A stretch of DNA of 55,433 bases from NCBI GenBank assembly GCA_947625025.1, contig CANQMQ010000011.1, positions 1 to 55,433 on the forward strand, read 5' to 3'. A model generated the notes under the pieces. It saw only the letters and a program-made list of their open reading frames with translations, was not told the origin of the DNA and did not search any database. Below are positions 1 through 55,433 of this stretch, piece after piece (position 1 is the stretch's first letter; every line of letters begins with the position of its first letter). This DNA comes from an uncultured Clostridia bacterium. Its GTDB lineage: Bacteria; Bacillota; Clostridia; Christensenellales; Borkfalkiaceae. Both the position numbers and the translations under genes were made by a program.

Positions 1-79
1 TCTTGTGCTCTTTCTCTCGCAAAAATCCTCAAAAAATCTTCCCGCTTTTTACTTGACTTTTATTTGCAGGTCTTTTTTA

Positions 80-2077
80 TTAAAACCCAATCCTGGATTT
101 CTTCTGAATATTGAAGGTAAACTCTTTCTCTCCGCTGGCACGCACAAAATCGTCCTTTGTGAGTATCATCTCAGTCTTGTTCGCCAACTGGCTCCTCATG
201 GCCGCCTTTGCCCAAGTGCGCTCGAACAAATTGCGGACAAACCGCGCATTGCTGAATTCTTTGGCATTGATGGTCTCATCGGAAAGGGATAAAAAATACT
301 CATGCGCCGCATCGAAAAGTTTCTCATCGTACTTAAACCGTGCCTTTACCATGGAAACATAAATTTCATACAGCTGCTCTCGCGTAAAGTTGGGGAACTC
401 TATCGTGTATGGCATCCTGCTTGCCAACCCCTGATTTCCGCGCATAAGCTTTTCCATATCATCGGTATAGCCTGCCATGATGACTACGAGGTCGCTTCTG
501 TGATTTTCCATTTCCGCAATCAGCGTATCGATCGCCTCTCTTCCGTAGTCACGGTCATTATCATCGCCGCGATAGAGGGAGTACGCCTCATCGATAAACA
601 ATACGGAGCCATATGCATCCCGGCAAATGCTCGCCGTTTTGGGTGCGGTCTCGCCAATATATCTTCCGCAAAAATCTCTCCCCGCATATTCATAAAAATT
701 CCCGACGCGCAAGAGCCCCTTTTCTTTGAGGATCTTTCCGATAATGCGGGCGACCGTCGTCTTACCTGTGCCGGGATTCCCCACAAAGCGCATATGGATA
801 CACGGCCTTTCCCCTGTATTTTGCCGGGCGGAAAGTTCGATTTGCGCGATCAGCTCCTCAACCTTCTTTTTGACTTGCTCATTTCCCACCAAACGGTTCA
901 GCTGTTCCATCCCCGAGAGCGTATCCTCGACATTCGAACAGAGCGCCCGCGTATCGCCACAGTTGATGGTATGACCGGCTTTCTTCTTTCCCGCATTATC
1001 CAACTGCTTATTGTAAACGAGTTCACGGGCGACCTTTTTTACGGTATTGAGGCCGTAAAACTTGCCATCCCCCTTTTCTTCCATGATACGCGCCAACAAA
1101 AATTCCCACGCATTCTTGGAAACCGTAAACCCGTAGCTCTTAAGTTCGCGCTCGGCGCAGATCTTCAGATCCTCACGGGTAAACGGGGGGAACGAAATGG
1201 TTTTCACGCTCAGCAAATCGTTCAATGAAAAGCTGAGATCCGCCAACACATCCTTCTCTAAGAATGGTACCCTGAATACGATGATGAATTCACCCATCGT
1301 CTTTTCGATTGCCCGAAGCAACAGTTTGAATTGATGGCTGTCCGTTTTCCCAAGCCATTCGCTGATATCGATGCAGAGAACGCGGACCTTGTTTTTATCT
1401 CCGTTTTGCAAGGTCCGCATTACGCCCTCAAAGGGCTCCGTACCCTCTTTGTGCGGAGCGAGTTTCTCCTCCAAAACGGGGTAGGGATGCATGGAGCAAA
1501 GCTTCGTTGCGGATAGCGTCTGCGCAAGTAAATCGAGATACGTCGTAAGGCCGTACCCATCCCCGATGGAAAAGATATAGCTGCGGCCCTTAAATACCGC
1601 TTGCGTCTTATCCGCAATGAGCTGCGGCGCGATTTTTATGATCTCCCCGATCAAACTCTTGAATTCGCTTGCGCCCACCAATTCGGAGACTATTTCGGAT
1701 ACTTTGGAAACGTCATCCATCCTCTCTTTTTCATCCTCTCCCAAGAGCTCGGAGCGGATACTTTCCAAAAGGGTATCGTAATCGATTGCTCCCGAATTTG
1801 CTTCATCTTCGACCTGCGTTATTTCCAAATTGAGGATCTCTTCTATTTTTTCACCGGGGTAATGGGTTGCAAGAACCGTCTTGATATGGTCTGCTATCCG
1901 ATCCGCATCCTGCATTTCACCCTTTACCAATAGCGTAAGGGAGGTCAGGGATGCATTTTCGACGGCCACATCGTCGCTCTGCAACAGGGATCTCAATTTG
2001 GCAATGGGCAATTCCTCATCTTCCCGATGCTTGAGCACCCACACGCCTTCGAGCTCAACAACGATCTTCTGCATCAT
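80..2077 (-). CDS. Tandem AAA+ ATPase, CbxX/CfqX (SpoVK-like) type
   Basis: 665 residues. The C-terminal half is a complete AAA+ module of the CbxX/CfqX family: Walker A GNPGTGKT at about 433-440, Walker B SVLFIDEAY at about 491-499, and a likely arginine finger near R554 in LASRM. The N-terminal half resembles a second AAA+ domain that has lost its chemistry: the P-loop position reads GDGYGLTT (about 172-179, no GKT) and the Walker B position reads VLCIDISEW (about 233-241, no DE pair). Members of this family remodel protein complexes, for example SpoVK, Rubisco activase CbbX and type VII secretion EccA. The substrate here is unknown. Its ATG overlaps the stop of the upstream regulator by 4 bp (ATGA), so the two are translationally coupled. 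The AAA+ assignment is secure; the role is not. Confidence 0.9.
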   Translation of the reverse strand: MMQKIVVELEGVWVLKHREDEELPIAKLRSLLQSDDVAVENASLTSLTLLVKGEMQDADRIADHIKTVLATHYPGEKIEEILNLEITQVEDEANSGAIDYDTLLESIRSELLGEDEKERMDDVSKVSEIVSELVGASEFKSLIGEIIKIAPQLIADKTQAVFKGRSYIFSIGDGYGLTTYLDLLAQTLSATKLCSMHPYPVLEEKLAPHKEGTEPFEGVMRTLQNGDKNKVRVLCIDISEWLGKTDSHQFKLLLRAIEKTMGEFIIVFRVPFLEKDVLADLSFSLNDLLSVKTISFPPFTREDLKICAERELKSYGFTVSKNAWEFLLARIMEEKGDGKFYGLNTVKKVARELVYNKQLDNAGKKKAGHTINCGDTRALCSNVEDTLSGMEQLNRLVGNEQVKKKVEELIAQIELSARQNTGERPCIHMRFVGNPGTGKTTVARIIGKILKEKGLLRVGNFYEYAGRDFCGRYIGETAPKTASICRDAYGSVLFIDEAYSLYRGDDNDRDYGREAIDTLIAEMENHRSDLVVIMAGYTDDMEKLMRGNQGLASRMPYTIEFPNFTREQLYEIYVSMVKARFKYDEKLFDAAHEYFLSLSDETINAKEFSNARFVRNLFERTWAKAAMRSQLANKTEMILTKDDFVRASGEKEFTFNIQKKSRIGF

Positions 2078-2403
2078 TTTCCGTCCTCTTCAAAAACAAG
2101 TATTTCTTTCAATTTTACATCTGCAAGCTGACAGTAAAAAAGCATATTTTCCAATGAGACGGGCGTCTTTCCGTTCTCCCAGTTAAATATAACGCTTTCC
2201 GAAACATGAAACATCGCCGCAAGCTCAGGTCTGCTGATGCTGGTATCCATATCATATCTGCATGTTTCACATTCTCCGCTGCAATTGCCATCATCGCGAC
2301 GCAACTCAGAGCATACATTTCTCCGCAAGGATATATTATCATTGCGGAGAAGCTGCAAGTTTTTACCTGTCTTTTCCCAATCAATGTATCTTTGTTTCTT
2401 CAT
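2074..2403 (-). CDS. XRE-like HTH regulator with inserted cysteine cluster
   Basis: 109 residues. The helix-turn-helix occupies about residues 56-85 (ISRPELAAMFHVSESVIFNW) and is followed by a typical XRE tail. The first helix (about 12-25) is separated from the rest by about 30 residues holding four cysteines at 31, 41, 45 and 48 (C-x9-C-x3-C-x2-C). This spacing suggests a bound metal ion or iron-sulfur cluster, so DNA binding may sense metal, redox or oxygen; that is inference. The gene overlaps the AAA+ ATPase by 4 bp and presumably controls the pair. The ribosome site ahead of the ATG is weak. A sigma-A promoter lies about 190 nt upstream, leaving a long leader. Confidence 0.8.
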   Translation of the reverse strand: MKKQRYIDWEKTGKNLQLLRNDNISLRRNVCSELRRDDGNCSGECETCRYDMDTSISRPELAAMFHVSESVIFNWENGKTPVSLENMLFYCQLADVKLKEILVFEEDGK

Positions 2404-2598
2404 ACTTCGATCCCTTGGCGAATCCCGCCATAATTATTTAACATTCGTTCGGCTTCATCCCAAGCCGTATCAATAACAACATTTTGAAAATTGACGATGC
2501 ATCGCATCATTCTGATGCCGATTCATCCCGGGCGTAAGGCCATATCAACAGCGTTGCATTCCATACTTGAACCCTTGCGTGTTACAAAAACCTTTTTT
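2404..2598. other. Leader region of the HTH-AAA+ transcript
   Basis: About 195 bp of presumed 5' untranslated RNA on the minus strand. No known riboswitch core or terminator was seen; short GC palindromes are present but none is convincing. Confidence 0.35.
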
Positions 2599-2627
2599 AT
2601 TATACTCATTCCGAGCCCATCCGTCAA
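2599..2627 (-). promoter_or_regulatory. Sigma-A promoter for HTH-AAA+ pair
   Basis: On the minus strand, TTGACG (2627-2622) and TATAAT (2604-2599) are separated by 17 bp. Transcription would start near 2592, giving a leader of about 190 nt before the HTH start codon. I saw no clear riboswitch or ORF in that leader. Confidence 0.6.
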
Positions 2628-2662
2628 GACTTGACAAAAATTCTTCCGAAGATTTTGTAGGA

Positions 2663-2764
2663 TCACAATGGATATTCGAGGGGATCAAACAGCAGCCTGC
2701 CGTTCATGATCGGCGCAACAACAACTCCCCGTGCGCCCACGGTATTTGCAACCAAAACTTTCAT
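2663..2764 (-). CDS. Possible 33-residue peptide ORF
   Basis: A short ATG-to-TGA frame reads MKVLVANTVGARG then VVVAPIMNGRLL and ends in EYPL. It has no clear ribosome site and resembles nothing I know. It lies in the roughly 570-bp stretch between the HTH gene and the divergent membrane-protein gene. It could be a decayed gene fragment or chance, and is listed only so that the gap is described. Confidence 0.15.
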   Translation of the reverse strand: MKVLVANTVGARGVVVAPIMNGRLLFDPLEYPL

Positions 2765-2818
2765 CGGAAATTTTTATGCGACGCCGTAACCCGTACGTTT
2801 TCCACATAAAAACCGTAT

Positions 2819-2858
2819 AAAAAACCGTGCCGGGCAGAATGAATTCCGTTCGGCACGG
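2819..2858 (-). terminator. Terminator-like hairpin without an obvious gene
   Basis: CCGTGCCG (2825-2832) pairs with CGGCACGG (2851-2858), with a loop of 18 nt. Read on the minus strand the hairpin is followed by TTTTTT (2824-2819). No leftward gene ends here, since the next gene upstream runs rightward. It may block transcription entering the HTH-AAA+ region or be left over from a lost gene. Confidence 0.4.
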
Positions 2859-2912
2859 CGCGGGGAGGACGAGAAAGGGTTGGAAAATTTTTGATAAAAA
2901 TACACGAAACGC

Positions 2913-2941
2913 TTGACAAGGATACTTGGCAGTGATAGGAT
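2913..2941 (+). promoter_or_regulatory. Promoter of membrane protein/XRE pair
   Basis: TTGACA (2913-2918), a 17-bp spacer, then TAGGAT (2936-2941). The -35 hexamer lies inside the small palindrome CTTG-A-CAAG (2912-2920), and the half-site TACTTGGCA lies in the spacer (2923-2931), so a repressor bound here would cover the promoter. Confidence 0.65.
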
Positions 2942-2946
2942 AGAGA

Positions 2947-2964
2947 TGCCAAGCGTACTTGGCA
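2947..2964 (+). promoter_or_regulatory. Palindromic operator, likely for the adjacent XRE repressor
   Basis: TGCCAAG-CGTA-CTTGGCA is a perfect 7-bp inverted repeat just downstream of the -10. Its right half TACTTGGCA (2956-2964) repeats the spacer half-site at 2923-2931. Its position between the -10 and the ribosome site (AAAGGAG) is typical of autorepression by a Cro-like protein, and the small XRE gene 500 bp downstream is the natural candidate. Confidence 0.6.
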
Positions 2965-2976
2965 AAGGAGTGGGGT

Positions 2977-3477
2977 ATGCAAGAAAATGATCCGTTGACG
3001 GCGAAGCCTCAGGAATCGGAGCCAATACAAGAACCAATAGAAGAGGCGTTGCCTCAAGTAGCGCAGCCCGCACAAGAAACGGAACCCGTACAAGAAGTAA
3101 AACCCGCACAAGAAACGGAGCAGGAAAGGGAAGCGCTCTCGCGGGAAGAAGTGCTCCTGCGGGCGAGGGCGGAGAATGCGCACGGCGATGAGCGGCAACG
3201 TTCCCAGATGCAGTGGGGAAATTACGCGGGATTCATCGCCACCGAATTTGCCTGCATCGTCATCATGTTCGTCTACATCTTTACAGGGAGGGAATTTTCT
3301 CCAGAGCTCTTCTGTATTCTGTTTACGGGAATTTCGGCGCAGAATATCGTGCAGGCATGTATCAACAAGGGGAAGAAAACCAAGACGGTCTTTATCGTGT
3401 GTGCCGCCCTGATTACGGCGTGCACCCTCATGTATTGGGTCTTTTGGATCTTGGGGCTGTGCGGGATCAGGCCGTGA
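2977..3477 (+). CDS. Membrane protein of the XRE-adjacent (DUF6442-like) type
   Basis: 166 residues from the ATG preceded by AAAGGAGTGGGGT; an upstream in-frame ATG at 2959 lies inside the operator and is unlikely. The first 75 or so residues are acidic and low in complexity, with repeated P-x-QE(T/P) units. Three hydrophobic segments follow: about 83-103 (AGFIATEFACIVIMFVYIF), 108-126 and 136-160. Small three-helix membrane proteins of this type are commonly encoded next to a Cro-like regulator in Clostridia. I matched it to DUF6442 from memory only. Function is unknown. The XRE gene starts 9 bp downstream, so the two form an operon. Confidence 0.7.
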   Translation: MQENDPLTAKPQESEPIQEPIEEALPQVAQPAQETEPVQEVKPAQETEQEREALSREEVLLRARAENAHGDERQRSQMQWGNYAGFIATEFACIVIMFVYIFTGREFSPELFCILFTGISAQNIVQACINKGKKTKTVFIVCAALITACTLMYWVFWILGLCGIRP

Positions 3478-3486
3478 GGGAATGCC

Positions 3487-3693
3487 ATGGACGATAAACT
3501 CATTCTTCACAACCGTCTCAAGGAAGTGCGGGCGGAGAAGGGCCTCTCGCAGGGGGACCTTGCGGGCATGGTGGGGGTCTCCCGCAATACAATAAGCTCG
3601 GTGGAGACGGGGAAGTACTGCCCCACCGCAAAGCTTGCCCTCATTCTGTGTATCGCGCTCAATAAAAAATTCGAGGAAATTTTTTACTTCTGA
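3487..3693 (+). CDS. Small XRE-family (Cro-like) transcriptional regulator
   Basis: 68 residues, almost entirely one helix-turn-helix: LKEVRAEKGLSQGDLAG then VSRNTISSVETGKYCP, with the usual C-terminal hydrophobic helix and the ending FEEIFYF common to this stand-alone group. A GAGGG ribosome site precedes the ATG. It is co-transcribed with the membrane protein 9 bp upstream and probably represses that operon through the palindrome at 2947-2964. Confidence 0.88.
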   Translation: MDDKLILHNRLKEVRAEKGLSQGDLAGMVGVSRNTISSVETGKYCPTAKLALILCIALNKKFEEIFYF

Positions 3694-3778
3694 GGGTACG
3701 CTTCTGAAACCCGTAATTTCATTTCCGTCCCCGTAACCATAAAAACATATATTTGTTGTGTTTGGGCGGATAAATTTG

Positions 3779-3787
3779 TGGTACAAT
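3779..3787 (+). promoter_or_regulatory. Extended -10 promoter for the zinc protease
   Basis: TG-G-TACAAT, an extended -10 element, with no good -35 at the expected distance. It lies 18 bp ahead of the chosen start codon. Confidence 0.5.
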
Positions 3788-3805
3788 AGATGTGTAGGTA
3801 TTTCT

Positions 3806-4525
3806 ATGTTTGATTATTTGCTATTTTTACTCATCCTCATCCCCTTCATCGCCCTCTCGGGTTGGGCGAGCGCACGGGTCAACTCGACCTATGCCGCCTT
3901 CGACCGCGTTCCCAATTCTTCCCGCATGACGGGTTACGATGCGGCCACGCGGCTCATGCACAGCCGCGGCGTCGATGATATCACGGTAAACCGCATCGCG
4001 GGGCGCCTCACCGATCACTACCACCCCCAAAAGAGGGAGGTAAACCTCTCCCAGAGCACCTATGGCTCGGCATCGGTGGCGGCGGTTGCGGTGGCGGCGC
4101 ACGAAGTCGGGCACGTCATGCAGAACAAGAAGGGGTACATCCCCTACCGCATCCGCAATCTCTTGGTGCCTGCCGCCAACCTCGGCTCCCGCCTTGCGTT
4201 GCCCCTCATCATGATCGGGCTCATCTTGGACCTCGCCCTCTTCTCGATCGGCTCCCCCGTCGGGCAGTACCTCATGTATGTGGGCATCGGGCTGTATGGG
4301 CTCTCCGTGCTCTTCATGCTCGTGACCCTGCCCGTGGAATTCAACGCCTCCTCCCGTGCCCGCAAGATGCTCTTAGAGGATGGAATTATTACGGATAGCG
4401 AGGTGCCTGCGGTGAAGAAAGTGCTCTCTGCAGCCGCCCTCACCTACGTCGCCTCCATGCTCATCTCCCTCATCTACTTCTTGCGGTACCTCTTCATCGT
4501 CCTCTCCCGTACCCGCAGAAATTGA
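3806..4525 (+). CDS. YugP-like membrane zinc metallopeptidase
   Basis: 239 residues from the ATG at 3806; an in-frame start 48 bp upstream lies before the predicted -10 and is rejected. An N-terminal membrane segment (about 3-22) is followed by the family core GxDAATRLM and the zinc site HEVGH at 99-103, then two or three further membrane segments (about 128-175 and 215-235). This matches the YugP zinc metallopeptidase family (Zn_peptidase_2), membrane proteins widespread in Bacillota whose physiological substrate is unknown. Length is normal for the family. It is a single-gene unit ending in a strong terminator. Confidence 0.9.
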   Translation: MFDYLLFLLILIPFIALSGWASARVNSTYAAFDRVPNSSRMTGYDAATRLMHSRGVDDITVNRIAGRLTDHYHPQKREVNLSQSTYGSASVAAVAVAAHEVGHVMQNKKGYIPYRIRNLLVPAANLGSRLALPLIMIGLILDLALFSIGSPVGQYLMYVGIGLYGLSVLFMLVTLPVEFNASSRARKMLLEDGIITDSEVPAVKKVLSAAALTYVASMLISLIYFLRYLFIVLSRTRRN

Positions 4526-4547
4526 TGGTTATTGATGGAAATTATAG

Positions 4548-4590
4548 CCCGCGGCCCATGCCATTCGGCATGGGCCGCGGGTTTTCTTTT
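4548..4590 (+). terminator. Intrinsic terminator after the zinc protease
   Basis: A perfect 15-bp stem (CCCGCGGCCCATGCC with its complement), loop ATTC, then TTTTCTTTT. On the opposite strand it also lies just past the ddl stop codon, but there it lacks a T-run. Confidence 0.85.
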
Positions 4591-4619
4591 GAAATTGTGC
4601 CAACAGTGTTGACACTTTT

Positions 4620-5726
4620 TTATTCGGCATACGCACTCCTCCGCTTTCCCTTGGTGCCGAATACGGGGGAGGAGAGGATGCCGGAGGTAATAAGCTCCTT
4701 TTGCGGGCGGGGGGCAGCCCCCTCCTCGATGAGGGCACATAAAAACTTCTTGGCATCCGTAAGGCTTCTGCCGAAGAGGTAACAGGAGAGCGACCCCGGC
4801 ACGGTGTTGAGCTCGTTGAAGTAGTACTCCTCCCCCACCACCAAGAAGTCTGCACGGACGACGCCCCGCCCGTCGAAGGCCTCATACAGCGTTCGGGTGG
4901 CCTCTCGGATGGCCTTTGCTATGGGTTCGGGCAGCTTTGCGGGGATCTCGCTCTCCCGCTTTCCCGCATCCTCGTATTTTTCGGAGAAGGTGAGGATGTC
5001 CCCACCCGAAAATACCTCTTCCAAGGGAGAGACGCAGAGGGTATCCCCCTTTCTCCAGACGGCGCAGTTGATATCCCGCTTGCCCTCCAAATACTTCTCC
5101 ACGAGCGCCTTCTCGTCCAAACGGAAGGCGAGCTCGAGGGCGCGGGCGAGTTCGCCCTCATTCTTTGCGACCTTTACGCCGATGCTCGAGCCAAGCCTTG
5201 CGGGCTTTACGACGACGGGGTACCCGAGCGCTTCCACCTGCCGTGCCGCCCCCATTCTATCCCCCTTCCAATCCTTCTCATGTACGGGGACGGCGGGCAC
5301 CGTCGGGATCTTCAGCCCCTCTGCCGCAAGTTTCGTGAGCGTTTTATCCATGAATACGGCGGAGATGGGCAATGCGGGGGATGCGGACGGGATCTTGTAA
5401 AACTCTAAGAGGGCAGAAAGGGTGCCGTCCTCCCCCATGCCGCCGTGGCAACAGTTGAGGGCGCAGTCGATGGAAACCTTCTTCTTGCCTACCTCCACTC
5501 CGCCCGTGCAGAAGTTCACCCGCCTCCCCTTTTTCTTTTCGGGATCCTTGAAGTATTCGGGGCTTCTCATCGAATTTGAGGTAACCATGTCCGAAGTCTC
5601 CGTCAAAAATATGGGGAGAACGCGGTAGCTTCCGCGGAGCAGGTTTACGGCAAGCATGCCCGTGATAACCGAAATTTCCCTCTCGTTGGAGCGCCCTCCG
5701 AAGAATACCGCCACCGTCTTTGCCAT
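4620..5726 (-). CDS. ddl: D-alanine--D-alanine ligase
   Basis: 368 residues, ATP-grasp family. Joins two D-alanines with ATP in the cytoplasm to make the dipeptide that ends peptidoglycan precursors. Visible signatures are the N-terminal FFGGRSNEREIS (the usual GGxSxEHEVS), the glycine-rich loop GSSIGVKV near residue 178, and the C-terminal metal/substrate motif FNELNTVPGS in place of NEINTxPG. Ribosome site GGAGGTG precedes the ATG, 59 bp after the Mur ligase. It is the last gene of a six-gene leftward operon, and its place directly after a MurF-like ligase suggests the two act in sequence. Confidence 0.93.
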   Translation of the reverse strand: MAKTVAVFFGGRSNEREISVITGMLAVNLLRGSYRVLPIFLTETSDMVTSNSMRSPEYFKDPEKKKGRRVNFCTGGVEVGKKKVSIDCALNCCHGGMGEDGTLSALLEFYKIPSASPALPISAVFMDKTLTKLAAEGLKIPTVPAVPVHEKDWKGDRMGAARQVEALGYPVVVKPARLGSSIGVKVAKNEGELARALELAFRLDEKALVEKYLEGKRDINCAVWRKGDTLCVSPLEEVFSGGDILTFSEKYEDAGKRESEIPAKLPEPIAKAIREATRTLYEAFDGRGVVRADFLVVGEEYYFNELNTVPGSLSCYLFGRSLTDAKKFLCALIEEGAAPRPQKELITSGILSSPVFGTKGKRRSAYAE

Positions 5727-5785
5727 AAAAAAACACCTCCGAAGAAAATTTTTCCTCTTTGGTGCTTTCCTCGTTTGTGCTATTT

Positions 5786-7375
5786 TCAGCTTCTGTATTT
5801 ATCGGGCAGGTCGTTCAAAAACAGCACGGCGTCCCCCGTTTGCAGTTCTTCCGAGAGAAGTTCCTGCGCCTTTTTCAGGTTGGGTACGACGCGCAGCCGC
5901 CCATCATCCCCGCCCGCGTCGAGGTACCCCTGCCGCACGCTGAGCACGAGGGTCTCCCCCACGAGAATGACTTCGAGCCCCACGAGCGAGGCCCCGAGGG
6001 CGCGGTTGGCCTCCTCTTCGAGGTTGCCGAGTTCCACGAGCCCCGGCGTCACCACATACTGCCTTCCGCCGAACAGCCGCAGCGTCTCCACCGCATCCTG
6101 CGCCCCTGCGACGTTGGAATTGTAGCTATCATCGAGGACGGTAACGCCCCCCGAGACAATTTTCTCGAGGCGGTGCTCCACGGGGCGGATGGCGGGAATG
6201 GCCGCCGCGATCTCCTCGGGCGTCATGCCGAGCATGTGCGCGAGCGCCGCCGCAATGGCGATGTCCTCCGCCGCATGCCTCCCTAAAAGAGTGGTGGTTA
6301 CGGGAATGCGGGTATCCCCAAGGAGCAAGGTAAACGAAGTGCCCTCCGTGGTAGGCGTGACGTCCTCTGCGCCGTAATCAACACCGAAGCGGAGCGCCCC
6401 TTCCTTTTGGATATAGTCTCCCGTCAGCCCGAGCACGACGCGCTCCGCCTGCGCTGCGAGCACCCCCTTTTCACGGGCGATGCCCTCCACCGTGAAGAAG
6501 CTCTCGAGGTGCTGATTGCCGATGGCCGTAATTACCCCTACGGTGGGGCGGACGAGGTCGCACAGTTCCTTGATATCCCCCTCCTTGCGTGCCCCCATCT
6601 CCGCGAGGAAGATATCGCAGTCGAGGCCGTTATCGTTGACGAAGCGGGCGATGCCGATGGGCGTATTATAGGAAAGCGGGGTCGCTATCGTGCGGTACTT
6701 GGTGGAGAGCAATGTGGCGGCGTAGTGCTTGACGCTCGTCTTGCCATAGGAGCCCGTGATGCCCACCTTGATGCAGTCGCTCTCCGCGATATGCTTTGCG
6801 GCATTGCGGATGAATTTACGGTTGCGGGGAAGCTCGTAACACTTATCGACGGCGTTTGCGGCACAGAGGAGCACGGCGAAGAGGAGGGGCGCAAGGCCCA
6901 TCGGGACGGGGCGCAGAAGGACGTGCGCGAGCGTCGTGCCGATGGCATCGGCGGCGAAATACAGCCCCATCTCCACCCCGAAGAGGAGGAGCGCGAGGAG
7001 GACGTAGAAGCAAATAGAGAGCCTGAGCACGCGGTTGGTGCGGTTCAAGGGCACCTTGAGGGCGTTGCGGAAGGAATAGGTAAACAGGATGCACATGGCG
7101 ATATATGCCACCGCCGCAACGAGCAAGGCGATCTCGACGCCCGCAAACGAGAAGCAGAGCGCGGAGAGCGCGGTGATGAGCACGAGGACGGTCGCAAGGA
7201 GCTCATACCGCCTTCTCAAATGGTTGCCGCGGCGGTAGAACCACCGCACGGTGCCCCTTCCGCCGTAACCCTCCTGTTGCAGAATGCCGAAGAGAGGCTG
7301 GGCGGTGAGATACAGGAAGCAGGAGAGCACCAGGGCGTATGCGGCGCTCTCGGCATAGATTTCAAAGGTCGGCAT
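5786..7375 (-). CDS. Membrane-anchored Mur ligase (MurF-like)
   Basis: 529 residues. Start chosen at the ATG preceded by GGAGGAATTTTTGC; it overlaps the upstream hydrolase by 14 bp. The first 180 or so residues are membrane-embedded, with about five hydrophobic segments (about 10-30, 58-78, 80-100, 118-140, 155-175), replacing the soluble uridine-binding domain of ordinary MurF. The Mur ligase catalytic core follows: ATP loop GITGSYGKTS (about 206-214), TPLSYNTPIG, AEMGARKEGD, GNQHLESF, HRLEKI and DDSYNSNV, closest to MurF. MurF adds D-Ala-D-Ala to UDP-MurNAc-tripeptide; the adjacent ddl supports that substrate. The membrane module suggests an enzyme working at the bilayer, perhaps on a lipid-linked substrate. 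That last point is inference. Confidence 0.82.
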   Translation of the reverse strand: MPTFEIYAESAAYALVLSCFLYLTAQPLFGILQQEGYGGRGTVRWFYRRGNHLRRRYELLATVLVLITALSALCFSFAGVEIALLVAAVAYIAMCILFTYSFRNALKVPLNRTNRVLRLSICFYVLLALLLFGVEMGLYFAADAIGTTLAHVLLRPVPMGLAPLLFAVLLCAANAVDKCYELPRNRKFIRNAAKHIAESDCIKVGITGSYGKTSVKHYAATLLSTKYRTIATPLSYNTPIGIARFVNDNGLDCDIFLAEMGARKEGDIKELCDLVRPTVGVITAIGNQHLESFFTVEGIAREKGVLAAQAERVVLGLTGDYIQKEGALRFGVDYGAEDVTPTTEGTSFTLLLGDTRIPVTTTLLGRHAAEDIAIAAALAHMLGMTPEEIAAAIPAIRPVEHRLEKIVSGGVTVLDDSYNSNVAGAQDAVETLRLFGGRQYVVTPGLVELGNLEEEANRALGASLVGLEVILVGETLVLSVRQGYLDAGGDDGRLRVVPNLKKAQELLSEELQTGDAVLFLNDLPDKYRS

Positions 7376-8063
7376 GCAAAAATTCCTCCACCGCAAGCGA
7401 GAACGCGAGCGGATTTTCGAGATGGGTGAAGTGCCCCCCGTCCAAGAGAAGGAAGGAAGAGCCCTTCGTACAGGATTGCAGAAGTTTTACCTGCTCGGGG
7501 GGCGTCTCGGTATCCTCCCGCCCGCAGAGGTAGAGCACGGGGCGGGTGATGGCGGAGGCGTCCGCACGGAGATCCTCGTTGACGATTTTCTTGAAACTCT
7601 CCCGCATTACGGGGGAAAGGGAGCGGTACTCCTCGCTTCCGAAGCGCCGCTCCGCGTACATGGGTGCCACCTTTTTCATGAAGCGGTAAAATTTCACCTT
7701 CATGCGGTAGGAGAGCGTTCTCCTCTTTACGATGCCCGCACAGCCCGTGAGCGCCGCGCGATCTACCCTACCCCTTGCGAGGAGCTTGATGGAGACCCGC
7801 CCCCCGAAGGAATGGGCGATGAGGTTGGGATTTTCTACATGGAGCCGCGCGAGGGCCTCCTCCGTCCAATCGGCGTAATCGGAGACCGACCACGCCGCCC
7901 TCAAGGGTTCCGCCCCGCCCATCCCTGGAAAATCGAGGGCGGTCACGCGGTAAAACTTACCAAAGTAATCGATTTGCGGGGCAAAGCTCTCCTTGGAGGC
8001 GAGGTAGCCGTGCAAGAATACGAGATCCTTGCCCTCCCCCCGTTGCACAAAACTGAGATTCAA
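7362..8063 (-). CDS. Alpha/beta-fold hydrolase
   Basis: 233 residues from a TTG start whose second and third bases are the first two of rimI's TGA stop (TTGA overlap), with AAAGGAG just upstream; the longer in-frame extension runs through rimI in another frame and is rejected. Visible elements are the oxyanion strand FLHGYLASKESF, nucleophile elbow AHSFGG, acid region CGREDTETPP and terminal catalytic histidine in DGGHFTHLENP. The substrate cannot be read from the sequence. Its fixed place between the tRNA-modification genes and the Mur ligase in this operon may reflect a cell-wall role, but that is only context. Confidence 0.85.
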   Translation of the reverse strand: MNLSFVQRGEGKDLVFLHGYLASKESFAPQIDYFGKFYRVTALDFPGMGGAEPLRAAWSVSDYADWTEEALARLHVENPNLIAHSFGGRVSIKLLARGRVDRAALTGCAGIVKRRTLSYRMKVKFYRFMKKVAPMYAERRFGSEEYRSLSPVMRESFKKIVNEDLRADASAITRPVLYLCGREDTETPPEQVKLLQSCTKGSSFLLLDGGHFTHLENPLAFSLAVEEFLHADL

Positions 8064-8494
8064 TCGAGCTCCTTTCTCATGACGATCGCATCTTCCCCAT
8101 CGGGATAGTAACGGGTACGGCAGTACAGGCCGCAAAATCCACACTTGAGGTAGAGAAGCAGGGCGGCCGCGTTGGAGACGCGGACTTCGAGATACACCCG
8201 CTTCACCCCCTGCCGCTTGGCTTCCGTAAGAAGGTCGTCCATAATTTTGTAGCCCCTGCCGCATCGGCGGTACATCTCGCTCGTGGCGATGAGCTGGATC
8301 TCCGCCTCATCCGCAACGATCGCCATGCCGCCATACGCCGTGATCACCCCATCCTCCTCGAGCAGGGTGCCGAAGAAGCGGTTGGAGAGGAAGGATTCGG
8401 CGAGCATACGGCGGGTCCACGGGTCCGAAAAGCACTCCCGTTCAAGGGCGGCGATCCCATCGAGGTCCTCCATTTTCCACGTTCTACCGTTCAT
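8060..8494 (-). CDS. rimI: Ribosomal protein S18 alanine N-acetyltransferase-like (GNAT)
   Basis: 144 residues, single GNAT domain. RimI family members acetylate protein N-termini, classically ribosomal protein S18. Seen here: FSDPWTRRMLAESF, IQLIATSEMYRRCGRG (the acetyl-CoA loop, with RRCGRG in place of RRxGxG) and VRVSNAAALLLYLKCGF with the YYPDGEDAIVM tail typical of RimI. The start is the ATG preceded by GGAGGAGGGAAG and overlapping the tsaB stop by 4 bp. The tsaE-tsaB-rimI order is a widely conserved arrangement. Confidence 0.9.
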   Translation of the reverse strand: MNGRTWKMEDLDGIAALERECFSDPWTRRMLAESFLSNRFFGTLLEEDGVITAYGGMAIVADEAEIQLIATSEMYRRCGRGYKIMDDLLTEAKRQGVKRVYLEVRVSNAAALLLYLKCGFCGLYCRTRYYPDGEDAIVMRKELD

Positions 8495-9087
8495 CTTCCC
8501 TCCTCCGCCGAGGATCTCCTCAGATACACCGCCCGAAGCTCGGAAGCTGAAGTTGCCTCCTGCCCATGGGCGATGGCGTATGCCACAATACCCTTGCATA
8601 CATCCACACGCTTGGCGCCCTCGATGGCCTCACGGCAGAGGAGCGCCGCCCCCTTCTCAAGGGCAAGCGCACGGACCTTGTCTGCGGGATAGTACCCCGC
8701 GGGGAGCGCGGCATCGCCGTAGCCCTCCGCATACCAGAAACCGTGCCCCGCATCGACTGTGGCGATCTTATTCGGGCTCTCTTCAGCGTATGCGATTGCC
8801 TGCAGGGAAGTGACGGCAAGCGCCGCCTTGCCCTCCGCAAAGCACAGCCCCTTTACGGTGGAGATGCCGATGCGGATGCCCGTAAACGACCCCGGCCCCA
8901 CACAGCAGACAAGAAAATCACATGTGGGAAGGGAGAGGGCGGAGCGGTTCAAAATGCCGTCTACCTCTTCCATGAGGCGCACGGAATGCTGCATGCCGCA
9001 ATCGAGGGCAACTTCTTCCCTCTTCTCCCCGTTCACCGCCGCAAGCACGAGCTCTTTAGCGCTCGTATCGATCGCAAGAAACTTCAA
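8491..9087 (-). CDS. tsaB: tRNA t6A threonylcarbamoyltransferase complex subunit TsaB
   Basis: 198 residues from a TTG start overlapping the tsaE stop (TTGA), with GGGAG upstream; the extended frame would run 87 bp into tsaE. TsaB is a catalytically inactive ASKHA-fold partner of TsaD that scaffolds transfer of the threonylcarbamoyl group to A37 of tRNA. Typical pieces are FLAIDTSAKEL at the N-terminus, GMQHSVRLMEEV and CVGPGSFTGIRIGISTVKG. It is a little shorter than the usual 220-230 residues at the C-terminus. Co-translated with tsaE and rimI. Confidence 0.92.
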   Translation of the reverse strand: MKFLAIDTSAKELVLAAVNGEKREEVALDCGMQHSVRLMEEVDGILNRSALSLPTCDFLVCCVGPGSFTGIRIGISTVKGLCFAEGKAALAVTSLQAIAYAEESPNKIATVDAGHGFWYAEGYGDAALPAGYYPADKVRALALEKGAALLCREAIEGAKRVDVCKGIVAYAIAHGQEATSASELRAVYLRRSSAEEGR

Positions 9088-9485
9088 AATTCTATCTCCC
9101 TTGTCTCTCCGCTCCCCGTAATGCGCACCCGCTTTACGTCCTTGGGCAGGAGGGTTACGATATTTTGGCTCCATTCGATGAGGCAGATGCCGCCCCGTTC
9201 GAAATAATCCGCAAGGCCGAGGCCGTATGCCTGCCCCTCACTCTCGATGCGGTAGCAATCGAAATGAAAGACGTCTCCATACTCATTGACATACGCATAG
9301 GTGGGGCTTGTGACGTCGTCCGTGTACCCCATGCCCGCGATCATGCCCTTCGCAAGCACGGTTTTGCCCGCCCCCATCGGGCCATCGAGGCAGACGACGT
9401 CTCCCTTTTTGAGGCCCTTGGCGTACTCCTTTGCCCAAAGATAAGTCTCCTCTTCGGAATGTGAATAAAAAACAGCCATACGCAT
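9084..9485 (-). CDS. tsaE: tRNA t6A biosynthesis ATPase TsaE
   Basis: 133 residues (131 if the second methionine, at 9479, is used). Small P-loop ATPase that activates the TsaB-TsaD complex in t6A formation. Walker A DGPMGAGKTVLAKG, then TSPTYAYVNEY and the family's FHFDCYRI and LIEWSQ motifs are all present. First gene of the leftward operon. No ribosome site precedes either methionine, and the promoter -10 ends only 2 bp before the first ATG, so the transcript may be leaderless and start at or near the second ATG. Confidence 0.93.
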   Translation of the reverse strand: MRMAVFYSHSEEETYLWAKEYAKGLKKGDVVCLDGPMGAGKTVLAKGMIAGMGYTDDVTSPTYAYVNEYGDVFHFDCYRIESEGQAYGLGLADYFERGGICLIEWSQNIVTLLPKDVKRVRITGSGETREIEF

Positions 9486-9487
9486 CC

Positions 9488-9516
9488 ATTATAGCGCATA
9501 TGGCCGCATTTTGCAA
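9488..9516 (-). promoter_or_regulatory. Promoter of the tsaE operon, possibly leaderless
   Basis: TTGCAA (9516-9511), 17 bp, perfect TATAAT (9493-9488). The expected start is near 9480, adjacent to the ATG at 9479, so there is no room for a ribosome site. Confidence 0.75.
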
Positions 9517-9543
9517 GAAGTTTCTGTAAATTCCCCAAAAACC

Positions 9544-10203
9544 TCAACGCTCTTCCTTCTCGGTGTGCGCCTCCTCCGTTTCCTCCTGCGCTTCCTCCTG
9601 CTCCTTTTTCCGCTTTGCGCCGTGCCCTTCGAACTTTTCACGGGTCGCCTTGATGAGGCGGGAGAGCGGCTTATAGAGGATGAGGACGACGAAGGTAATT
9701 GCCACGCTCTTGATGGCGTTGAAGGCAAGCACGAATACCCAAGCGGATTGGAAGGCGTCGGCAGCACCGTCTCCCATAAAGAAGGGGAAGTTGATGAAGC
9801 GGTTGACGGGCAGGCTCACCGCAATTTGCAGGATGCACCCGCAGACGAGGTAGAGCGCCACCCACTTCCTTCCCTTCTTGAAGCGGTAACAAATGGAGGG
9901 GATGAGGATGTATGCCGTAGACATCAAAAAGTTCGCAAGCTCCCCCACCCCGCCCGAAGAGGACTTCGCAAAGCACAGAAGCTCCTTGATGAGGATGGAG
10001 ACGACTGCCTCCACGGGCCCGAAGAGAAAGCCTTCCACCATGAAAAAGACGTTGGCGAAGTCGAATTTCAGGTACGGGGCCGCGGGGAAGATGGGGAATT
10101 CCAAGAAGGTTACGACGAACGCAAGCGCCGTAAAGAGCGCCATATATGCGATGTGCGTAGCCGAAAAATGGCGGGAGAACATCTCCCTTGTCTTGTCTTT
10201 CAT
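9544..10203 (-). CDS. ribU: Riboflavin ECF transporter substrate-binding subunit
   Basis: 219 residues with about six hydrophobic segments, starting IAYMALFTALAFVVTFLEFPIFP and containing the ECF S-component features FDFANVFFMVEGFLFGP and FLMSTAYILIPSICY. RibU binds riboflavin outside the cell and works with shared EcfA-EcfT ATPase modules encoded elsewhere. The FMN riboswitch in its leader supports the substrate assignment directly. The C-terminal 45 residues are unusually charged (repeats of EE, KK and EA) and probably cytoplasmic. Ribosome site GAGGTG. Single-gene unit. Confidence 0.92.
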   Translation of the reverse strand: MKDKTREMFSRHFSATHIAYMALFTALAFVVTFLEFPIFPAAPYLKFDFANVFFMVEGFLFGPVEAVVSILIKELLCFAKSSSGGVGELANFLMSTAYILIPSICYRFKKGRKWVALYLVCGCILQIAVSLPVNRFINFPFFMGDGAADAFQSAWVFVLAFNAIKSVAITFVVLILYKPLSRLIKATREKFEGHGAKRKKEQEEAQEETEEAHTEKEER

Positions 10204-10237
10204 AGAACACCTCGAAAAATATTTCGGATATCCTTTG

Positions 10238-10266
10238 AAAAAGCGCCCCGCAAAAATGCGGGGCGC
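10238..10266 (-). terminator. Riboswitch-controlled intrinsic terminator of ribU
   Basis: A 10-bp stem (GCGCCCCGCA, 10252-10243 and 10266-10257) with a 4-nt loop followed by TTTTT on the minus strand, between the FMN aptamer and the ribU ribosome site. The position implies that FMN binding causes early termination. Confidence 0.85.
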
Positions 10267-10290
10267 CCAAACTGCCGTTTGTTTCTTTTT

Positions 10291-10392
10291 CCATCCGGAC
10301 TATGACCGTCGGTACGGGAATTTCACCCGTTCGGGGGGCATATGCCCCTTCGCAGACTATACTGCCGGTGGAGAATTTCACTCCGCCCCAAA
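10291..10392 (-). ncRNA. FMN riboswitch (RFN element)
   Basis: Read on the minus strand the leader has the conserved RFN blocks in order: GGGGCGGAGTGAAATTC, CCACCGGCAGTATAGTC, the variable arm GGGGCATATGCCCC, then GGGTGAAATTCCCG, ACCGACGGT and AGTCCGGATGG. Together they form the multi-stem FMN aptamer. It sits between a consensus promoter and a terminator hairpin, so ribU is likely shut off by transcription attenuation when FMN is plentiful. Confidence 0.95.
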
Positions 10393-10410
10393 GAATATTC
10401 GATTGCTTGC

Positions 10411-10439
10411 ATTATACGCGGGTTTTCCTCAACTGTCAA
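10411..10439 (-). promoter_or_regulatory. Consensus sigma-A promoter of ribU
   Basis: TTGACA (10439-10434), 17 bp, TATAAT (10416-10411): a perfect match at both hexamers, immediately upstream of the aptamer. Confidence 0.9.
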
Positions 10440-10458
10440 GGATTTTCCGCAAGTTTTT

Positions 10459-12195
10459 TTACTTGAAGAGCAGGGTTACGGCATTGCCCTCCGAATCGGT
10501 AGCGGAAACATAGCCGTTCCCACCGCAGAGGATCGCCGAAGAGCCGGAGACATTGCCCTCAAACTCCCCGATTTCCTTGCCGGCAATGGTATAGAAGGTA
10601 TATGTACCCTCCGCATTGACATAGAGAAGAATGTCCCCAAGAGTACCATATTCCTCGACGCCTAAGATCTCTTCCAACGTCTTGCCGGTCGGCGTACTCT
10701 TGGAGAATACGGCCAAATCGCCGTCCCGATTGCTGGTCAAAAAGCCGTCGCCGCAGACAACGCCATACGTTCCACGCCAGTACTGCATCCCCGCCATCAC
10801 GACCTTACCGTCGAAATCTACGGCGAAGAGTTTTGGTTCCGCGGTCGAGCTCAAATTCCCTTCACAAAAGATGAGAGACTGTTCTTCCCAAACGCAGAGA
10901 TTGCTGCTCGGGAGGGAAGCGACCATGCTCAAATTTTTGTCCAAAATGATGTTCCCCGAGAGATAGCGGTTATCCGAGAGGCGATAGAGGGAGGAAGAAA
11001 TGCCCTTGCCCGTCAAATCGGCGGAAACCTTTGCCTCGTCGTCAATTACGAGCGTATAGCGAGGGGCAAAATCCGAAACGAGCGCAACGCCGTTGACTTC
11101 TTGATAGGCCGAGACGACGAGCTTATCCGCGTCGTTTGCGGTCTTATTGTAAAGGGTTAAGGAATTAGAGGAATATTGACGTTCGAAGAAGTAGTCGGCA
11201 TCGACGACCTCATCCTTGTTTTCCACAATGTTGAAGCGGTGAAGGACTGCGTTGGCCTTCCCGTAGGAGGATTCCACGTTATAGCCGCTCGTTGCGTCTT
11301 GATTCACGGCCTGCATCTCATAGTAGTAGAAATACTTCCCGATCATGCCGAGCGCATTATTATTGTACACCGTGATCGAATTCAGCGCCTGATCGTTCTT
11401 ATACAGCGTATATTTGATTACCGAGCCATCGCTATTTCCCTCAGCAGAAGCGCTGTAATCCTTATAGATATAATCGGGGTAAGTATCCAAGTTGAGAAGG
11501 GGGGTCTTCGTCAAGAGGACGTCGCCGATCTCATATCCGCTCGCCTGCGGATGCACCTCCGCTTCGGTCAGCTTCTTCCATGCGCCGTCTACATAGCCCA
11601 CATATACGGTCTCCAACGCCGTATCCGTTGTTGCATAGGTGAGAGAGTAATATTGAACATATCTATTTTCGATACGGATTGAACCGCTATTCGGAGAAAA
11701 ACTATCTAAATTATCAAACGCCTTTGTCGTAACCAACTCGCCCGTGGGATAGGCAACCAAATAGGTCGTGTCGTCATTCTCCTCGCTCTCTAAATAGATG
11801 AAAGGCGTATAATTGAATGTCGAAATCCTCGAATACCAACCCTCGAGGCTCTTGGCGTTCCTCAAATCGTAGAGGCGATATTTGCCCGCATTTTCGCCCG
11901 TGCCCACTTCTTTCGCGACATCAAGTGTGTTTCCGTCGTACGACATAGCGGAAAGTTGCAAGCTGAGCTTTTGCATGGTCTTGAATTCGGGGATCTGCCC
12001 GTAGTACTCGCCCCCCGTCGTTTTATTTGCGGGAAGCGCAAGGGCATAATCCGCCGCATTGAATGCCTTTCCATCGACCGTGACGGCATGCGGCGCGCTC
12101 ACGATGGGTGCGGCGCCCTCTTCGTCGCAGGCGGCAAGCGGCGCGGCGCACAGAGCTGCCGCAAGTACCGTTGCCAAAATTGCTGCTTTTTTCAT
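10459..12195 (-). CDS. Large lipoprotein of unknown function
   Basis: 578 residues from the ATG preceded by AAGGAGAACAAGT. A lipoprotein signal peptide ends in LAAC (cysteine 23). The mature part is soluble and beta-rich, with repeated phrases such as YLSGNIILDKN, VVMAGMQYWRGTYGVVCGDGF and GTLGDILLYVNAEGTYTFYTIAGKEIGEF. That cadence resembles a beta-propeller or other stacked-sheet sensor, but I recognise no family. It has its own promoter and lies just downstream of the VWA lipoprotein operon, from which a terminator separates it. Probably anchored to the outer face of the membrane. Confidence 0.8.
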   Translation of the reverse strand: MKKAAILATVLAAALCAAPLAACDEEGAAPIVSAPHAVTVDGKAFNAADYALALPANKTTGGEYYGQIPEFKTMQKLSLQLSAMSYDGNTLDVAKEVGTGENAGKYRLYDLRNAKSLEGWYSRISTFNYTPFIYLESEENDDTTYLVAYPTGELVTTKAFDNLDSFSPNSGSIRIENRYVQYYSLTYATTDTALETVYVGYVDGAWKKLTEAEVHPQASGYEIGDVLLTKTPLLNLDTYPDYIYKDYSASAEGNSDGSVIKYTLYKNDQALNSITVYNNNALGMIGKYFYYYEMQAVNQDATSGYNVESSYGKANAVLHRFNIVENKDEVVDADYFFERQYSSNSLTLYNKTANDADKLVVSAYQEVNGVALVSDFAPRYTLVIDDEAKVSADLTGKGISSSLYRLSDNRYLSGNIILDKNLSMVASLPSSNLCVWEEQSLIFCEGNLSSTAEPKLFAVDFDGKVVMAGMQYWRGTYGVVCGDGFLTSNRDGDLAVFSKSTPTGKTLEEILGVEEYGTLGDILLYVNAEGTYTFYTIAGKEIGEFEGNVSGSSAILCGGNGYVSATDSEGNAVTLLFK

Positions 12196-12223
12196 ACTTG
12201 TTCTCCTTGTGAATTTTTTCCCT

Positions 12224-12251
12224 ATTATACACCACCCCCCCCCGCTGTCAA
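12224..12251 (-). promoter_or_regulatory. Promoter of the large lipoprotein gene
   Basis: TTGACA (12251-12246), 16 bp, TATAAT (12229-12224), with a run of nine Gs in the spacer. About 29 bp ahead of the start codon. Confidence 0.8.
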
Positions 12252-12307
12252 GCATTTCACACAAGTTTTTTTGTCGGAATGCAAAATTTTTTCACGCGGA
12301 TTTCATC

Positions 12308-12336
12308 AAAAAAGCGCCCCGCACGGAGCGGGGCGC
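12308..12336 (-). terminator. Terminator of the sigma/VWA operon
   Basis: GCGCCCCGC and GCGGGGCGC form a 9-bp stem around ACGGA, followed on the minus strand by TTTTTT. Lies 16 bp past the VWA gene. Confidence 0.9.
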
Positions 12337-12351
12337 ATGTAGGTTTGAACT

Positions 12352-13857
12352 TTAGTCGTAATATTCGCTTGCGGCGGCCTTTTGCACGAGATCCTTGAAT
12401 TCCACCCTGTATTCATCGGCGGCAACGTATTCCGCAATCCCTTCGAGCCGCTCCAAGACGGAGGCGAGGGAGGCCTCCCCCTTATATTTGGAATTGCGGA
12501 GGACGAGCCCGAATTCCGCCACGCAGGCGGCGAATGCGGCATCCGTGCGAGTGGAGGGCTCGCTCGAGATCTCCGCCTTCACCGATTTCTGCTCTTCGGT
12601 CTCCACCGATTTGTAGCGCACTTCCACTTCCCCGAGCTTGCCCTCTGCCCCCTCCTTGAGGGCAATTTCGTAGAGCGCCGTCACGGTGAGGTTGCTCCCG
12701 ATCTCCCCCGCATCCTTGGAGGGATCGTTGAAATCATCCTCGGACATGGTCTTCATATCGTACCCGAGCATGCGATAGGTGGATACCATGTCCGCATCGA
12801 AGGTGACGCCCGCCTTGGCATCTTTGGCTACGGGGATGAGGGTGGAGGAGAGCTGTTCGGAGAGGATGCGCTTTGCCTCGCGGGGGGTATCGATGAAGCC
12901 GTAGTTGCCGTTGCCGCGGAGGGCAAGCGTCTGCATGAAATCATCCCGCATGTTGCCGAAGCCCACCCCGAGCACGGAGAGGTATACGCCCCCCTCCGCC
13001 TTCTCTGCAATGAAGGTTTCGAGTTTTTGGGTGCTCGAGATGCCCACGTTGAAGTCTCCGTCCGAGAGCAGAATGACGCGGTTATTTCCCCCCTCCGCAT
13101 AGTACTTCTGCGCATTTTCGTAGGCGAGTTCGAGGCCGCCCGAGCCGTTGGTGGAGCCGCCCGCCCGCAAATTGTTTACGGCAGTTACAATCTCCGCCTT
13201 GCCCGCTTCGGTTGCGGGAGTGGGTTCCAAAACTTCCTTTACGCCGCTCGCATAGGTCACGATGGAGACGTAATCGTTGGCATCCAAAGACTTGGTGAGC
13301 TCCTGAAGGCCGTACTGCACGAGTTCGATGCGGGTCATTTCCATGTTTCTATCCTTCGTGAGCATGGAGCCCGAGACGTCCACGAGGAATACGTAGTTGT
13401 TCCGATCCGAATTTATCTTGCGCTCTTCGGTGCGCACCCCGATTGTTATGAGCTTGTGCGCCGCATTCCACGGGCAGGGGGCAAGGTATGCCGTTACCCC
13501 AACCTCGCCCTCGGGAGCGGGGTAATCGTAGGAGAAGTAGTTGATGAGCTCTTCCGTGCGCACCGAATCGGCGGCGATCTTTACGCCCGCGTTGATCTGG
13601 GCGCGCACCTGCGAATAATTTGCCGTGTTGCAGTCGAGGGAGAAGTAGCTCGAAGGCTCCGCGGAGGTATCCTTCTCCCCCTGTTCTATGACGGCATCGT
13701 ACACATAATTGCCGTCCTCTCCCGTCTCCCCCGTCTCATAATCGGGGGCGTAGTTGGGCGGATAGCTCTCATAGCGATCCCCTCTGGGGGCTGCACACCC
13801 GACGAGCAGGCTGAGCGCCAGGAGCGCTGCGGTACTTACGAATAGTTTTCTTTTCAT
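12352..13857 (-). CDS. VWA-domain lipoprotein, YfbK-like
   Basis: 501 residues. Lipoprotein signal with lipobox LVGC (cysteine 21). A VWF-like N-terminal region (SYFSLDCNTANYSQVRAQI, EELINYFSYDYP) is followed by a von Willebrand A domain with an intact metal-binding MIDAS: DVSGSM, the GGST loop and SDGDFNVG. A C-terminal region of the type seen in YfbK relatives ends the protein. Such proteins bind partners through a metal ion at the cell surface. It is the third gene of a sigma factor/anti-sigma-like operon, a recurrent context for this family. A copy of the GCGGGACAA-N13-AACGTTGTAAT motif lies 24 bp before the start codon, and GGAGG precedes the ATG. Confidence 0.9.
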   Translation of the reverse strand: MKRKLFVSTAALLALSLLVGCAAPRGDRYESYPPNYAPDYETGETGEDGNYVYDAVIEQGEKDTSAEPSSYFSLDCNTANYSQVRAQINAGVKIAADSVRTEELINYFSYDYPAPEGEVGVTAYLAPCPWNAAHKLITIGVRTEERKINSDRNNYVFLVDVSGSMLTKDRNMEMTRIELVQYGLQELTKSLDANDYVSIVTYASGVKEVLEPTPATEAGKAEIVTAVNNLRAGGSTNGSGGLELAYENAQKYYAEGGNNRVILLSDGDFNVGISSTQKLETFIAEKAEGGVYLSVLGVGFGNMRDDFMQTLALRGNGNYGFIDTPREAKRILSEQLSSTLIPVAKDAKAGVTFDADMVSTYRMLGYDMKTMSEDDFNDPSKDAGEIGSNLTVTALYEIALKEGAEGKLGEVEVRYKSVETEEQKSVKAEISSEPSTRTDAAFAACVAEFGLVLRNSKYKGEASLASVLERLEGIAEYVAADEYRVEFKDLVQKAAASEYYD

Positions 13858-13880
13858 TGCGGTTTCCTCCTGTTTCTGTT

Positions 13881-13913
13881 ATTACAACGTTTGGAAGCAG
13901 AGGTTTGTCCCGC
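13881..13913 (-). promoter_or_regulatory. Candidate alternative-sigma promoter ahead of the VWA gene
   Basis: GCGGGACAA (13913-13905), 13 bp, AACGTTGTAAT (13891-13881). The same spaced motif occurs at 14550-14582 and 18813-18845. GGGACAA resembles the GGAAC -35 of ECF-type sigma factors, and CGTTGTAAT could be the -10, about 15-16 bp away. It begins at the end of the upstream gene. Confidence 0.45.
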
Positions 13914-14551
13914 TATTGCAGAAAAATTTCCATAAAATTCCAAAAAGATGCGTTCGATGCGGACATGGTATCCACATAGCATGCGGCGCCCTCCACTTCA
14001 CAGGCCGCACGGGAGACATATTCTCCGCCCTCGAACTGCGTTTCGTAGCGATACTTTTTGTTCTCCTTTTTGAGGGAATCGTAATCCTTGAATTCCTCCG
14101 CCGCATACTTGCCCCCCGAAAGGTCGATGGAGACGGTCGCGCTCGTGCGGATGCCGTAAGAACTCATCTCGATCTCAGCCGTAAGCAATACTTCCTTTCC
14201 GTCCACGGAGAGGATGCGGTACTCCGCCGCCCCCCGCCGCTCAAAGGGAGCAAGGGCATCGGCGTATGCCTTGTGCGTCTCCGCGAGTTCGGTGTAGCCC
14301 ACAACCGTCTCGGCGGCGTCCGCGATGGAATACGTCGTCTGCCCGAGCGTATTCCAAGGGATGAGCAGGACGGTGAGGAGCAGGACGGCGGCACACGAAA
14401 GTGCGGCAAGCGTAATTCTTCCCGCTCTCCGTCTCTTTGCCCTGCGCCCCACTTCGCGCTTTGCCTCCGTGAGGTCGATATCCGGCCTTTGAACGCCATC
14501 GAAGTAGGCATCGAAGCGTTGTTTTAAGACTTCATCCTTCATCTCTACCAT
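13913..14551 (-). CDS. Single-pass membrane protein, probable anti-sigma factor
   Basis: 212 residues. A basic cytoplasmic N-terminus (about 1-45, ending RRAKRRRAGR), one membrane helix at about 47-64 (LAALSCAAVLLLTVLLIP), then an extracytoplasmic domain with no family I recognise. That layout and the position directly after a sigma factor gene are typical of anti-sigma factors, but no standard anti-sigma sequence motif is visible, so the role is inferred from context. The start could instead be the ATG three codons later; neither has a strong ribosome site. The 3' end of this gene is duplicated as a relic near 18845-18892. Confidence 0.7.
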   Translation of the reverse strand: MVEMKDEVLKQRFDAYFDGVQRPDIDLTEAKREVGRRAKRRRAGRITLAALSCAAVLLLTVLLIPWNTLGQTTYSIADAAETVVGYTELAETHKAYADALAPFERRGAAEYRILSVDGKEVLLTAEIEMSSYGIRTSATVSIDLSGGKYAAEEFKDYDSLKKENKKYRYETQFEGGEYVSRAACEVEGAACYVDTMSASNASFWNFMEIFLQ

Positions 14552-14582
14552 TACAACGTTTTTACACCCCCTCTTGTCCCGC
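14550..14582 (-). promoter_or_regulatory. Candidate alternative-sigma promoter ahead of the anti-sigma-like gene
   Basis: GCGGGACAA (14582-14574), 13 bp, AACGTTGTAAT (14560-14550). It overlaps the last codons of the sigma factor gene, so part of the motif is coding. The spacer bases differ from the other two copies while both ends are identical, arguing for a constrained site. The last bases run into the first ATG of the downstream gene. Confidence 0.45.
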
Positions 14583-15110
14583 CAAAATGGCCCTTAATTT
14601 TTTTTCGGCGTCCTGCATCTTCCGCTCCGCCGCCGATTTGGAGAGCCCCGTCTCCTCGGCAACTTCCCGTACCGTCATATCGAGGTAATAACGGTAGTAG
14701 ATCATCCGCTTCTCCTCCCCGTTGAGCCGTGCGATGGCGGCCTCTAAGAGGAGGGCATCCTCCCGCCGTTCGGGGGAGAACCGCTCATCGGTGAGGTGGA
14801 AGAAGCCTTCGAGGTCCTCCTCCGCCCGCACCTTGCGGCGGCGCAAGAGGTCGAATGCCGTATTGCGGACGATGCGCATGATGAGGGCATAGCCGTTGGT
14901 ACCCTCACGGTACCCCCCGATGCCCCGCACGAGTTTTATGATGCTATCCGATACGACGTCCTCCGCATCCTGTCTGTTCTTTACGATGCCGAGCGCGAGC
15001 GCGAACATACGCGCCCCGACGATGGCGTAGATGCCATCGAGCGCGTCCGCCCTTCCCGCCTTCAGAAGGCGCAGAAGCCGATTGAGTTGTTCATGGTCAA
15101 GCGGCGGCAT
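14562..15110 (-). CDS. Sigma-70 family RNA polymerase sigma factor, ECF-like
   Basis: 182 residues from the ATG with AAGGAGG upstream. Region 2 (about 15-90) contains the usual FALALGIVKNRQDAEDVVSD and IMRIVRNTAFDLLRRRK; region 4 (about 115-170) contains IARLNGEEKRMIYYRYYLDM and the HTH VREVAEETGLSKSAAERK. No region 3, as in ECF sigma factors. First gene of an operon with a membrane anti-sigma-like protein and a VWA lipoprotein, suggesting response to a cell-surface signal. It is transcribed from a sigma-A promoter. The spaced motif found before both downstream genes may be its own target. Confidence 0.9.
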   Translation of the reverse strand: MPPLDHEQLNRLLRLLKAGRADALDGIYAIVGARMFALALGIVKNRQDAEDVVSDSIIKLVRGIGGYREGTNGYALIMRIVRNTAFDLLRRRKVRAEEDLEGFFHLTDERFSPERREDALLLEAAIARLNGEEKRMIYYRYYLDMTVREVAEETGLSKSAAERKMQDAEKKLRAILAGQEGV

Positions 15111-15129
15111 CGTATCCTCCTTATTCCAA

Positions 15130-15158
15130 ATTATACCACACCTTCCCTTCGATTGCAA
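15130..15158 (-). promoter_or_regulatory. Sigma-A promoter of the sigma factor operon
   Basis: TTGCAA (15158-15153), 17 bp, TATAAT (15135-15130), 20 bp ahead of the start codon and immediately after the gap terminator. Confidence 0.8.
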
Positions 15159-15159
15159 C

Positions 15160-15190
15160 AAAAAAATCCCCGCGGCGCTTGCCGCGGGGA
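15160..15190 (-). terminator. Intrinsic terminator of gap
   Basis: TCCCCGCGGC and GCCGCGGGGA form a perfect 10-bp stem with a 4-nt loop followed by seven Ts on the minus strand. Confidence 0.92.
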
Positions 15191-15204
15191 CCGTAAAACT
15201 CTGC

Positions 15205-16230
15205 TTATTTGAGTTCTGCGAAGTACTTGATGGTGCGGACCATCTGGGAGGTGTAGGAGTTCTCGTTGTCGTACCACGCAACGACCTGCACCTGATAGGT
15301 CTCTTCGTCGATCTTGATGACCATCGTCTGGGTGGCATCGAAGATGGAGCCGTGGGTCTCGCCGATGATATCGGAGGAGACAAGCTGTTCTTCGGTGTAG
15401 CCGAAGGAAGCGGAAGCAGCGGCCTTCATCGCGGCATTGATGCTCTCCTTCGTGACGTCCTTGCCCTTAACGACTGCGACGAGGATGGTCGTGGAGCCGG
15501 TGGGAACGGGAACGCGCTGCGCGGAACCGATGAGCTTGCCGTTGAGGGCGGGAATGACGAGGCCGATGGCCTTCGCCGCACCCGTGGAGTTGGGAACGAT
15601 GTTGACGGCAGCGGCGCGCGCTCTTCTGAGATCCCCCTTGCGGTGAGGGCCGTCGAGCACCATTTGGTCGCCCGTGAAGGCGTGAACGGTCGTCATGATA
15701 CCCGAAACGATGGGGTATGCGTTGTTGAGGGTGTTCGCCATGGGAGCGAGGCAGTTGGTGGTGCAGGAAGCAGCGGAGATGATGGTATCCGTCGCCTTGA
15801 GGGTGTGCTCATTGACGCCGTATACGATGGTGGGAAGATCGTTGCCCGCGGGAGCGGAGATGATGACCTTCTTGGCGCCTGCATCGATGTGCGCCTGGGA
15901 CTTCGCCTTCGAGGTGTAGAAGCCCGTGCACTCGAGCACGACGTCTACATCGAGCTCTCTCCAAGGAAGATTGACGGCGTCCTTCTCCTTGTAGATGCGG
16001 ATGGTGGTACCGTCTACGGTGAGGGTGCCCTCTTCGTCGTTTGCGGTGACCTTGTCTGCCAAAGCATAGCGGCCCTGCGCGCTGTCATACTTGAGCAGGT
16101 GCGCGAGCATGCTGGGGCTGGTGAGGTCGTTGATGGCGACGATGTCATAGCCCTCGGCTCTGAACATCTGGCGGAATGCGAGGCGGCCGATGCGCCCGAA
16201 GCCGTTGATTGCAACTCTTACGTTTGCCAT
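15205..16230 (-). CDS. gap: Glyceraldehyde-3-phosphate dehydrogenase
   Basis: 341 residues, full length. Oxidises and phosphorylates glyceraldehyde-3-phosphate with NAD+ in glycolysis. NAD-binding INGFGRIGR at the N-terminus, catalytic cysteine in [12 protein letters not shown] near residue 155, TVHAFTGDQ, and the C-terminal WYDNENSY are all intact. Single-gene unit with its own promoter and terminator, divergent from fba, so two glycolytic genes share one intergenic region. Low divergence and regular codon use fit high expression. Confidence 0.97.
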
Positions 16231-16289
16231 TTGATTGGTTCCTCCGATTTCTATTTGGGCGCCCTCGGGCGCTCTTTCTTTCGTGCACC

Positions 16290-16318
16290 ATTATAGCATG
16301 CTTTTCGGCGGGCGTCAA
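16290..16318 (-). promoter_or_regulatory. Promoter of gap
   Basis: TTGACG (16318-16313), 17 bp, TATAAT (16295-16290). The roughly 52-nt leader contains a small GC hairpin (about 16257-16273) of unknown role. Confidence 0.85.
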
Positions 16319-16497
16319 CGAATTTTCCGAAATTTTCCACCCGAAATGTTCCAAACTTTCTTATGCAGACTGCCCAATTTTATGCTGCGGCCTCCTCCGT
16401 GACCCCCCTTCCTTTTCATGGGGCGAAGCGCATTTCGTGCGAAGATTTCCGAAAAAAGGAAATTTATAAATTATTTTCCCGAATTTTCTCTACCCGC
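16319..16497. other. Core of the gap-fba divergent intergenic region
   Basis: About 180 bp between the two divergent promoters. I see no ORF or operator repeat here; it becomes AT-rich toward the fba promoter. Confidence 0.5.
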
Positions 16498-16526
16498 TTG
16501 CATTTTCTCCCCGTTCGCGCTATAAT
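16498..16526 (+). promoter_or_regulatory. Promoter of fba
   Basis: TTGCAT (16498-16503), 17 bp, TATAAT (16521-16526), 29 bp ahead of the start codon. Confidence 0.85.
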
Positions 16527-16555
16527 TGAGAAAAAGAACTCTGGAGGGAATCACA

Positions 16556-17491
16556 ATGCCTTTGGTAACGACTACCGAAATGTTCAAGAAAGCGTATGCG
16601 GGCGGCTATGCCGTCGGTGCGTTCAACGTCAACGATATGGAGATGATCCAGGCGATCGTCGAAGCGGCCAATGAATGCCGCTCCCCCGTCATTCTGCAGG
16701 TCTCCGCGGGTGCGAGAAAGTATGCAAATCCCGTCTATCTTCGCCATCTCGTGCTTGCTGCCGTGGAGACGACGGATATCCCCATCGCCCTGCACCTCGA
16801 CCACGGGGCAGACTTCGCCATCTGCAAGGACTGCGTAGACCTCGGCTTCACCTCCGTCATGATAGACGCCTCCTCCAAACCTTGGGAGGAAAACATCGCC
16901 ATTACCCGCCGGGTGGTGGAATATGCACACGCACACGGCGTCGTCGTCGAGGCGGAGCTCGGCAAACTTGCGGGCATCGAGGACGACGTGAAGGTGGAAG
17001 CGCACGATGCGATGTTCACCTCTCCCGATGAAGTGGAGGAATTCACTTCGAGGACGGGCATCGATTCCCTCGCCATCGCCATCGGCACCAGCCACGGCGC
17101 CTATAAATTCAAGCCCGGGCAGGATCCCAAGCTCCGCATCGACATCTTGGAAGAGATCGGCCGCCGCCTTCCCGGCTTCCCCATCGTGCTCCACGGCGCT
17201 TCGAGCGTTCCGCAGGACCAGGTCGCCATCGTCAACGAATTCGGCGGGTCCATGCCCAACGCCATCGGCATTCCCGAAACCGAACTTCGCAAGGCCGCAA
17301 AGCTCGCCGTCTGCAAGATCAACATCGATTCGGACCTTCGCGTCGCGTTTACGGCTGCCGTCCGCAAGCACCTTGCGGAGAATCCTTCCCACTTCGACCC
17401 CCGCCAATACCTCGGCGACGCCCGTGCCAACATGAAGGAGCTCGTCAGGCACAAGATCATCGACGTGCTCGGCTCCGCCAACAAGGCATAA
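16556..17491 (+). CDS. fba: Class II fructose-1,6-bisphosphate aldolase
   Basis: 311 residues from the ATG with GGAGGG upstream. Cleaves fructose-1,6-bisphosphate into dihydroxyacetone phosphate and glyceraldehyde-3-phosphate using a divalent metal. Visible class II signatures are VGAFNVNDMEMIQAI, the catalytic/metal motif IALHLDHGADF, GFTSVMIDAS, VVEAELGKLAG and VLHGASSVP. Divergent from gap and ended by its own terminator. Confidence 0.96.
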   Translation: MPLVTTTEMFKKAYAGGYAVGAFNVNDMEMIQAIVEAANECRSPVILQVSAGARKYANPVYLRHLVLAAVETTDIPIALHLDHGADFAICKDCVDLGFTSVMIDASSKPWEENIAITRRVVEYAHAHGVVVEAELGKLAGIEDDVKVEAHDAMFTSPDEVEEFTSRTGIDSLAIAIGTSHGAYKFKPGQDPKLRIDILEEIGRRLPGFPIVLHGASSVPQDQVAIVNEFGGSMPNAIGIPETELRKAAKLAVCKINIDSDLRVAFTAAVRKHLAENPSHFDPRQYLGDARANMKELVRHKIIDVLGSANKA

Positions 17492-17502
17492 CCGAAACAT
17501 TC

Positions 17503-17529
17503 AAAAAAGCCCCGCACGGGGCTTTTTTT
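17503..17529. terminator. Bidirectional terminator after fba
   Basis: AAAAAAGCCCCG-CA-CGGGGCTTTTTTT. It serves fba on the plus strand and, by symmetry, could end transcription from the HIT gene on the minus strand. Confidence 0.9.
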
Positions 17530-17558
17530 GTTGCGATAAATCCGAAAATTTTCGGTAA

Positions 17559-17631
17559 AATACCTTTGAAATGCCCCCTGAGCCGCCGCCCGACCGCAAA
17601 AGCGGTCGGGCGGCGGCTCAGGGAAGGTATT
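17559..17631. repeat. REP-like palindrome, copy 1
   Basis: A perfect 22-bp stem (17576-17597 with 17602-17623) around AAAA. Its core GCCGCCCGACCGC / GCGGTCGGGCGGC is shared with copy 2 at 24743-24786. Outside it, AATACCTT (17559-17567) pairs with AAGGTATT (17624-17631) across an asymmetric bulge. It lies between the fba terminator and the HIT gene end. Probably a dispersed, non-coding palindromic element, either mobile or serving as a transcription or mRNA end. Confidence 0.8.
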
Positions 17632-17652
17632 CCGCACCGTAAATTCGGGATT

Positions 17653-18048
17653 TTACTCGGTGAGGTCCTTCCAAATCCGATCGATTTCAAACTTCGCGCC
17701 TCCGAATTTGGGCCATGCGTCGATGCCGTCCCCTTCCTTTCTCGGAATGATATGGATGTGGAAGTGGGGTACCGATTGCCCCGCACTCTCCCCGCTTGCA
17801 TGGAGGAGATTGACGCCGTCGTATCCCCGCTCGATACACTGATGAGAGACCTGCTTCACGGTATCCATGAGGCCGTGCAGGCTCTCTTCGTCGCAATCCA
17901 AAAGGTTTTTGCAATGCTTCTTCGGGACGGCGAGCATGTGCCCGTCCACATCCCCCGCAATATCCATGAATACGAGCGCGTGCGCGGTCTCGCATACCTT
18001 TCTGCACGGCACTTCGCCCCTGATAATTTTACAAAAAATACAATCCAT
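17653..18048 (-). CDS. HIT-family nucleotide hydrolase (HinT-like)
   Basis: 131 residues. Histidine-triad protein; HinT-type members hydrolyse adenosine phosphoramidates and related nucleotides. The catalytic triad HFHIHI is at 95-100, preceded by QSVP. Cysteines 3 and 6 (CIFCKI) match the N-terminal zinc-binding pair often seen in Gram-positive HinT. Starts 37 bp after the upstream membrane-protein gene, so it may be read through from it. Physiological role undetermined. Confidence 0.93.
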   Translation of the reverse strand: MDCIFCKIIRGEVPCRKVCETAHALVFMDIAGDVDGHMLAVPKKHCKNLLDCDEESLHGLMDTVKQVSHQCIERGYDGVNLLHASGESAGQSVPHFHIHIIPRKEGDGIDAWPKFGGAKFEIDRIWKDLTE

Positions 18049-18085
18049 CGGCTCCTCCTAAATCGCGCTCCCCGCCATGGATACC

Positions 18086-18787
18086 CTATAAATCAAAAAA
18101 ATTATCCGCGAAGAAGTACCTGTTTACAACAGGCAAAAACGGCTCGTACTTTTCCGGGTCATAATCAAACAGCGTACCGTCCATAACGTCAAGCCACTGC
18201 TCTCCGCGCTTTACGGCAGGAATTAAGTTATGAGAAGACGTTGAATTCTCACTCGCCGGTGTCTCCAAAAAATACCGCCTCTCGTTTTCGATCCCCATGA
18301 CCCTAAAATGACTCTTATAATAGACGATCGCCGTCCCGTCCTCATTCAAAATAGCCTCCTCGATGTATGCCGTATAATCCCCATAAATACCCGTAGCAGG
18401 TTCTGCTATCACACGGTAGGGGCGCCATGAGTCCGTACCGTACGTACGATCTCTTGCCATCGTATACATGCTCCGCCTGAAGAGCAAACTTGATAAAATA
18501 GAACCTTTATTGATTCTGACATACATGTAGCCTTCGGGTTGCATTTCTATCAGCGCATACTTTAATTCGTCATCCTGATTGTAGATGGGGTAAACCTCGA
18601 GGCTCGTATGCTCGCCTCCTTCCCACAAAAAATGGTCCTCGGCACGGGCACGGATCCTTGCAAGATGTTGTGACTCCGTGTAAAAAAAGCTATATTGGCT
18701 ACAAACCAAAAGCACGGGCGCCGCGCGCATCATGAGCGCCAATAATACGGCCAATACGCACGTAAGAATTTTAGTTCTCTTTTTCAT
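18086..18787 (-). CDS. Paralogous exported membrane protein, family A (copy 2)
   Basis: 233 residues from the ATG with AGGAGG upstream. One N-terminal membrane anchor at about 5-25 (LTCVLAVLLALMMRAAPVLL), then an extracytoplasmic domain. Close paralog of the gene at 19616-20251: both share the anchor almost exactly, FYTESQHLAR, SHF(R/K)V(M/A)GIENERRY, IPAVKRGEQ and a DL C-terminus. No known family. It lies just after a relic of the anti-sigma-like gene and 25 bp after a copy of the candidate alternative-sigma promoter, so it may respond to that sigma factor. Confidence 0.75.
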   Translation of the reverse strand: MKKRTKILTCVLAVLLALMMRAAPVLLVCSQYSFFYTESQHLARIRARAEDHFLWEGGEHTSLEVYPIYNQDDELKYALIEMQPEGYMYVRINKGSILSSLLFRRSMYTMARDRTYGTDSWRPYRVIAEPATGIYGDYTAYIEEAILNEDGTAIVYYKSHFRVMGIENERRYFLETPASENSTSSHNLIPAVKRGEQWLDVMDGTLFDYDPEKYEPFLPVVNRYFFADNFFDL

Positions 18788-18812
18788 CGAATGCCTCCTG
18801 ATTCCTTCCTCT

Positions 18813-18845
18813 ATTACAACGTTTGGAAGCAGAGGTTTGTCCCGC
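18813..18845 (-). promoter_or_regulatory. Candidate alternative-sigma promoter ahead of family A copy 2
   Basis: GCGGGACAA (18845-18837), 13 bp, AACGTTGTAAT (18823-18813). About 40 bp are nearly identical to the VWA gene's upstream region at 13881-13920, so the site arrived by duplication. Spacing to the start codon (25 bp) matches the VWA copy (24 bp). Confidence 0.45.
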
Positions 18846-18892
18846 TTATTGCAAAAAAACTCCATAAATTTCCAAAACGTGGCGCTCAGCTC
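18845..18892 (-). pseudogene. Relic of the anti-sigma-like gene 3' end
   Basis: Read on the minus strand this encodes ELSATFWKFMEFFCNK, matching the C-terminus ASFWNFMEIFLQ-stop of the protein at 13913-14551. A one-base change turned the stop codon region (CTGCAATAG) into TGCAATAAG in a shifted frame. Similarity stops upstream near 18892, so only the last dozen codons and the downstream promoter-like motif were carried here. Confidence 0.7.
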
Positions 18893-18988
18893 CGAGCGTC
18901 ACGCTATTTTTATTTCATTGAGAGATGCGCGTGAAGTTGCTCCGCGGGCCCCTTATATCAAATCGATTGAAGCCGCACCCTACCGAAC

Positions 18989-19546
18989 TTATTTTTCTGC
19001 ATTCTTTATCAGCTGCCCCACCTGTTCTTCGGTTACATTCTGATAGAAGATACCGAGCGTTTTGGGGAAAGTCACCGATTTTACGATAGTGGGCACATAG
19101 TAGAAATCCGTGATCCTTTCCACCTTGACGACCGCATATCCGAGAATATGGGATTCCTTTCGATTGATAAATTCAAACCAAAATACCTCTTTGGACGTCC
19201 CGAGCTTACCGGGGAAGCCGGAGGACCAATAAATGGTTGTGCCGCTTGCAACCGTTATGGATGAAGTATCCTTAGAAGCGTCCTTCAAATGGAATCCACC
19301 CTCGTTCCCCGCATCTTGCAAGCTTGTACAAACAAATTCCGATTCATCTTCCCCCGTTAACGTAATAGGATTGTGCAAAGTATAGGAGACGGCCATAGTA
19401 TTGATGAGCGTAGATTCCATCTCTACCATTTCTTTGGCATCCTCTTCACGGATCCCCAATTCGTTCTTTGAGCCATTACACCCTCCGAAGGAAATGAGGC
19501 CAAAGGTTAACAGAGTTGCAAGCAGGATCGGAAAAACTTTTTTCAC
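18989..19546 (-). CDS. Paralogous lipoprotein, family B (copy 1)
   Basis: 185 residues from a GTG start with GGAGGTG upstream. Lipoprotein signal with lipobox SFGGC (cysteine 23), then NGSKNELG(I/F)REEDAK. Paralog of the gene at 25352-25921: the last 30 or so residues (from TIVK, through GIFYQNVTEEQVGQ, to KNAEK) are nearly identical between the copies at DNA level too, while the middle has diverged. No known family; presumably membrane-anchored outside the cell. In copy 2 a family C lipoprotein starts directly after the stop; here that gene is missing and unrelated sequence takes over after about 20 bp. Confidence 0.75.
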   Translation of the reverse strand: MKKVFPILLATLLTFGLISFGGCNGSKNELGIREEDAKEMVEMESTLINTMAVSYTLHNPITLTGEDESEFVCTSLQDAGNEGGFHLKDASKDTSSITVASGTTIYWSSGFPGKLGTSKEVFWFEFINRKESHILGYAVVKVERITDFYYVPTIVKSVTFPKTLGIFYQNVTEEQVGQLIKNAEK

Positions 19547-19615
19547 GATTCACCTCCTATTACAATTTATTTGACGTGAAAAGAATATCAAAAGATACTC
19601 TTTTTTTTATCCTCC

Positions 19616-20251
19616 TTATAAATCTAAATAACTCCCCATGGCCCAAAAAATAATACCGGCACTTGCGTATGTCCCCGAATGCGCGTTCGGATCGTAGTCG
19701 ATTAGCTTCCCGTCCACAAGGTCGAGATACTGCTCTCCACGTTTTACGGCAGGAATGTATCCTGATGGGGTTCGTAAAAGGTAACGACGTTCATTTTCGA
19801 TTCCCGCCACCTTGAAGTGGCTTTCGGAATAACAAATCGGCTCCCCGTTTTCATCCGTGAAAGCTACTTCTTTTCCATCCACTTTACGGTAGGGCGTCCA
19901 AGCGGTCGGCGTCTCATCAGACCTGGTATACATGCTCATTCCGCCGAGAAAGGAAAGATCAACATCACGGATTATTACGTACATAAAACCCTGCGGTTGC
20001 AGCTCAATGAGCGCATATTCGAGCTCTTCCTCCTCATTGTAGAGCGGATATACCGTGAGGCCCGTATACTCGCTCCCCTCCCCCAAGTAACGCCTTTCGG
20101 CGCGCCTCTGCACACGTGCGAGGTGCTGTGATTCTGTATAAAAATCACTGAATTGACTCCAAACCAAAAGCACGGGCGCCGCCCGCATCATAAGCGCCAA
20201 CAATACGGCCAATACACAGGCTACTATCTTCACTGCCCGCTTCTTCTCCAT
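19616..20251 (-). CDS. Paralogous exported membrane protein, family A (copy 1)
   Basis: 211 residues, ATG with AGGAGGGGAGC upstream. One N-terminal membrane helix (about 8-28, nearly identical to copy 2) and an extracytoplasmic domain of about 180 residues with FYTESQHLARVQRRAERRY, YALIELQPQGFMYV and IPAVKRGEQYLDLVDG. No known family. First gene of a leftward set that continues into the family B lipoprotein. Its promoter shares -35 flanking sequence with the promoter of the family C gene at 26512. Confidence 0.75.
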   Translation of the reverse strand: MEKKRAVKIVACVLAVLLALMMRAAPVLLVWSQFSDFYTESQHLARVQRRAERRYLGEGSEYTGLTVYPLYNEEEELEYALIELQPQGFMYVIIRDVDLSFLGGMSMYTRSDETPTAWTPYRKVDGKEVAFTDENGEPICYSESHFKVAGIENERRYLLRTPSGYIPAVKRGEQYLDLVDGKLIDYDPNAHSGTYASAGIIFWAMGSYLDL

Positions 20252-20281
20252 GCTCCCCTCCTATCGCTGTAATACAATATA

Positions 20282-20310
20282 ATTGTAGCATAAGTTTTTT
20301 CGGAATGCAA
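20282..20310 (-). promoter_or_regulatory. Promoter of family A copy 1
   Basis: TTGCAT (20310-20305), 17 bp, TACAAT (20287-20282). The block CGGCTTGCATTCCG around the -35 closely matches CGGCTTGCAATCCG at the 26533-26561 promoter. Confidence 0.75.
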
Positions 20311-20378
20311 GCCGCGGGGCGATGATTTGCCCGACTCCGATACGTTATTTTTTATGCCCTCGATTGGGCTTCCCGATC

Positions 20379-20414
20379 AAAAAACACAAGAGCCCCTCCG
20401 CGAATGCGGAGGGG
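20379..20414 (-). terminator. Terminator-like hairpin after the heptose operon
   Basis: CCCCTCCGC and GCGGAGGGG pair around ATTC just past the glycosyltransferase stop. On the minus strand the T-run (TTTTTT) begins only after 8 further bases, so it may be a weak terminator. Confidence 0.6.
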
Positions 20415-20420
20415 CAGAGC

Positions 20421-21644
20421 TCATTCGGTTTGCTCGGGCGGATGCTTTCCGTTGTGTTCTCTTATCACTTCACGGTAGGCCTGCGTATACATCTTTGCCG
20501 AATCCTTCCACGAGTAGTAGAGCTCCCTGTGCGCATTCCGTGCGATCTCCTCCGTCTCGCGGGGGTGTTCGAGCGCCCACACGATCTTCTCCGCGAAGTC
20601 CTCCAAGGTGTCCTCCGCAAGGATCGCGTTGTGCATATCCTGCGTGCCGAAAGCCGTATTGGAGCCCCTGATGAACAGGCCCGGCGTATTGAATGTGGCG
20701 GCCTCCACCTTGATGAGTGCAAAATTATCGAGAATGGAGGGGAAGAGCAGGAGCTCGGAACGGCCGTATACCATCTCCAGCTCCTCTTCCGAAAGGTAGC
20801 CCGTGATGAGTACGGAGTCCTCGAGGTGGAGCCTCTTCACCTGTTTTTTGAGGGCATTCAGGTAATTTCCCGTCCCCGCGATGAGGAAGCGGAAGCGGTA
20901 CCCCCTATCATACACCTTCTTGAGGGCATCGAGCGTGAACTGCACCCGCTTACTGCGCACCGTCCTTCCGACGAAGCAGAATACCCGCTCCTCGGGCGCC
21001 AAGCCGAAGTGTTCATTTGCCCGTGCGCGGAGCCCTTCGTAATCGGCGGGAGGAACGAGCGAGGTGCCGAACGGAATGATGCCGCACTCCCCTTCGTAGC
21101 CGAAACTGCGGAGCTGCCGCTCGGTGGCCTCGGTGCCCGCGAACACCTTATCCATCCTCCCGTACCGCTTCCCCAAGGTGCGGATATACGGTTCATAGAA
21201 GCATTTCAGCAGCAAAATCCTCTTGAAAATGTAGCGATAATTGGTATGGAAGGTCGCAACGATGGGGATATTGCGCTTCTTTGCGATCTTCGTCAACAAT
21301 TTACAAATCCCGAAAGGGGAATGGATATGGATGAGGTCGATCTCCATCTCCATGACCTTTTTTACGAATTCCTTATCGTGAGACGGGAAGCCGAAATCCA
21401 CACCCGTAAACGGGATGCGGAAGGCGCGGTACCGCATGATCGGATAGGGATAGTTATCCACATGCTTCTTGGCCTTGGGGCCCACCGCGGTCGCGCTGAC
21501 TTCGGGCGGATAGCTGAGCATGAGGTGGTGCATGCAGTTGATCACGCCGTCCATGAGCGGAAGGTAGATATCCATCGCCACTAAGATCTTCAGTTTTTTG
21601 CCGTCCTCTGCCTCGGCTTCGCACAATGCAACCGCTTCGCTCAT
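20421..21644 (-). CDS. GT4-type glycosyltransferase
   Basis: 407 residues from the ATG that overlaps the gmhA stop by 4 bp, with AAAGGGAG upstream. GT-B fold, family 4: N-terminal acceptor half with ILVAMDIYLPLMDGVINCMHHL and IHIHSPFGI, and a C-terminal donor half with FVGRTVRSKRVQ, AGTGNYLNALKKQV and the E-x7-E region LLFPSILDNFALIKVEA. Shape and motifs resemble glycolipid or wall-glycan enzymes such as the diacylglycerol glucosyltransferases. As the last gene of a heptose operon it may transfer heptose from the nucleotide donor, but the donor is not readable from sequence. Confidence 0.87.
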   Translation of the reverse strand: MSEAVALCEAEAEDGKKLKILVAMDIYLPLMDGVINCMHHLMLSYPPEVSATAVGPKAKKHVDNYPYPIMRYRAFRIPFTGVDFGFPSHDKEFVKKVMEMEIDLIHIHSPFGICKLLTKIAKKRNIPIVATFHTNYRYIFKRILLLKCFYEPYIRTLGKRYGRMDKVFAGTEATERQLRSFGYEGECGIIPFGTSLVPPADYEGLRARANEHFGLAPEERVFCFVGRTVRSKRVQFTLDALKKVYDRGYRFRFLIAGTGNYLNALKKQVKRLHLEDSVLITGYLSEEELEMVYGRSELLLFPSILDNFALIKVEAATFNTPGLFIRGSNTAFGTQDMHNAILAEDTLEDFAEKIVWALEHPRETEEIARNAHRELYYSWKDSAKMYTQAYREVIREHNGKHPPEQTE

Positions 21645-22279
21645 ACGAACAACTCCCTTTCGAGCGCCATGCAGAGGAGATGATAGATGCACTCGTGATA
21701 TTCCTGTACCCGATAGGTCTGCTCGGTCGGGGCATTCAAGACGACGTCGCAGAGGTCGTAGAGCGCGCCGCCCTTCTCCCCCGTAAACCCAATCACTTTC
21801 ATGCCGAGGACGCGGGCGACCTTCGCCGCAAGCAGCACATTCTTTGAGTTCCCCGAAGTGGAGATCGCGATGAGCACATCGCCCTCCCGCCCCAATACGT
21901 TGACGAGCTGGGCAAAGACATAGGCGGCATCGCAGTCGTTTGCGAAGGCGGAATGCAGGGCGGGGAAGGACGTGAGCGGGATACACGGCACGCCCTGTTG
22001 CAGCCGCGCGGCGATCTCGGCGCCCTCCTTGCCATATGCCTTTTCGAGGGCGGCGGAAAGGTCGGGCTTTATTTTACGCGGAAGGAGGAAGGATTTGAGC
22101 AACTCCCCCGCAATATGTTCACAGTCGGCATGGCTTCCGCCGTTGCCGCAGAGCAGGAGCTTGTTTCCCGCAAGCGCCGTCTCCTTCAGGAGGCGTACGC
22201 TCGCCTCTATCTTGTGGCGGATCGGCAAAAGGTCGGTATGTTCCGAGAAAAATCTCTCGTATATTTCATGTGTCCCCAT
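21641..22279 (-). CDS. gmhA: Sedoheptulose-7-phosphate isomerase
   Basis: 212 residues from the ATG at 22279 (an ATG five codons earlier is possible; neither has a strong ribosome site). Either start overlaps the upstream gene. SIS domain of the GmhA type: LLLCGNGGSHADCEHIAGELL, ALHSAFANDCD and IAISTSGNSKNV carry the sugar-phosphate site. Converts sedoheptulose-7-phosphate to D-glycero-D-manno-heptose-7-phosphate, the first committed step to nucleotide heptose. Co-translated with the fusion enzyme and the glycosyltransferase. Confidence 0.9.
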   Translation of the reverse strand: MGTHEIYERFFSEHTDLLPIRHKIEASVRLLKETALAGNKLLLCGNGGSHADCEHIAGELLKSFLLPRKIKPDLSAALEKAYGKEGAEIAARLQQGVPCIPLTSFPALHSAFANDCDAAYVFAQLVNVLGREGDVLIAISTSGNSKNVLLAAKVARVLGMKVIGFTGEKGGALYDLCDVVLNAPTEQTYRVQEYHECIYHLLCMALERELFV

Positions 22280-23579
22280 TCTCTTTTTCCCCATTCAAAA
22301 TATAGTTTACGGCTTCGTACAGGTCGGAACAGACGTACTCCGCATCGGCATGCCCCTCCGCGAAGGGCTCCCCGCAGGTGAGCCGCACCGTGTGGCACCC
22401 CGCCGCGATGCCTGCCGCGATATCTCTCCACGAATCGCCCACGCAATAGGAATCCTCGAGGCAAATGGAGAGCTCCTCTGCGGCCCTGAAGAAGAGCCCC
22501 GGCTTGGGTTTACGGCAATCGCAATCGATTTTCAGCGCCGCGACCTCCCCTTCGAATCCCCGATCGGGGTGATGGGGGCACACATACGTCCCATCGACAT
22601 ATGCGCCGCATTCGCCGAGCAACCGTTCAAACCGCCGCCAAATCGCCGCCATGCCCTCCTTATCCACCTCGCCGCGGGCGAGCACGGGTTGGTTGGAGAC
22701 GATCACGGCGAGGTACCCGCTGCGGTTGATCCGCGCGATTGCCTCTGCGGCACGGGGCAGCAGCCTGAGCTGATCGGGCTTCGTTACGAAGCCCACGTAT
22801 TCGTTTACGGTGCCGTCACGGTCGAGGAAGATACACCTCTGCTTGTGCTTTCTGTTGCGGGCGGAGACAGTTCCGTCCACGATATCCTGCCCCACCGATC
22901 GGAGGCGGCTCACGGTGCCCACATCCTTGATGTACTCCGTGGTGATGTAGGCATACACGTCCCCGTAGCGCTCCATGCGCCCCTTGACGACATCCTTCTC
23001 CATATCCCTGAATTCGGGTGCCGAAAAACAATCGAGCACGCGGGGAGAGACGAGGAAGAAGGAGGCGTTTACGAGGTTGAAATAGTCCCCCCGCGGCTCC
23101 TTCTTGCTGAGAAGGGCGGTGACTTTGCAGTCGTCGTCCACGACCAGAAGGTCGCTGTCGAAGGGGTGGGAATTGGGGTGGGCGAGCAGGGTGAGCGCCC
23201 CGCCCTTGCGCCTGTGGTAGGAGAGCATCGCATCCAAATCGATGTCGAATACCGTATCCCCGAATACGAGGAAGAAATCTTCCGCTATCTTGCCCTTCAG
23301 GTAATACAGCGCCCCCGCCGAACCGAGCGGCGTCTCCTCCGTGATATACTCTATCGTTACTCCGAACGCACCGCCGTCCCCGAAGTATTCACGGATCTTT
23401 TCCCCGAGGTGCCCCACGACGATATAGAACTTCGTGATGCCGCACCCCTTGAGGCTCATCAATTGGCGTTCGAGAATGGGGACCCCCGCGATGCGCACCA
23501 TCGGCTTGGGGATCTCATCTCCCGTAACCGAAGAGAGCCGCGTGCCCTTGCCGCCCGCCATAATGACGGCAACGATCAT
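22266..23579 (-). CDS. Fused heptose-1-phosphate guanylyltransferase and heptose-bisphosphate phosphatase
   Basis: 437 residues, two enzymes in one chain. Residues 1-240 are a sugar-nucleotidyltransferase of the HddC type (IMAGGKGTRL, PKPMV, FGDTVFDIDLD). Residues about 248-437 are a HAD phosphatase of the GmhB type: nucleophile FLDRDGT with Asp 253 and 255, VSNQP, and the family's zinc loop CPHHP...CDCRKPKPG (Cys334, His336, Cys353, Cys355). Together they would remove the 7-phosphate from heptose-1,7-bisphosphate and charge the product with a nucleotide, GTP if it follows HddC. The ATG overlaps the hddA stop by 4 bp. The usual organisation is two separate genes. Confidence 0.9.
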   Translation of the reverse strand: MIVAVIMAGGKGTRLSSVTGDEIPKPMVRIAGVPILERQLMSLKGCGITKFYIVVGHLGEKIREYFGDGGAFGVTIEYITEETPLGSAGALYYLKGKIAEDFFLVFGDTVFDIDLDAMLSYHRRKGGALTLLAHPNSHPFDSDLLVVDDDCKVTALLSKKEPRGDYFNLVNASFFLVSPRVLDCFSAPEFRDMEKDVVKGRMERYGDVYAYITTEYIKDVGTVSRLRSVGQDIVDGTVSARNRKHKQRCIFLDRDGTVNEYVGFVTKPDQLRLLPRAAEAIARINRSGYLAVIVSNQPVLARGEVDKEGMAAIWRRFERLLGECGAYVDGTYVCPHHPDRGFEGEVAALKIDCDCRKPKPGLFFRAAEELSICLEDSYCVGDSWRDIAAGIAAGCHTVRLTCGEPFAEGHADAEYVCSDLYEAVNYILNGEKENGDT

Positions 23580-24601
23580 ACTGTCCAACTCTGGGCGCCC
23601 TCCTTGCAGAATTTGACGGGAAAGACATCTCCCTTCAGCTGTTTGAGGGCATTGAGCAGCCTCTGGCGGTTGATGGGGTTGCAGTACATCAGGATAAAGC
23701 CTCCGCCGCCCGCCCCCGAGAGCTTGACGGCCTCCGCCCCGTTGGCCTTGGCGTAATCGATAAAGCTCTCGATCTCGCTGTTCGTGACGACGGAGGAAGT
23801 GCGCTTCTTCTGTTCCCAACCCTCATTCAGAATGACGCCGATTTGCTTGACGTCCCCCCTGAGGACGGCGGCCTTCATCTCGATGGCGGCCTCCTTGATG
23901 CGCTTCATGGCCTCAAGGGTATCGGGGCGGTTGCTCGCCGCATTGGAAATTTGTTGGGAAATGACCTTGGAGGAATCGTGGCCCCTTCCGCCGTAAAACA
24001 GCAGGAGGGAGCACTCCATTTCATAGATGATATGCTTATCGACGCGCAGACCGTTGACGACTACACTTCCGTCCGGATTGAACTCCATGAAGTTGATGCC
24101 GCCGAATACGGCCGCGTACTGATCCTGTTTTCCGCCCTTGAGCTGCAGATCTTCGCGCTCGATCTCGTAGGCAAGTTTGGCAAGGCTGTATTCGGATAGC
24201 CCGAGGTTGAGCCAATGGTTGTAGGCTTCGAGGATGGCGACTACCATCGTGGAGGAGGTGCCGAGCCCCGAGCCGGGAGGGGCATCCGAGCTCGTGCTCA
24301 TGAACAGGGAGAGCGGCTCTCCGCCGTGAAATTCCCTTACGATACGGTTATAGACGCCCTTGTGCAGGATGAGGGGCTCGGTGGGTTCGAGATACGGAGC
24401 CGCCTCCGTCTCCACACTCTCTCCCCGATCGGGTGCGAAGAAGCGGACCTTCCCATCCTCGGTGGGGATGATCGTACAATAAGAATACATGCCGATTGCG
24501 GCATTGAACACACAGCCGCCGTATTTATCGCTGAAACTTGTCAAATCGGTGCCGCCGCCCGCAAGGCCGATCCTGAGCGGCGCCCTTGAACGAATTTGCA
24601 T
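23576..24601 (-). CDS. hddA: D-glycero-D-manno-heptose 7-phosphate kinase
   Basis: 341 residues from the ATG with AAGAGGT upstream. GHMP kinase: N-terminal SRAPLRIGLAGGGTDLTSF, ATP motif PPGSGLGTSSTM and the third motif KLSGAGGGGF. The opening sequence is characteristic of HddA-like sugar kinases, which phosphorylate C1 of heptose-7-phosphate to the alpha-1,7-bisphosphate on the route to GDP-heptose. First gene of the four-gene operon hddA, hddC-gmhB, gmhA, glycosyltransferase, with three 4-to-14-bp overlaps that imply tight co-translation. Confidence 0.9.
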   Translation of the reverse strand: MQIRSRAPLRIGLAGGGTDLTSFSDKYGGCVFNAAIGMYSYCTIIPTEDGKVRFFAPDRGESVETEAAPYLEPTEPLILHKGVYNRIVREFHGGEPLSLFMSTSSDAPPGSGLGTSSTMVVAILEAYNHWLNLGLSEYSLAKLAYEIEREDLQLKGGKQDQYAAVFGGINFMEFNPDGSVVVNGLRVDKHIIYEMECSLLLFYGGRGHDSSKVISQQISNAASNRPDTLEAMKRIKEAAIEMKAAVLRGDVKQIGVILNEGWEQKKRTSSVVTNSEIESFIDYAKANGAEAVKLSGAGGGGFILMYCNPINRQRLLNALKQLKGDVFPVKFCKEGAQSWTV

Positions 24602-24629
24602 TTCGGACCTCTTACTATGTTCTACCCGA

Positions 24630-24658
24630 ATTATAGCATATTCTCGGAGGATTGGCAA
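24630..24658 (-). promoter_or_regulatory. Promoter of the heptose operon
   Basis: TTGCCA (24658-24653), 17 bp, TATAAT (24635-24630), 29 bp ahead of the hddA start. Confidence 0.8.
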
Positions 24659-24742
24659 GAGAAAAAAGTAAATTCTTTGTACGGCTTTTTTGACGAAAGA
24701 ACGGAGGATTTCGGGATACCGCACTATACCGCACTATACGCA

Positions 24743-24786
24743 CTGAGGCGCCGCCCGACCGCTTTTGCGGTCGGGCGGCGCCTCAG
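24743..24786. repeat. REP-like palindrome, copy 2
   Basis: A perfect 20-bp stem (24743-24762 with 24767-24786) around TTTT. The inner 13-bp arms match copy 1 at 17576-17623 while the outer bases differ, each copy keeping its own pairing. It lies between the end of a family C lipoprotein gene and the heptose promoter, next to the short tandem GCACTATAC repeats at about 24721-24740. Confidence 0.8.
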
Positions 24787-24816
24787 AAAATAGCCCGATG
24801 AAGTTTGGGCGTAACC

Positions 24817-25332
24817 TTATTCGTCATAGACGAACAGATAGCACTCTTCGGCGCCGTCTAAATAAAACGCCACGCCGCCCGCGGCATAGCTTAAAAGCAC
24901 TGCGTTCCCTCTCCATAGGAAGCTAACCGCGTATTTCCCGTCAAACTCTCCGCAGCACTTTATTTTGATATCCGCTATAGCTTCCTCTTCGCTCTTATCG
25001 GGACTGAAATTGTGTGTAAAGTTCCGATAATACGCCCGCTTGATGTCCTGCTCGGTCTCCCCGCTCAATTCCCCGAGCGGCTTATCGGGCGTGAACTCTA
25101 TACTTGTCCACAAACTACTCTGACAGCTCCCTAACCCATCCTCTTCGGGAGTCAGATAAACCCCTCCATGATAATAGGCGATGTGCATGATATCCCTTCG
25201 GGTGAGAAGCTGCATCCGATACGCCTCATCGATTTCATAGAAGGTGCCTATTTTATCCTCCTTGCACCCTCCGAAGGAAATGAGGCCAAACGATAAAACC
25301 ATTGCCATCAAAACCGTACTTATTCTCTTCAT
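24817..25332 (-). CDS. Paralogous lipoprotein, family C (copy 2)
   Basis: 171 residues from the ATG 19 bp after the family B stop; a longer frame would overlap that gene and is rejected. Lipobox SFGGC (cysteine 23), then KEDKIGTFYEIDEAYRMQLL. Paralog of the gene at 25958-26512, sharing DEAYRMQLLTRRDIM, VYLTPEEDG and the DGKY(A/V)V strand near the C-terminus. No known family. Last gene of a three-gene C-B-C lipoprotein operon. Confidence 0.75.
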   Translation of the reverse strand: MKRISTVLMAMVLSFGLISFGGCKEDKIGTFYEIDEAYRMQLLTRRDIMHIAYYHGGVYLTPEEDGLGSCQSSLWTSIEFTPDKPLGELSGETEQDIKRAYYRNFTHNFSPDKSEEEAIADIKIKCCGEFDGKYAVSFLWRGNAVLLSYAAGGVAFYLDGAEECYLFVYDE

Positions 25333-25351
25333 GCCGCACCCCCCACCGCAC

Positions 25352-25921
25352 TTATTTTTCTGCATTTTTTATCAGCTGCCCCACCTGTTCTTCGGTTACA
25401 TTCTGATAGAAGATACCGAGCGTTTTGGGGAATGTGACTGCTTTTACGATAGTGGGATCGTGCGTCTTTGAAGCCTCTTCGGGGAGTTTCTCTAACCTGA
25501 CGACTGCATACCCGATGATGTTCGAATCCTTCCGATTGATAAACTCGAGCCAAATCGTCTCGTTTTCTGCGAAGTATGTCCCTGTTCCGTCGTAATAGAC
25601 ATCCGACCAATAAATGGATGTGCCGCTTGCAACCGTTACCGAAGATGCACTTGAATGTGTATCCAACAAAAATAGCCCCTCTTTCTTCGGATCTTGCAAC
25701 CTTGTGGAACAAACAAACTCCGATCCTTCTTCCCCTTTTAACGCAATTTCGTTCACTAAACAATAGGAAACAGCTTTCGAGCCGAAGAAGTTCATCTCTA
25801 TCATTCCTTTGGCGTCCTCTTCACGAAACCCCAATTCATTCTTAGAGCCATTGCACCCTCCGAAGGAAATGAGGCTCAGCGACACTATTGCCGCAAGCAA
25901 AATTGTTACGATTTTTTTCAT
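25352..25921 (-). CDS. Paralogous lipoprotein, family B (copy 2)
   Basis: 189 residues, lipobox SFGGC (cysteine 23). Matches copy 1 (18989-19546) at both ends: NGSKNELGFREEDAK after the lipobox and TFPKTLGIFYQNV to KNAEK at the C-terminus, with VASGTSIYWS and WLEFINRK in the middle. The mid-section has diverged more than the 3' end, which looks like gene conversion of the end. Middle gene of the C-B-C lipoprotein operon. Function unknown. Confidence 0.75.
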   Translation of the reverse strand: MKKIVTILLAAIVSLSLISFGGCNGSKNELGFREEDAKGMIEMNFFGSKAVSYCLVNEIALKGEEGSEFVCSTRLQDPKKEGLFLLDTHSSASSVTVASGTSIYWSDVYYDGTGTYFAENETIWLEFINRKDSNIIGYAVVRLEKLPEEASKTHDPTIVKAVTFPKTLGIFYQNVTEEQVGQLIKNAEK

Positions 25922-25957
25922 GATTTGCCCCCTTTTTATTTTTACTACCCCTGAGCC

Positions 25958-26512
25958 TCATTCCGCTTCATTGAACATAAATACTAAGAATTCAGGCCCC
26001 GTATTCGAAAGGACCCAAGAAATTCCCGCCACGGAGACGGCCGTAAGCATTGCACCGAATCCCACGCCGAAGTTCACCACATACTTCCCATCGAAGTTGC
26101 CGTAATAATTCATCGTCAAATCGGCAATCGCCGCATCCTCCTCTTCATCGGGATCGAAGTAGCCAAGGTCGTCCCTGTAATTCCTAAAAAACGCCCTCTT
26201 GATGTTGAGCTCCGTCTCTTCGTCGAGCGGAACAAGGGATTCAAGGGGCCCCGGTTGGAAGTCGATCTCTACCCACGAATCCCTATCGTACGGCCCGCCC
26301 ATGCCGTCCTCCTCGGGAGTCAAATACACGGCACCGCAGTAACGATAGGAAACGAGCATGATATCTCTTCGGGTGAGGAGCTGCATGCGGTAGGCCTCGT
26401 CGAGGGCATGGAAGGTACCGATTTTGTCCTCTTCCTCCTCGCTGCACCCGCCAAAGGAAATGAGGCTCAACGACAAGACCATTGCCATCAAAACCGTAAT
26501 GATTTTCTTCAT
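25958..26512 (-). CDS. Paralogous lipoprotein, family C (copy 1)
   Basis: 184 residues, ATG with AAGGAGGTGG upstream. Lipobox SFGGC (cysteine 23) followed by an acidic linker (SEEEEDK) and a domain of about 150 residues containing DEAYRMQLLTRRDIM, YLTPEEDGMGG, IKRAFFRNY and VVNFGVGFG. No known family. First gene of a three-gene lipoprotein operon; the signal peptide is nearly the same as in family B, although the mature domains differ. Confidence 0.75.
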   Translation of the reverse strand: MKKIITVLMAMVLSLSLISFGGCSEEEEDKIGTFHALDEAYRMQLLTRRDIMLVSYRYCGAVYLTPEEDGMGGPYDRDSWVEIDFQPGPLESLVPLDEETELNIKRAFFRNYRDDLGYFDPDEEEDAAIADLTMNYYGNFDGKYVVNFGVGFGAMLTAVSVAGISWVLSNTGPEFLVFMFNEAE

Positions 26513-26532
26513 GATTCCACCTCCTTATTTAT

Positions 26533-26561
26533 ATTGTATCATATTAAAAAGCGGATTGCAA
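26533..26561 (-). promoter_or_regulatory. Promoter of the C-B-C lipoprotein operon
   Basis: TTGCAA (26561-26556), 17 bp, TACAAT (26538-26533). The -35 context CGGCTTGCAATCCG is shared with the family A promoter at 20282-20310. Confidence 0.8.
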
Positions 26562-26768
26562 GCCGCTGAACAATAAAAATTGAAAAAAGAACTATTAGAA
26601 TTTTTAATGTAGTGTATAAGCATTACTTATAATGTTGCATAAGTGGCGCGATGGAGCCGCTCGGCACTATGCCCCGATGTTGTATACGTCAGAGCTTTCT
26701 CTTTTCGGGCGAGAACTGTTCGGGCGGAAAGAGGCGGACTGTACTTGTAAGAAATTCTCGTCAACTGC
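26562..26768. other. Intergenic stretch between lipoproteins and type III R-M
   Basis: About 200 bp with no supportable gene. The first 80 bp are AT-rich; the rest is GC-rich and matches nothing I recognise. It marks the boundary between a leftward and a rightward region. Confidence 0.4.
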
Positions 26769-26797
26769 TTGCATTCAACGCGGCGCGGTGGTACAAT
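26769..26797 (+). promoter_or_regulatory. Distal promoter of the type III R-M operon
   Basis: TTGCAT (26769-26774), 17 bp, TACAAT (26792-26797), about 150 nt upstream of mod. Confidence 0.6.
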
Positions 26798-26902
26798 TGA
26801 GATATAACCGTCCGAAAAAGAACGCTTCCCCCCTTGATGGAAACCCGTAACCCGCAAATTTGCCGTTTCCCCCTGTTTTTGGTACGCTTTTTGCAAAAAA
26901 TG

Positions 26903-26911
26903 TGCTATAAT
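26903..26911 (+). promoter_or_regulatory. Proximal extended -10 promoter of mod
   Basis: TG-C-TATAAT, 39 bp upstream of the mod start codon, without a good -35. Two promoters could separate timing of methylase expression, but that is speculation. Confidence 0.55.
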
Positions 26912-26950
26912 GGTTGCGAAGCACGAATCACAATCGGAAAGGACTTTCAC

Positions 26951-28561
26951 ATGCCCACGTTGGAATGGATCGGAAAAGAAAAAGTAATCGATCATCATCG
27001 GGAAGTGCCCTATCGGGTTCTCGATAAAAAATATACCTATAACGGAGATGCTTCCGAGAATATGGTCATTCACGGAGACAATCTCCTCGCCCTCAAATCG
27101 CTCTTGCCGCAATTCGAGGGCAGGGTAGACTGTATCTACATCGATCCCCCCTACAACACGGGCAACGAAAAGTGGGTGTATAACGACAACGTCAACGACC
27201 CGCACATCAAGAAATGGCTTGGGGAAGTTGTGGGGCCCGAAGGGGAAGATCTATCCCGCCATGATAAGTGGCTGTGCATGATGTATCCGCGCATGAAACT
27301 CCTGCATCAGTTGCTTTCCGATAGCGGCGTCATTTTCATCAGCATCGACGATAACGAGCTGAGCAACTTAAAATGCATCTGCGATGAAATCTTCGGCCCC
27401 AAAAATTTTATCGCAAATATTGCAGTGGAAAATGATTCCAGGGCACGCCCGTATAATTCGATTTCGATCACGCACGAGTACATACTTGTTTATAAGAGAT
27501 CCGATGCATTCTCGGCACAAATTCTGCACAACGGTTCAAAAAAATTTCGATTCTATGATGAACGCGGCGGATATGATTTGTATGAATTGCGAAACAGAAA
27601 CAGCGACTTTAACATTTCCAACCGCCCGAATTTGTACTATCCCTTTTGGGTAAATCCGAACAAGACCTACGATAACGATTTATATGAAATAGATATTGAA
27701 GAACATGACGGCTGGATAAAATTCTATCCGCAAGAATCGAAGGGAATTAAAACGGTATGGCGTTGGGGGAAGGAGAAAGCGAAGCAAAACTTAAATACCG
27801 TAATTTTTGGCAGAAAAGCAGTCGGCGGTTGGCAAGTCGTCAAAAAATATCGGGGAGATGCCTACTCGTTAAATTCTGTGTGGACAAATTCTGAATTCAG
27901 TTCGGATAGCGGTACATTGACGCTCAAAAAGTATTTTGATGAAAAGCGCATATTCGGCTTCCCCAAGCCGCCTGCGCTCATCGAGCAGTGTCTCTCCCTC
28001 GTAGCAAAGAAAGACGCCCTCGTCCTCGATTCCTTTGCGGGGAGCGGAACGACCGCGCACGCCGTACTCAATCTCAACAAGCGGGATGGCGGCAACCGCA
28101 AGTTCATCCTCGTTGAGATGATGGATTATGCCGAAACCATCACAGCAGAGCGCATAAAGCGGGTGATCGCGGGGTACGGTGAAGGCAAAAACGCAGTCGA
28201 GGGGACGGGCGGAGACTTCGGTTATTACGAACTCGGGCTTCCGCTCTTTCGCCAAGACCATAGCCTCAATGAGGACGTCGGCCCCGAAGAGATCCGCAAA
28301 TACGTCTACTACATGGAGACCAAAGAACGGCTCCCCGAAAAGAGCGAAGCATATTTCTTGGGAGAGCACAACGGTACGGCGTACTATTTCTATTACGAAA
28401 GGGCGCACGTCACCACGCTCAACCATGAATTCCTCTCAAACATCAAGGCAGCTGCCCAAAACTTCGTGATATATGCCGACGTATGCGTGTTACCGAAAAA
28501 ATTTTTAACGCAACATAACATTACTTTCAAGAAAATACCGCGCGACATCGCAAGGTTATAG
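26951..28561 (+). CDS. mod: Type III DNA methyltransferase (Mod)
   Basis: 536 residues from the ATG preceded by AAAGGA. Methylates adenine in an asymmetric site and supplies sequence recognition for the complex. Catalytic DPPYNTGNEKW at about 65-75 comes first, and the AdoMet motif FAGSGTT at about 362-368 comes later, the beta-class order of type III Mod. The target-recognition region between them (about 155-325, DNA 27410-27930) is visibly more AT-rich than the flanking catalytic parts, as expected when recognition domains are exchanged. Seen no simple-sequence repeat in the gene, so no sign of slippage-type phase variation. The res gene follows 9 bp later. Confidence 0.93.
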   Translation: MPTLEWIGKEKVIDHHREVPYRVLDKKYTYNGDASENMVIHGDNLLALKSLLPQFEGRVDCIYIDPPYNTGNEKWVYNDNVNDPHIKKWLGEVVGPEGEDLSRHDKWLCMMYPRMKLLHQLLSDSGVIFISIDDNELSNLKCICDEIFGPKNFIANIAVENDSRARPYNSISITHEYILVYKRSDAFSAQILHNGSKKFRFYDERGGYDLYELRNRNSDFNISNRPNLYYPFWVNPNKTYDNDLYEIDIEEHDGWIKFYPQESKGIKTVWRWGKEKAKQNLNTVIFGRKAVGGWQVVKKYRGDAYSLNSVWTNSEFSSDSGTLTLKKYFDEKRIFGFPKPPALIEQCLSLVAKKDALVLDSFAGSGTTAHAVLNLNKRDGGNRKFILVEMMDYAETITAERIKRVIAGYGEGKNAVEGTGGDFGYYELGLPLFRQDHSLNEDVGPEEIRKYVYYMETKERLPEKSEAYFLGEHNGTAYYFYYERAHVTTLNHEFLSNIKAAAQNFVIYADVCVLPKKFLTQHNITFKKIPRDIARL

Positions 28562-28570
28562 GAGAACTCC

Positions 28571-31168
28571 ATGGAACTGAAACAATTTCAAATCCGGGCC
28601 CTTTCCGATCTCAACCGCTATTGCGAGCTCTTGAATACGACGGGGAGCGTCGTACGGGCATACCGTGATTTTTGGGCGGAACAATATGTAGAGATCGGCT
28701 CCGTTGCGCCCTATCAGAATGTGATCGAGAATACGCCGCGCGTGTGCTTCAAGGTGCCTACGGGCGGCGGCAAGACCTTCCTCGCCTGCAATGCGCTCAA
28801 AGTCATTTTCGATCATTTGCCGAGCACGAAGAGAAAGCTCGTCGTCTGGCTGGTCCCCTCGGAGGCAATTCTCACGCAGACGCTCGAAAATCTCTCCAAC
28901 CCCAACCACCCTTATCATCAAAAGATTTGCGCCGATTTCAACGGACGCGTCCAAATTTACAGTAAGCAGCAAGTTCTCTTGGGGCAACAGTTCAATGCGA
29001 CTACGGTAAGCGAACAGCTCTGCATCGTCGTGATGAGCTTCGATAGCCTCCGCATCAAGAATAAGGAAGGCAGGAAGGCCTATCAGGAGAACGGGAACCT
29101 CCTTTCCTTCAAAGATGTTCCCACCGAAGTAGAGACGCGTATCGACGGCGTAGACGATACCGCCCTCATCCAAGTATTTCATCGGCTGTCCCCCGTCGTG
29201 ATCGTGGATGAAAGCCATCACACTGCGGGAGACTTGAGCGTCGAGATGCTCAAAAATCTCAACCCGAGTTTCATCCTCGACCTCACCGCCACCCCCCGTA
29301 AAAATACCAACATCATTTCCTATGTGGACGCCGCGCAGCTGAAGGCGGAGAACATGGTGAAGCTGCCCGTCATTGTTTACAACCGCCCCTCCAAGGAGGA
29401 AGTGATCGCGGATGCGCTCGACTTGCGCAACAAACTCGAGGAGCTTGCAAAGGGGCAGGCGGGAGGAAGATATATCCGCCCCATCGTGCTCTTTCAGGCA
29501 CAGCCCAAACAGGCGGAAAATCGGGAGACCTTTCAAAAACTCAAGGAGCGGCTGATCGAGAGCGGCATCCCCAAGGAAGAGATCGCAATCAAGACGGCGG
29601 AGATCAATGAACTCAAGGATGTGAAACTCGATGGACCGTCCTGCAAGATCCGCTACATCATCACCGTGAACGCCCTCAAGGAGGGGTGGGATTGCCCGTT
29701 CGCATATATTTTGGCCACCCTCGCCAACAAGACTTCGACGGTAGACGTCGAGCAAATTTTGGGACGGGTGCTGCGCTTGCCCTATACGCAGCAGAACGAC
29801 AGCAAGTTCTTAAATCTCTCCTATGTGCTCACTTGCTCCAACGATTTCCATGAGACCATCAAGAAGATCATCAAGGGATTGAACGATGCGGGCTTCAGCG
29901 AACGGGAATATCGCGTAGCCGAAGATGTGCCCGCCGCCCCTCAGGCTCCCGTACCCGTCCAACAGACCTTCCCGCCCGAGCTAATGCAAGATGAAGATTT
30001 CCTCCAATTCGACGATGAAAGCCTGAAGAACATGCTCGGCCAACGCGCCGAGCCCACCCCATCCCCCACGCTCGACTCCATGCTTTCGAGCGCCGAAACG
30101 AACAGCGATTCCTATGAGGCGGCGCTCCGCAGAAGTGAAAGTGAGGGATTCGGCAATTTATCTTCGGAGGTGAGAAACATGGTACCCACCTATCCCATGT
30201 ATGAACAGTTCCGCAAGGAGGCGCTTGCCCTCCGTATCCCGCAGTTCTTTATAAAGATGCCGCCCAACCTGTTGTCCTTTGTCAACCCCGATAAAAAGAT
30301 CCTTCTCGATAAGGAGCTGCTCGGAGACGGATTTCGGCTCAAGGATAAGGATACCGATATCGACTTCGGGGATGCGGGGGAGCCCGTCGTCTCCATCGAT
30401 GTGGAGAGGAATGAGCGCCCGAAGTATCGCCAACTCCCCGGTGAGGAGAGTGAACGCTTCAAGGATATGATGCAATCCCTTCCTCCCGAAGGCCGCGTCA
30501 GGAACTGCAAAATAAAGCTCAAACAAAATTTGGAGCACCTCGACGGGGTCAGCGGGAAGGATTTAGCGGAATATATCGACCGCATTGTAGAAAACATGGG
30601 CGGCGATGAAATTGTCGGCATGCAGAAAAATATTTACGGATACACCGAAAAGATCCGTAAGAAGATCGTGGAACTTTTGACGAAGTACCGCAAACAGCAG
30701 TTCTACCATATGCTTGAAACGGGAAAGATCGAATGCCTGCCGTCCTTCACAGTGCAAAGTGAGATCATCCCGGGGAGTAAGTTCGATTTGCTCTCGAAGT
30801 CGCTGTATACCTCCGAACAATCGATCAACGGATTCGAACTCAAGGTAATCGAGAAAGTTGCCGCCCTGCCCAACGTCAAATGGTGGCATCGGAATATCGA
30901 TCGGGTGGAGTTCAGCATCAACGGATTTATCAACCCCTACCCGGATTTCATCGTTATGACGCACAGCGGGAAGGTGGTTATGTTGGAGACGAAGGGCGGC
31001 CATCTCGCCACAAACGACGATAGCCGCGATAAAGCGGAGCTCGGAAAGGTTTGGCAGGCACAGGCAGGCGGGAACTACCGTTACTACATGGTCGGCGAAG
31101 CCGAATATGCCAACAATCCTGACGTGATCTCACTCGATACATTCATGAAAATCATGAAGGAACTGTAA
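28571..31168 (+). CDS. res: Type III restriction endonuclease subunit (Res)
   Basis: 865 residues. Superfamily 2 helicase/translocase with Walker A PTGGGKT (63-69), DESHH box (213-217), DLTATPRKN, and the motif VI stretch QILGRVLRLP. A PD-(D/E)xK nuclease lies at the C-terminus: Asp792 in YPDFIV and Glu806/Lys808 in LETKGG. Res cuts DNA beside unmethylated sites after ATP-driven communication between two Mod-bound sites. All catalytic elements are present, so the system looks active. Ribosome site AGGAG overlaps the end of mod. Confidence 0.93.
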   Translation: MELKQFQIRALSDLNRYCELLNTTGSVVRAYRDFWAEQYVEIGSVAPYQNVIENTPRVCFKVPTGGGKTFLACNALKVIFDHLPSTKRKLVVWLVPSEAILTQTLENLSNPNHPYHQKICADFNGRVQIYSKQQVLLGQQFNATTVSEQLCIVVMSFDSLRIKNKEGRKAYQENGNLLSFKDVPTEVETRIDGVDDTALIQVFHRLSPVVIVDESHHTAGDLSVEMLKNLNPSFILDLTATPRKNTNIISYVDAAQLKAENMVKLPVIVYNRPSKEEVIADALDLRNKLEELAKGQAGGRYIRPIVLFQAQPKQAENRETFQKLKERLIESGIPKEEIAIKTAEINELKDVKLDGPSCKIRYIITVNALKEGWDCPFAYILATLANKTSTVDVEQILGRVLRLPYTQQNDSKFLNLSYVLTCSNDFHETIKKIIKGLNDAGFSEREYRVAEDVPAAPQAPVPVQQTFPPELMQDEDFLQFDDESLKNMLGQRAEPTPSPTLDSMLSSAETNSDSYEAALRRSESEGFGNLSSEVRNMVPTYPMYEQFRKEALALRIPQFFIKMPPNLLSFVNPDKKILLDKELLGDGFRLKDKDTDIDFGDAGEPVVSIDVERNERPKYRQLPGEESERFKDMMQSLPPEGRVRNCKIKLKQNLEHLDGVSGKDLAEYIDRIVENMGGDEIVGMQKNIYGYTEKIRKKIVELLTKYRKQQFYHMLETGKIECLPSFTVQSEIIPGSKFDLLSKSLYTSEQSINGFELKVIEKVAALPNVKWWHRNIDRVEFSINGFINPYPDFIVMTHSGKVVMLETKGGHLATNDDSRDKAELGKVWQAQAGGNYRYYMVGEAEYANNPDVISLDTFMKIMKEL

Positions 31169-31198
31169 AAAGAGAGCGCAATCGAAATGCAGAACTTG

Positions 31199-31230
31199 AA
31201 TGCCCCCCAAGTGTTACCTTGGGGGGCATT
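31199..31230. terminator. Hairpin between converging res and Glu-Pro protein genes
   Basis: A perfect 13-bp stem (AATGCCCCCCAAG and its complement) with a 6-nt loop. Neither side has a good T-run, but its position 30 bp past the res stop suggests a shared transcription end. Confidence 0.6.
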
Positions 31231-31298
31231 TGATGTTGGGGAACGATCCCCTTTCTTTTGCGCATGCACATTCCTCTTACGGCTGCATGGTCGTTTTT

Positions 31299-33203
31299 TT
31301 ACGGCTGTTGGCGGCGGGTGGCCTTGCGAAGAGGCTTCAGGGGAAGATGCAGTTTGCTCGGGGCCCGCTTGGTACGCGCCACCACGATGACTTCCTGCAG
31401 GGCGTTATCGGGCGACTTATAGAGCGCGATCTCGCCCTTTTCCCATTCCTTGCCATCGGGATCGAACCAATACACCTTCCTGCCGCGGCGGCGGAACATC
31501 ACGCCCACGACGTCGATACCGTCCTCATCCTCATCCGTTTTCTCTTCCTCATAGGATTCTACGTCGTCGAGCTCCTGTTCGGATAAGTCCTCCACTTCGG
31601 GCTCCTCGGGCTCAGGTTCGGGTTCGGGTTCGGGTTCAGGTTCGGGTTCAGGCTCGGGTTCGGGCTCAGGCTCGGGTTCAGGTTCAGGCTCGGGTTCGGG
31701 CTGTGCTTCCTCTGTTACTTCTTCAATAACAGGTTCTTCAACAACTTCGGGAGTAGGTTCTTCTACAGGTTCGGGAACAACCTCAGGCTCGGGCTCCTCA
31801 ACAACGGGTTGCTCCTCAACCACAGGTTCCTCTACGGGTTCGGGAGTAGGCTCTACCACGGGCTCTTCTACGGGTTCCGCAACGGCAGGGGCGACCTCTT
31901 CCGCAACTTCTGGAGGTACGGGTGTAGGACGGGGTGCGCCTGTACGGCGGCGGCGTGCCTTCACCATCTTGATGAGCCCCTCCTCAATGAGTTCATCCTC
32001 GGGCCGTACGGCAAGGTAGTAATCCTTCTCCTCCCTCTCGATGGCGGGAATGCCGTAGAGCTCCATGAGCATCCCGATAATTTCCTTCGCATGCTTCTCC
32101 TTCCTGTTCCCCGTGAGGCGGATCATGCAGGGCGTATCCACATACGAGCGCTGGTCTCCAACGTTCTCCACATGATACTTGGTCCCTTCGAAGGGAGCGG
32201 GGTCGAGGGCGAAATACATGCAGAGCGTCTTGCCGCGGAAGGAGAAGCGCATGAGCGCCTGCCTGCCGTGGTAGAAGGTCTCCCGCTTGAAGCTGATGCG
32301 CGAACGCATCTTCTCATACCCGAGGGCAGCGTTCTTCAGCCTGATATAGCGCATCTTTACGGTATCATCCGAGAGGATGTACTTGGCCTTGAAGCTCTTG
32401 ACGGGGCGGAGGAAGTATTCATACAGGTCCTCCTCTTCGCCTTCCATGGGTACGAGGATGGGCATGGATACGGAATCTTCCTCGTCCTCTTCCTCTTCCT
32501 CCTCCTCATCCTCTTCTTCCTCATTCTCTTCGGATTCGGCCGCGGGAACGAGTACGGGCACGAATACGCGCTCGGGTTCGGGCTCAGGCTCGGGTTCGGG
32601 TTCAGGTTCGGGCTCAGGCTCAGGCTCCTCAATAACCTCGGGCTCGGGCTCAGGCTCAGGCTCGGGTTCGGGCTCAGGTTCGGGCTCGGGTTCGGACATG
32701 GGTACGGGTTCGGACATGGGTGCCACAGAATCGGCGCGTACGATGTCGATGGGATACATCGCGCTCATGTCCCGATGCGTAATTTGTATCATCACCCTGC
32801 CCTCGGCGGTCATATCGGGGACGGAGATGGCGTAATCCTCCACCTCCTCTTCAAACGGAGGTTTATCGAACATCGCCTTGACGACCAGCCCTTCATACGA
32901 AAATACTTCCCCGACGGTAAACTGCTTTTTGACATTGGAAGTATCCGCCCTCAGCCAAATGAGTTTGCGCTCCTCCGAAGGAGCGGGCACACCTGCAGGC
33001 ATAGGCGCGGCGACGGGGATATAGATGGGCTCGGGTTTGCGCTCCGCCTCGGCTTTGAGGTGCTTGCCCCGCACGATCGCGGCGACCCCGATCGCGATGA
33101 TTGCGGCGATCGTCACGATCTCAATGATGAGAAGTGCAAGATAAACCGTATCCTGGCTCCAAGGGAGTGTGATCCCGAAAAGTTTGATGGCGTTCAATAA
33201 CAT
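31299..33203 (-). CDS. Membrane protein with Glu-Pro repeats, partner of the giant surface protein
   Basis: 634 residues, AAGGAGGGAACATT before the ATG, 12 bp after the giant gene. One membrane helix at about 20-45, then [12 protein letters not shown]. An Ig-like (Big_3-type) region lies at about 85-160 ([19 protein letters not shown]). Two long Glu-Pro repeat stretches (about 170-212 and 465-545) act as stiff rods. Between them is a folded domain at about 265-400 ([43 protein letters not shown]) that I recall from other Clostridia without a function. The basic residues after the helix favour a cytoplasmic C-terminus, while the Ig-like region favours outside; the topology is unsettled. Probably assists or anchors the giant protein. 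Confidence 0.8.
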
Positions 33204-33215
33204 AATGTTCCCTCC

Positions 33216-36200
33216 TTATTTTCTCTTGCGGAATATGACCGCCGCGAATACGACTGTCAAAATGATTTCGATCCCCGTCAGCAGGAACGGCACCCCGAAA
33301 TCGGGAAGGGAGGCATCCGCGGCCGATTGGATATTTTGGATCCCCTTATCCCGTTCGCCTTCCACTTCGTTCTTAGACTTCGCGCCGTCGATCTTATCCT
33401 TGGCCTTCTCGGCCTCTTCCTCGATGTTCTTCTTGGCCTCGTCCTTCTCCTCGTCCGAGAGGTCCGTGTCGGAATCCACCTCGTCTTTGGCCTTCTGTGC
33501 CTCGTCGTCTATCTTATCCTTGGCGTCCTGTTTCTCCTTGGCCAAATCGTCCGTTTCGGGCCCTGTGGGTTCGGGCTCAGTGGGTTCGGAGCCCGTAAAC
33601 GTTTTCTTGGAGGCCGCATCCATCCGCGCCCTTCCGCCATCGAGTGCATCGAGGATGCCGTCTGAGGTAGTCGCATCCGAGATATCCTTCTCCGCAACTT
33701 CCCTTTCGTGCTCGATCTCCGCCCGAAGCTCTTCCTTCTGGGCATCCGTGAGCCCGTCACGCGAGGAGGCGTAATCCTTTGCGGCCTGCTCTGCCCGACG
33801 AAGCGCCTCGAGGGCGAGGTCCTTTGAGATGCCGATCTCCACGCCCGTGAGCTCGATCTCGCTATTTGTAATGACGTAATTATCGCTCGCACTGCCGCTG
33901 AGCGTGAGCGTGGCGACGACGGTATGGAGCCCGACGTCTGCACCGTCGAATACACCCGTTCCCGTCACCGTGACGGTATCCGTGCCGTACAGGCCGTAGA
34001 CCGTCCACATAGAGGGATCGTTGAGCGTTGCGGCGGTGCCGCCGTCGTAGAGCTTGGCGAGCGCCCGGACGCCGTATACGGTGAGCGGGGCACGCTTCAT
34101 CGTGTACTCGTGCGTGGGGTTGAGGAACTCGTAGTTCTCATAGCCCGTGGTATCGGCGACGAATACATACTTGGCTCCGCCGTTGTGCAGGAGGAATGCC
34201 CCCCGCGTTGTAGCGGGCAGGCTGACGACGTTTCCGTTGACCATGTTGAGGCTCGCCGTCACCTTATTGCTTTGGTCCCGCCCGTTATAGGTAAATTCGT
34301 CCGCCGCCCAAACGAGCTCCACAGACTTCTTGGAGATCTCGAACGAGATCACCTTCTCGGCCTGCATATACTGCGTACTGCCTACCACGGTGGCCTTCAC
34401 ATACCAAGTGCCTGCATTCGCGGGAGGATACGAGGTGAAGGCGCCCGTGGGCGAATCGCAATAGGTAAACACGGGGACGCCGAACTTCGCCGAAGCGGAG
34501 GGAACCGCGGGTTCCTCTCCGTACGTCCAACCCGAGATGGTGAAATCGAGAATTTCATTCTGCCCGGGAGCGATGGAGAACGAGTAGGTGAGCGCATCCG
34601 AATTGCCGAACGCCCACTTATAGTTGTCGGGATCGCGGAGTGCGACCGTTACGGCGTAGTCCCCCACCTCCGTGTATACATTTCCGCTGACGGTGTACAG
34701 CTCGCTCTGTGCGATGTGATAGGTAAGCGGTTGCCCCGTGTAATAGAACGCGGTCCCGTCCTCGGCGGGGCGCTGTACCGCCTTCTTGGCGATGTGGTAT
34801 TCATGCGATTTGCCCGAAAAATCGTAGTTGCCATCCAACTTCGTCTCGTCTACGATGAAGGTATAGGCATTGCCGTTGTTGTGGTTGATGAAGCCGTCCG
34901 CGCCCTGCAACACGGCCGTCAGCTTGTGTTGCCGGCCATCGAAATCGAAGAACCAAGCGTAGACTTTGGCGCTCTGATCGGAGCCCGTGTACTCGAAGGT
35001 GTCCTCTGCCCAAAAGAGCGCATAGGAGGCACGGTTGATCGTAAACGTGGAGACAAGATCTTCGGAGGTCTCCTCCGTGCCCGCCCAACGGTAATTGGCC
35101 TTATCGCGGAGAGTTACCGTGACCTGTTGGGAACCCGCATCCGTACGGGTGTTGCCCGCGATCGTGTAGAAGTCCTCGTCCCCTTCGCCGATGATGTAGT
35201 AAGACTGCGGCTTTCCGTTATAGGTGAACAGGCTTGCGCTGACGACGGGCATGGTGACTGCAGCCTTGCGGATCACCCATGTGAGCTCCATCGTGAACTT
35301 GGGGGCCTCGTAGTTGGTCTCATCATAGATGAATCCCTTCACCTTTGCGGTATAGGTGCCAGCATCGGTCGCCTCCGCGCCCTCGAACTGCGCAATGACG
35401 CCCGCGGGAAGCCCCACAAGGTAGACGTTGTAGAGGGTGTTGTTGTAGTTGAACGGGCTCGAGTAGCTCCACGCCACCGCAGACATATCATAGGTAGCCC
35501 TTTGCATGTGATAGGTCTTGGTGTACGACTGCCCCACATCGAGGATGTAGTTGACGGCCGCATCCGAAGAGAGTTCCGCCCTGAATTCGTACCCCTCTTC
35601 CTTGCAGTTCATGAACTGCGTCGTGACGACGATGAGCTCAAACGTGCCGTCCCCGGGGACGCCCTGAAGGGTCGCTCGGATCTCGGAGGCGTGGTCCTTG
35701 CCGTCGTATACGAAGCGATCCTCCGTCCAAAGGATATCCGCGGGCGAAACTATCTTCTTCTCGATGACGAACGTAGCCGAGAGGGTGAGGTCGTCGTCGC
35801 TGATCGTGACATTGGAGGGAAGTTCTTCGGCCCAAGCGTAGTTGTAGACCGCGTAAGCTTCCCCGGGGTTACTGCCCACCGTATCCACCGAATAGTTGGT
35901 TTCGGCGAGTTTGACGGAGAACGTATACGTTCCGCTGACGCGCGGGTTCTCCTCGGTCGTTACGATATACCCCTCTCCCGAAGCGATCTCGGGGCGGTGA
36001 TACGTCCCGTCGTACTCGACGGACTTCATATTGTTCTCGTCGAGCGGGGATGCAAGGGCCTTGGGCGCAATGACGACGATGAGATACGCGCTATCCACGG
36101 TGTAGTTCAAGGCATGGTCGCCACTCAGGGCGCTTATCCCATCCATGTCGCCGACCATGTAGCGATAGGTACCCGCGTTGACGGGCCAACCGTAGTGCTG

Positions 36201-39200
36201 TGACCAATCGCCGTTCTGTGCGGGATCGGGCGCAGTTTTGAGTGCACGGCGCATGAATGCGTTGAGCGTTACCTCGTCGCCCCCGATCACGCCGCCTTCG
36301 GCAAAGGTTGCGGCAAACGGAGCCTCCGCTCCCTCGGCGGTATATGCCTTCCCCGTATACGGAAGCGTGAGATTGCCCTCCCGCGCGGCCGCGGCATAAT
36401 TTTCTGCAAGGAGCTCGGGCGTGAGTTTCTTTTGGGTGATGCTCACCTTGCCCGCCGAGCTATCCGCATCGTCCGAAACAAAGGTGATGTAGCGGTTGTC
36501 CTCGTTCTCGTCCTCGGCGAACGCGATGGAGAGATAGTATTTGAAGTTAACATTTCGGCTGAGCTGATATTGGTCGGCGTAAAGTTTTTCTACGGGAACG
36601 CCAAATTCATCGACGACGTTTAGGATGAGGTCTGCGGCCTTCAACTTCTCGATGGCCACCGCGATGCCGCTTGCCGTCCATTCATCGATGCCCGTGATGG
36701 ATTCAATGACGTCCGTGCGGAGGAGCCATGCTTTGAGGGCGGCGGAGAGCGCTTCGTCGTTCCCGCGAAGGTATGTGCCGTATTCCGCGGTGAAGATGGG
36801 CGCCGTATCCTTGATCTTCACCACGATGCCTTCCTGCGTTATGGTAAAGATAAAGTTGAAATCGTAATCCTCGTGATTCTTCGCCGTGATCTTCCCTATC
36901 ACGGTATAGATCGCAACGTCCGCTACGTGCGCGGGGCTGCTCCCCGCAGTATACCCATCCAAGGGCTTCCCGTCTTTGAGGACGGACGTATATTGGATCG
37001 TATACTCCGTCATGCCGCCCGCAAGTTTGGGAACGACGACAAGATCGTATCCCGATGCACGGTAGATGCGCGTACTGCTTCCGCGGAAGCCCGCCGTCAT
37101 GACGGCGTTCTCGATGGTGAATACGCCGCATGTATCCTCGTATCCCCTTCCGCTGTAGGTGGAATTATTCGCATCCTTCCATGCACCCACGAACTCGACC
37201 GTTTGGTTCCCCGTGCCGTCTGAGAAGGTGCCGATGATGGGGTATTTGCCCACATCGCTGTATCCGCCTGCCATGACGGCGGGGGTGTTGAAGGCGAGCC
37301 CGTCCGTGCCGATGAGCTTCAGATCCCCCTCATACTCGAAGCAATCCGTGAGCGGTTTCATGGAGGCGCTGCCGAAGGTGCCGTTGTCGTCCCGAATGCG
37401 GATCTTGACCTTCCTCACCACTACCGTTACGGTGAAGTCGCCGTCCTCGGGCGTCGCAAAGGTATAGTTGGAGTTCGGATCGAGCACGACGCGGAACACG
37501 TTTGTGGAATTCTTGACGTCCGCCGTCGGGGTATCCAATGCCGCAAACGTCGCCAAGACTTCCTCCGAACCGATCACATTTTGGAAGGTGTAATAGATGA
37601 GCTCCGTCGTGGGGGCCTTGCCGTTGTAGACGTAGTCTACCTTGTTGCCGTCGAAGTTCTCCCAAATCACCCTATCGTCCGCCTTGGTGTTCGGGTCGTC
37701 CTGCACGTGCCATTCTACCGTGACGGTACGCTTTTTGAGCTCCACCGAAGTGTTGCAGAGCGCCTGCTCGGTGAGGAGTTCATAGTTCTCCGCACAATCG
37801 CCCGTGAGCGAAAGCCCCGAGATGGCGATCTGCTTGTTTACCCCTGCGGCGGGTGAGACGAAGAAGTAGGTTTCTACGGCAAGCTTCACGCTCCCGGTAT
37901 CCTGCTCCAAGATGCCCATGAACTCCTGCGAGAGGACACGGCCGTTTTGGACGGTCGTCGTGCCGTCATACTCCCTGCCGTCTGCCGTAACTTCGGCGGA
38001 CGACAGCGTGATGCCGCGCCTTTGGATATGGTAGGTGTGCTCCGCCCCGCTTCGGATCTCGTAGTTCTTTTCATGATCCGCGGGCAGGGTGACGGTGAAC
38101 ACATACCCCTCTGCCCTGTAATCTTTGAATGTACCGCTGCAGACGGGCGTAAGCGGCACAGACCCTTCGAGGCTGACAAAGTACGGCTTCACCTGCGCAC
38201 TCTGATCCGTCCCGTCGTAGGTGAACGTCAACTCCTGCCAGACGACGTCTACGAATTTTTTGGTGATTTCGACATTCGATATCTTCCACTCCGTCGTCGT
38301 AAGGGTATAGTTTACCGCACAGTCGCCGCTTAAGATGAAATCCTTGACGATGACGGTGTGCATGCCGACGTCCGCGCCGTCCAATTCGACGGTATACCCC
38401 GTAATGACGGGCGGGAAGGCCTCATCCTCGGGGATCAGCCCCTCGAACGTGACGCCCGATACGTTGACGCCGATGCTCTTGTTGCCGTCGTACTCCTTGT
38501 TGTTTACCGTGATGCCGCCCGTGATGGTGAGCTCGAGCGGGGTGATGTCTGCCTCCGATTCGAAGATATACACATCCCGATCGAGAATGTAGTTCTCGGC
38601 GGCGCTTCCCGTGAGCGTGATCCCCGTTACGGTCACCTGCTTGTGGGTGCCGACATACTTATCGCTGAACGTTGCGGAGCCATACGCTATGCCGAGGTCG
38701 TCCCCGCTCACCTTGTTGTCGAATGTCACCTTGGAGACGTCGAGCGTCGCATTGTGGTTGCCGTCGTAGGGCTTTGTCGCTGCGGTGATGCCGCCCGTGA
38801 TGAGGAGGTGCCGCTCTGCGATATGATAGGTAACCGAAATGGCTGCCGTATCCCCATGCTTGTCGCTCGAGACGGTGATCGTGGCCTGATAATAGCCCAC
38901 TTTCAGGTAGGAATCGGGGGATACTCCCGATGAGAAGTCGTTCGTCTTGCTGTACCGGTATGTGATATCCGTCCAGTGGATCGCATCGATCGCACCCGCG
39001 CCCGAGAGCGCTTCCACGATCGAAGCCGTGTGGCGGGCGGCATCGTATACGCAATCCTCCGCGGTGAGCCTTACCGTCCCCCCGAGGCCGTATTCATGCA
39101 TCTCGCACTTCTCCACCGTGCAGTAGATCTCTGCAACGGAAGGGTCGCTCGGCGATACGCGCACCGCCCAGGTGTGGCCAGGTGCGGCGATGGTGAACGT

Positions 39201-42200
39201 CTGCGGCTCCGCCGTGAACGTCTTGCCGTCGAATTCGATGGATGCGCTGACTTGCTCCTCTCGATCCGTCGTGCAGTCGCCCTCCACGAGCGTCTGTTTC
39301 TCGAACTTCGCATTCTGCGGCGATGTCTTTTCCTTACAGTGCGCGCAGGTGAAGGTCGCAGTCACGCCCGTATAGCCCTCCGCCCCGAGGGTCCAATCCC
39401 ATGCGGGGTTGGGGGCGCCGTCCACTTCGCTCCGATCGTAGAGGTGCTGCCTCAGGTGCCCGAGCCCTTCCTCGATGCTCCAACAGTTGAATTCCTCTCT
39501 GTTGGAAGGGAAGCGGGCCTTCAGCGTCTCGATGTCGCCGATCAATTCTTCAAGTTGGGCAAAGCCCTTATCGTAGCTCTTCGCATTCGCTACGTCGATA
39601 TCGAGATAGATCCCTAAGGAGGCCTTCTCGCCGAGCGCCGCCGAGAGGACTACGCGGATCCCGTCGCCGAGATACACGTCTCCCTTCACTTGCTCGGCCT
39701 TGTGGGTGTTCTCCTTGATGACGGGCTCCCCTTCGAGTTTGAAGTCTCCCGTCGCCGCGAAGTACACGCCGCCGCCGTTGCCGCCCGCGGTATTCTTCTC
39801 AATGACGCCGCCCTTTATTTCGAAGGTAGCCCCCTTGGAGACATACACGCCGCCGCCGTTTTCCTTGGCGGTATTCCCCGAGATCTCGCCGCCCTTCATG
39901 ATAAATTTGCCCGCGCCGATGCCGTGAGCGCCCTCATTCTGCACGAGTACGCCCGCGCCGCTGTGGTTGCTCGTGTTGCCCGAGATCTTGCCGCCCGCCA
40001 TCGTAAACACGCCGCCGTCCTCCACGATCACGGCCGATACGAGGCTATCCGAAGAGGTGTTGATCCCCGAGATCTTGCCGCCGTTCATGTTGAACATGCC
40101 GCCTTCGCCCATGACGCGCACCCCGTATAAGGTGCTTCCCGCCACGCCGACGATGGCGCCGCTCTCCAAGTTGAAGATACCGCCTTCCACCGAAATGCCG
40201 TAGCTTCTCGCCTGCAAATTCCCGCCCGTGCGCGCTTCGCCGTCCTTCATCGTGAACGTCTTTCCGTCCCTTATGATGAAGATACCGTCGCGCGAATTAA
40301 AGTCGTTGCTCAGCGTCCATCCGTTGAGGACGAGCGTCACGCAGGTTGCCTTGGCATTGCTATCGAGGACCAATTGCTCCTTGACGGAGGCATGCGAAAG
40401 CAGCGTAAGGCGCACTCTGCCCTCGGCCTTCAGCGCCTCTTGCCAGCCCGAGGCAAACACCGTGAATAATCGATATTCCTCCCCATTGAGTTGGCCCCAC
40501 TCGTCCTCATGTTGCAGGACCACGACATTGGAGAAAGCTGCCGCGGATACGTGGCAACGGTCGCACTCGAGTACGCCGTCTTTCCACTTCCAATCGTGCC
40601 CCAACGCTTCGACCGTGACGGTGTGTGTGGCCGTATACGGCTTGCCGTTTACGTTGATGGTCACCCGGTATGTAATCGAACCGCTCTCGGTGCAACTTGC
40701 GGCAGTTTGGCTCTTTACGGTCGCCTTTTGGGTCTCTTCGAAGGGCCAATCGCAGTTTTTACACTGCATCGTGAGCTTGGCCTGATCGTCCGCGAGCCAC
40801 AGCCAATTCTCGGTGTCTCCCGTGTATACGAATTCGTGGTCGTGCTTGATCCTGCCGCACGGGGTGCCGTTTACGCCCGTCTCGTCGAAATAGATACAGT
40901 TGAAATCCGCCCTGTCGGTATAGAAGTAGACTCTGAGCGTCTCTCTGGTAATCGAAACCTTATCGTCCACCAACACGAAGAGGCCGTCCCGCGCGTTGGT
41001 GATATCCATGTTGTAATAGAAGTATATCTTGGAGCCTTCCTCGAGCGCACCCGTCACGGCGATGATGCCGTTTCTCACCACTGCCTTATCGGTGGTGTTG
41101 ATGAATACGTTGTTTGCGGTGGAGGCATCCGAAGAATTTACGTTGCTCTCGATCAGCACGTACTTTTGGATACAGAAATCCGCCCTGCAATAGACGCCGC
41201 CGCCGTTGCCGCCCGCGGTGTTTTCCGTCACCGTCAAGCGGGCCGCCGCCGTGAAGGTGCCTGCGGAATACACGCCGCCGCCGTCCCCTTGCGCCTTGTT
41301 GCTCGTCACCTGCAAGTCGCCGCCGCTCACCGATGTACGGGATACGGAATAGATACCGCCGCCATCCAAAGCCGCCTTGTTGCGAGAAATTATAACTTTC
41401 GTACCCGAAAACGTCAGCGTGACGTTGTTGCCGCCCGAATAGATGCCGCCGCCCGCATTCTCGGCCGTGTTATCCAAAATGGACTGCGCCTTCCCCGAGA
41501 ATACGAAGCTACTGCCGTTGCCCGCGATATAGATACCGCCGCCGTTCCCGGATTCCGAATCGGCGACCTTCTTCGCCGTGTTGCCCTCCACCGTGAGATC
41601 GAGCGCCACGGTATTCACGAGGTTGAAATAAATTCCGCCGCCGTTGCCGCCGACCCCGCCTTCGCCTTTGAAATCGCCCGCGGTGTTGTTTTTCGCCGTG
41701 AGCGACGAGCGCAGATCTCTCTCTGCGGGAACGCTCTCCCCTATCGTCACGGGATCGTAGGAAAGCGTAGCGAAAAGATACAGCCCGCCGCCGTTGCCGC
41801 CCGCCGTATTTTCCTCGAGCGTCATGCGGGTCTGATTGCTGTTTATCGTGAGGCTCTGCACATACATGCCGCCGCCCGCGCCCTGCTTGGATGTGTTTTT
41901 GCTTACCGTGAGCGCCGCCGCACCCGTGAGCGTGAGGAGTACGTAGATATAGATGCCGCCGCCGTTGCCCACCGCCTCGTTGTTGCTTACGGTAATATTG
42001 CCGCCCGACATCGTGACATATGCTGCGGAGATCGCGCCGCCGTTCATCTGTGCCTTGTTCTTGTTGAAGATGAGCTCTACATTCGGATCGGTCACGGAGA
42101 AGGTGCTGTTGGTGTAGATCCCGCCGCCGTCGCCGTTCTGCGCCTCGTTGTAGTTGAAGGTGAACTTGCAAGTGCCCTTCGCCTCGAGCCTTGCGGGCGA

Positions 42201-45200
42201 CTGAATGAACATCGCGCCGCCGTACGCCTTGGAAATGTTGTGGTTGAATTCGTAATTGTAGCACTGCAGGGTGACGACCGCGTTGCCCGCCGCAAACACG
42301 CCGCCACCGCCCATCGTCGCCTTGTTTCCTACCGCGCCCGCATTGGCGGTGTTGCGGGAGAGCTCGCCGCTCGGCTCTTCAAAGCCCGTGGACGTACTTG
42401 TAAAGGACAGCGAGCCGCTATCCGCATAGATGCCGCCGCCGCTGTTCGCCGCCGTGTTGTACACGATCTCGCCGCCGCTGATGTTCACCGTGGCGCCGTT
42501 CGAATAGATGCCGCCGCCGTTGCCGTATCCTCTGCCCGTCGCACCCGCTTGGTTGAGCACGGCGTTGTATTTGATCTTGCCGCCGCTGATGTGTGCGAGC
42601 GTACCTGCGCCATCCACATGCAGGCCGCCCCCGCCAAGCGTGGCTTTGTTGCCTTCATCCGCGCTCTCGCCGCCGATGATGCCGCTCAAAAGACTGAAGG
42701 ATACGTTGGCGTTCACGAATACGCCGCCGTATTGCTGTGCCTGGTTGCCGTAGATCTTGCCGTCTGCGATCTCGACATGCGCGGAGACCGTGGCGCAAAG
42801 GCCGCCGCCGTAACGCGTAGCGGTGTTGCCGTGGATCTCGGCGCCGTTCATCGTGAACGTCAGACCGCCGCCCGTAAGGTATACGCCGCCGCCGTCCGTA
42901 GCCGTATTTTCATAGATGTCTGCGCCCTCGTTGAGGAGCACGCTGTAGTTGGTACTCGAGTTGACATAGATCCCGCCGCCGTAGGCGGTGCCGCCCGTAA
43001 CGGTATTGCCGTGGATCTTGATATTGCCTACCTTGAGCTCGCCGCCGCTGCCTATGATATAGACGCCGCCGTTGTTGTTCCTGATCTCGCCGCCGTTGAG
43101 CTCGACAAGGACGTTTGTGCCCCTCAGCCGAATGCCGTAGCCGTTCGTGCAGTGCTGGATCACGCCGCCCTCGATGTGCACCGAGCAATCCGAATAGGCG
43201 GCATTATCCATAAAGACCGCATTGGTGAAGTTGTTCTCCGCGCCTTCCGCATCCGAGCCGATGATGCCGTTTCTCAGCGTGAAATGACTGTTTGAAGCCA
43301 CAAACTGCACGGCGTACGAGCCCACCTGCAATTTGCCGCCGCCCTTCTTATCGTCGAGGATGAAGGAGCCGCCCGCGATGTTGAACATCGCCATGCCCGC
43401 CGTCCCCGTAATGGAACAGCCGTTCAGATCGAGGCGGACATATTTACCCGCTTGCAATGTTTGAACTGCGGCAAGCCTGACGTCCGCGAGGAGCACGATG
43501 GAGGCATAGTTTTCGCCGCTCGAATTCCTCTCGGCCGCCTGCGCCGCCCCCCATGCCAAGTCAAATGTTGCATACACGTCCACGAAGCCCGTCGCTTCGT
43601 CGTTGCTCATGTACACATACGCCACATAGCTTTCGTCCCTTGCCGCATCGTGTCCGCAATTGGTGCAATAGATGGAGCGGTCCTCCGCCTTCCACACCCA
43701 ATTGTGCCCCGAGGCATATTCATGGACCGTGGTGGAAACTTCGAACTTCTGCCCATTGAAGGTGACGGAGGCCGTGTAGATCCTGTCGCCTTCCGTCACG
43801 CAGTCCGCGCCGCCCGTGCTCGAGATGTCCTCGGCAGACTCGGTATGCGATTCAATGCACCCCACATGCGTACAAATGATGGTGATGTTGACGCTCTTGT
43901 AGTCCGGGGACCAATCGCCCTGATCCTTCGTCGCATAGACGTGGGAGGACATATAGGCGAAGAGCTTATCCGCCGCGGGATCGTAGTAGATGCAGTTATA
44001 CGTCTCGCTGTCGTCCGCTTTGAAGTATCCGCGCATCATCTCTGTGGATGTGAGATACCTCGCCGCGCCGTAGAGGAAAATGTTGTCCGGATTTGCCTCG
44101 GTCTCTTCAAACGTCACATAGATGGCGGAAGGCTGAAGGGTGCCGCTCACCACGATCATGCCGTAGTGCCTCGGAAGGTCCACCTCGCTCGTCACGGAGG
44201 TAAAGACGTTGGAAGGCGTATTCACATCCTCGGTGCCCTGTTTGTTGTCCGTGACCTTGACGGTGCCCTGCACGGAAAACACTTGCAGGACGTACACGCC
44301 GCCGCCCTTTCCTTCGGCACGGTTGCCGCTCGCGGTAAAGTTGGCGGACGCGGCGCTCAGCGTCAAGCCTCCCGTGCAGTAGATGCCGCCGCCGTTGCCC
44401 TTGGCAACGTTATTTTCAATGGTCACATTGCCTGCGAGCGTGGGCGTGGCGTCCTCCGAATAGATGCCGCCACCGTTGACGCCCGCCGTGTTTCCCTTCA
44501 CGGTCAAATACTTGGTATTATAGAGGCTAATGACGCCCGCCGAATAGATGCCGCCGCCGCTTCCTCCCGCAGTGTTGTTGACGATATTATAGTCGCGGTG
44601 AAGCTGCGCGTATGCCCCGTTATTATATGTAAAATTCAGTGCGCCCGCCGAATAGATGGCGCCGCCGCTTCCTCCCGCCTCGTTCTCTTCGAGGGTGATA
44701 TTGCCCGCAAATTGGATGGTGCCCGTGCCGTCGCCCGCAATGGCGCCGCCCTTATCTTCGGCAGTATTTTGCTTGAACGTCGCCGCGGAGTAGTCGGTAA
44801 AGTAGATGTCCCCGCCCGCCTGATAGAAGGCGCCGCCGTCGTTTGCCGCGCTGTTGGACGTAAACGTGACAGCGCTGTGGAAGATGATATTGGCATTGGT
44901 GTAGATGGCGCCGCCGTTGCCCTGCGAGGCATATTCGGAGGGATCCAAGGCCTCCGAAGAGGTCTCCGCCTTGTTGTTGGTAAAGGTAAACGTGCCCTTG
45001 GTCGCAGTTCCGATCACTGCGCCGAAGGTGATAGCCGTGCGCGCAAGGATGGCGCCGCCGTTCTGGTGCGCGGTGTTCTCTTCGAAGGTCATTTCGCCTT
45101 GGAACGTCACGCCACTCGCGTAGTTGACGACCATGCCGCCGCCCAAATTGGCCTCGTTTTGGGTGAAGAACATCTTGCCCGTTTCGGCTTCGGAGAGTAC

Positions 45201-48200
45201 GCCCGTCACATATAATCCGCCGCCCGCCCTCGCTCGGTTGTGCGTGAGGTCTATCCTGCCGTTGACGACCATGGAGCCTTCGGTGTAAATCCCGCCGCCG
45301 TTGACGCGGGCCGTGTTGTCCTTGAGGAGAACGACTGCGCCCTCCCCTTCGAAGAGTTGGACGTTGACGGTAGCCCTCGTCACATAAATGCCGCCGCCGC
45401 TTCCTGTCGCTTGGTTGGAGGAGATCTCCGCCACGGGATTGCTCGAGGAGGAACGGGTGAAATTCAGCGTTCCGCCCGCGATGTGAATACCGCCGCCGTA
45501 CACTCCCGTGTTATTCGTGATCTTTACGCCGTCGCTTACCGTAAGCACACCTGCGTTCATGTAGAGGGCGCCGCCGCGGTCTGCCGTGTTGTGGCTGATC
45601 TCGCCGACTTCCCCCGTTTTCCGCAAGGTCATTGTGCCGATATTGACGATCCCGCCGCCAATGCCATAGTAGAGCGGGAGGTTGTCTTTCTCCGTGACGG
45701 TATTGTAGCTGATCTCGCCGCCCGAGAACTCAAACACGCCCGTATTGTAGACGCCGCCCGCCTCCCGATCCGCGGTGTTGTGGGAAATGGAGCCGCCGCT
45801 CATCGCGACGTTTGCCCTATTTGAATAGAAGCCGCCGCCCACGCAGTTGGATTCGTTGTGCTCGATGCGCGTGCCGTCGAGAATGTTCACCCTGTGAATG
45901 TCCGCGAAGATCCCGCCGCCGCCCAAGCCGGTGGCTTTCGTCCCGAGCGTTTCTGCGGGGATCACCACCTTATTGTGCGCGATGAGAATTTCCTCGCTCC
46001 CGCCGCCGAACGTGGTCGTCATGACGTGCTCCTCGGCGCCGCTCTCGGAGGTAAGGTAAAGCCCGCCGCCGCTGTTATATGCCGTGTTGTTTGTGATCTC
46101 ACCCTTTTCGATTCTATTGGTGTGGGCGAGCGCAGAGCCACTTTCAAGCCTCAAGAAGATGCCGCCGCCCAAGGTCGCGGTGTTGCCCGTCACTTTGCCG
46201 CCCGTCATTGTAAACGTGCCGCAACAATAGATCCCGCCGCCCCAGCTATATTGTCCGCCATCCGCGGTGTTGCCGCTGATCTCGCCGCCCGACATCGTGA
46301 ATATGCAAATGTTATAGGCGATCCACACGCCGCCGCCGGGTTGGACCGAATGGTTACCCGAAATCGTGCCGCCCTTCAACTCGAATGTACCGTATTCAAT
46401 GTTCACGCCGCCATATGTTTGATTTCCAGAGATCGTGCCGCCGTACATGATGAATTTCGCATCATTGGCACTTTTCGCAACATTGGTGACCCACACGCCG
46501 CGGTTCGAGTTGTCGCAGATCGTCGCGCCGTCGTACATCCTGAAGGTGCCCTTGTTGACGATCACGCCGTTCACGCCGTTTTTCACGCTGCCGCCCTTGA
46601 AGATGAACACGCAGTCGTTTGCCGTGCCGTCTAAGAGGATGCCGTTGCTGTTGACGATCGCGTCGCTCTTTCCCACACTCGTATCCGTAAGGGTGAACTC
46701 GGATTCCGCGCCCACCATGCGGAATACATCCTGGGCCGCATTGAAGCCCTTGATTTCGAACCCGTTGAGGTCCAAACAGACAAAGACGTTCGCGGGAATT
46801 TGCAGTTGGGAGGCCGTGGGCGTGAAACTATTCAATACATAGATGTTGACGGGCTTTTCCTTTTCGGTGGGGTGCCCCATCGCCGCATTCCAGACCTCGG
46901 GCGAGAGGGCGGCATACACCTGCATCTCCCCATCGAATTCCACGGCAATTACCATGCCGTCGTCCGTTGCCAAATAGTCGCAGACCGAGCACTTTACGGT
47001 GTGATCGGTAAAATGATACTGATGCCCCGCCGCGGGTGTAATCACTTCCGCAACGTCGGTATAGGTCTTTTGATAGATGCCCGTGCCGAGGGTCAGCGTC
47101 ACCGTGTACTTATCTACCCCATCCTCCGTGCAGGTGGCTTTTTTGATGTCCACCCGGATCTCTTCGCCCTCGATGGTGCCCGTCTTGGTGAGCGTCGCCG
47201 CTTCGTCCTTGCAGTGCGGGCAGGCAAGCGTCGCCGTCACCGAAGAATGGTCGGCGTCCCAAGCGAATTCGGGGGTTGCGGGATAGGCATGCCTTGTCAT
47301 ATAGTAGTACAGGCTCGTATCCTCATACAGGCACTCCTGCCCCTCCTCGCCGTTTTTGATCTTATCCGAGAAGAACACTTTCCGCGCGGTATCGATACCC
47401 AAAAACGAATCGTCCTTGCAATAGGCAAACACATCTTGCCGCTCGCCGTTTGCCTCGTTGGCGGCGAGATAGATGCCGATGCGGCTCTCATTATGCAGAC
47501 GCTCCGTTACAATGACGACGTTCGGCGTCTCTGTAGGCCGCCCCGCGAAGCCCGTACAGCTGAGGTAGAGGTCGCTCTGCACATTCTCCTTGCCGTCGCA
47601 AGTTGCGGTATTGTTTTCAATGTTGACTTTATTCTGTACTTGGATGATGCCGAGGACGCGTACGCCGCCGCCATAGCCGCTCCTTACCGTGCCCGCCTTA
47701 TTGCCCGTGATGCTGACGGGGGAAGTGCCGCTCGTGGGCGCGACGAATGCGAGGTTGGCTCCCGCGTAGATGCCGCCGCCGTCCTCGCCTGCTTCGTTCC
47801 CTGTTACCGTGAGGGAGGCGTTTGCGCCGTTAAAGGTAACGTTGCCCATCGCATAGAGGCCGCCGCCCGAGAGCGTAACCTCGTTGCCGCGGAACGTGAC
47901 GTTGGAATTTGCCCCGAACACGACTGTGGTACGGATGTATGCGCCGCCGCCCGAGGAGGCCGTGTTACCTTCAAAGTTGAAAGCTACCGAATGCGCGGCG
48001 GAGGTGATATCCAATGCGGTGGTGGTATAGAGGCCGCCGCCCTCCTTGCGGGCAGTGTTCCCTTTGAACGTGAAGGGCTCCTTGCTATCGTATTCCGCGC
48101 TTACGTTCAGCCAGCCGTTCACATAGATGCCGCCGCCGAGATCTGCCTTGTTGCCCTCGAACACGGTCGGGCCGTAAACGGACATATTGCCGTTTGAATA

Positions 48201-51200
48201 GAGGCCGCCGCCCTTGCTCTCGACGTTGTAGCCCGCCTCGTTGTTCTTGATTTCGCCGCCGTAGAGACGGGGGGTATAGTTCGCATTCGTCTGCGAGCAG
48301 TAAATGCCGCCGCCGTCCTGCCCCGCCGTGTTGCCGAGGATCAGGGCGCCGTCGTGCACGTCGAGTATGGTTTCCGAACAGATACCGCCGCCACTCGTTT
48401 CTGCAGTGTTTTCTTGGATGGTGACGTTGGCGAAAGTTACCTCCATTCTGGTGTAGATGCCGCCGCCGTTGCCGTTGGCGCCTGCGGCCTTGACGGCCTT
48501 ATTCTTTGTGATGATGAGATCTCCGCTCGAAGCCGCTTCAAACGTGACGGCGCCGCTATAAACAAACAGGCCGCCGCCGTTATATGCGGTGTTTTCTGCG
48601 ATCTTGCCGCCCGTGAGCTTCAGCGGCGTGAGATTGTAAATGCCGCCGCCGTTGTAAGCAAAGTTATGGCTGATCTCCACGTTTCCCGAAATGCTTACGG
48701 TGCCGCCGCTGTTGTAAATGCCGCCGCCGTGCGTTTCGGCGTTCGTGAGGTCGCCGCTGCCCGAAGGCGTGACGATCCTATTGCCCTCGCCCTCACCGCC
48801 AATGACTGCCTCGCCCGATATGTTGAGGGTGCCGTTCCACACATAGATGCCCGCGCCGTAGCTTTCCGCCGTGTTGCCCGAAATTTTGCCGCCCGAGATG
48901 TTGACGGTCGGCAGGTTGTAGAGCTCCAAGCCGCCGCCACACCACTTGACCGAGTTATAGCTGATCTCGCCGCCCGTCATGTTGAACCTTGTATTCGGGT
49001 TGGATACGCGCACACCGCCGCCGCCATCGCCCCACCTGAGATCGAGTCTGCTGTTTTGCCTCGTGATTTGGTTCTTTGTGATCGCGCCGCCGCTCATTTC
49101 AAAGGTGCCGCCGTCCACGCGCACGCCGCCGTCCGTGCAGGCCGTGATCTTGCCGCCCGACATCGTGAACATGCTATCCGCACCCGTCATGACGACGGCC
49201 GTCGCCATCTTCCGAATCGTCCCCCTCTTCAGGGTGAAGAAGCCCACCGTATTGAGGACCTGTACGCCCAAGCTGCCGCTCTCGATCGCACCCATGCCTG
49301 AGATGGAGGTATCGTCTATCACGAAGTGTGCGCGCCCGCCGAGGGTGAACATCTCGCCGCCCTTGCCCGTGACCGTCTTTCCGTTGAGGTCGAGCGTCAC
49401 GTAGTCGTGCGCATCGGTGAGCTCGAGCTTCGAATCTATCATCACATCCTTGAGGAGGAAGATCTTCACGTTCCCCTCGACGGTCGCCATGAGGCTTGCG
49501 GCGCCCGCCCATGCGGCTTCGAGCGTATCAAAGACGGTGATGGCCTCCCCTCCCGAAGTCTTATCGATGAGGGCGGCCTCGCCCATGTCTGCCGCATCGA
49601 GCGTCGAACACTGTTTGCATTCGAGGCCGTGGTTGCCCTCCGTCCACGTCCACTTGTGGCCGAGGGCGGGCACCGTGACATGATGGGTCACCGTTACCGT
49701 CTTTTCCTGCTTTTCTGAGACGTCGTAGATTTTGACTTGTGCGCTGTATTCATCATATCCTTCGGCTTCGCAGGTGGCTTCTACCGATGTTGTATACGTC
49801 GCCGCATAGGCCTGAAGGTCGCTTGTGCCGTTGCCGGGATAGCCGTAATCGCCGTCCTCCAAGGGGCGGTTATACGTCTTGCCGCAACCGAGCGAGCAAG
49901 TCTGCTCCACTTCTACCGTTGCGGATTTTTTGGCCTCCGTCACCTCCCAGGTGTACACGGGCTCGTAAAAGCTGTGTTCGGAAGAGAGGATAATTGTGTT
50001 GATTTCCACCCCCGTCGCCGTAAGGTTGGGATGCAGGCAGGGATACGTCTCTTCATCGTCCGCAAAGAAATTGCTGTGCAACCGTGTAAGGTCTGCCAAA
50101 TTATACGCGGCATTGAATTTGACGACGATGTTGTTGGGGTTGTAAGTCGCGTTGGGCACAAAGTAGATGCCGATCCTGCTATCGCCCGTCAGCCCCGCGC
50201 TTCCCACATAGATTGCACCGAAGTTGCTATCCGCATTCTCTCTATCCGCCACGGCGATATTTCTGCGCGATTCGAGGTAGACATCCGAAGCGACATCGCT
50301 TTCCTGCGTATTTTTCTCCACATGGACGTGTCCGCCGACGCACATACAGGTATTGATACCCAACCAAATGCCGCCGCCGATGCCCCCCGCGGTGTTTTCC
50401 CGCACGTCGATCTCCTCATTTAGGTTCGGCGCATAGAAACTGCTGCCGTTCACATATACGCCGCCGCCGTCGCCCCCTGCACGGTTTTTCTGCACCGTGA
50501 GCGTCTGCAACGTGGTGCTTGTGGCGCTGACTGCGGCGAAGCTGACGTAGCTACCCGCATATACGCCGCCGCCGTCTCCCCCTGCGCTGTTGCCCACAAA
50601 GGTCGCCGTGCCGCCGAAGATGGTATTTGCGAGAAAGAGATCCAGCGAGCCCGTATTCGCGGGCCCCTCCGAATACAAGCCGCCGCCGTTGCCGCTCGCC
50701 GTGTTGCCCTTGCCCTCTGCGCCGAAGCGGACGGTACCCGTCACGGTCAATTTCTGCGTCATATTCCAACCGCCGCCGTTGCCCGCGGTCGCCCGGTTGG
50801 ACATGAAGTTTACGGTGGCGTTGACATAGACGAACCCCGCGGAGGAGCTGATCGCGCCGCCGTTCCCGCTCGCCGTGTTGCTGTCAAAATTGACGGTGTA
50901 CCTGTTGGTATCCACGTTTGGCGCGGTGCTCTGGAATGTGACGGCGCCCGCCGCATAGATCGCGCCGCCGTCGCCCGCGGTCGCCTTGTTGTTTTGAAAC
51001 GTTACCCATTCGCCCGGTTCCGCCGCACTTTCTGTCCACGCCTGAAAGAGCACCGTGCCGTTCGCATAGAGGCCGCCGCCCGCCTTTGCCGTGTTGTCCG
51101 AGATGAGGAGCTTGTTCTTGTTCTGCGGCACCGTGAAGGCGTGTCTGTTGGTGGTGCTCCCATTGTTCATATCGGCGAACACATATACGCCGCCGCCGTA

Positions 51201-53048
51201 GCCGTTCGGGGCGCTGTTGTGCGAGATCTCGCCGCTGCTCAAGTCCATGTAATAGTAGCCCGCATAGCTATCTACGGCTTCCGCAATGCAGATGCCGCCG
51301 CCGTTGCCCGAAGTGCGCTCGGCGGGGTTGCCTTCCGTAACGTTGTAAGTAATTTTGCCGCCATCGAGATAGATGCCGCCATGATAGCTATAGAGGCCGC
51401 CGCCGCTGTCCTTTGCCGTGTTGTGCGTGATTTCGCCGCCCGTCATTGTGAGGGCGTAGCATGCCCGTCCGGCGGAAGGATAATTTACCGATACGCCGCC
51501 GCCGCGATTTGCGGTGTTGTGCTCTATCTTGCCGCCCGACATGGTGAAGCTATAATTCGCCAACACGCCGCCGCCGAGCGAATTTTCCGCCTCGTTGTAG
51601 CTGATGAGCGTGCCTTCCGCGATCTCCACGGTGGCGACCGTGTATATACCGCCGCCGCCCGCGTTGTATGCAGTTGCGTCTGCTACTGCCGTTGCGATGT
51701 TGCCGTCTCCGTCTTTGCCGCCGATGGTCATGCCGTACAGCTTGACGGTGCCGCTATAAACAAACATGCCGCCGCCCGAGTAGGCTGTGTTTTTGATGAT
51801 CTTCCCGCCGTTGAGATGTTCGGCTGCCGTTCCGTTTGTAATGTAAATTCCGCCGCCCTGAGCCACGGTCGGCGCATCGGTGCATTCCGCCCTATTCGAG
51901 GAAATGACGACTTCGCCATCTCCCTTGCTCGAAGTCATGGTGCCGCCGTCCGCGTAGATGCCGCCGCCGAGGGCGCTTATAGTCTCCGATGTGGCGACGT
52001 TGTGGGAGATCGTGCCGCCCTCCAACTTGAGGGTGCCGCGATAGAGATAGATACCGCCGCCGAACCGTGCCTTGTTGGCCTTGTCCGCAGTCTCGCCGCC
52101 GATGACGGCATCCTTTTGCAACGTGAACGTGGCGCCCGTGCTGATGAATACGCCGCCACCGCCGTTCTGGGTCGATGTGGTCAGCGTCTCGTTTCCGTAG
52201 ATTTCGCCGCCGCTCATCGTGAAGGTTGTAGCTCCGTCGAGATATACGCCGCCGCCCGCACCGTTGTTGGCGGTATTCTTGTTTTTGCTGATCTCGCCGC
52301 CCGTCATATTGGCAACGACATAATCAGTCGCAAACCGTACCGCCGCAACGGCACCTTCATTTCCCGTAATTTTCCCGCCCGTGATGTCCACGCGCGAAGT
52401 ACCTTGCGCGAGGATGGCGCCCTGCGTGCAGCCCGTGATCTTGCCGCCCGCAAGGGTAAAATGCGCCGTACTCGTTCTCTCCATTTGCACGCCGACATTT
52501 GCGGTCGCCGTAATGGCGCCGTTTTGGTCCGCCGTCGTATCCGTGAGCATGATATCCCCGCCGTTGAGGGTGAACACGGGCTTCGTCTCGTTTTTCAGGG
52601 TGTTGCCGTTGAGGTCGAAAACCACATGGAGATTTGCGTTCGTATCAACCGTCGTAGTCAGCGTATCGGCCGCGGTCGTCTCCTTCAACAACTGCACTTC
52701 GATGGGGTTGTTCGGGTCTGCACCGTCGAGCTGGGCCGTGAGATACGTCCACCCCTCGTCGATGGTATCAAAATAGTAGACGGCAACCGTGAGCGGCTCC
52801 GCCTGCGTCATGACGGAGATTTTGACGACGCTGTTGTCAGGGTCTTGCTCATGGGCCGCGTCCACGTTTTCCACTGCTTCCCGATCCGCATACGAAGCAT
52901 ACGCCTCCGCATGTGCGCCAACCGTCGGGCTCTCATTTGAAGCGCTTGGCCCAAACAGCAGGGCGCCCACCGCCACCGTGCACAGCATGAGTGCCGTGAG
53001 CAGGCCGAGAAGTACCTTCCTGAATTTCTGAATGTGAAAATGTTTCAT
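33216..53048 (-). CDS. Giant beta-helix/MBG surface protein
   Basis: 6610 residues in one open frame, 36% of the window. Signal peptide at about 1-48 (KVLLGLLTALMLCTVAVGALLF). About residues 77-4620 hold five repeating modules. Each opens with a segment like VYATFDLAWGAA...VRLDLNG, continues as a right-handed beta-helix with GGGIY/SGG turns, and closes with a zinc-ribbon-like linker GH.W.W...C..C (near 1131, 2009, 3115, 4150 and 4623). About 4745-6390 is a run of MBG/YDG-like Ig folds (KPYDG...AENYIL). About 6400-6560 is a charged helical region. The C-terminus is LPDFG, a hydrophobic span, and RKRK, resembling a sortase signal with F for T or a plain membrane anchor. Likely an adhesin, and its promoter lies in an invertible segment upstream. 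Confidence 0.93.
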   Translation of the reverse strand: MKHFHIQKFRKVLLGLLTALMLCTVAVGALLFGPSASNESPTVGAHAEAYASYADREAVENVDAAHEQDPDNSVVKISVMTQAEPLTVAVYYFDTIDEGWTYLTAQLDGADPNNPIEVQLLKETTAADTLTTTVDTNANLHVVFDLNGNTLKNETKPVFTLNGGDIMLTDTTADQNGAITATANVGVQMERTSTAHFTLAGGKITGCTQGAILAQGTSRVDITGGKITGNEGAVAAVRFATDYVVANMTGGEISKNKNTANNGAGGGVYLDGATTFTMSGGEIYGNETLTTSTQNGGGGVFISTGATFTLQKDAVIGGETADKANKARFGGGIYLYRGTLKLEGGTISHNVATSETISALGGGIYADGGTMTSSKGDGEVVISSNRAECTDAPTVAQGGGIYITNGTAAEHLNGGKIIKNTAYSGGGMFVYSGTVKLYGMTIGGKDGDGNIATAVADATAYNAGGGGIYTVATVEIAEGTLISYNEAENSLGGGVLANYSFTMSGGKIEHNTANRGGGVSVNYPSAGRACYALTMTGGEITHNTAKDSGGGLYSYHGGIYLDGGKITYNVTEGNPAERTSGNGGGICIAEAVDSYAGYYYMDLSSGEISHNSAPNGYGGGVYVFADMNNGSTTNRHAFTVPQNKNKLLISDNTAKAGGGLYANGTVLFQAWTESAAEPGEWVTFQNNKATAGDGGAIYAAGAVTFQSTAPNVDTNRYTVNFDSNTASGNGGAISSSAGFVYVNATVNFMSNRATAGNGGGWNMTQKLTVTGTVRFGAEGKGNTASGNGGGLYSEGPANTGSLDLFLANTIFGGTATFVGNSAGGDGGGVYAGSYVSFAAVSATSTTLQTLTVQKNRAGGDGGGVYVNGSSFYAPNLNEEIDVRENTAGGIGGGIWLGINTCMCVGGHVHVEKNTQESDVASDVYLESRRNIAVADRENADSNFGAIYVGSAGLTGDSRIGIYFVPNATYNPNNIVVKFNAAYNLADLTRLHSNFFADDEETYPCLHPNLTATGVEINTIILSSEHSFYEPVYTWEVTEAKKSATVEVEQTCSLGCGKTYNRPLEDGDYGYPGNGTSDLQAYAATYTTSVEATCEAEGYDEYSAQVKIYDVSEKQEKTVTVTHHVTVPALGHKWTWTEGNHGLECKQCSTLDAADMGEAALIDKTSGGEAITVFDTLEAAWAGAASLMATVEGNVKIFLLKDVMIDSKLELTDAHDYVTLDLNGKTVTGKGGEMFTLGGRAHFVIDDTSISGMGAIESGSLGVQVLNTVGFFTLKRGTIRKMATAVVMTGADSMFTMSGGKITACTDGGVRVDGGTFEMSGGAITKNQITRQNSRLDLRWGDGGGGVRVSNPNTRFNMTGGEISYNSVKWCGGGLELYNLPTVNISGGKISGNTAESYGAGIYVWNGTLNISGEAVIGGEGEGNRIVTPSGSGDLTNAETHGGGIYNSGGTVSISGNVEISHNFAYNGGGIYNLTPLKLTGGKIAENTAYNGGGLFVYSGAVTFEAASSGDLIITKNKAVKAAGANGNGGGIYTRMEVTFANVTIQENTAETSGGGICSETILDVHDGALILGNTAGQDGGGIYCSQTNANYTPRLYGGEIKNNEAGYNVESKGGGLYSNGNMSVYGPTVFEGNKADLGGGIYVNGWLNVSAEYDSKEPFTFKGNTARKEGGGLYTTTALDITSAAHSVAFNFEGNTASSGGGAYIRTTVVFGANSNVTFRGNEVTLSGGGLYAMGNVTFNGANASLTVTGNEAGEDGGGIYAGANLAFVAPTSGTSPVSITGNKAGTVRSGYGGGVRVLGIIQVQNKVNIENNTATCDGKENVQSDLYLSCTGFAGRPTETPNVVIVTERLHNESRIGIYLAANEANGERQDVFAYCKDDSFLGIDTARKVFFSDKIKNGEEGQECLYEDTSLYYYMTRHAYPATPEFAWDADHSSVTATLACPHCKDEAATLTKTGTIEGEEIRVDIKKATCTEDGVDKYTVTLTLGTGIYQKTYTDVAEVITPAAGHQYHFTDHTVKCSVCDYLATDDGMVIAVEFDGEMQVYAALSPEVWNAAMGHPTEKEKPVNIYVLNSFTPTASQLQIPANVFVCLDLNGFEIKGFNAAQDVFRMVGAESEFTLTDTSVGKSDAIVNSNGILLDGTANDCVFIFKGGSVKNGVNGVIVNKGTFRMYDGATICDNSNRGVWVTNVAKSANDAKFIMYGGTISGNQTYGGVNIEYGTFELKGGTISGNHSVQPGGGVWIAYNICIFTMSGGEISGNTADGGQYSWGGGIYCCGTFTMTGGKVTGNTATLGGGIFLRLESGSALAHTNRIEKGEITNNTAYNSGGGLYLTSESGAEEHVMTTTFGGGSEEILIAHNKVVIPAETLGTKATGLGGGGIFADIHRVNILDGTRIEHNESNCVGGGFYSNRANVAMSGGSISHNTADREAGGVYNTGVFEFSGGEISYNTVTEKDNLPLYYGIGGGIVNIGTMTLRKTGEVGEISHNTADRGGALYMNAGVLTVSDGVKITNNTGVYGGGIHIAGGTLNFTRSSSSNPVAEISSNQATGSGGGIYVTRATVNVQLFEGEGAVVLLKDNTARVNGGGIYTEGSMVVNGRIDLTHNRARAGGGLYVTGVLSEAETGKMFFTQNEANLGGGMVVNYASGVTFQGEMTFEENTAHQNGGAILARTAITFGAVIGTATKGTFTFTNNKAETSSEALDPSEYASQGNGGAIYTNANIIFHSAVTFTSNSAANDGGAFYQAGGDIYFTDYSAATFKQNTAEDKGGAIAGDGTGTIQFAGNITLEENEAGGSGGAIYSAGALNFTYNNGAYAQLHRDYNIVNNTAGGSGGGIYSAGVISLYNTKYLTVKGNTAGVNGGGIYSEDATPTLAGNVTIENNVAKGNGGGIYCTGGLTLSAASANFTASGNRAEGKGGGVYVLQVFSVQGTVKVTDNKQGTEDVNTPSNVFTSVTSEVDLPRHYGMIVVSGTLQPSAIYVTFEETEANPDNIFLYGAARYLTSTEMMRGYFKADDSETYNCIYYDPAADKLFAYMSSHVYATKDQGDWSPDYKSVNITIICTHVGCIESHTESAEDISSTGGADCVTEGDRIYTASVTFNGQKFEVSTTVHEYASGHNWVWKAEDRSIYCTNCGHDAARDESYVAYVYMSNDEATGFVDVYATFDLAWGAAQAAERNSSGENYASIVLLADVRLAAVQTLQAGKYVRLDLNGCSITGTAGMAMFNIAGGSFILDDKKGGGKLQVGSYAVQFVASNSHFTLRNGIIGSDAEGAENNFTNAVFMDNAAYSDCSVHIEGGVIQHCTNGYGIRLRGTNVLVELNGGEIRNNNGGVYIIGSGGELKVGNIKIHGNTVTGGTAYGGGIYVNSSTNYSVLLNEGADIYENTATDGGGVYLTGGGLTFTMNGAEIHGNTATRYGGGLCATVSAHVEIADGKIYGNQAQQYGGVFVNANVSFSLLSGIIGGESADEGNKATLGGGGLHVDGAGTLAHISGGKIKYNAVLNQAGATGRGYGNGGGIYSNGATVNISGGEIVYNTAANSGGGIYADSGSLSFTSTSTGFEEPSGELSRNTANAGAVGNKATMGGGGVFAAGNAVVTLQCYNYEFNHNISKAYGGAMFIQSPARLEAKGTCKFTFNYNEAQNGDGGGIYTNSTFSVTDPNVELIFNKNKAQMNGGAISAAYVTMSGGNITVSNNEAVGNGGGIYIYVLLTLTGAAALTVSKNTSKQGAGGGMYVQSLTINSNQTRMTLEENTAGGNGGGLYLFATLSYDPVTIGESVPAERDLRSSLTAKNNTAGDFKGEGGVGGNGGGIYFNLVNTVALDLTVEGNTAKKVADSESGNGGGIYIAGNGSSFVFSGKAQSILDNTAENAGGGIYSGGNNVTLTFSGTKVIISRNKAALDGGGIYSVSRTSVSGGDLQVTSNKAQGDGGGVYSAGTFTAAARLTVTENTAGGNGGGVYCRADFCIQKYVLIESNVNSSDASTANNVFINTTDKAVVRNGIIAVTGALEEGSKIYFYYNMDITNARDGLFVLVDDKVSITRETLRVYFYTDRADFNCIYFDETGVNGTPCGRIKHDHEFVYTGDTENWLWLADDQAKLTMQCKNCDWPFEETQKATVKSQTAASCTESGSITYRVTINVNGKPYTATHTVTVEALGHDWKWKDGVLECDRCHVSAAAFSNVVVLQHEDEWGQLNGEEYRLFTVFASGWQEALKAEGRVRLTLLSHASVKEQLVLDSNAKATCVTLVLNGWTLSNDFNSRDGIFIIRDGKTFTMKDGEARTGGNLQARSYGISVEGGIFNLESGAIVGVAGSTLYGVRVMGEGGMFNMNGGKISGINTSSDSLVSAVIVEDGGVFTMAGGKISGNTSNHSGAGVLVQNEGAHGIGAGKFIMKGGEISGNTAKENGGGVYVSKGATFEIKGGVIEKNTAGGNGGGVYFAATGDFKLEGEPVIKENTHKAEQVKGDVYLGDGIRVVLSAALGEKASLGIYLDIDVANAKSYDKGFAQLEELIGDIETLKARFPSNREEFNCWSIEEGLGHLRQHLYDRSEVDGAPNPAWDWTLGAEGYTGVTATFTCAHCKEKTSPQNAKFEKQTLVEGDCTTDREEQVSASIEFDGKTFTAEPQTFTIAAPGHTWAVRVSPSDPSVAEIYCTVEKCEMHEYGLGGTVRLTAEDCVYDAARHTASIVEALSGAGAIDAIHWTDITYRYSKTNDFSSGVSPDSYLKVGYYQATITVSSDKHGDTAAISVTYHIAERHLLITGGITAATKPYDGNHNATLDVSKVTFDNKVSGDDLGIAYGSATFSDKYVGTHKQVTVTGITLTGSAAENYILDRDVYIFESEADITPLELTITGGITVNNKEYDGNKSIGVNVSGVTFEGLIPEDEAFPPVITGYTVELDGADVGMHTVIVKDFILSGDCAVNYTLTTTEWKISNVEITKKFVDVVWQELTFTYDGTDQSAQVKPYFVSLEGSVPLTPVCSGTFKDYRAEGYVFTVTLPADHEKNYEIRSGAEHTYHIQRRGITLSSAEVTADGREYDGTTTVQNGRVLSQEFMGILEQDTGSVKLAVETYFFVSPAAGVNKQIAISGLSLTGDCAENYELLTEQALCNTSVELKKRTVTVEWHVQDDPNTKADDRVIWENFDGNKVDYVYNGKAPTTELIYYTFQNVIGSEEVLATFAALDTPTADVKNSTNVFRVVLDPNSNYTFATPEDGDFTVTVVVRKVKIRIRDDNGTFGSASMKPLTDCFEYEGDLKLIGTDGLAFNTPAVMAGGYSDVGKYPIIGTFSDGTGNQTVEFVGAWKDANNSTYSGRGYEDTCGVFTIENAVMTAGFRGSSTRIYRASGYDLVVVPKLAGGMTEYTIQYTSVLKDGKPLDGYTAGSSPAHVADVAIYTVIGKITAKNHEDYDFNFIFTITQEGIVVKIKDTAPIFTAEYGTYLRGNDEALSAALKAWLLRTDVIESITGIDEWTASGIAVAIEKLKAADLILNVVDEFGVPVEKLYADQYQLSRNVNFKYYLSIAFAEDENEDNRYITFVSDDADSSAGKVSITQKKLTPELLAENYAAAAREGNLTLPYTGKAYTAEGAEAPFAATFAEGGVIGGDEVTLNAFMRRALKTAPDPAQNGDWSQHYGWPVNAGTYRYMVGDMDGISALSGDHALNYTVDSAYLIVVIAPKALASPLDENNMKSVEYDGTYHRPEIASGEGYIVTTEENPRVSGTYTFSVKLAETNYSVDTVGSNPGEAYAVYNYAWAEELPSNVTISDDDLTLSATFVIEKKIVSPADILWTEDRFVYDGKDHASEIRATLQGVPGDGTFELIVVTTQFMNCKEEGYEFRAELSSDAAVNYILDVGQSYTKTYHMQRATYDMSAVAWSYSSPFNYNNTLYNVYLVGLPAGVIAQFEGAEATDAGTYTAKVKGFIYDETNYEAPKFTMELTWVIRKAAVTMPVVSASLFTYNGKPQSYYIIGEGDEDFYTIAGNTRTDAGSQQVTVTLRDKANYRWAGTEETSEDLVSTFTINRASYALFWAEDTFEYTGSDQSAKVYAWFFDFDGRQHKLTAVLQGADGFINHNNGNAYTFIVDETKLDGNYDFSGKSHEYHIAKKAVQRPAEDGTAFYYTGQPLTYHIAQSELYTVSGNVYTEVGDYAVTVALRDPDNYKWAFGNSDALTYSFSIAPGQNEILDFTISGWTYGEEPAVPSASAKFGVPVFTYCDSPTGAFTSYPPANAGTWYVKATVVGSTQYMQAEKVISFEISKKSVELVWAADEFTYNGRDQSNKVTASLNMVNGNVVSLPATTRGAFLLHNGGAKYVFVADTTGYENYEFLNPTHEYTMKRAPLTVYGVRALAKLYDGGTAATLNDPSMWTVYGLYGTDTVTVTGTGVFDGADVGLHTVVATLTLSGSASDNYVITNSEIELTGVEIGISKDLALEALRRAEQAAKDYASSRDGLTDAQKEELRAEIEHEREVAEKDISDATTSDGILDALDGGRARMDAASKKTFTGSEPTEPEPTGPETDDLAKEKQDAKDKIDDEAQKAKDEVDSDTDLSDEEKDEAKKNIEEEAEKAKDKIDGAKSKNEVEGERDKGIQNIQSAADASLPDFGVPFLLTGIEIILTVVFAAVIFRKRK

Positions 53049-53112
53049 AATTCCCCTCCAGGGTGAGGACGCCCCTCCGTAACCCCTTGTAGCTACATGT
53101 TACGATTTCGGC

Positions 53113-53134
53113 AAAAAACCACTACAGGTAGTGC
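53113..53134 (-). terminator. Weak hairpin plus T-run in the adhesin leader
   Basis: On the minus strand CACTA-CCTG-TAGTG is followed by G and TTTTTT, between the recombination site and the adhesin start. The stem is short, so this may be a pause or attenuator rather than a full stop. Confidence 0.35.
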
Positions 53135-53182
53135 AAAACGGCGTCTCTTCTGCGATTTTCGATGAACTTTTTCGGCGTAAAA

Positions 53183-53213
53183 ACGTACGCGGAATATTCC
53201 ATTCCGCGTACGT
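53183..53213 (-). repeat. Left inversion site
   Basis: Palindrome with 13-bp arms (53183-53195 and 53201-53213) around a 5-bp core that reads ATTCC on the plus strand. In inverted orientation it matches the right site at 24 of 31 positions, including a 16-base identical centre GGAATGGAATATTCCG. On the minus strand it is followed by TTTTT (53183-53179), so it could also act as a terminator. Confidence 0.85.
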
Positions 53214-53262
53214 AATTCTTAATACATGTTCATAAAAATGTCTGAAATTTTCAAAAATCCTC

Positions 53263-53291
53263 TTGATTTTTTACCCGACATAAAGTATAAT
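53263..53291 (+). promoter_or_regulatory. Promoter P1 in the invertible segment, pointing away from the adhesin
   Basis: TTGATT (53263-53268), 17 bp, TATAAT (53286-53291). After inversion it would lie on the minus strand with its -10 at 53353-53348, about 300 nt from the adhesin start codon. Confidence 0.75.
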
Positions 53292-53335
53292 GCAAAGAAG
53301 AAGCGGGCCGAAGGACGATTTTTCGACAAAATCTC

Positions 53336-53355
53336 GTTAAGATTTGTTAAGATTT
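53336..53355 (+). repeat. Tandem 10-bp repeat in the invertible segment
   Basis: GTTAAGATTT occurs twice head to tail, one DNA turn apart, between P1 and P2. The spacing suits a dimeric or cooperative DNA-binding protein. Confidence 0.55.
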
Positions 53356-53376
53356 CGTTTTGGACACAATTTCCTA

Positions 53377-53405
53377 TTGCTATAAAATTGAATAAGTGAT
53401 ATGAT
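53377..53405 (+). promoter_or_regulatory. Promoter P2 in the invertible segment, pointing away from the adhesin
   Basis: TTGCTA (53377-53382), 17 bp, TATGAT (53400-53405); its start would be only about 14 bp before the right site. After inversion the -10 would lie at 53239-53234 facing the adhesin, about 180 nt from its start codon. Confidence 0.6.
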
Positions 53406-53425
53406 GGTACCAGGAAACTAAAAAA

Positions 53426-53456
53426 GTGTACATGGAATGGAATATTCCGTGTACAC
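53426..53456 (+). repeat. Right inversion site
   Basis: Palindrome with 13-bp arms (53426-53438 and 53444-53456, one G.T mismatch) around the 5-bp core GGAAT on the plus strand, opposite to the left site. The seven differences from the left site are all transitions and mostly occur in pairs that preserve arm symmetry. Confidence 0.85.
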
Positions 53457-53459
53457 GTT

Positions 53460-53496
53460 GGGCGGGGCGCTTTTTCATAGCATGCCCGCCTTTTTT
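53460..53496. terminator. Hairpin between the switch and the recombinase gene
   Basis: GGGCGGGGC pairs with GCCCGCC (53484-53490) with one bulged G, followed by TTTTTT on the plus strand. It would stop rightward transcripts from P1 and P2 before they run antisense into the recombinase gene. Confidence 0.65.
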
Positions 53497-54394
53497 ATTG
53501 TAATAATTTGCCGAGACGGTTCATCATCGAACGCTTGTGCTCCATCAGGCTGTGGGCGTAGCGGTTGAGCGTGACCGTGGGGTTCTTGTGCCCCAAGATC
53601 TCGGCGAGCGTCTTTACGTCCACGCCGCATTCCAAGGCACGGGTGGCGAAGGTGTGCCTCAGGGCGTGAAACCCCCGATGGGCGATGTGCAGTCTCTTTT
53701 GGAGCTTTTCGAAGGTGTTCTGATAGGCGCGCACGGATACGGGCCTATCCCCGCCCACGACGTAAACGCCTCCCACTTCCCGCCTTACCTTCTTCAACGT
53801 AACCAAGAGCTGCCTCGGAATGGGGATGAGGCGGGTGGAGCTCCCCGTTTTCGGGGGCTCCAAAATCTTTTTGTAGCCGTGCTCCCAACCGTCGTGGCAG
53901 GATTTGGTTACGGAGAGGGTGGCGGCCGTGACATCGATATCCGCCCACGTAAGCGCCAGCAGCTCCCCGATGCGCAGGCCCGTGTAGAGGCACAGAAGGA
54001 TGCCGAAGAACTTGGAGGTCTCGCTCTCGAGGATGGCGGCTTCGAGCTTTTTCTGTTCCTCTTTGGAGAAGCATTCGATTTGCTTCTCCACTGCATGGGG
54101 GCGCACGATGCCTGCCGTAAACTCCTGCGGCACCACCCCGTAAGCAACTGCTTTTTTGAGGGAATTCTTAAGAACGGAGATGGCGACATTTACGGTATTG
54201 GGAGAAAATGAGGGTACCATGTCCGCAATCGACCGCTGTAAAATGGGTGCGGTGAGCTGTTCGAGATCGTAATCCCCGAGCATCGGAATGAGCCTGAGGC
54301 GGCAAATGCGTTCATATTTTTCATAGGTACGCACTTTCGAAGCGGGCCTGACGCACACCGCAAGCCACTCGTTGAGCCAATCTTTGTATTTCAT
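53495..54394 (-). CDS. Tyrosine recombinase, predicted inversion enzyme
   Basis: 299 residues from the ATG preceded by GGAGGAAGTT (four extra codons upstream are possible). N-terminal SAM-like core-binding domain at about 1-95, catalytic domain at about 105-299. All catalytic residues are visible: Arg in LYTGLRIGELLAL, the beta-hairpin Lys in PPKTGSSTRLIPIP, His-x-x-Arg in FHALRHTFATRA, His in ILGHKNPTVT and the nucleophile Tyr in LNRYAHS. It lacks the extra arm-site domain of large phage integrases, as in XerC/D-type and phase-variation recombinases. No other phage or conjugation gene is nearby. It ends 39 bp from the right inversion site, so it most likely flips the promoter. Confidence 0.92.
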   Translation of the reverse strand: MKYKDWLNEWLAVCVRPASKVRTYEKYERICRLRLIPMLGDYDLEQLTAPILQRSIADMVPSFSPNTVNVAISVLKNSLKKAVAYGVVPQEFTAGIVRPHAVEKQIECFSKEEQKKLEAAILESETSKFFGILLCLYTGLRIGELLALTWADIDVTAATLSVTKSCHDGWEHGYKKILEPPKTGSSTRLIPIPRQLLVTLKKVRREVGGVYVVGGDRPVSVRAYQNTFEKLQKRLHIAHRGFHALRHTFATRALECGVDVKTLAEILGHKNPTVTLNRYAHSLMEHKRSMMNRLGKLLQ

Positions 54395-54424
54395 AACTTC
54401 CTCCAAACAATGAGTTTTCTTAAA

Positions 54425-54452
54425 ATTGTAGAGGAAAGTTTGAAAAATTCAA
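54425..54452 (-). promoter_or_regulatory. Promoter of the recombinase gene
   Basis: TTGAAT (54452-54447), 16 bp, TACAAT (54430-54425), outside the invertible segment, so recombinase expression should not depend on switch orientation. Confidence 0.65.
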
Positions 54453-54480
54453 CAGTTTGCATGAATCGTTGTTACGAAAA

Positions 54481-54503
54481 CCCCGTCGGAATTTCCGCCG
54501 GGG
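54481..54503. terminator. GC-rich hairpin upstream of the recombinase
   Basis: CCCCGTCGGAA faces TTCCGCCGGGG (one mismatch), with TTTTC following on the minus strand. No gene I can identify ends here; it may insulate the recombinase from its neighbour. Confidence 0.4.
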
Positions 54504-54588
54504 CAGTTGTGTTTATCTTACTTTGTACCCGTTCCACGAGTTCTTTTGTACCATATCGACCGTAGCCGCGATATTGGGCATTTTTTAT

Positions 54589-54617
54589 TTGACTTTTGGG
54601 GGGAAAGGGGGTATACT
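54589..54617 (+). promoter_or_regulatory. Promoter of the dual-OB-like gene
   Basis: TTGACT (54589-54594), 17 bp, TATACT (54612-54617), 69 bp ahead of the start codon. Confidence 0.75.
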
Positions 54618-54686
54618 GCGCGTGGGATACGGGGGCGGAAGCACGAAAACCGTATAAAAAAATTCGGCCGAGCCGAAGGAGTACCA

Positions 54687-55406
54687 ATGAAAAAAACCTT
54701 AATTTTAATGACGAAGTCCTATAAATACGGCGGATACTGCATCTCGGGCGTGGACCCGAGAAGCGGGGCTTGGATCAGGCTCGTCTCTTCCAAGGACCCA
54801 TCGAAAAATGAAATTCCGAAGGCCCTCTTCGAGCCCTTCCGCTGCCTCGATATCTTGGAGGTCGGGGTGACGGAGGCGGTGCCGTATGGCTGCCAGACCG
54901 AGAACTTCCTCTTGGACCCCGCCCTGCCCCCTACGCGGGTGGGCGTATTCCCCAAAGAAAAACTGCTCACCCTCTGCCCCAAAAATACGGCGGCAGGCAT
55001 CTTCGGCAACAGCCGTTCCCACCTCACCGAATTCGAGATCGCACGGCAGGGTTACTCGCTCATGGCCTGTCCCGTGCAAGATCTTTCCTTCGATTACTAC
55101 GCGGATGAGGTCGAAAAGTGGCACTTTCGGTGCAGTTTTCGTTACGGGGGGCTTGCGTACTCGGATATTTCGGTGACCGACCCCGTCTTTCGCAGGGAGG
55201 CCTACGCAGGCGAGGGGTTTGCGAGGGCAATTCTCGTGGTGAGCCTGCCCGCCATCCCCTACTCCAACGGCTTCTACTATAAGTTCGTAGCCAAAATCTT
55301 TCCGCTCCCCACGGCAGAGGCGCAAGAAACGGAGGCAGTGTGGACGGAAAGCGAGGATACCGTACTCGGTGCATATCGAGTAGACTCTTCCGCAATGAAG
55401 CTTTGA
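54687..55406 (+). CDS. Dual OB-domain-like protein
   Basis: 239 residues from the ATG with GAAGGAG upstream; the longer upstream frame covers the promoter and is rejected. Opens with KTLILMTKSYKYGGYCISGVD and contains SGAWIRLVSS, which resembles the dual OB-fold domain proteins found beside defence and nucleic-acid genes; I make that match from memory. OB folds bind oligonucleotides or proteins. No catalytic motif is visible. It runs away from the recombinase and is complete, ending 27 bp before the window edge. Confidence 0.65.
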   Translation: MKKTLILMTKSYKYGGYCISGVDPRSGAWIRLVSSKDPSKNEIPKALFEPFRCLDILEVGVTEAVPYGCQTENFLLDPALPPTRVGVFPKEKLLTLCPKNTAAGIFGNSRSHLTEFEIARQGYSLMACPVQDLSFDYYADEVEKWHFRCSFRYGGLAYSDISVTDPVFRREAYAGEGFARAILVVSLPAIPYSNGFYYKFVAKIFPLPTAEAQETEAVWTESEDTVLGAYRVDSSAMKL

Positions 55407-55433
55407 ATTACGGGAGCGCGGAGATCTTCCATT

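Follow-up and report, generated by a model that had tools for sequence, protein, structure and literature searches.

The analyzed window comprises 55,433 nucleotides and represents the entire contig C11 of an uncultured Clostridia bacterium (Borkfalkiaceae), whose 1.59-Mb genome assembly consists of 41 contigs and is 99.6% complete. A giant surface-protein gene and a tyrosine recombinase gene, both located on the minus strand together with a 634-amino-acid (aa) gene, flank a short intergenic region bounded by two inverted sites (Table 1). The 6610-residue adhesin reading frame was found as given in the preliminary description, and its product carries a hydrophobic N-terminal leader (judged by eye) and a C-terminal hydrophobic stretch with an RKRK tail. 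The adjoining 634-aa partner is probably co-transcribed with the adhesin. A 96-aa C-terminal stretch of this partner is 98% identical to a paralog (G000:C20:17994-18803; L036) situated behind a second large surface-protein gene, whereas the remainder of the two proteins has diverged, suggesting a recent exchange between the two operons. The recombinase gene had been described as complete, and it indeed translates to an intact protein, the C-terminal end of which adjoins the right site. Six residues (R141, K182, H243, R246, H269, and Y279), which we take to be the catalytic ones, were invariant in a nine-sequence alignment. The enzyme scored far below the NCBIfam equivalog cut-offs for XerC/XerD (63 vs 335.15 and 46.8 vs 329.6), placing it outside the Xer/dif group, and its membership in the PF00589 family separates it from serine invertases of the Mpi type. 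A second recombinase of the same genome (C2), 57% identical to the first, could act on the window sites instead of the 299-aa enzyme.

Table 1. Features of the putative switch and its neighboring genes in the window
Feature	Position	Strand	Description
634-aa protein	31299..33203	-	N-terminal hydrophobic stretch, PE repeats; 12 bp downstream of the adhesin
6610-aa surface protein (adhesin)	33216..53048	-	Chlam_PMP repeats, YDG and DUF1542 domains
Left recombination site (putative)	53183..53213	+	13-5-13 palindrome, centre TATTCCA
Invertible segment (putative) with promoter-like sites	53214..53425		212 bp; 243 bp centre to centre; 22.9 turns at 10.61 bp
Sigma-70-like promoter TTGATT-17-TATAAT	53263..53291	+	Consensus match; points away from the adhesin
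Promoter-like TGGACA-16-TAAAAT	53361..53388	+	Consensus match; overlaps 53377..53405
Promoter-like TTGCTA-17-TATGAT with TG extension	53377..53405	+	Consensus match
Right recombination site (putative)	53426..53456	-	Inverted copy, 7-bp centre same as left site
Tyrosine recombinase, 299 aa	53495..54394	-	Phage_integrase and Phage_int_SAM_3

The two inverted 31-bp sites proposed between the adhesin and recombinase genes were confirmed, whereas the length of the enclosed DNA, put earlier at about 238 bp, was corrected to the 212 bp listed. Direct comparison of the inverted repeats yielded 27-nt arms with 89% complementarity, separated by 216 nt. Each site is also palindromic in itself, a feature absent from the preliminary description, with 13-bp arms surrounding a 5-bp asymmetric middle (or 12-7-12 when a 7-bp centre is counted); the middles of the two sites are identical only after one of them is inverted. 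Both sites matched the arm consensus at 20 of 20 positions. The 27-nt core pattern (at most three mismatches) was found twice in the window, once per strand, and in none of 100 shuffled sequences; across the whole genome, it matched at four places, including the two in the window, with no match for the reversed-pattern control. The left site scored as a terminator-like hairpin on the plus strand in a terminator scan. On the minus strand (53213-53173), the adhesin leader of the predicted ON state would include the site hairpin (13 bp) with a short run of U residues after it, a possible attenuator that the terminator scan did not list on that strand. A search of the switch region against Rfam returned two sub-threshold matches (34.3 and 32.2 bits vs thresholds of 60 and 57), which were dismissed as palindrome artefacts.

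The enclosed DNA had been described as promoter-bearing, in agreement with the three promoter-like matches that our consensus scan placed inside the segment. Five such sites were detected between 52900 and 54750 compared with 1.9 (standard deviation, 1.1) in shuffled sequences, all being consensus matches only. The window thus contains inverted repeats around a promoter, identified by consensus only, upstream of a gene. All promoter-like sites within the segment point toward the plus strand, away from the adhesin, indicating that the assembled state would be OFF; from the left site to the adhesin start, the scan gave no promoter-like match on the minus strand. Inversion would give predicted 5′ leaders of about 293 and 179 nt.

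Seven other genomes of the genus encode full-length orthologs of the recombinase (67-72% identical), and G082 encodes a partial one. The expectation that relatives keeping the recombinase would also keep the inverted arrangement was checked in part: a site pair lies directly beside the recombinase in three of the seven genomes (G097, G059, and G040), as well as beside the partial ortholog of G082, whereas none was found directly beside it in the examined sequence of G052, G061, G051, and G072, the last of which has a half-site at its contig edge. In G097, G059, and G040, the site pair, promoter, and surface gene are placed as in the window, the genes encoding proteins of 1545, 1058, and 1773 aa, respectively, with leader sequences. 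The gene starts and upstream flanks of G059 and G097 are nearly identical, and the segment between the sites is reversed. Alignment of the G097 segment scored 58 reversed and 20 forward against G059 (58 being reached by 0 of 500 shuffles), 43 and 28 against the window (1 of 500), and 30 and 21 against G040, where the signal was weak (15 of 500). The segments of G059, G040, and the window agreed with one another in the forward direction (70, 53, and 42; 0, 0, and 1 of 500 shuffles). Judged by promoter direction, G097 is ON, and G059, G040, and the window are OFF.

Reversed cassettes were also observed among near-identical copies within single genomes. The inner segments of L155 and L156 in G066, which are different loci, matched at 98% in reversed orientation with 60-bp flanks at 100%. 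Similarly, L182 of G095 was reversed relative to L179, L180, L181, and L184 (inner segment, 93-98%; 60-bp flank, 100%), to L177 (82%; flank, 98%), and to L178 (97%; flank, only 60%), and L239 and L241 of G212 were 100% identical in reversed orientation with a 98% flank. The comparison of L262 with L226 in G355 was a weaker case (80% for both inner segment and flank), and many other near-identical pairs had the same orientation (e.g., in G050, G049, G069, and G088). Opposite orientations were therefore found between orthologous loci and between near-identical cassettes of one genome, and the window itself was seen in a single orientation. In the window genome, contigs C17 and C20 share their first 77 bases and diverge inside a site, and C26 and C39 likewise share their first 77 bases, which hold a site, before diverging; these contig pairs were rejected as proof of both orientations because a duplicated cassette end fits equally well. 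Two 138-bp cassettes on contig C51 of G254 (774-936 and 11577-11739) are arranged as mirror images with approximately 10.6 kb between them, so a larger inversion between them is possible.

To define the wider distribution of the sites, we screened 103 genus genomes with two patterns (GG-type and TAGA-type, at most two mismatches) and 398 family genomes with a third. GG-type matches occurred in 33 and TAGA-type matches in 27 of the 103 genomes (reversed-pattern controls, 2 and 0), and family-wide matches in 69 of the 398 genomes, covering 12 of 18 genera (control, 6); given this background, some lone two-mismatch matches are probably due to chance. The GG-type site at C20:9643 in the window genome, which has no partner within 700 bp, lies at the start of the second large surface-protein gene. 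The recombinase family, delimited at E <= 1e-50 (a threshold chosen after the list had been inspected), was present in 49 of the 103 genomes. TAGA-type sites were found in 27 of these 49 genomes and in none of the 54 genomes without the recombinase (Fisher p 1e-11), and 31 of the 33 genomes with GG-type sites also possessed it, the exceptions being G006 and G042. The intact 299-aa enzyme and this genus-wide association with the sites are the features expected of a genome-encoded site-specific recombinase. A pair was located within 600 bp of the recombinase C-terminal end at 13 of 30 recombinase loci, with further pairs at 629 bp (L028) and on the N-terminal side (L027). The other 17 loci had no pair within 600 bp of that end (L012, L015, and L025 have less than 600 bp there), indicating that adjacency is common but not the rule. 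In G095, strong recombinase matches are located on C8 and C15 and seven prepilin cassettes on other contigs, from which action in trans can be presumed. A two-class model, in which separate recombinases would serve GG-type and TAGA-type arms, fitted the approximately 70% identical orthologs only loosely and was not adopted in view of G042, G064, G073, G088, and G095, which have GG-like arms without such an ortholog.

The centres of the sites were then compared within and between loci. A position-by-position count over 49 groups, obtained under a detection rule that favors similar centres, gave identical centres in 47 of the 49, with 96-100% agreement within pairs at positions -3 to +3. Between loci of the same set, agreement at positions -1 to +1 was 25-30%; at 8-12 bp from the centre, within-pair agreement was about equal to that of random loci, with some within-pair excess at 4 and 7 bp. 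Pairing by arms only, which repeats the count free of the bias toward similar centres, yielded 86 pairs from 82 sources, 63 of which had identical 5-bp and 7-bp centres in inverted orientation and none in direct orientation (reversed-pattern control, 0). Most of the 23 pairs with non-matching centres combined a good site with a weak one; L137 and L147 each have two good sites at the family spacing with differing centres. In other genera (62 loci, 83 pairs), 42 pairs had inverted-identical centres and 2 had direct ones (control, 0). Because the 7-bp centre is usually matched within a pair and variable between loci, it appears to mark the crossover, and such a conservation pattern is expected if strands are exchanged inside the 7-bp centre. 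Locus-specific centres acting universally as strict insulation were refuted by G088 and G095, in which several cassettes share one centre.

Centre-to-centre spacing, searched over 40-700 bp, fell into discrete classes. Pairs with matching centres were spaced at 126-129, 136-140, 145-150, 158-162, 169-172, 181-182, 200-203, 211-212, and 243 bp, and one 555-bp pair was excluded from the fits. Three of 66 early pairs, one a chance pair at 671 bp and the other two alternative partners, had been removed before a first spacing analysis. For 47 genus groups below 300 bp, the best period was 10.70 bp with R 0.75. The out-of-genus set was reduced from 42 to 32 distinct pairs in 26 groups by removing 10 same-segment repeats. 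With the period fixed beforehand from the genus, these 26 groups reached R 0.815, a value attained by none of 20000 jittered sets (jitter, at most 8 bp). The joint fit of 73 groups gave a period of 10.61 bp (bootstrap, 10.49-10.82), a phase of 0.2 bp, and R 0.77, compared with a best R of 0.47 among 3000 jittered sets; 68 of the 73 spacings deviate by no more than 2 bp from an integral number of turns. The period varied with the subset from 10.54 bp (other genera) to 10.92 bp (genus, below 200 bp). The window spacing, the longest of the 73 fitted, is within 1.3 bp of 23 turns. These sequence data are most naturally read as a looping requirement, in which sites separated by 12-23 turns can pair across the loop only when they face in the same direction. 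The whole-turn spacing might instead have been inherited from a few ancestral cassettes, with no constraint acting on it: the cassettes are related, certain spacing classes recur within clades, and grouping by shared 8-mers removes common descent only incompletely from these statistics. We consider this explanation unlikely, given nine separate spacing classes at steps of approximately 10.6 bp with nearly empty gaps between them, the replication in other genera at the genus-fixed period, and an R of 0.82 in the genus when one spacing was retained per distinct centre (n = 26).

Collectively, the inverted palindromic sites, the internal promoter-like sequences, the adjacent recombinase, and the reversed segment at the orthologous G097 locus support the earlier proposal of an invertible promoter switch, and the window element is very probably a phase-variation switch in which a recombinase-inverted promoter segment controls the adhesin. 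From the arrangement of the sequence, we infer that the 299-aa recombinase acts on these sites, that the segment inverts at the window locus, and that expression is ON or OFF according to orientation. In the proposed mechanism, the recombinase would bind the four palindromic arms, the short intervening DNA would loop to pair both sites, and strand exchange within the 7-bp centre would invert the segment. The promoters would fire away from the adhesin in the assembled orientation and, after inversion, into the adhesin and its membrane partner. The window cassette would then be one member of a family that in relatives stands before prepilin and other surface-protein genes.

A switch of the same design that is now locked in this strain would account for the single orientation seen and for a spacing at the extreme of the fitted range. 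This reading overlaps with the preferred one, so their probabilities need not sum to unity, but the identical centres, fully matched arms, intact recombinase, and near-integral number of turns make a locked state rather improbable. Considerably less probable still is that the sites are attL/attR-like sequences or transposon ends of a mobile element carrying an integrase-like gene. The enzyme does belong to the phage-integrase family, with distant phage homologs (2060 phage records, all below 60% identity), and several near-identical dispersed cassette copies occur in G095, G088, G050, and G049; however, integrative elements have direct repeats flanking the integrase gene, whereas matching centres here were inverted rather than direct (63 vs 0 pairs in the genus; 42 vs 2 in other genera), and in the window and at the orthologous loci, the recombinase lies next to the pair but outside it, and what the pair encloses is promoter-like sequence bordering a surface gene. 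That the palindromes are terminators or regulator-binding operators, inversion playing no part, is the most doubtful account, as the terminator-like hairpin at the left site fits it but it would predict neither centres identical within pairs and free between loci, with arms 8-12 bp out about equally alike, nor reversed cassettes behind near-identical flanks.

The fim switch of Escherichia coli (FimB/FimE) is an invertible promoter with its recombinases encoded next to it and controls a surface organelle. Its likeness to the promoter switch proposed here concerns the working principle. The fim switch is also mentioned in the available parts of PMC2784873 and PMC5903667. The preliminary description had named cwpV of Clostridioides difficile, controlled by RecV, as a matching promoter switch. 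As described in the available text of PMC2784873, the two systems share a tyrosine recombinase, inverted repeats, and a large surface protein downstream, but the mechanism differs: the cwpV promoter lies upstream of and outside the inverted region, with a terminator in the OFF orientation proposed as the control, and recV is not adjacent to cwpV, whereas the promoter-like sites of the window lie inside the segment and the recombinase is adjacent. RecV is required for some, though not all, switches of C. difficile (available part of PMC5903667). The accessible portion of PMC9286219 describes a switch of C. difficile that carries its promoter internally, so such promoter switches are already known in Clostridia. 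The invertons of PhaseFinder studies and of PMC11892184 resemble the window element in their short inverted repeats, promoters inside many of them, nearby recombinase genes, and surface genes downstream. Inverton group 139, which according to the accessible text is found mainly in Clostridia and is linked to a tyrosine-type recombinase group (invertase group 35), may be the same family as the window site, the comparison being one of description rather than motif; the words helical, periodic, pilin, and spacing are absent from the main text of that paper as available.

For the internal eliminated sequences (IES) of Paramecium, which are short excised DNA, the available part of PMC3464196 reports lengths that track the helical repeat and interprets this as a constraint from looping, although that system is a eukaryotic transposase-derived excision with a period of about 10.2 bp and no phase switch. 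The reference list of the same paper includes a study on the assembly of the Hin invertasome that deals with DNA looping and helical repeat. Our literature search, covering titles and abstract openings with subscription papers mostly outside its reach, returned neither a paper that describes natural inversion switches as helically quantised nor one on prepilin repertoires under invertible promoters in Clostridia. Invertible promoters as such are already known. The window element, well supported as an invertible promoter switch, belongs among the invertons; its site is distinctive, and we did not find its length rule described. The combination of palindromic arms, a matched 7-bp centre, and whole-turn spacing could serve as a signature for proposing switches from assemblies without reads. 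The spacing also suggests that DNA twist may limit which short switches work; the twist limit on short DNA has been treated with plasmid constructs and in Paramecium, as far as the available portions of the published sources extend.

Type IV prepilin genes were located beside 27 of the 63 genus cassettes, in ten genomes. For 2 of the 27, the gene lies beyond the contig end and was assigned via the cassette and its flank; the unpaired contig-end sites L170, L174, and L183, as well as L136 and three G099 loci, were left out of this count. The remaining neighbors included larger proteins with prepilin-like leaders, proteins with other leaders, and a recurrent ABC-transporter ATPase. A Pfam check covered three prepilins and the ATPase; an NCBIfam check covered the ATPase, four prepilins, and one large protein, the last of which reached its best named pilin models only weakly. 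Type IV pilus/type II secretion-type ATPases scored above cut-off in all six prepilin-cassette genomes among the seven genomes tested, as two intact neighboring genes in five of the six. The window genome had no prepilin match and only a below-cut-off match for a pilus-type ATPase, so the switch seems to be used there for large adhesins instead. By promoter direction, 5 of the 27 prepilin cassettes are ON, and no genome has two ON; mutual exclusion of prepilins was nevertheless rejected as a conclusion, since so few ON states are too sparse to distinguish from independent rare ones.

Taken together, these sequence comparisons lead us to favor, with some reservation, a model in which one recombinase family runs promoter-inversion cassettes throughout a family of uncultured gut Clostridia, with whole-turn spacing (10.61 bp, phase about 0), a free 7-bp centre serving as pairing address, and adhesins or variant type IV prepilin sets being switched, at most one prepilin cassette being ON per assembled genome. 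If this model is true, the genomes would preserve, in their cassette lengths, a natural record of the mechanics of DNA looping in vivo. The findings also suggest that gut Clostridia have type IV pilus repertoires subject to phase variation.

In the 5′ leaders of prepilin genes behind cassettes (L138, L142, L144, L155, L159, L171, L177, L179, L185, L130, L154, and L173), 75 nt upstream of the prepilin ATG, a common hairpin recurs, the CGTCCC loop of which is invariant. Four of its seven predicted pairs were changed on both sides among the 12 aligned sequences, and no Rfam family reached threshold for the ten loci searched; the hairpin is possibly a cis-regulatory RNA. At L138, L156, and L158, the OFF orientation directs a terminator-like hairpin toward the gene (judged by eye). 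The ABC-transporter ATPase, with the N-terminus MLEVIDFSKKYRNNKNYSA or one close to it, is found beside L046, L054, L147, L151, L160, L163, and L166, of which the Pfam check covers L151 only; its recurrence suggests that the switch may also control an exporter. At L057 (G000:C9:16115-16278), a 139-bp cassette lies between two genes, presumably encoding a glycosyltransferase-like membrane protein (judged by eye) and a methionyl-tRNA-synthetase-like protein, and its promoter-like sites score alike in both directions.
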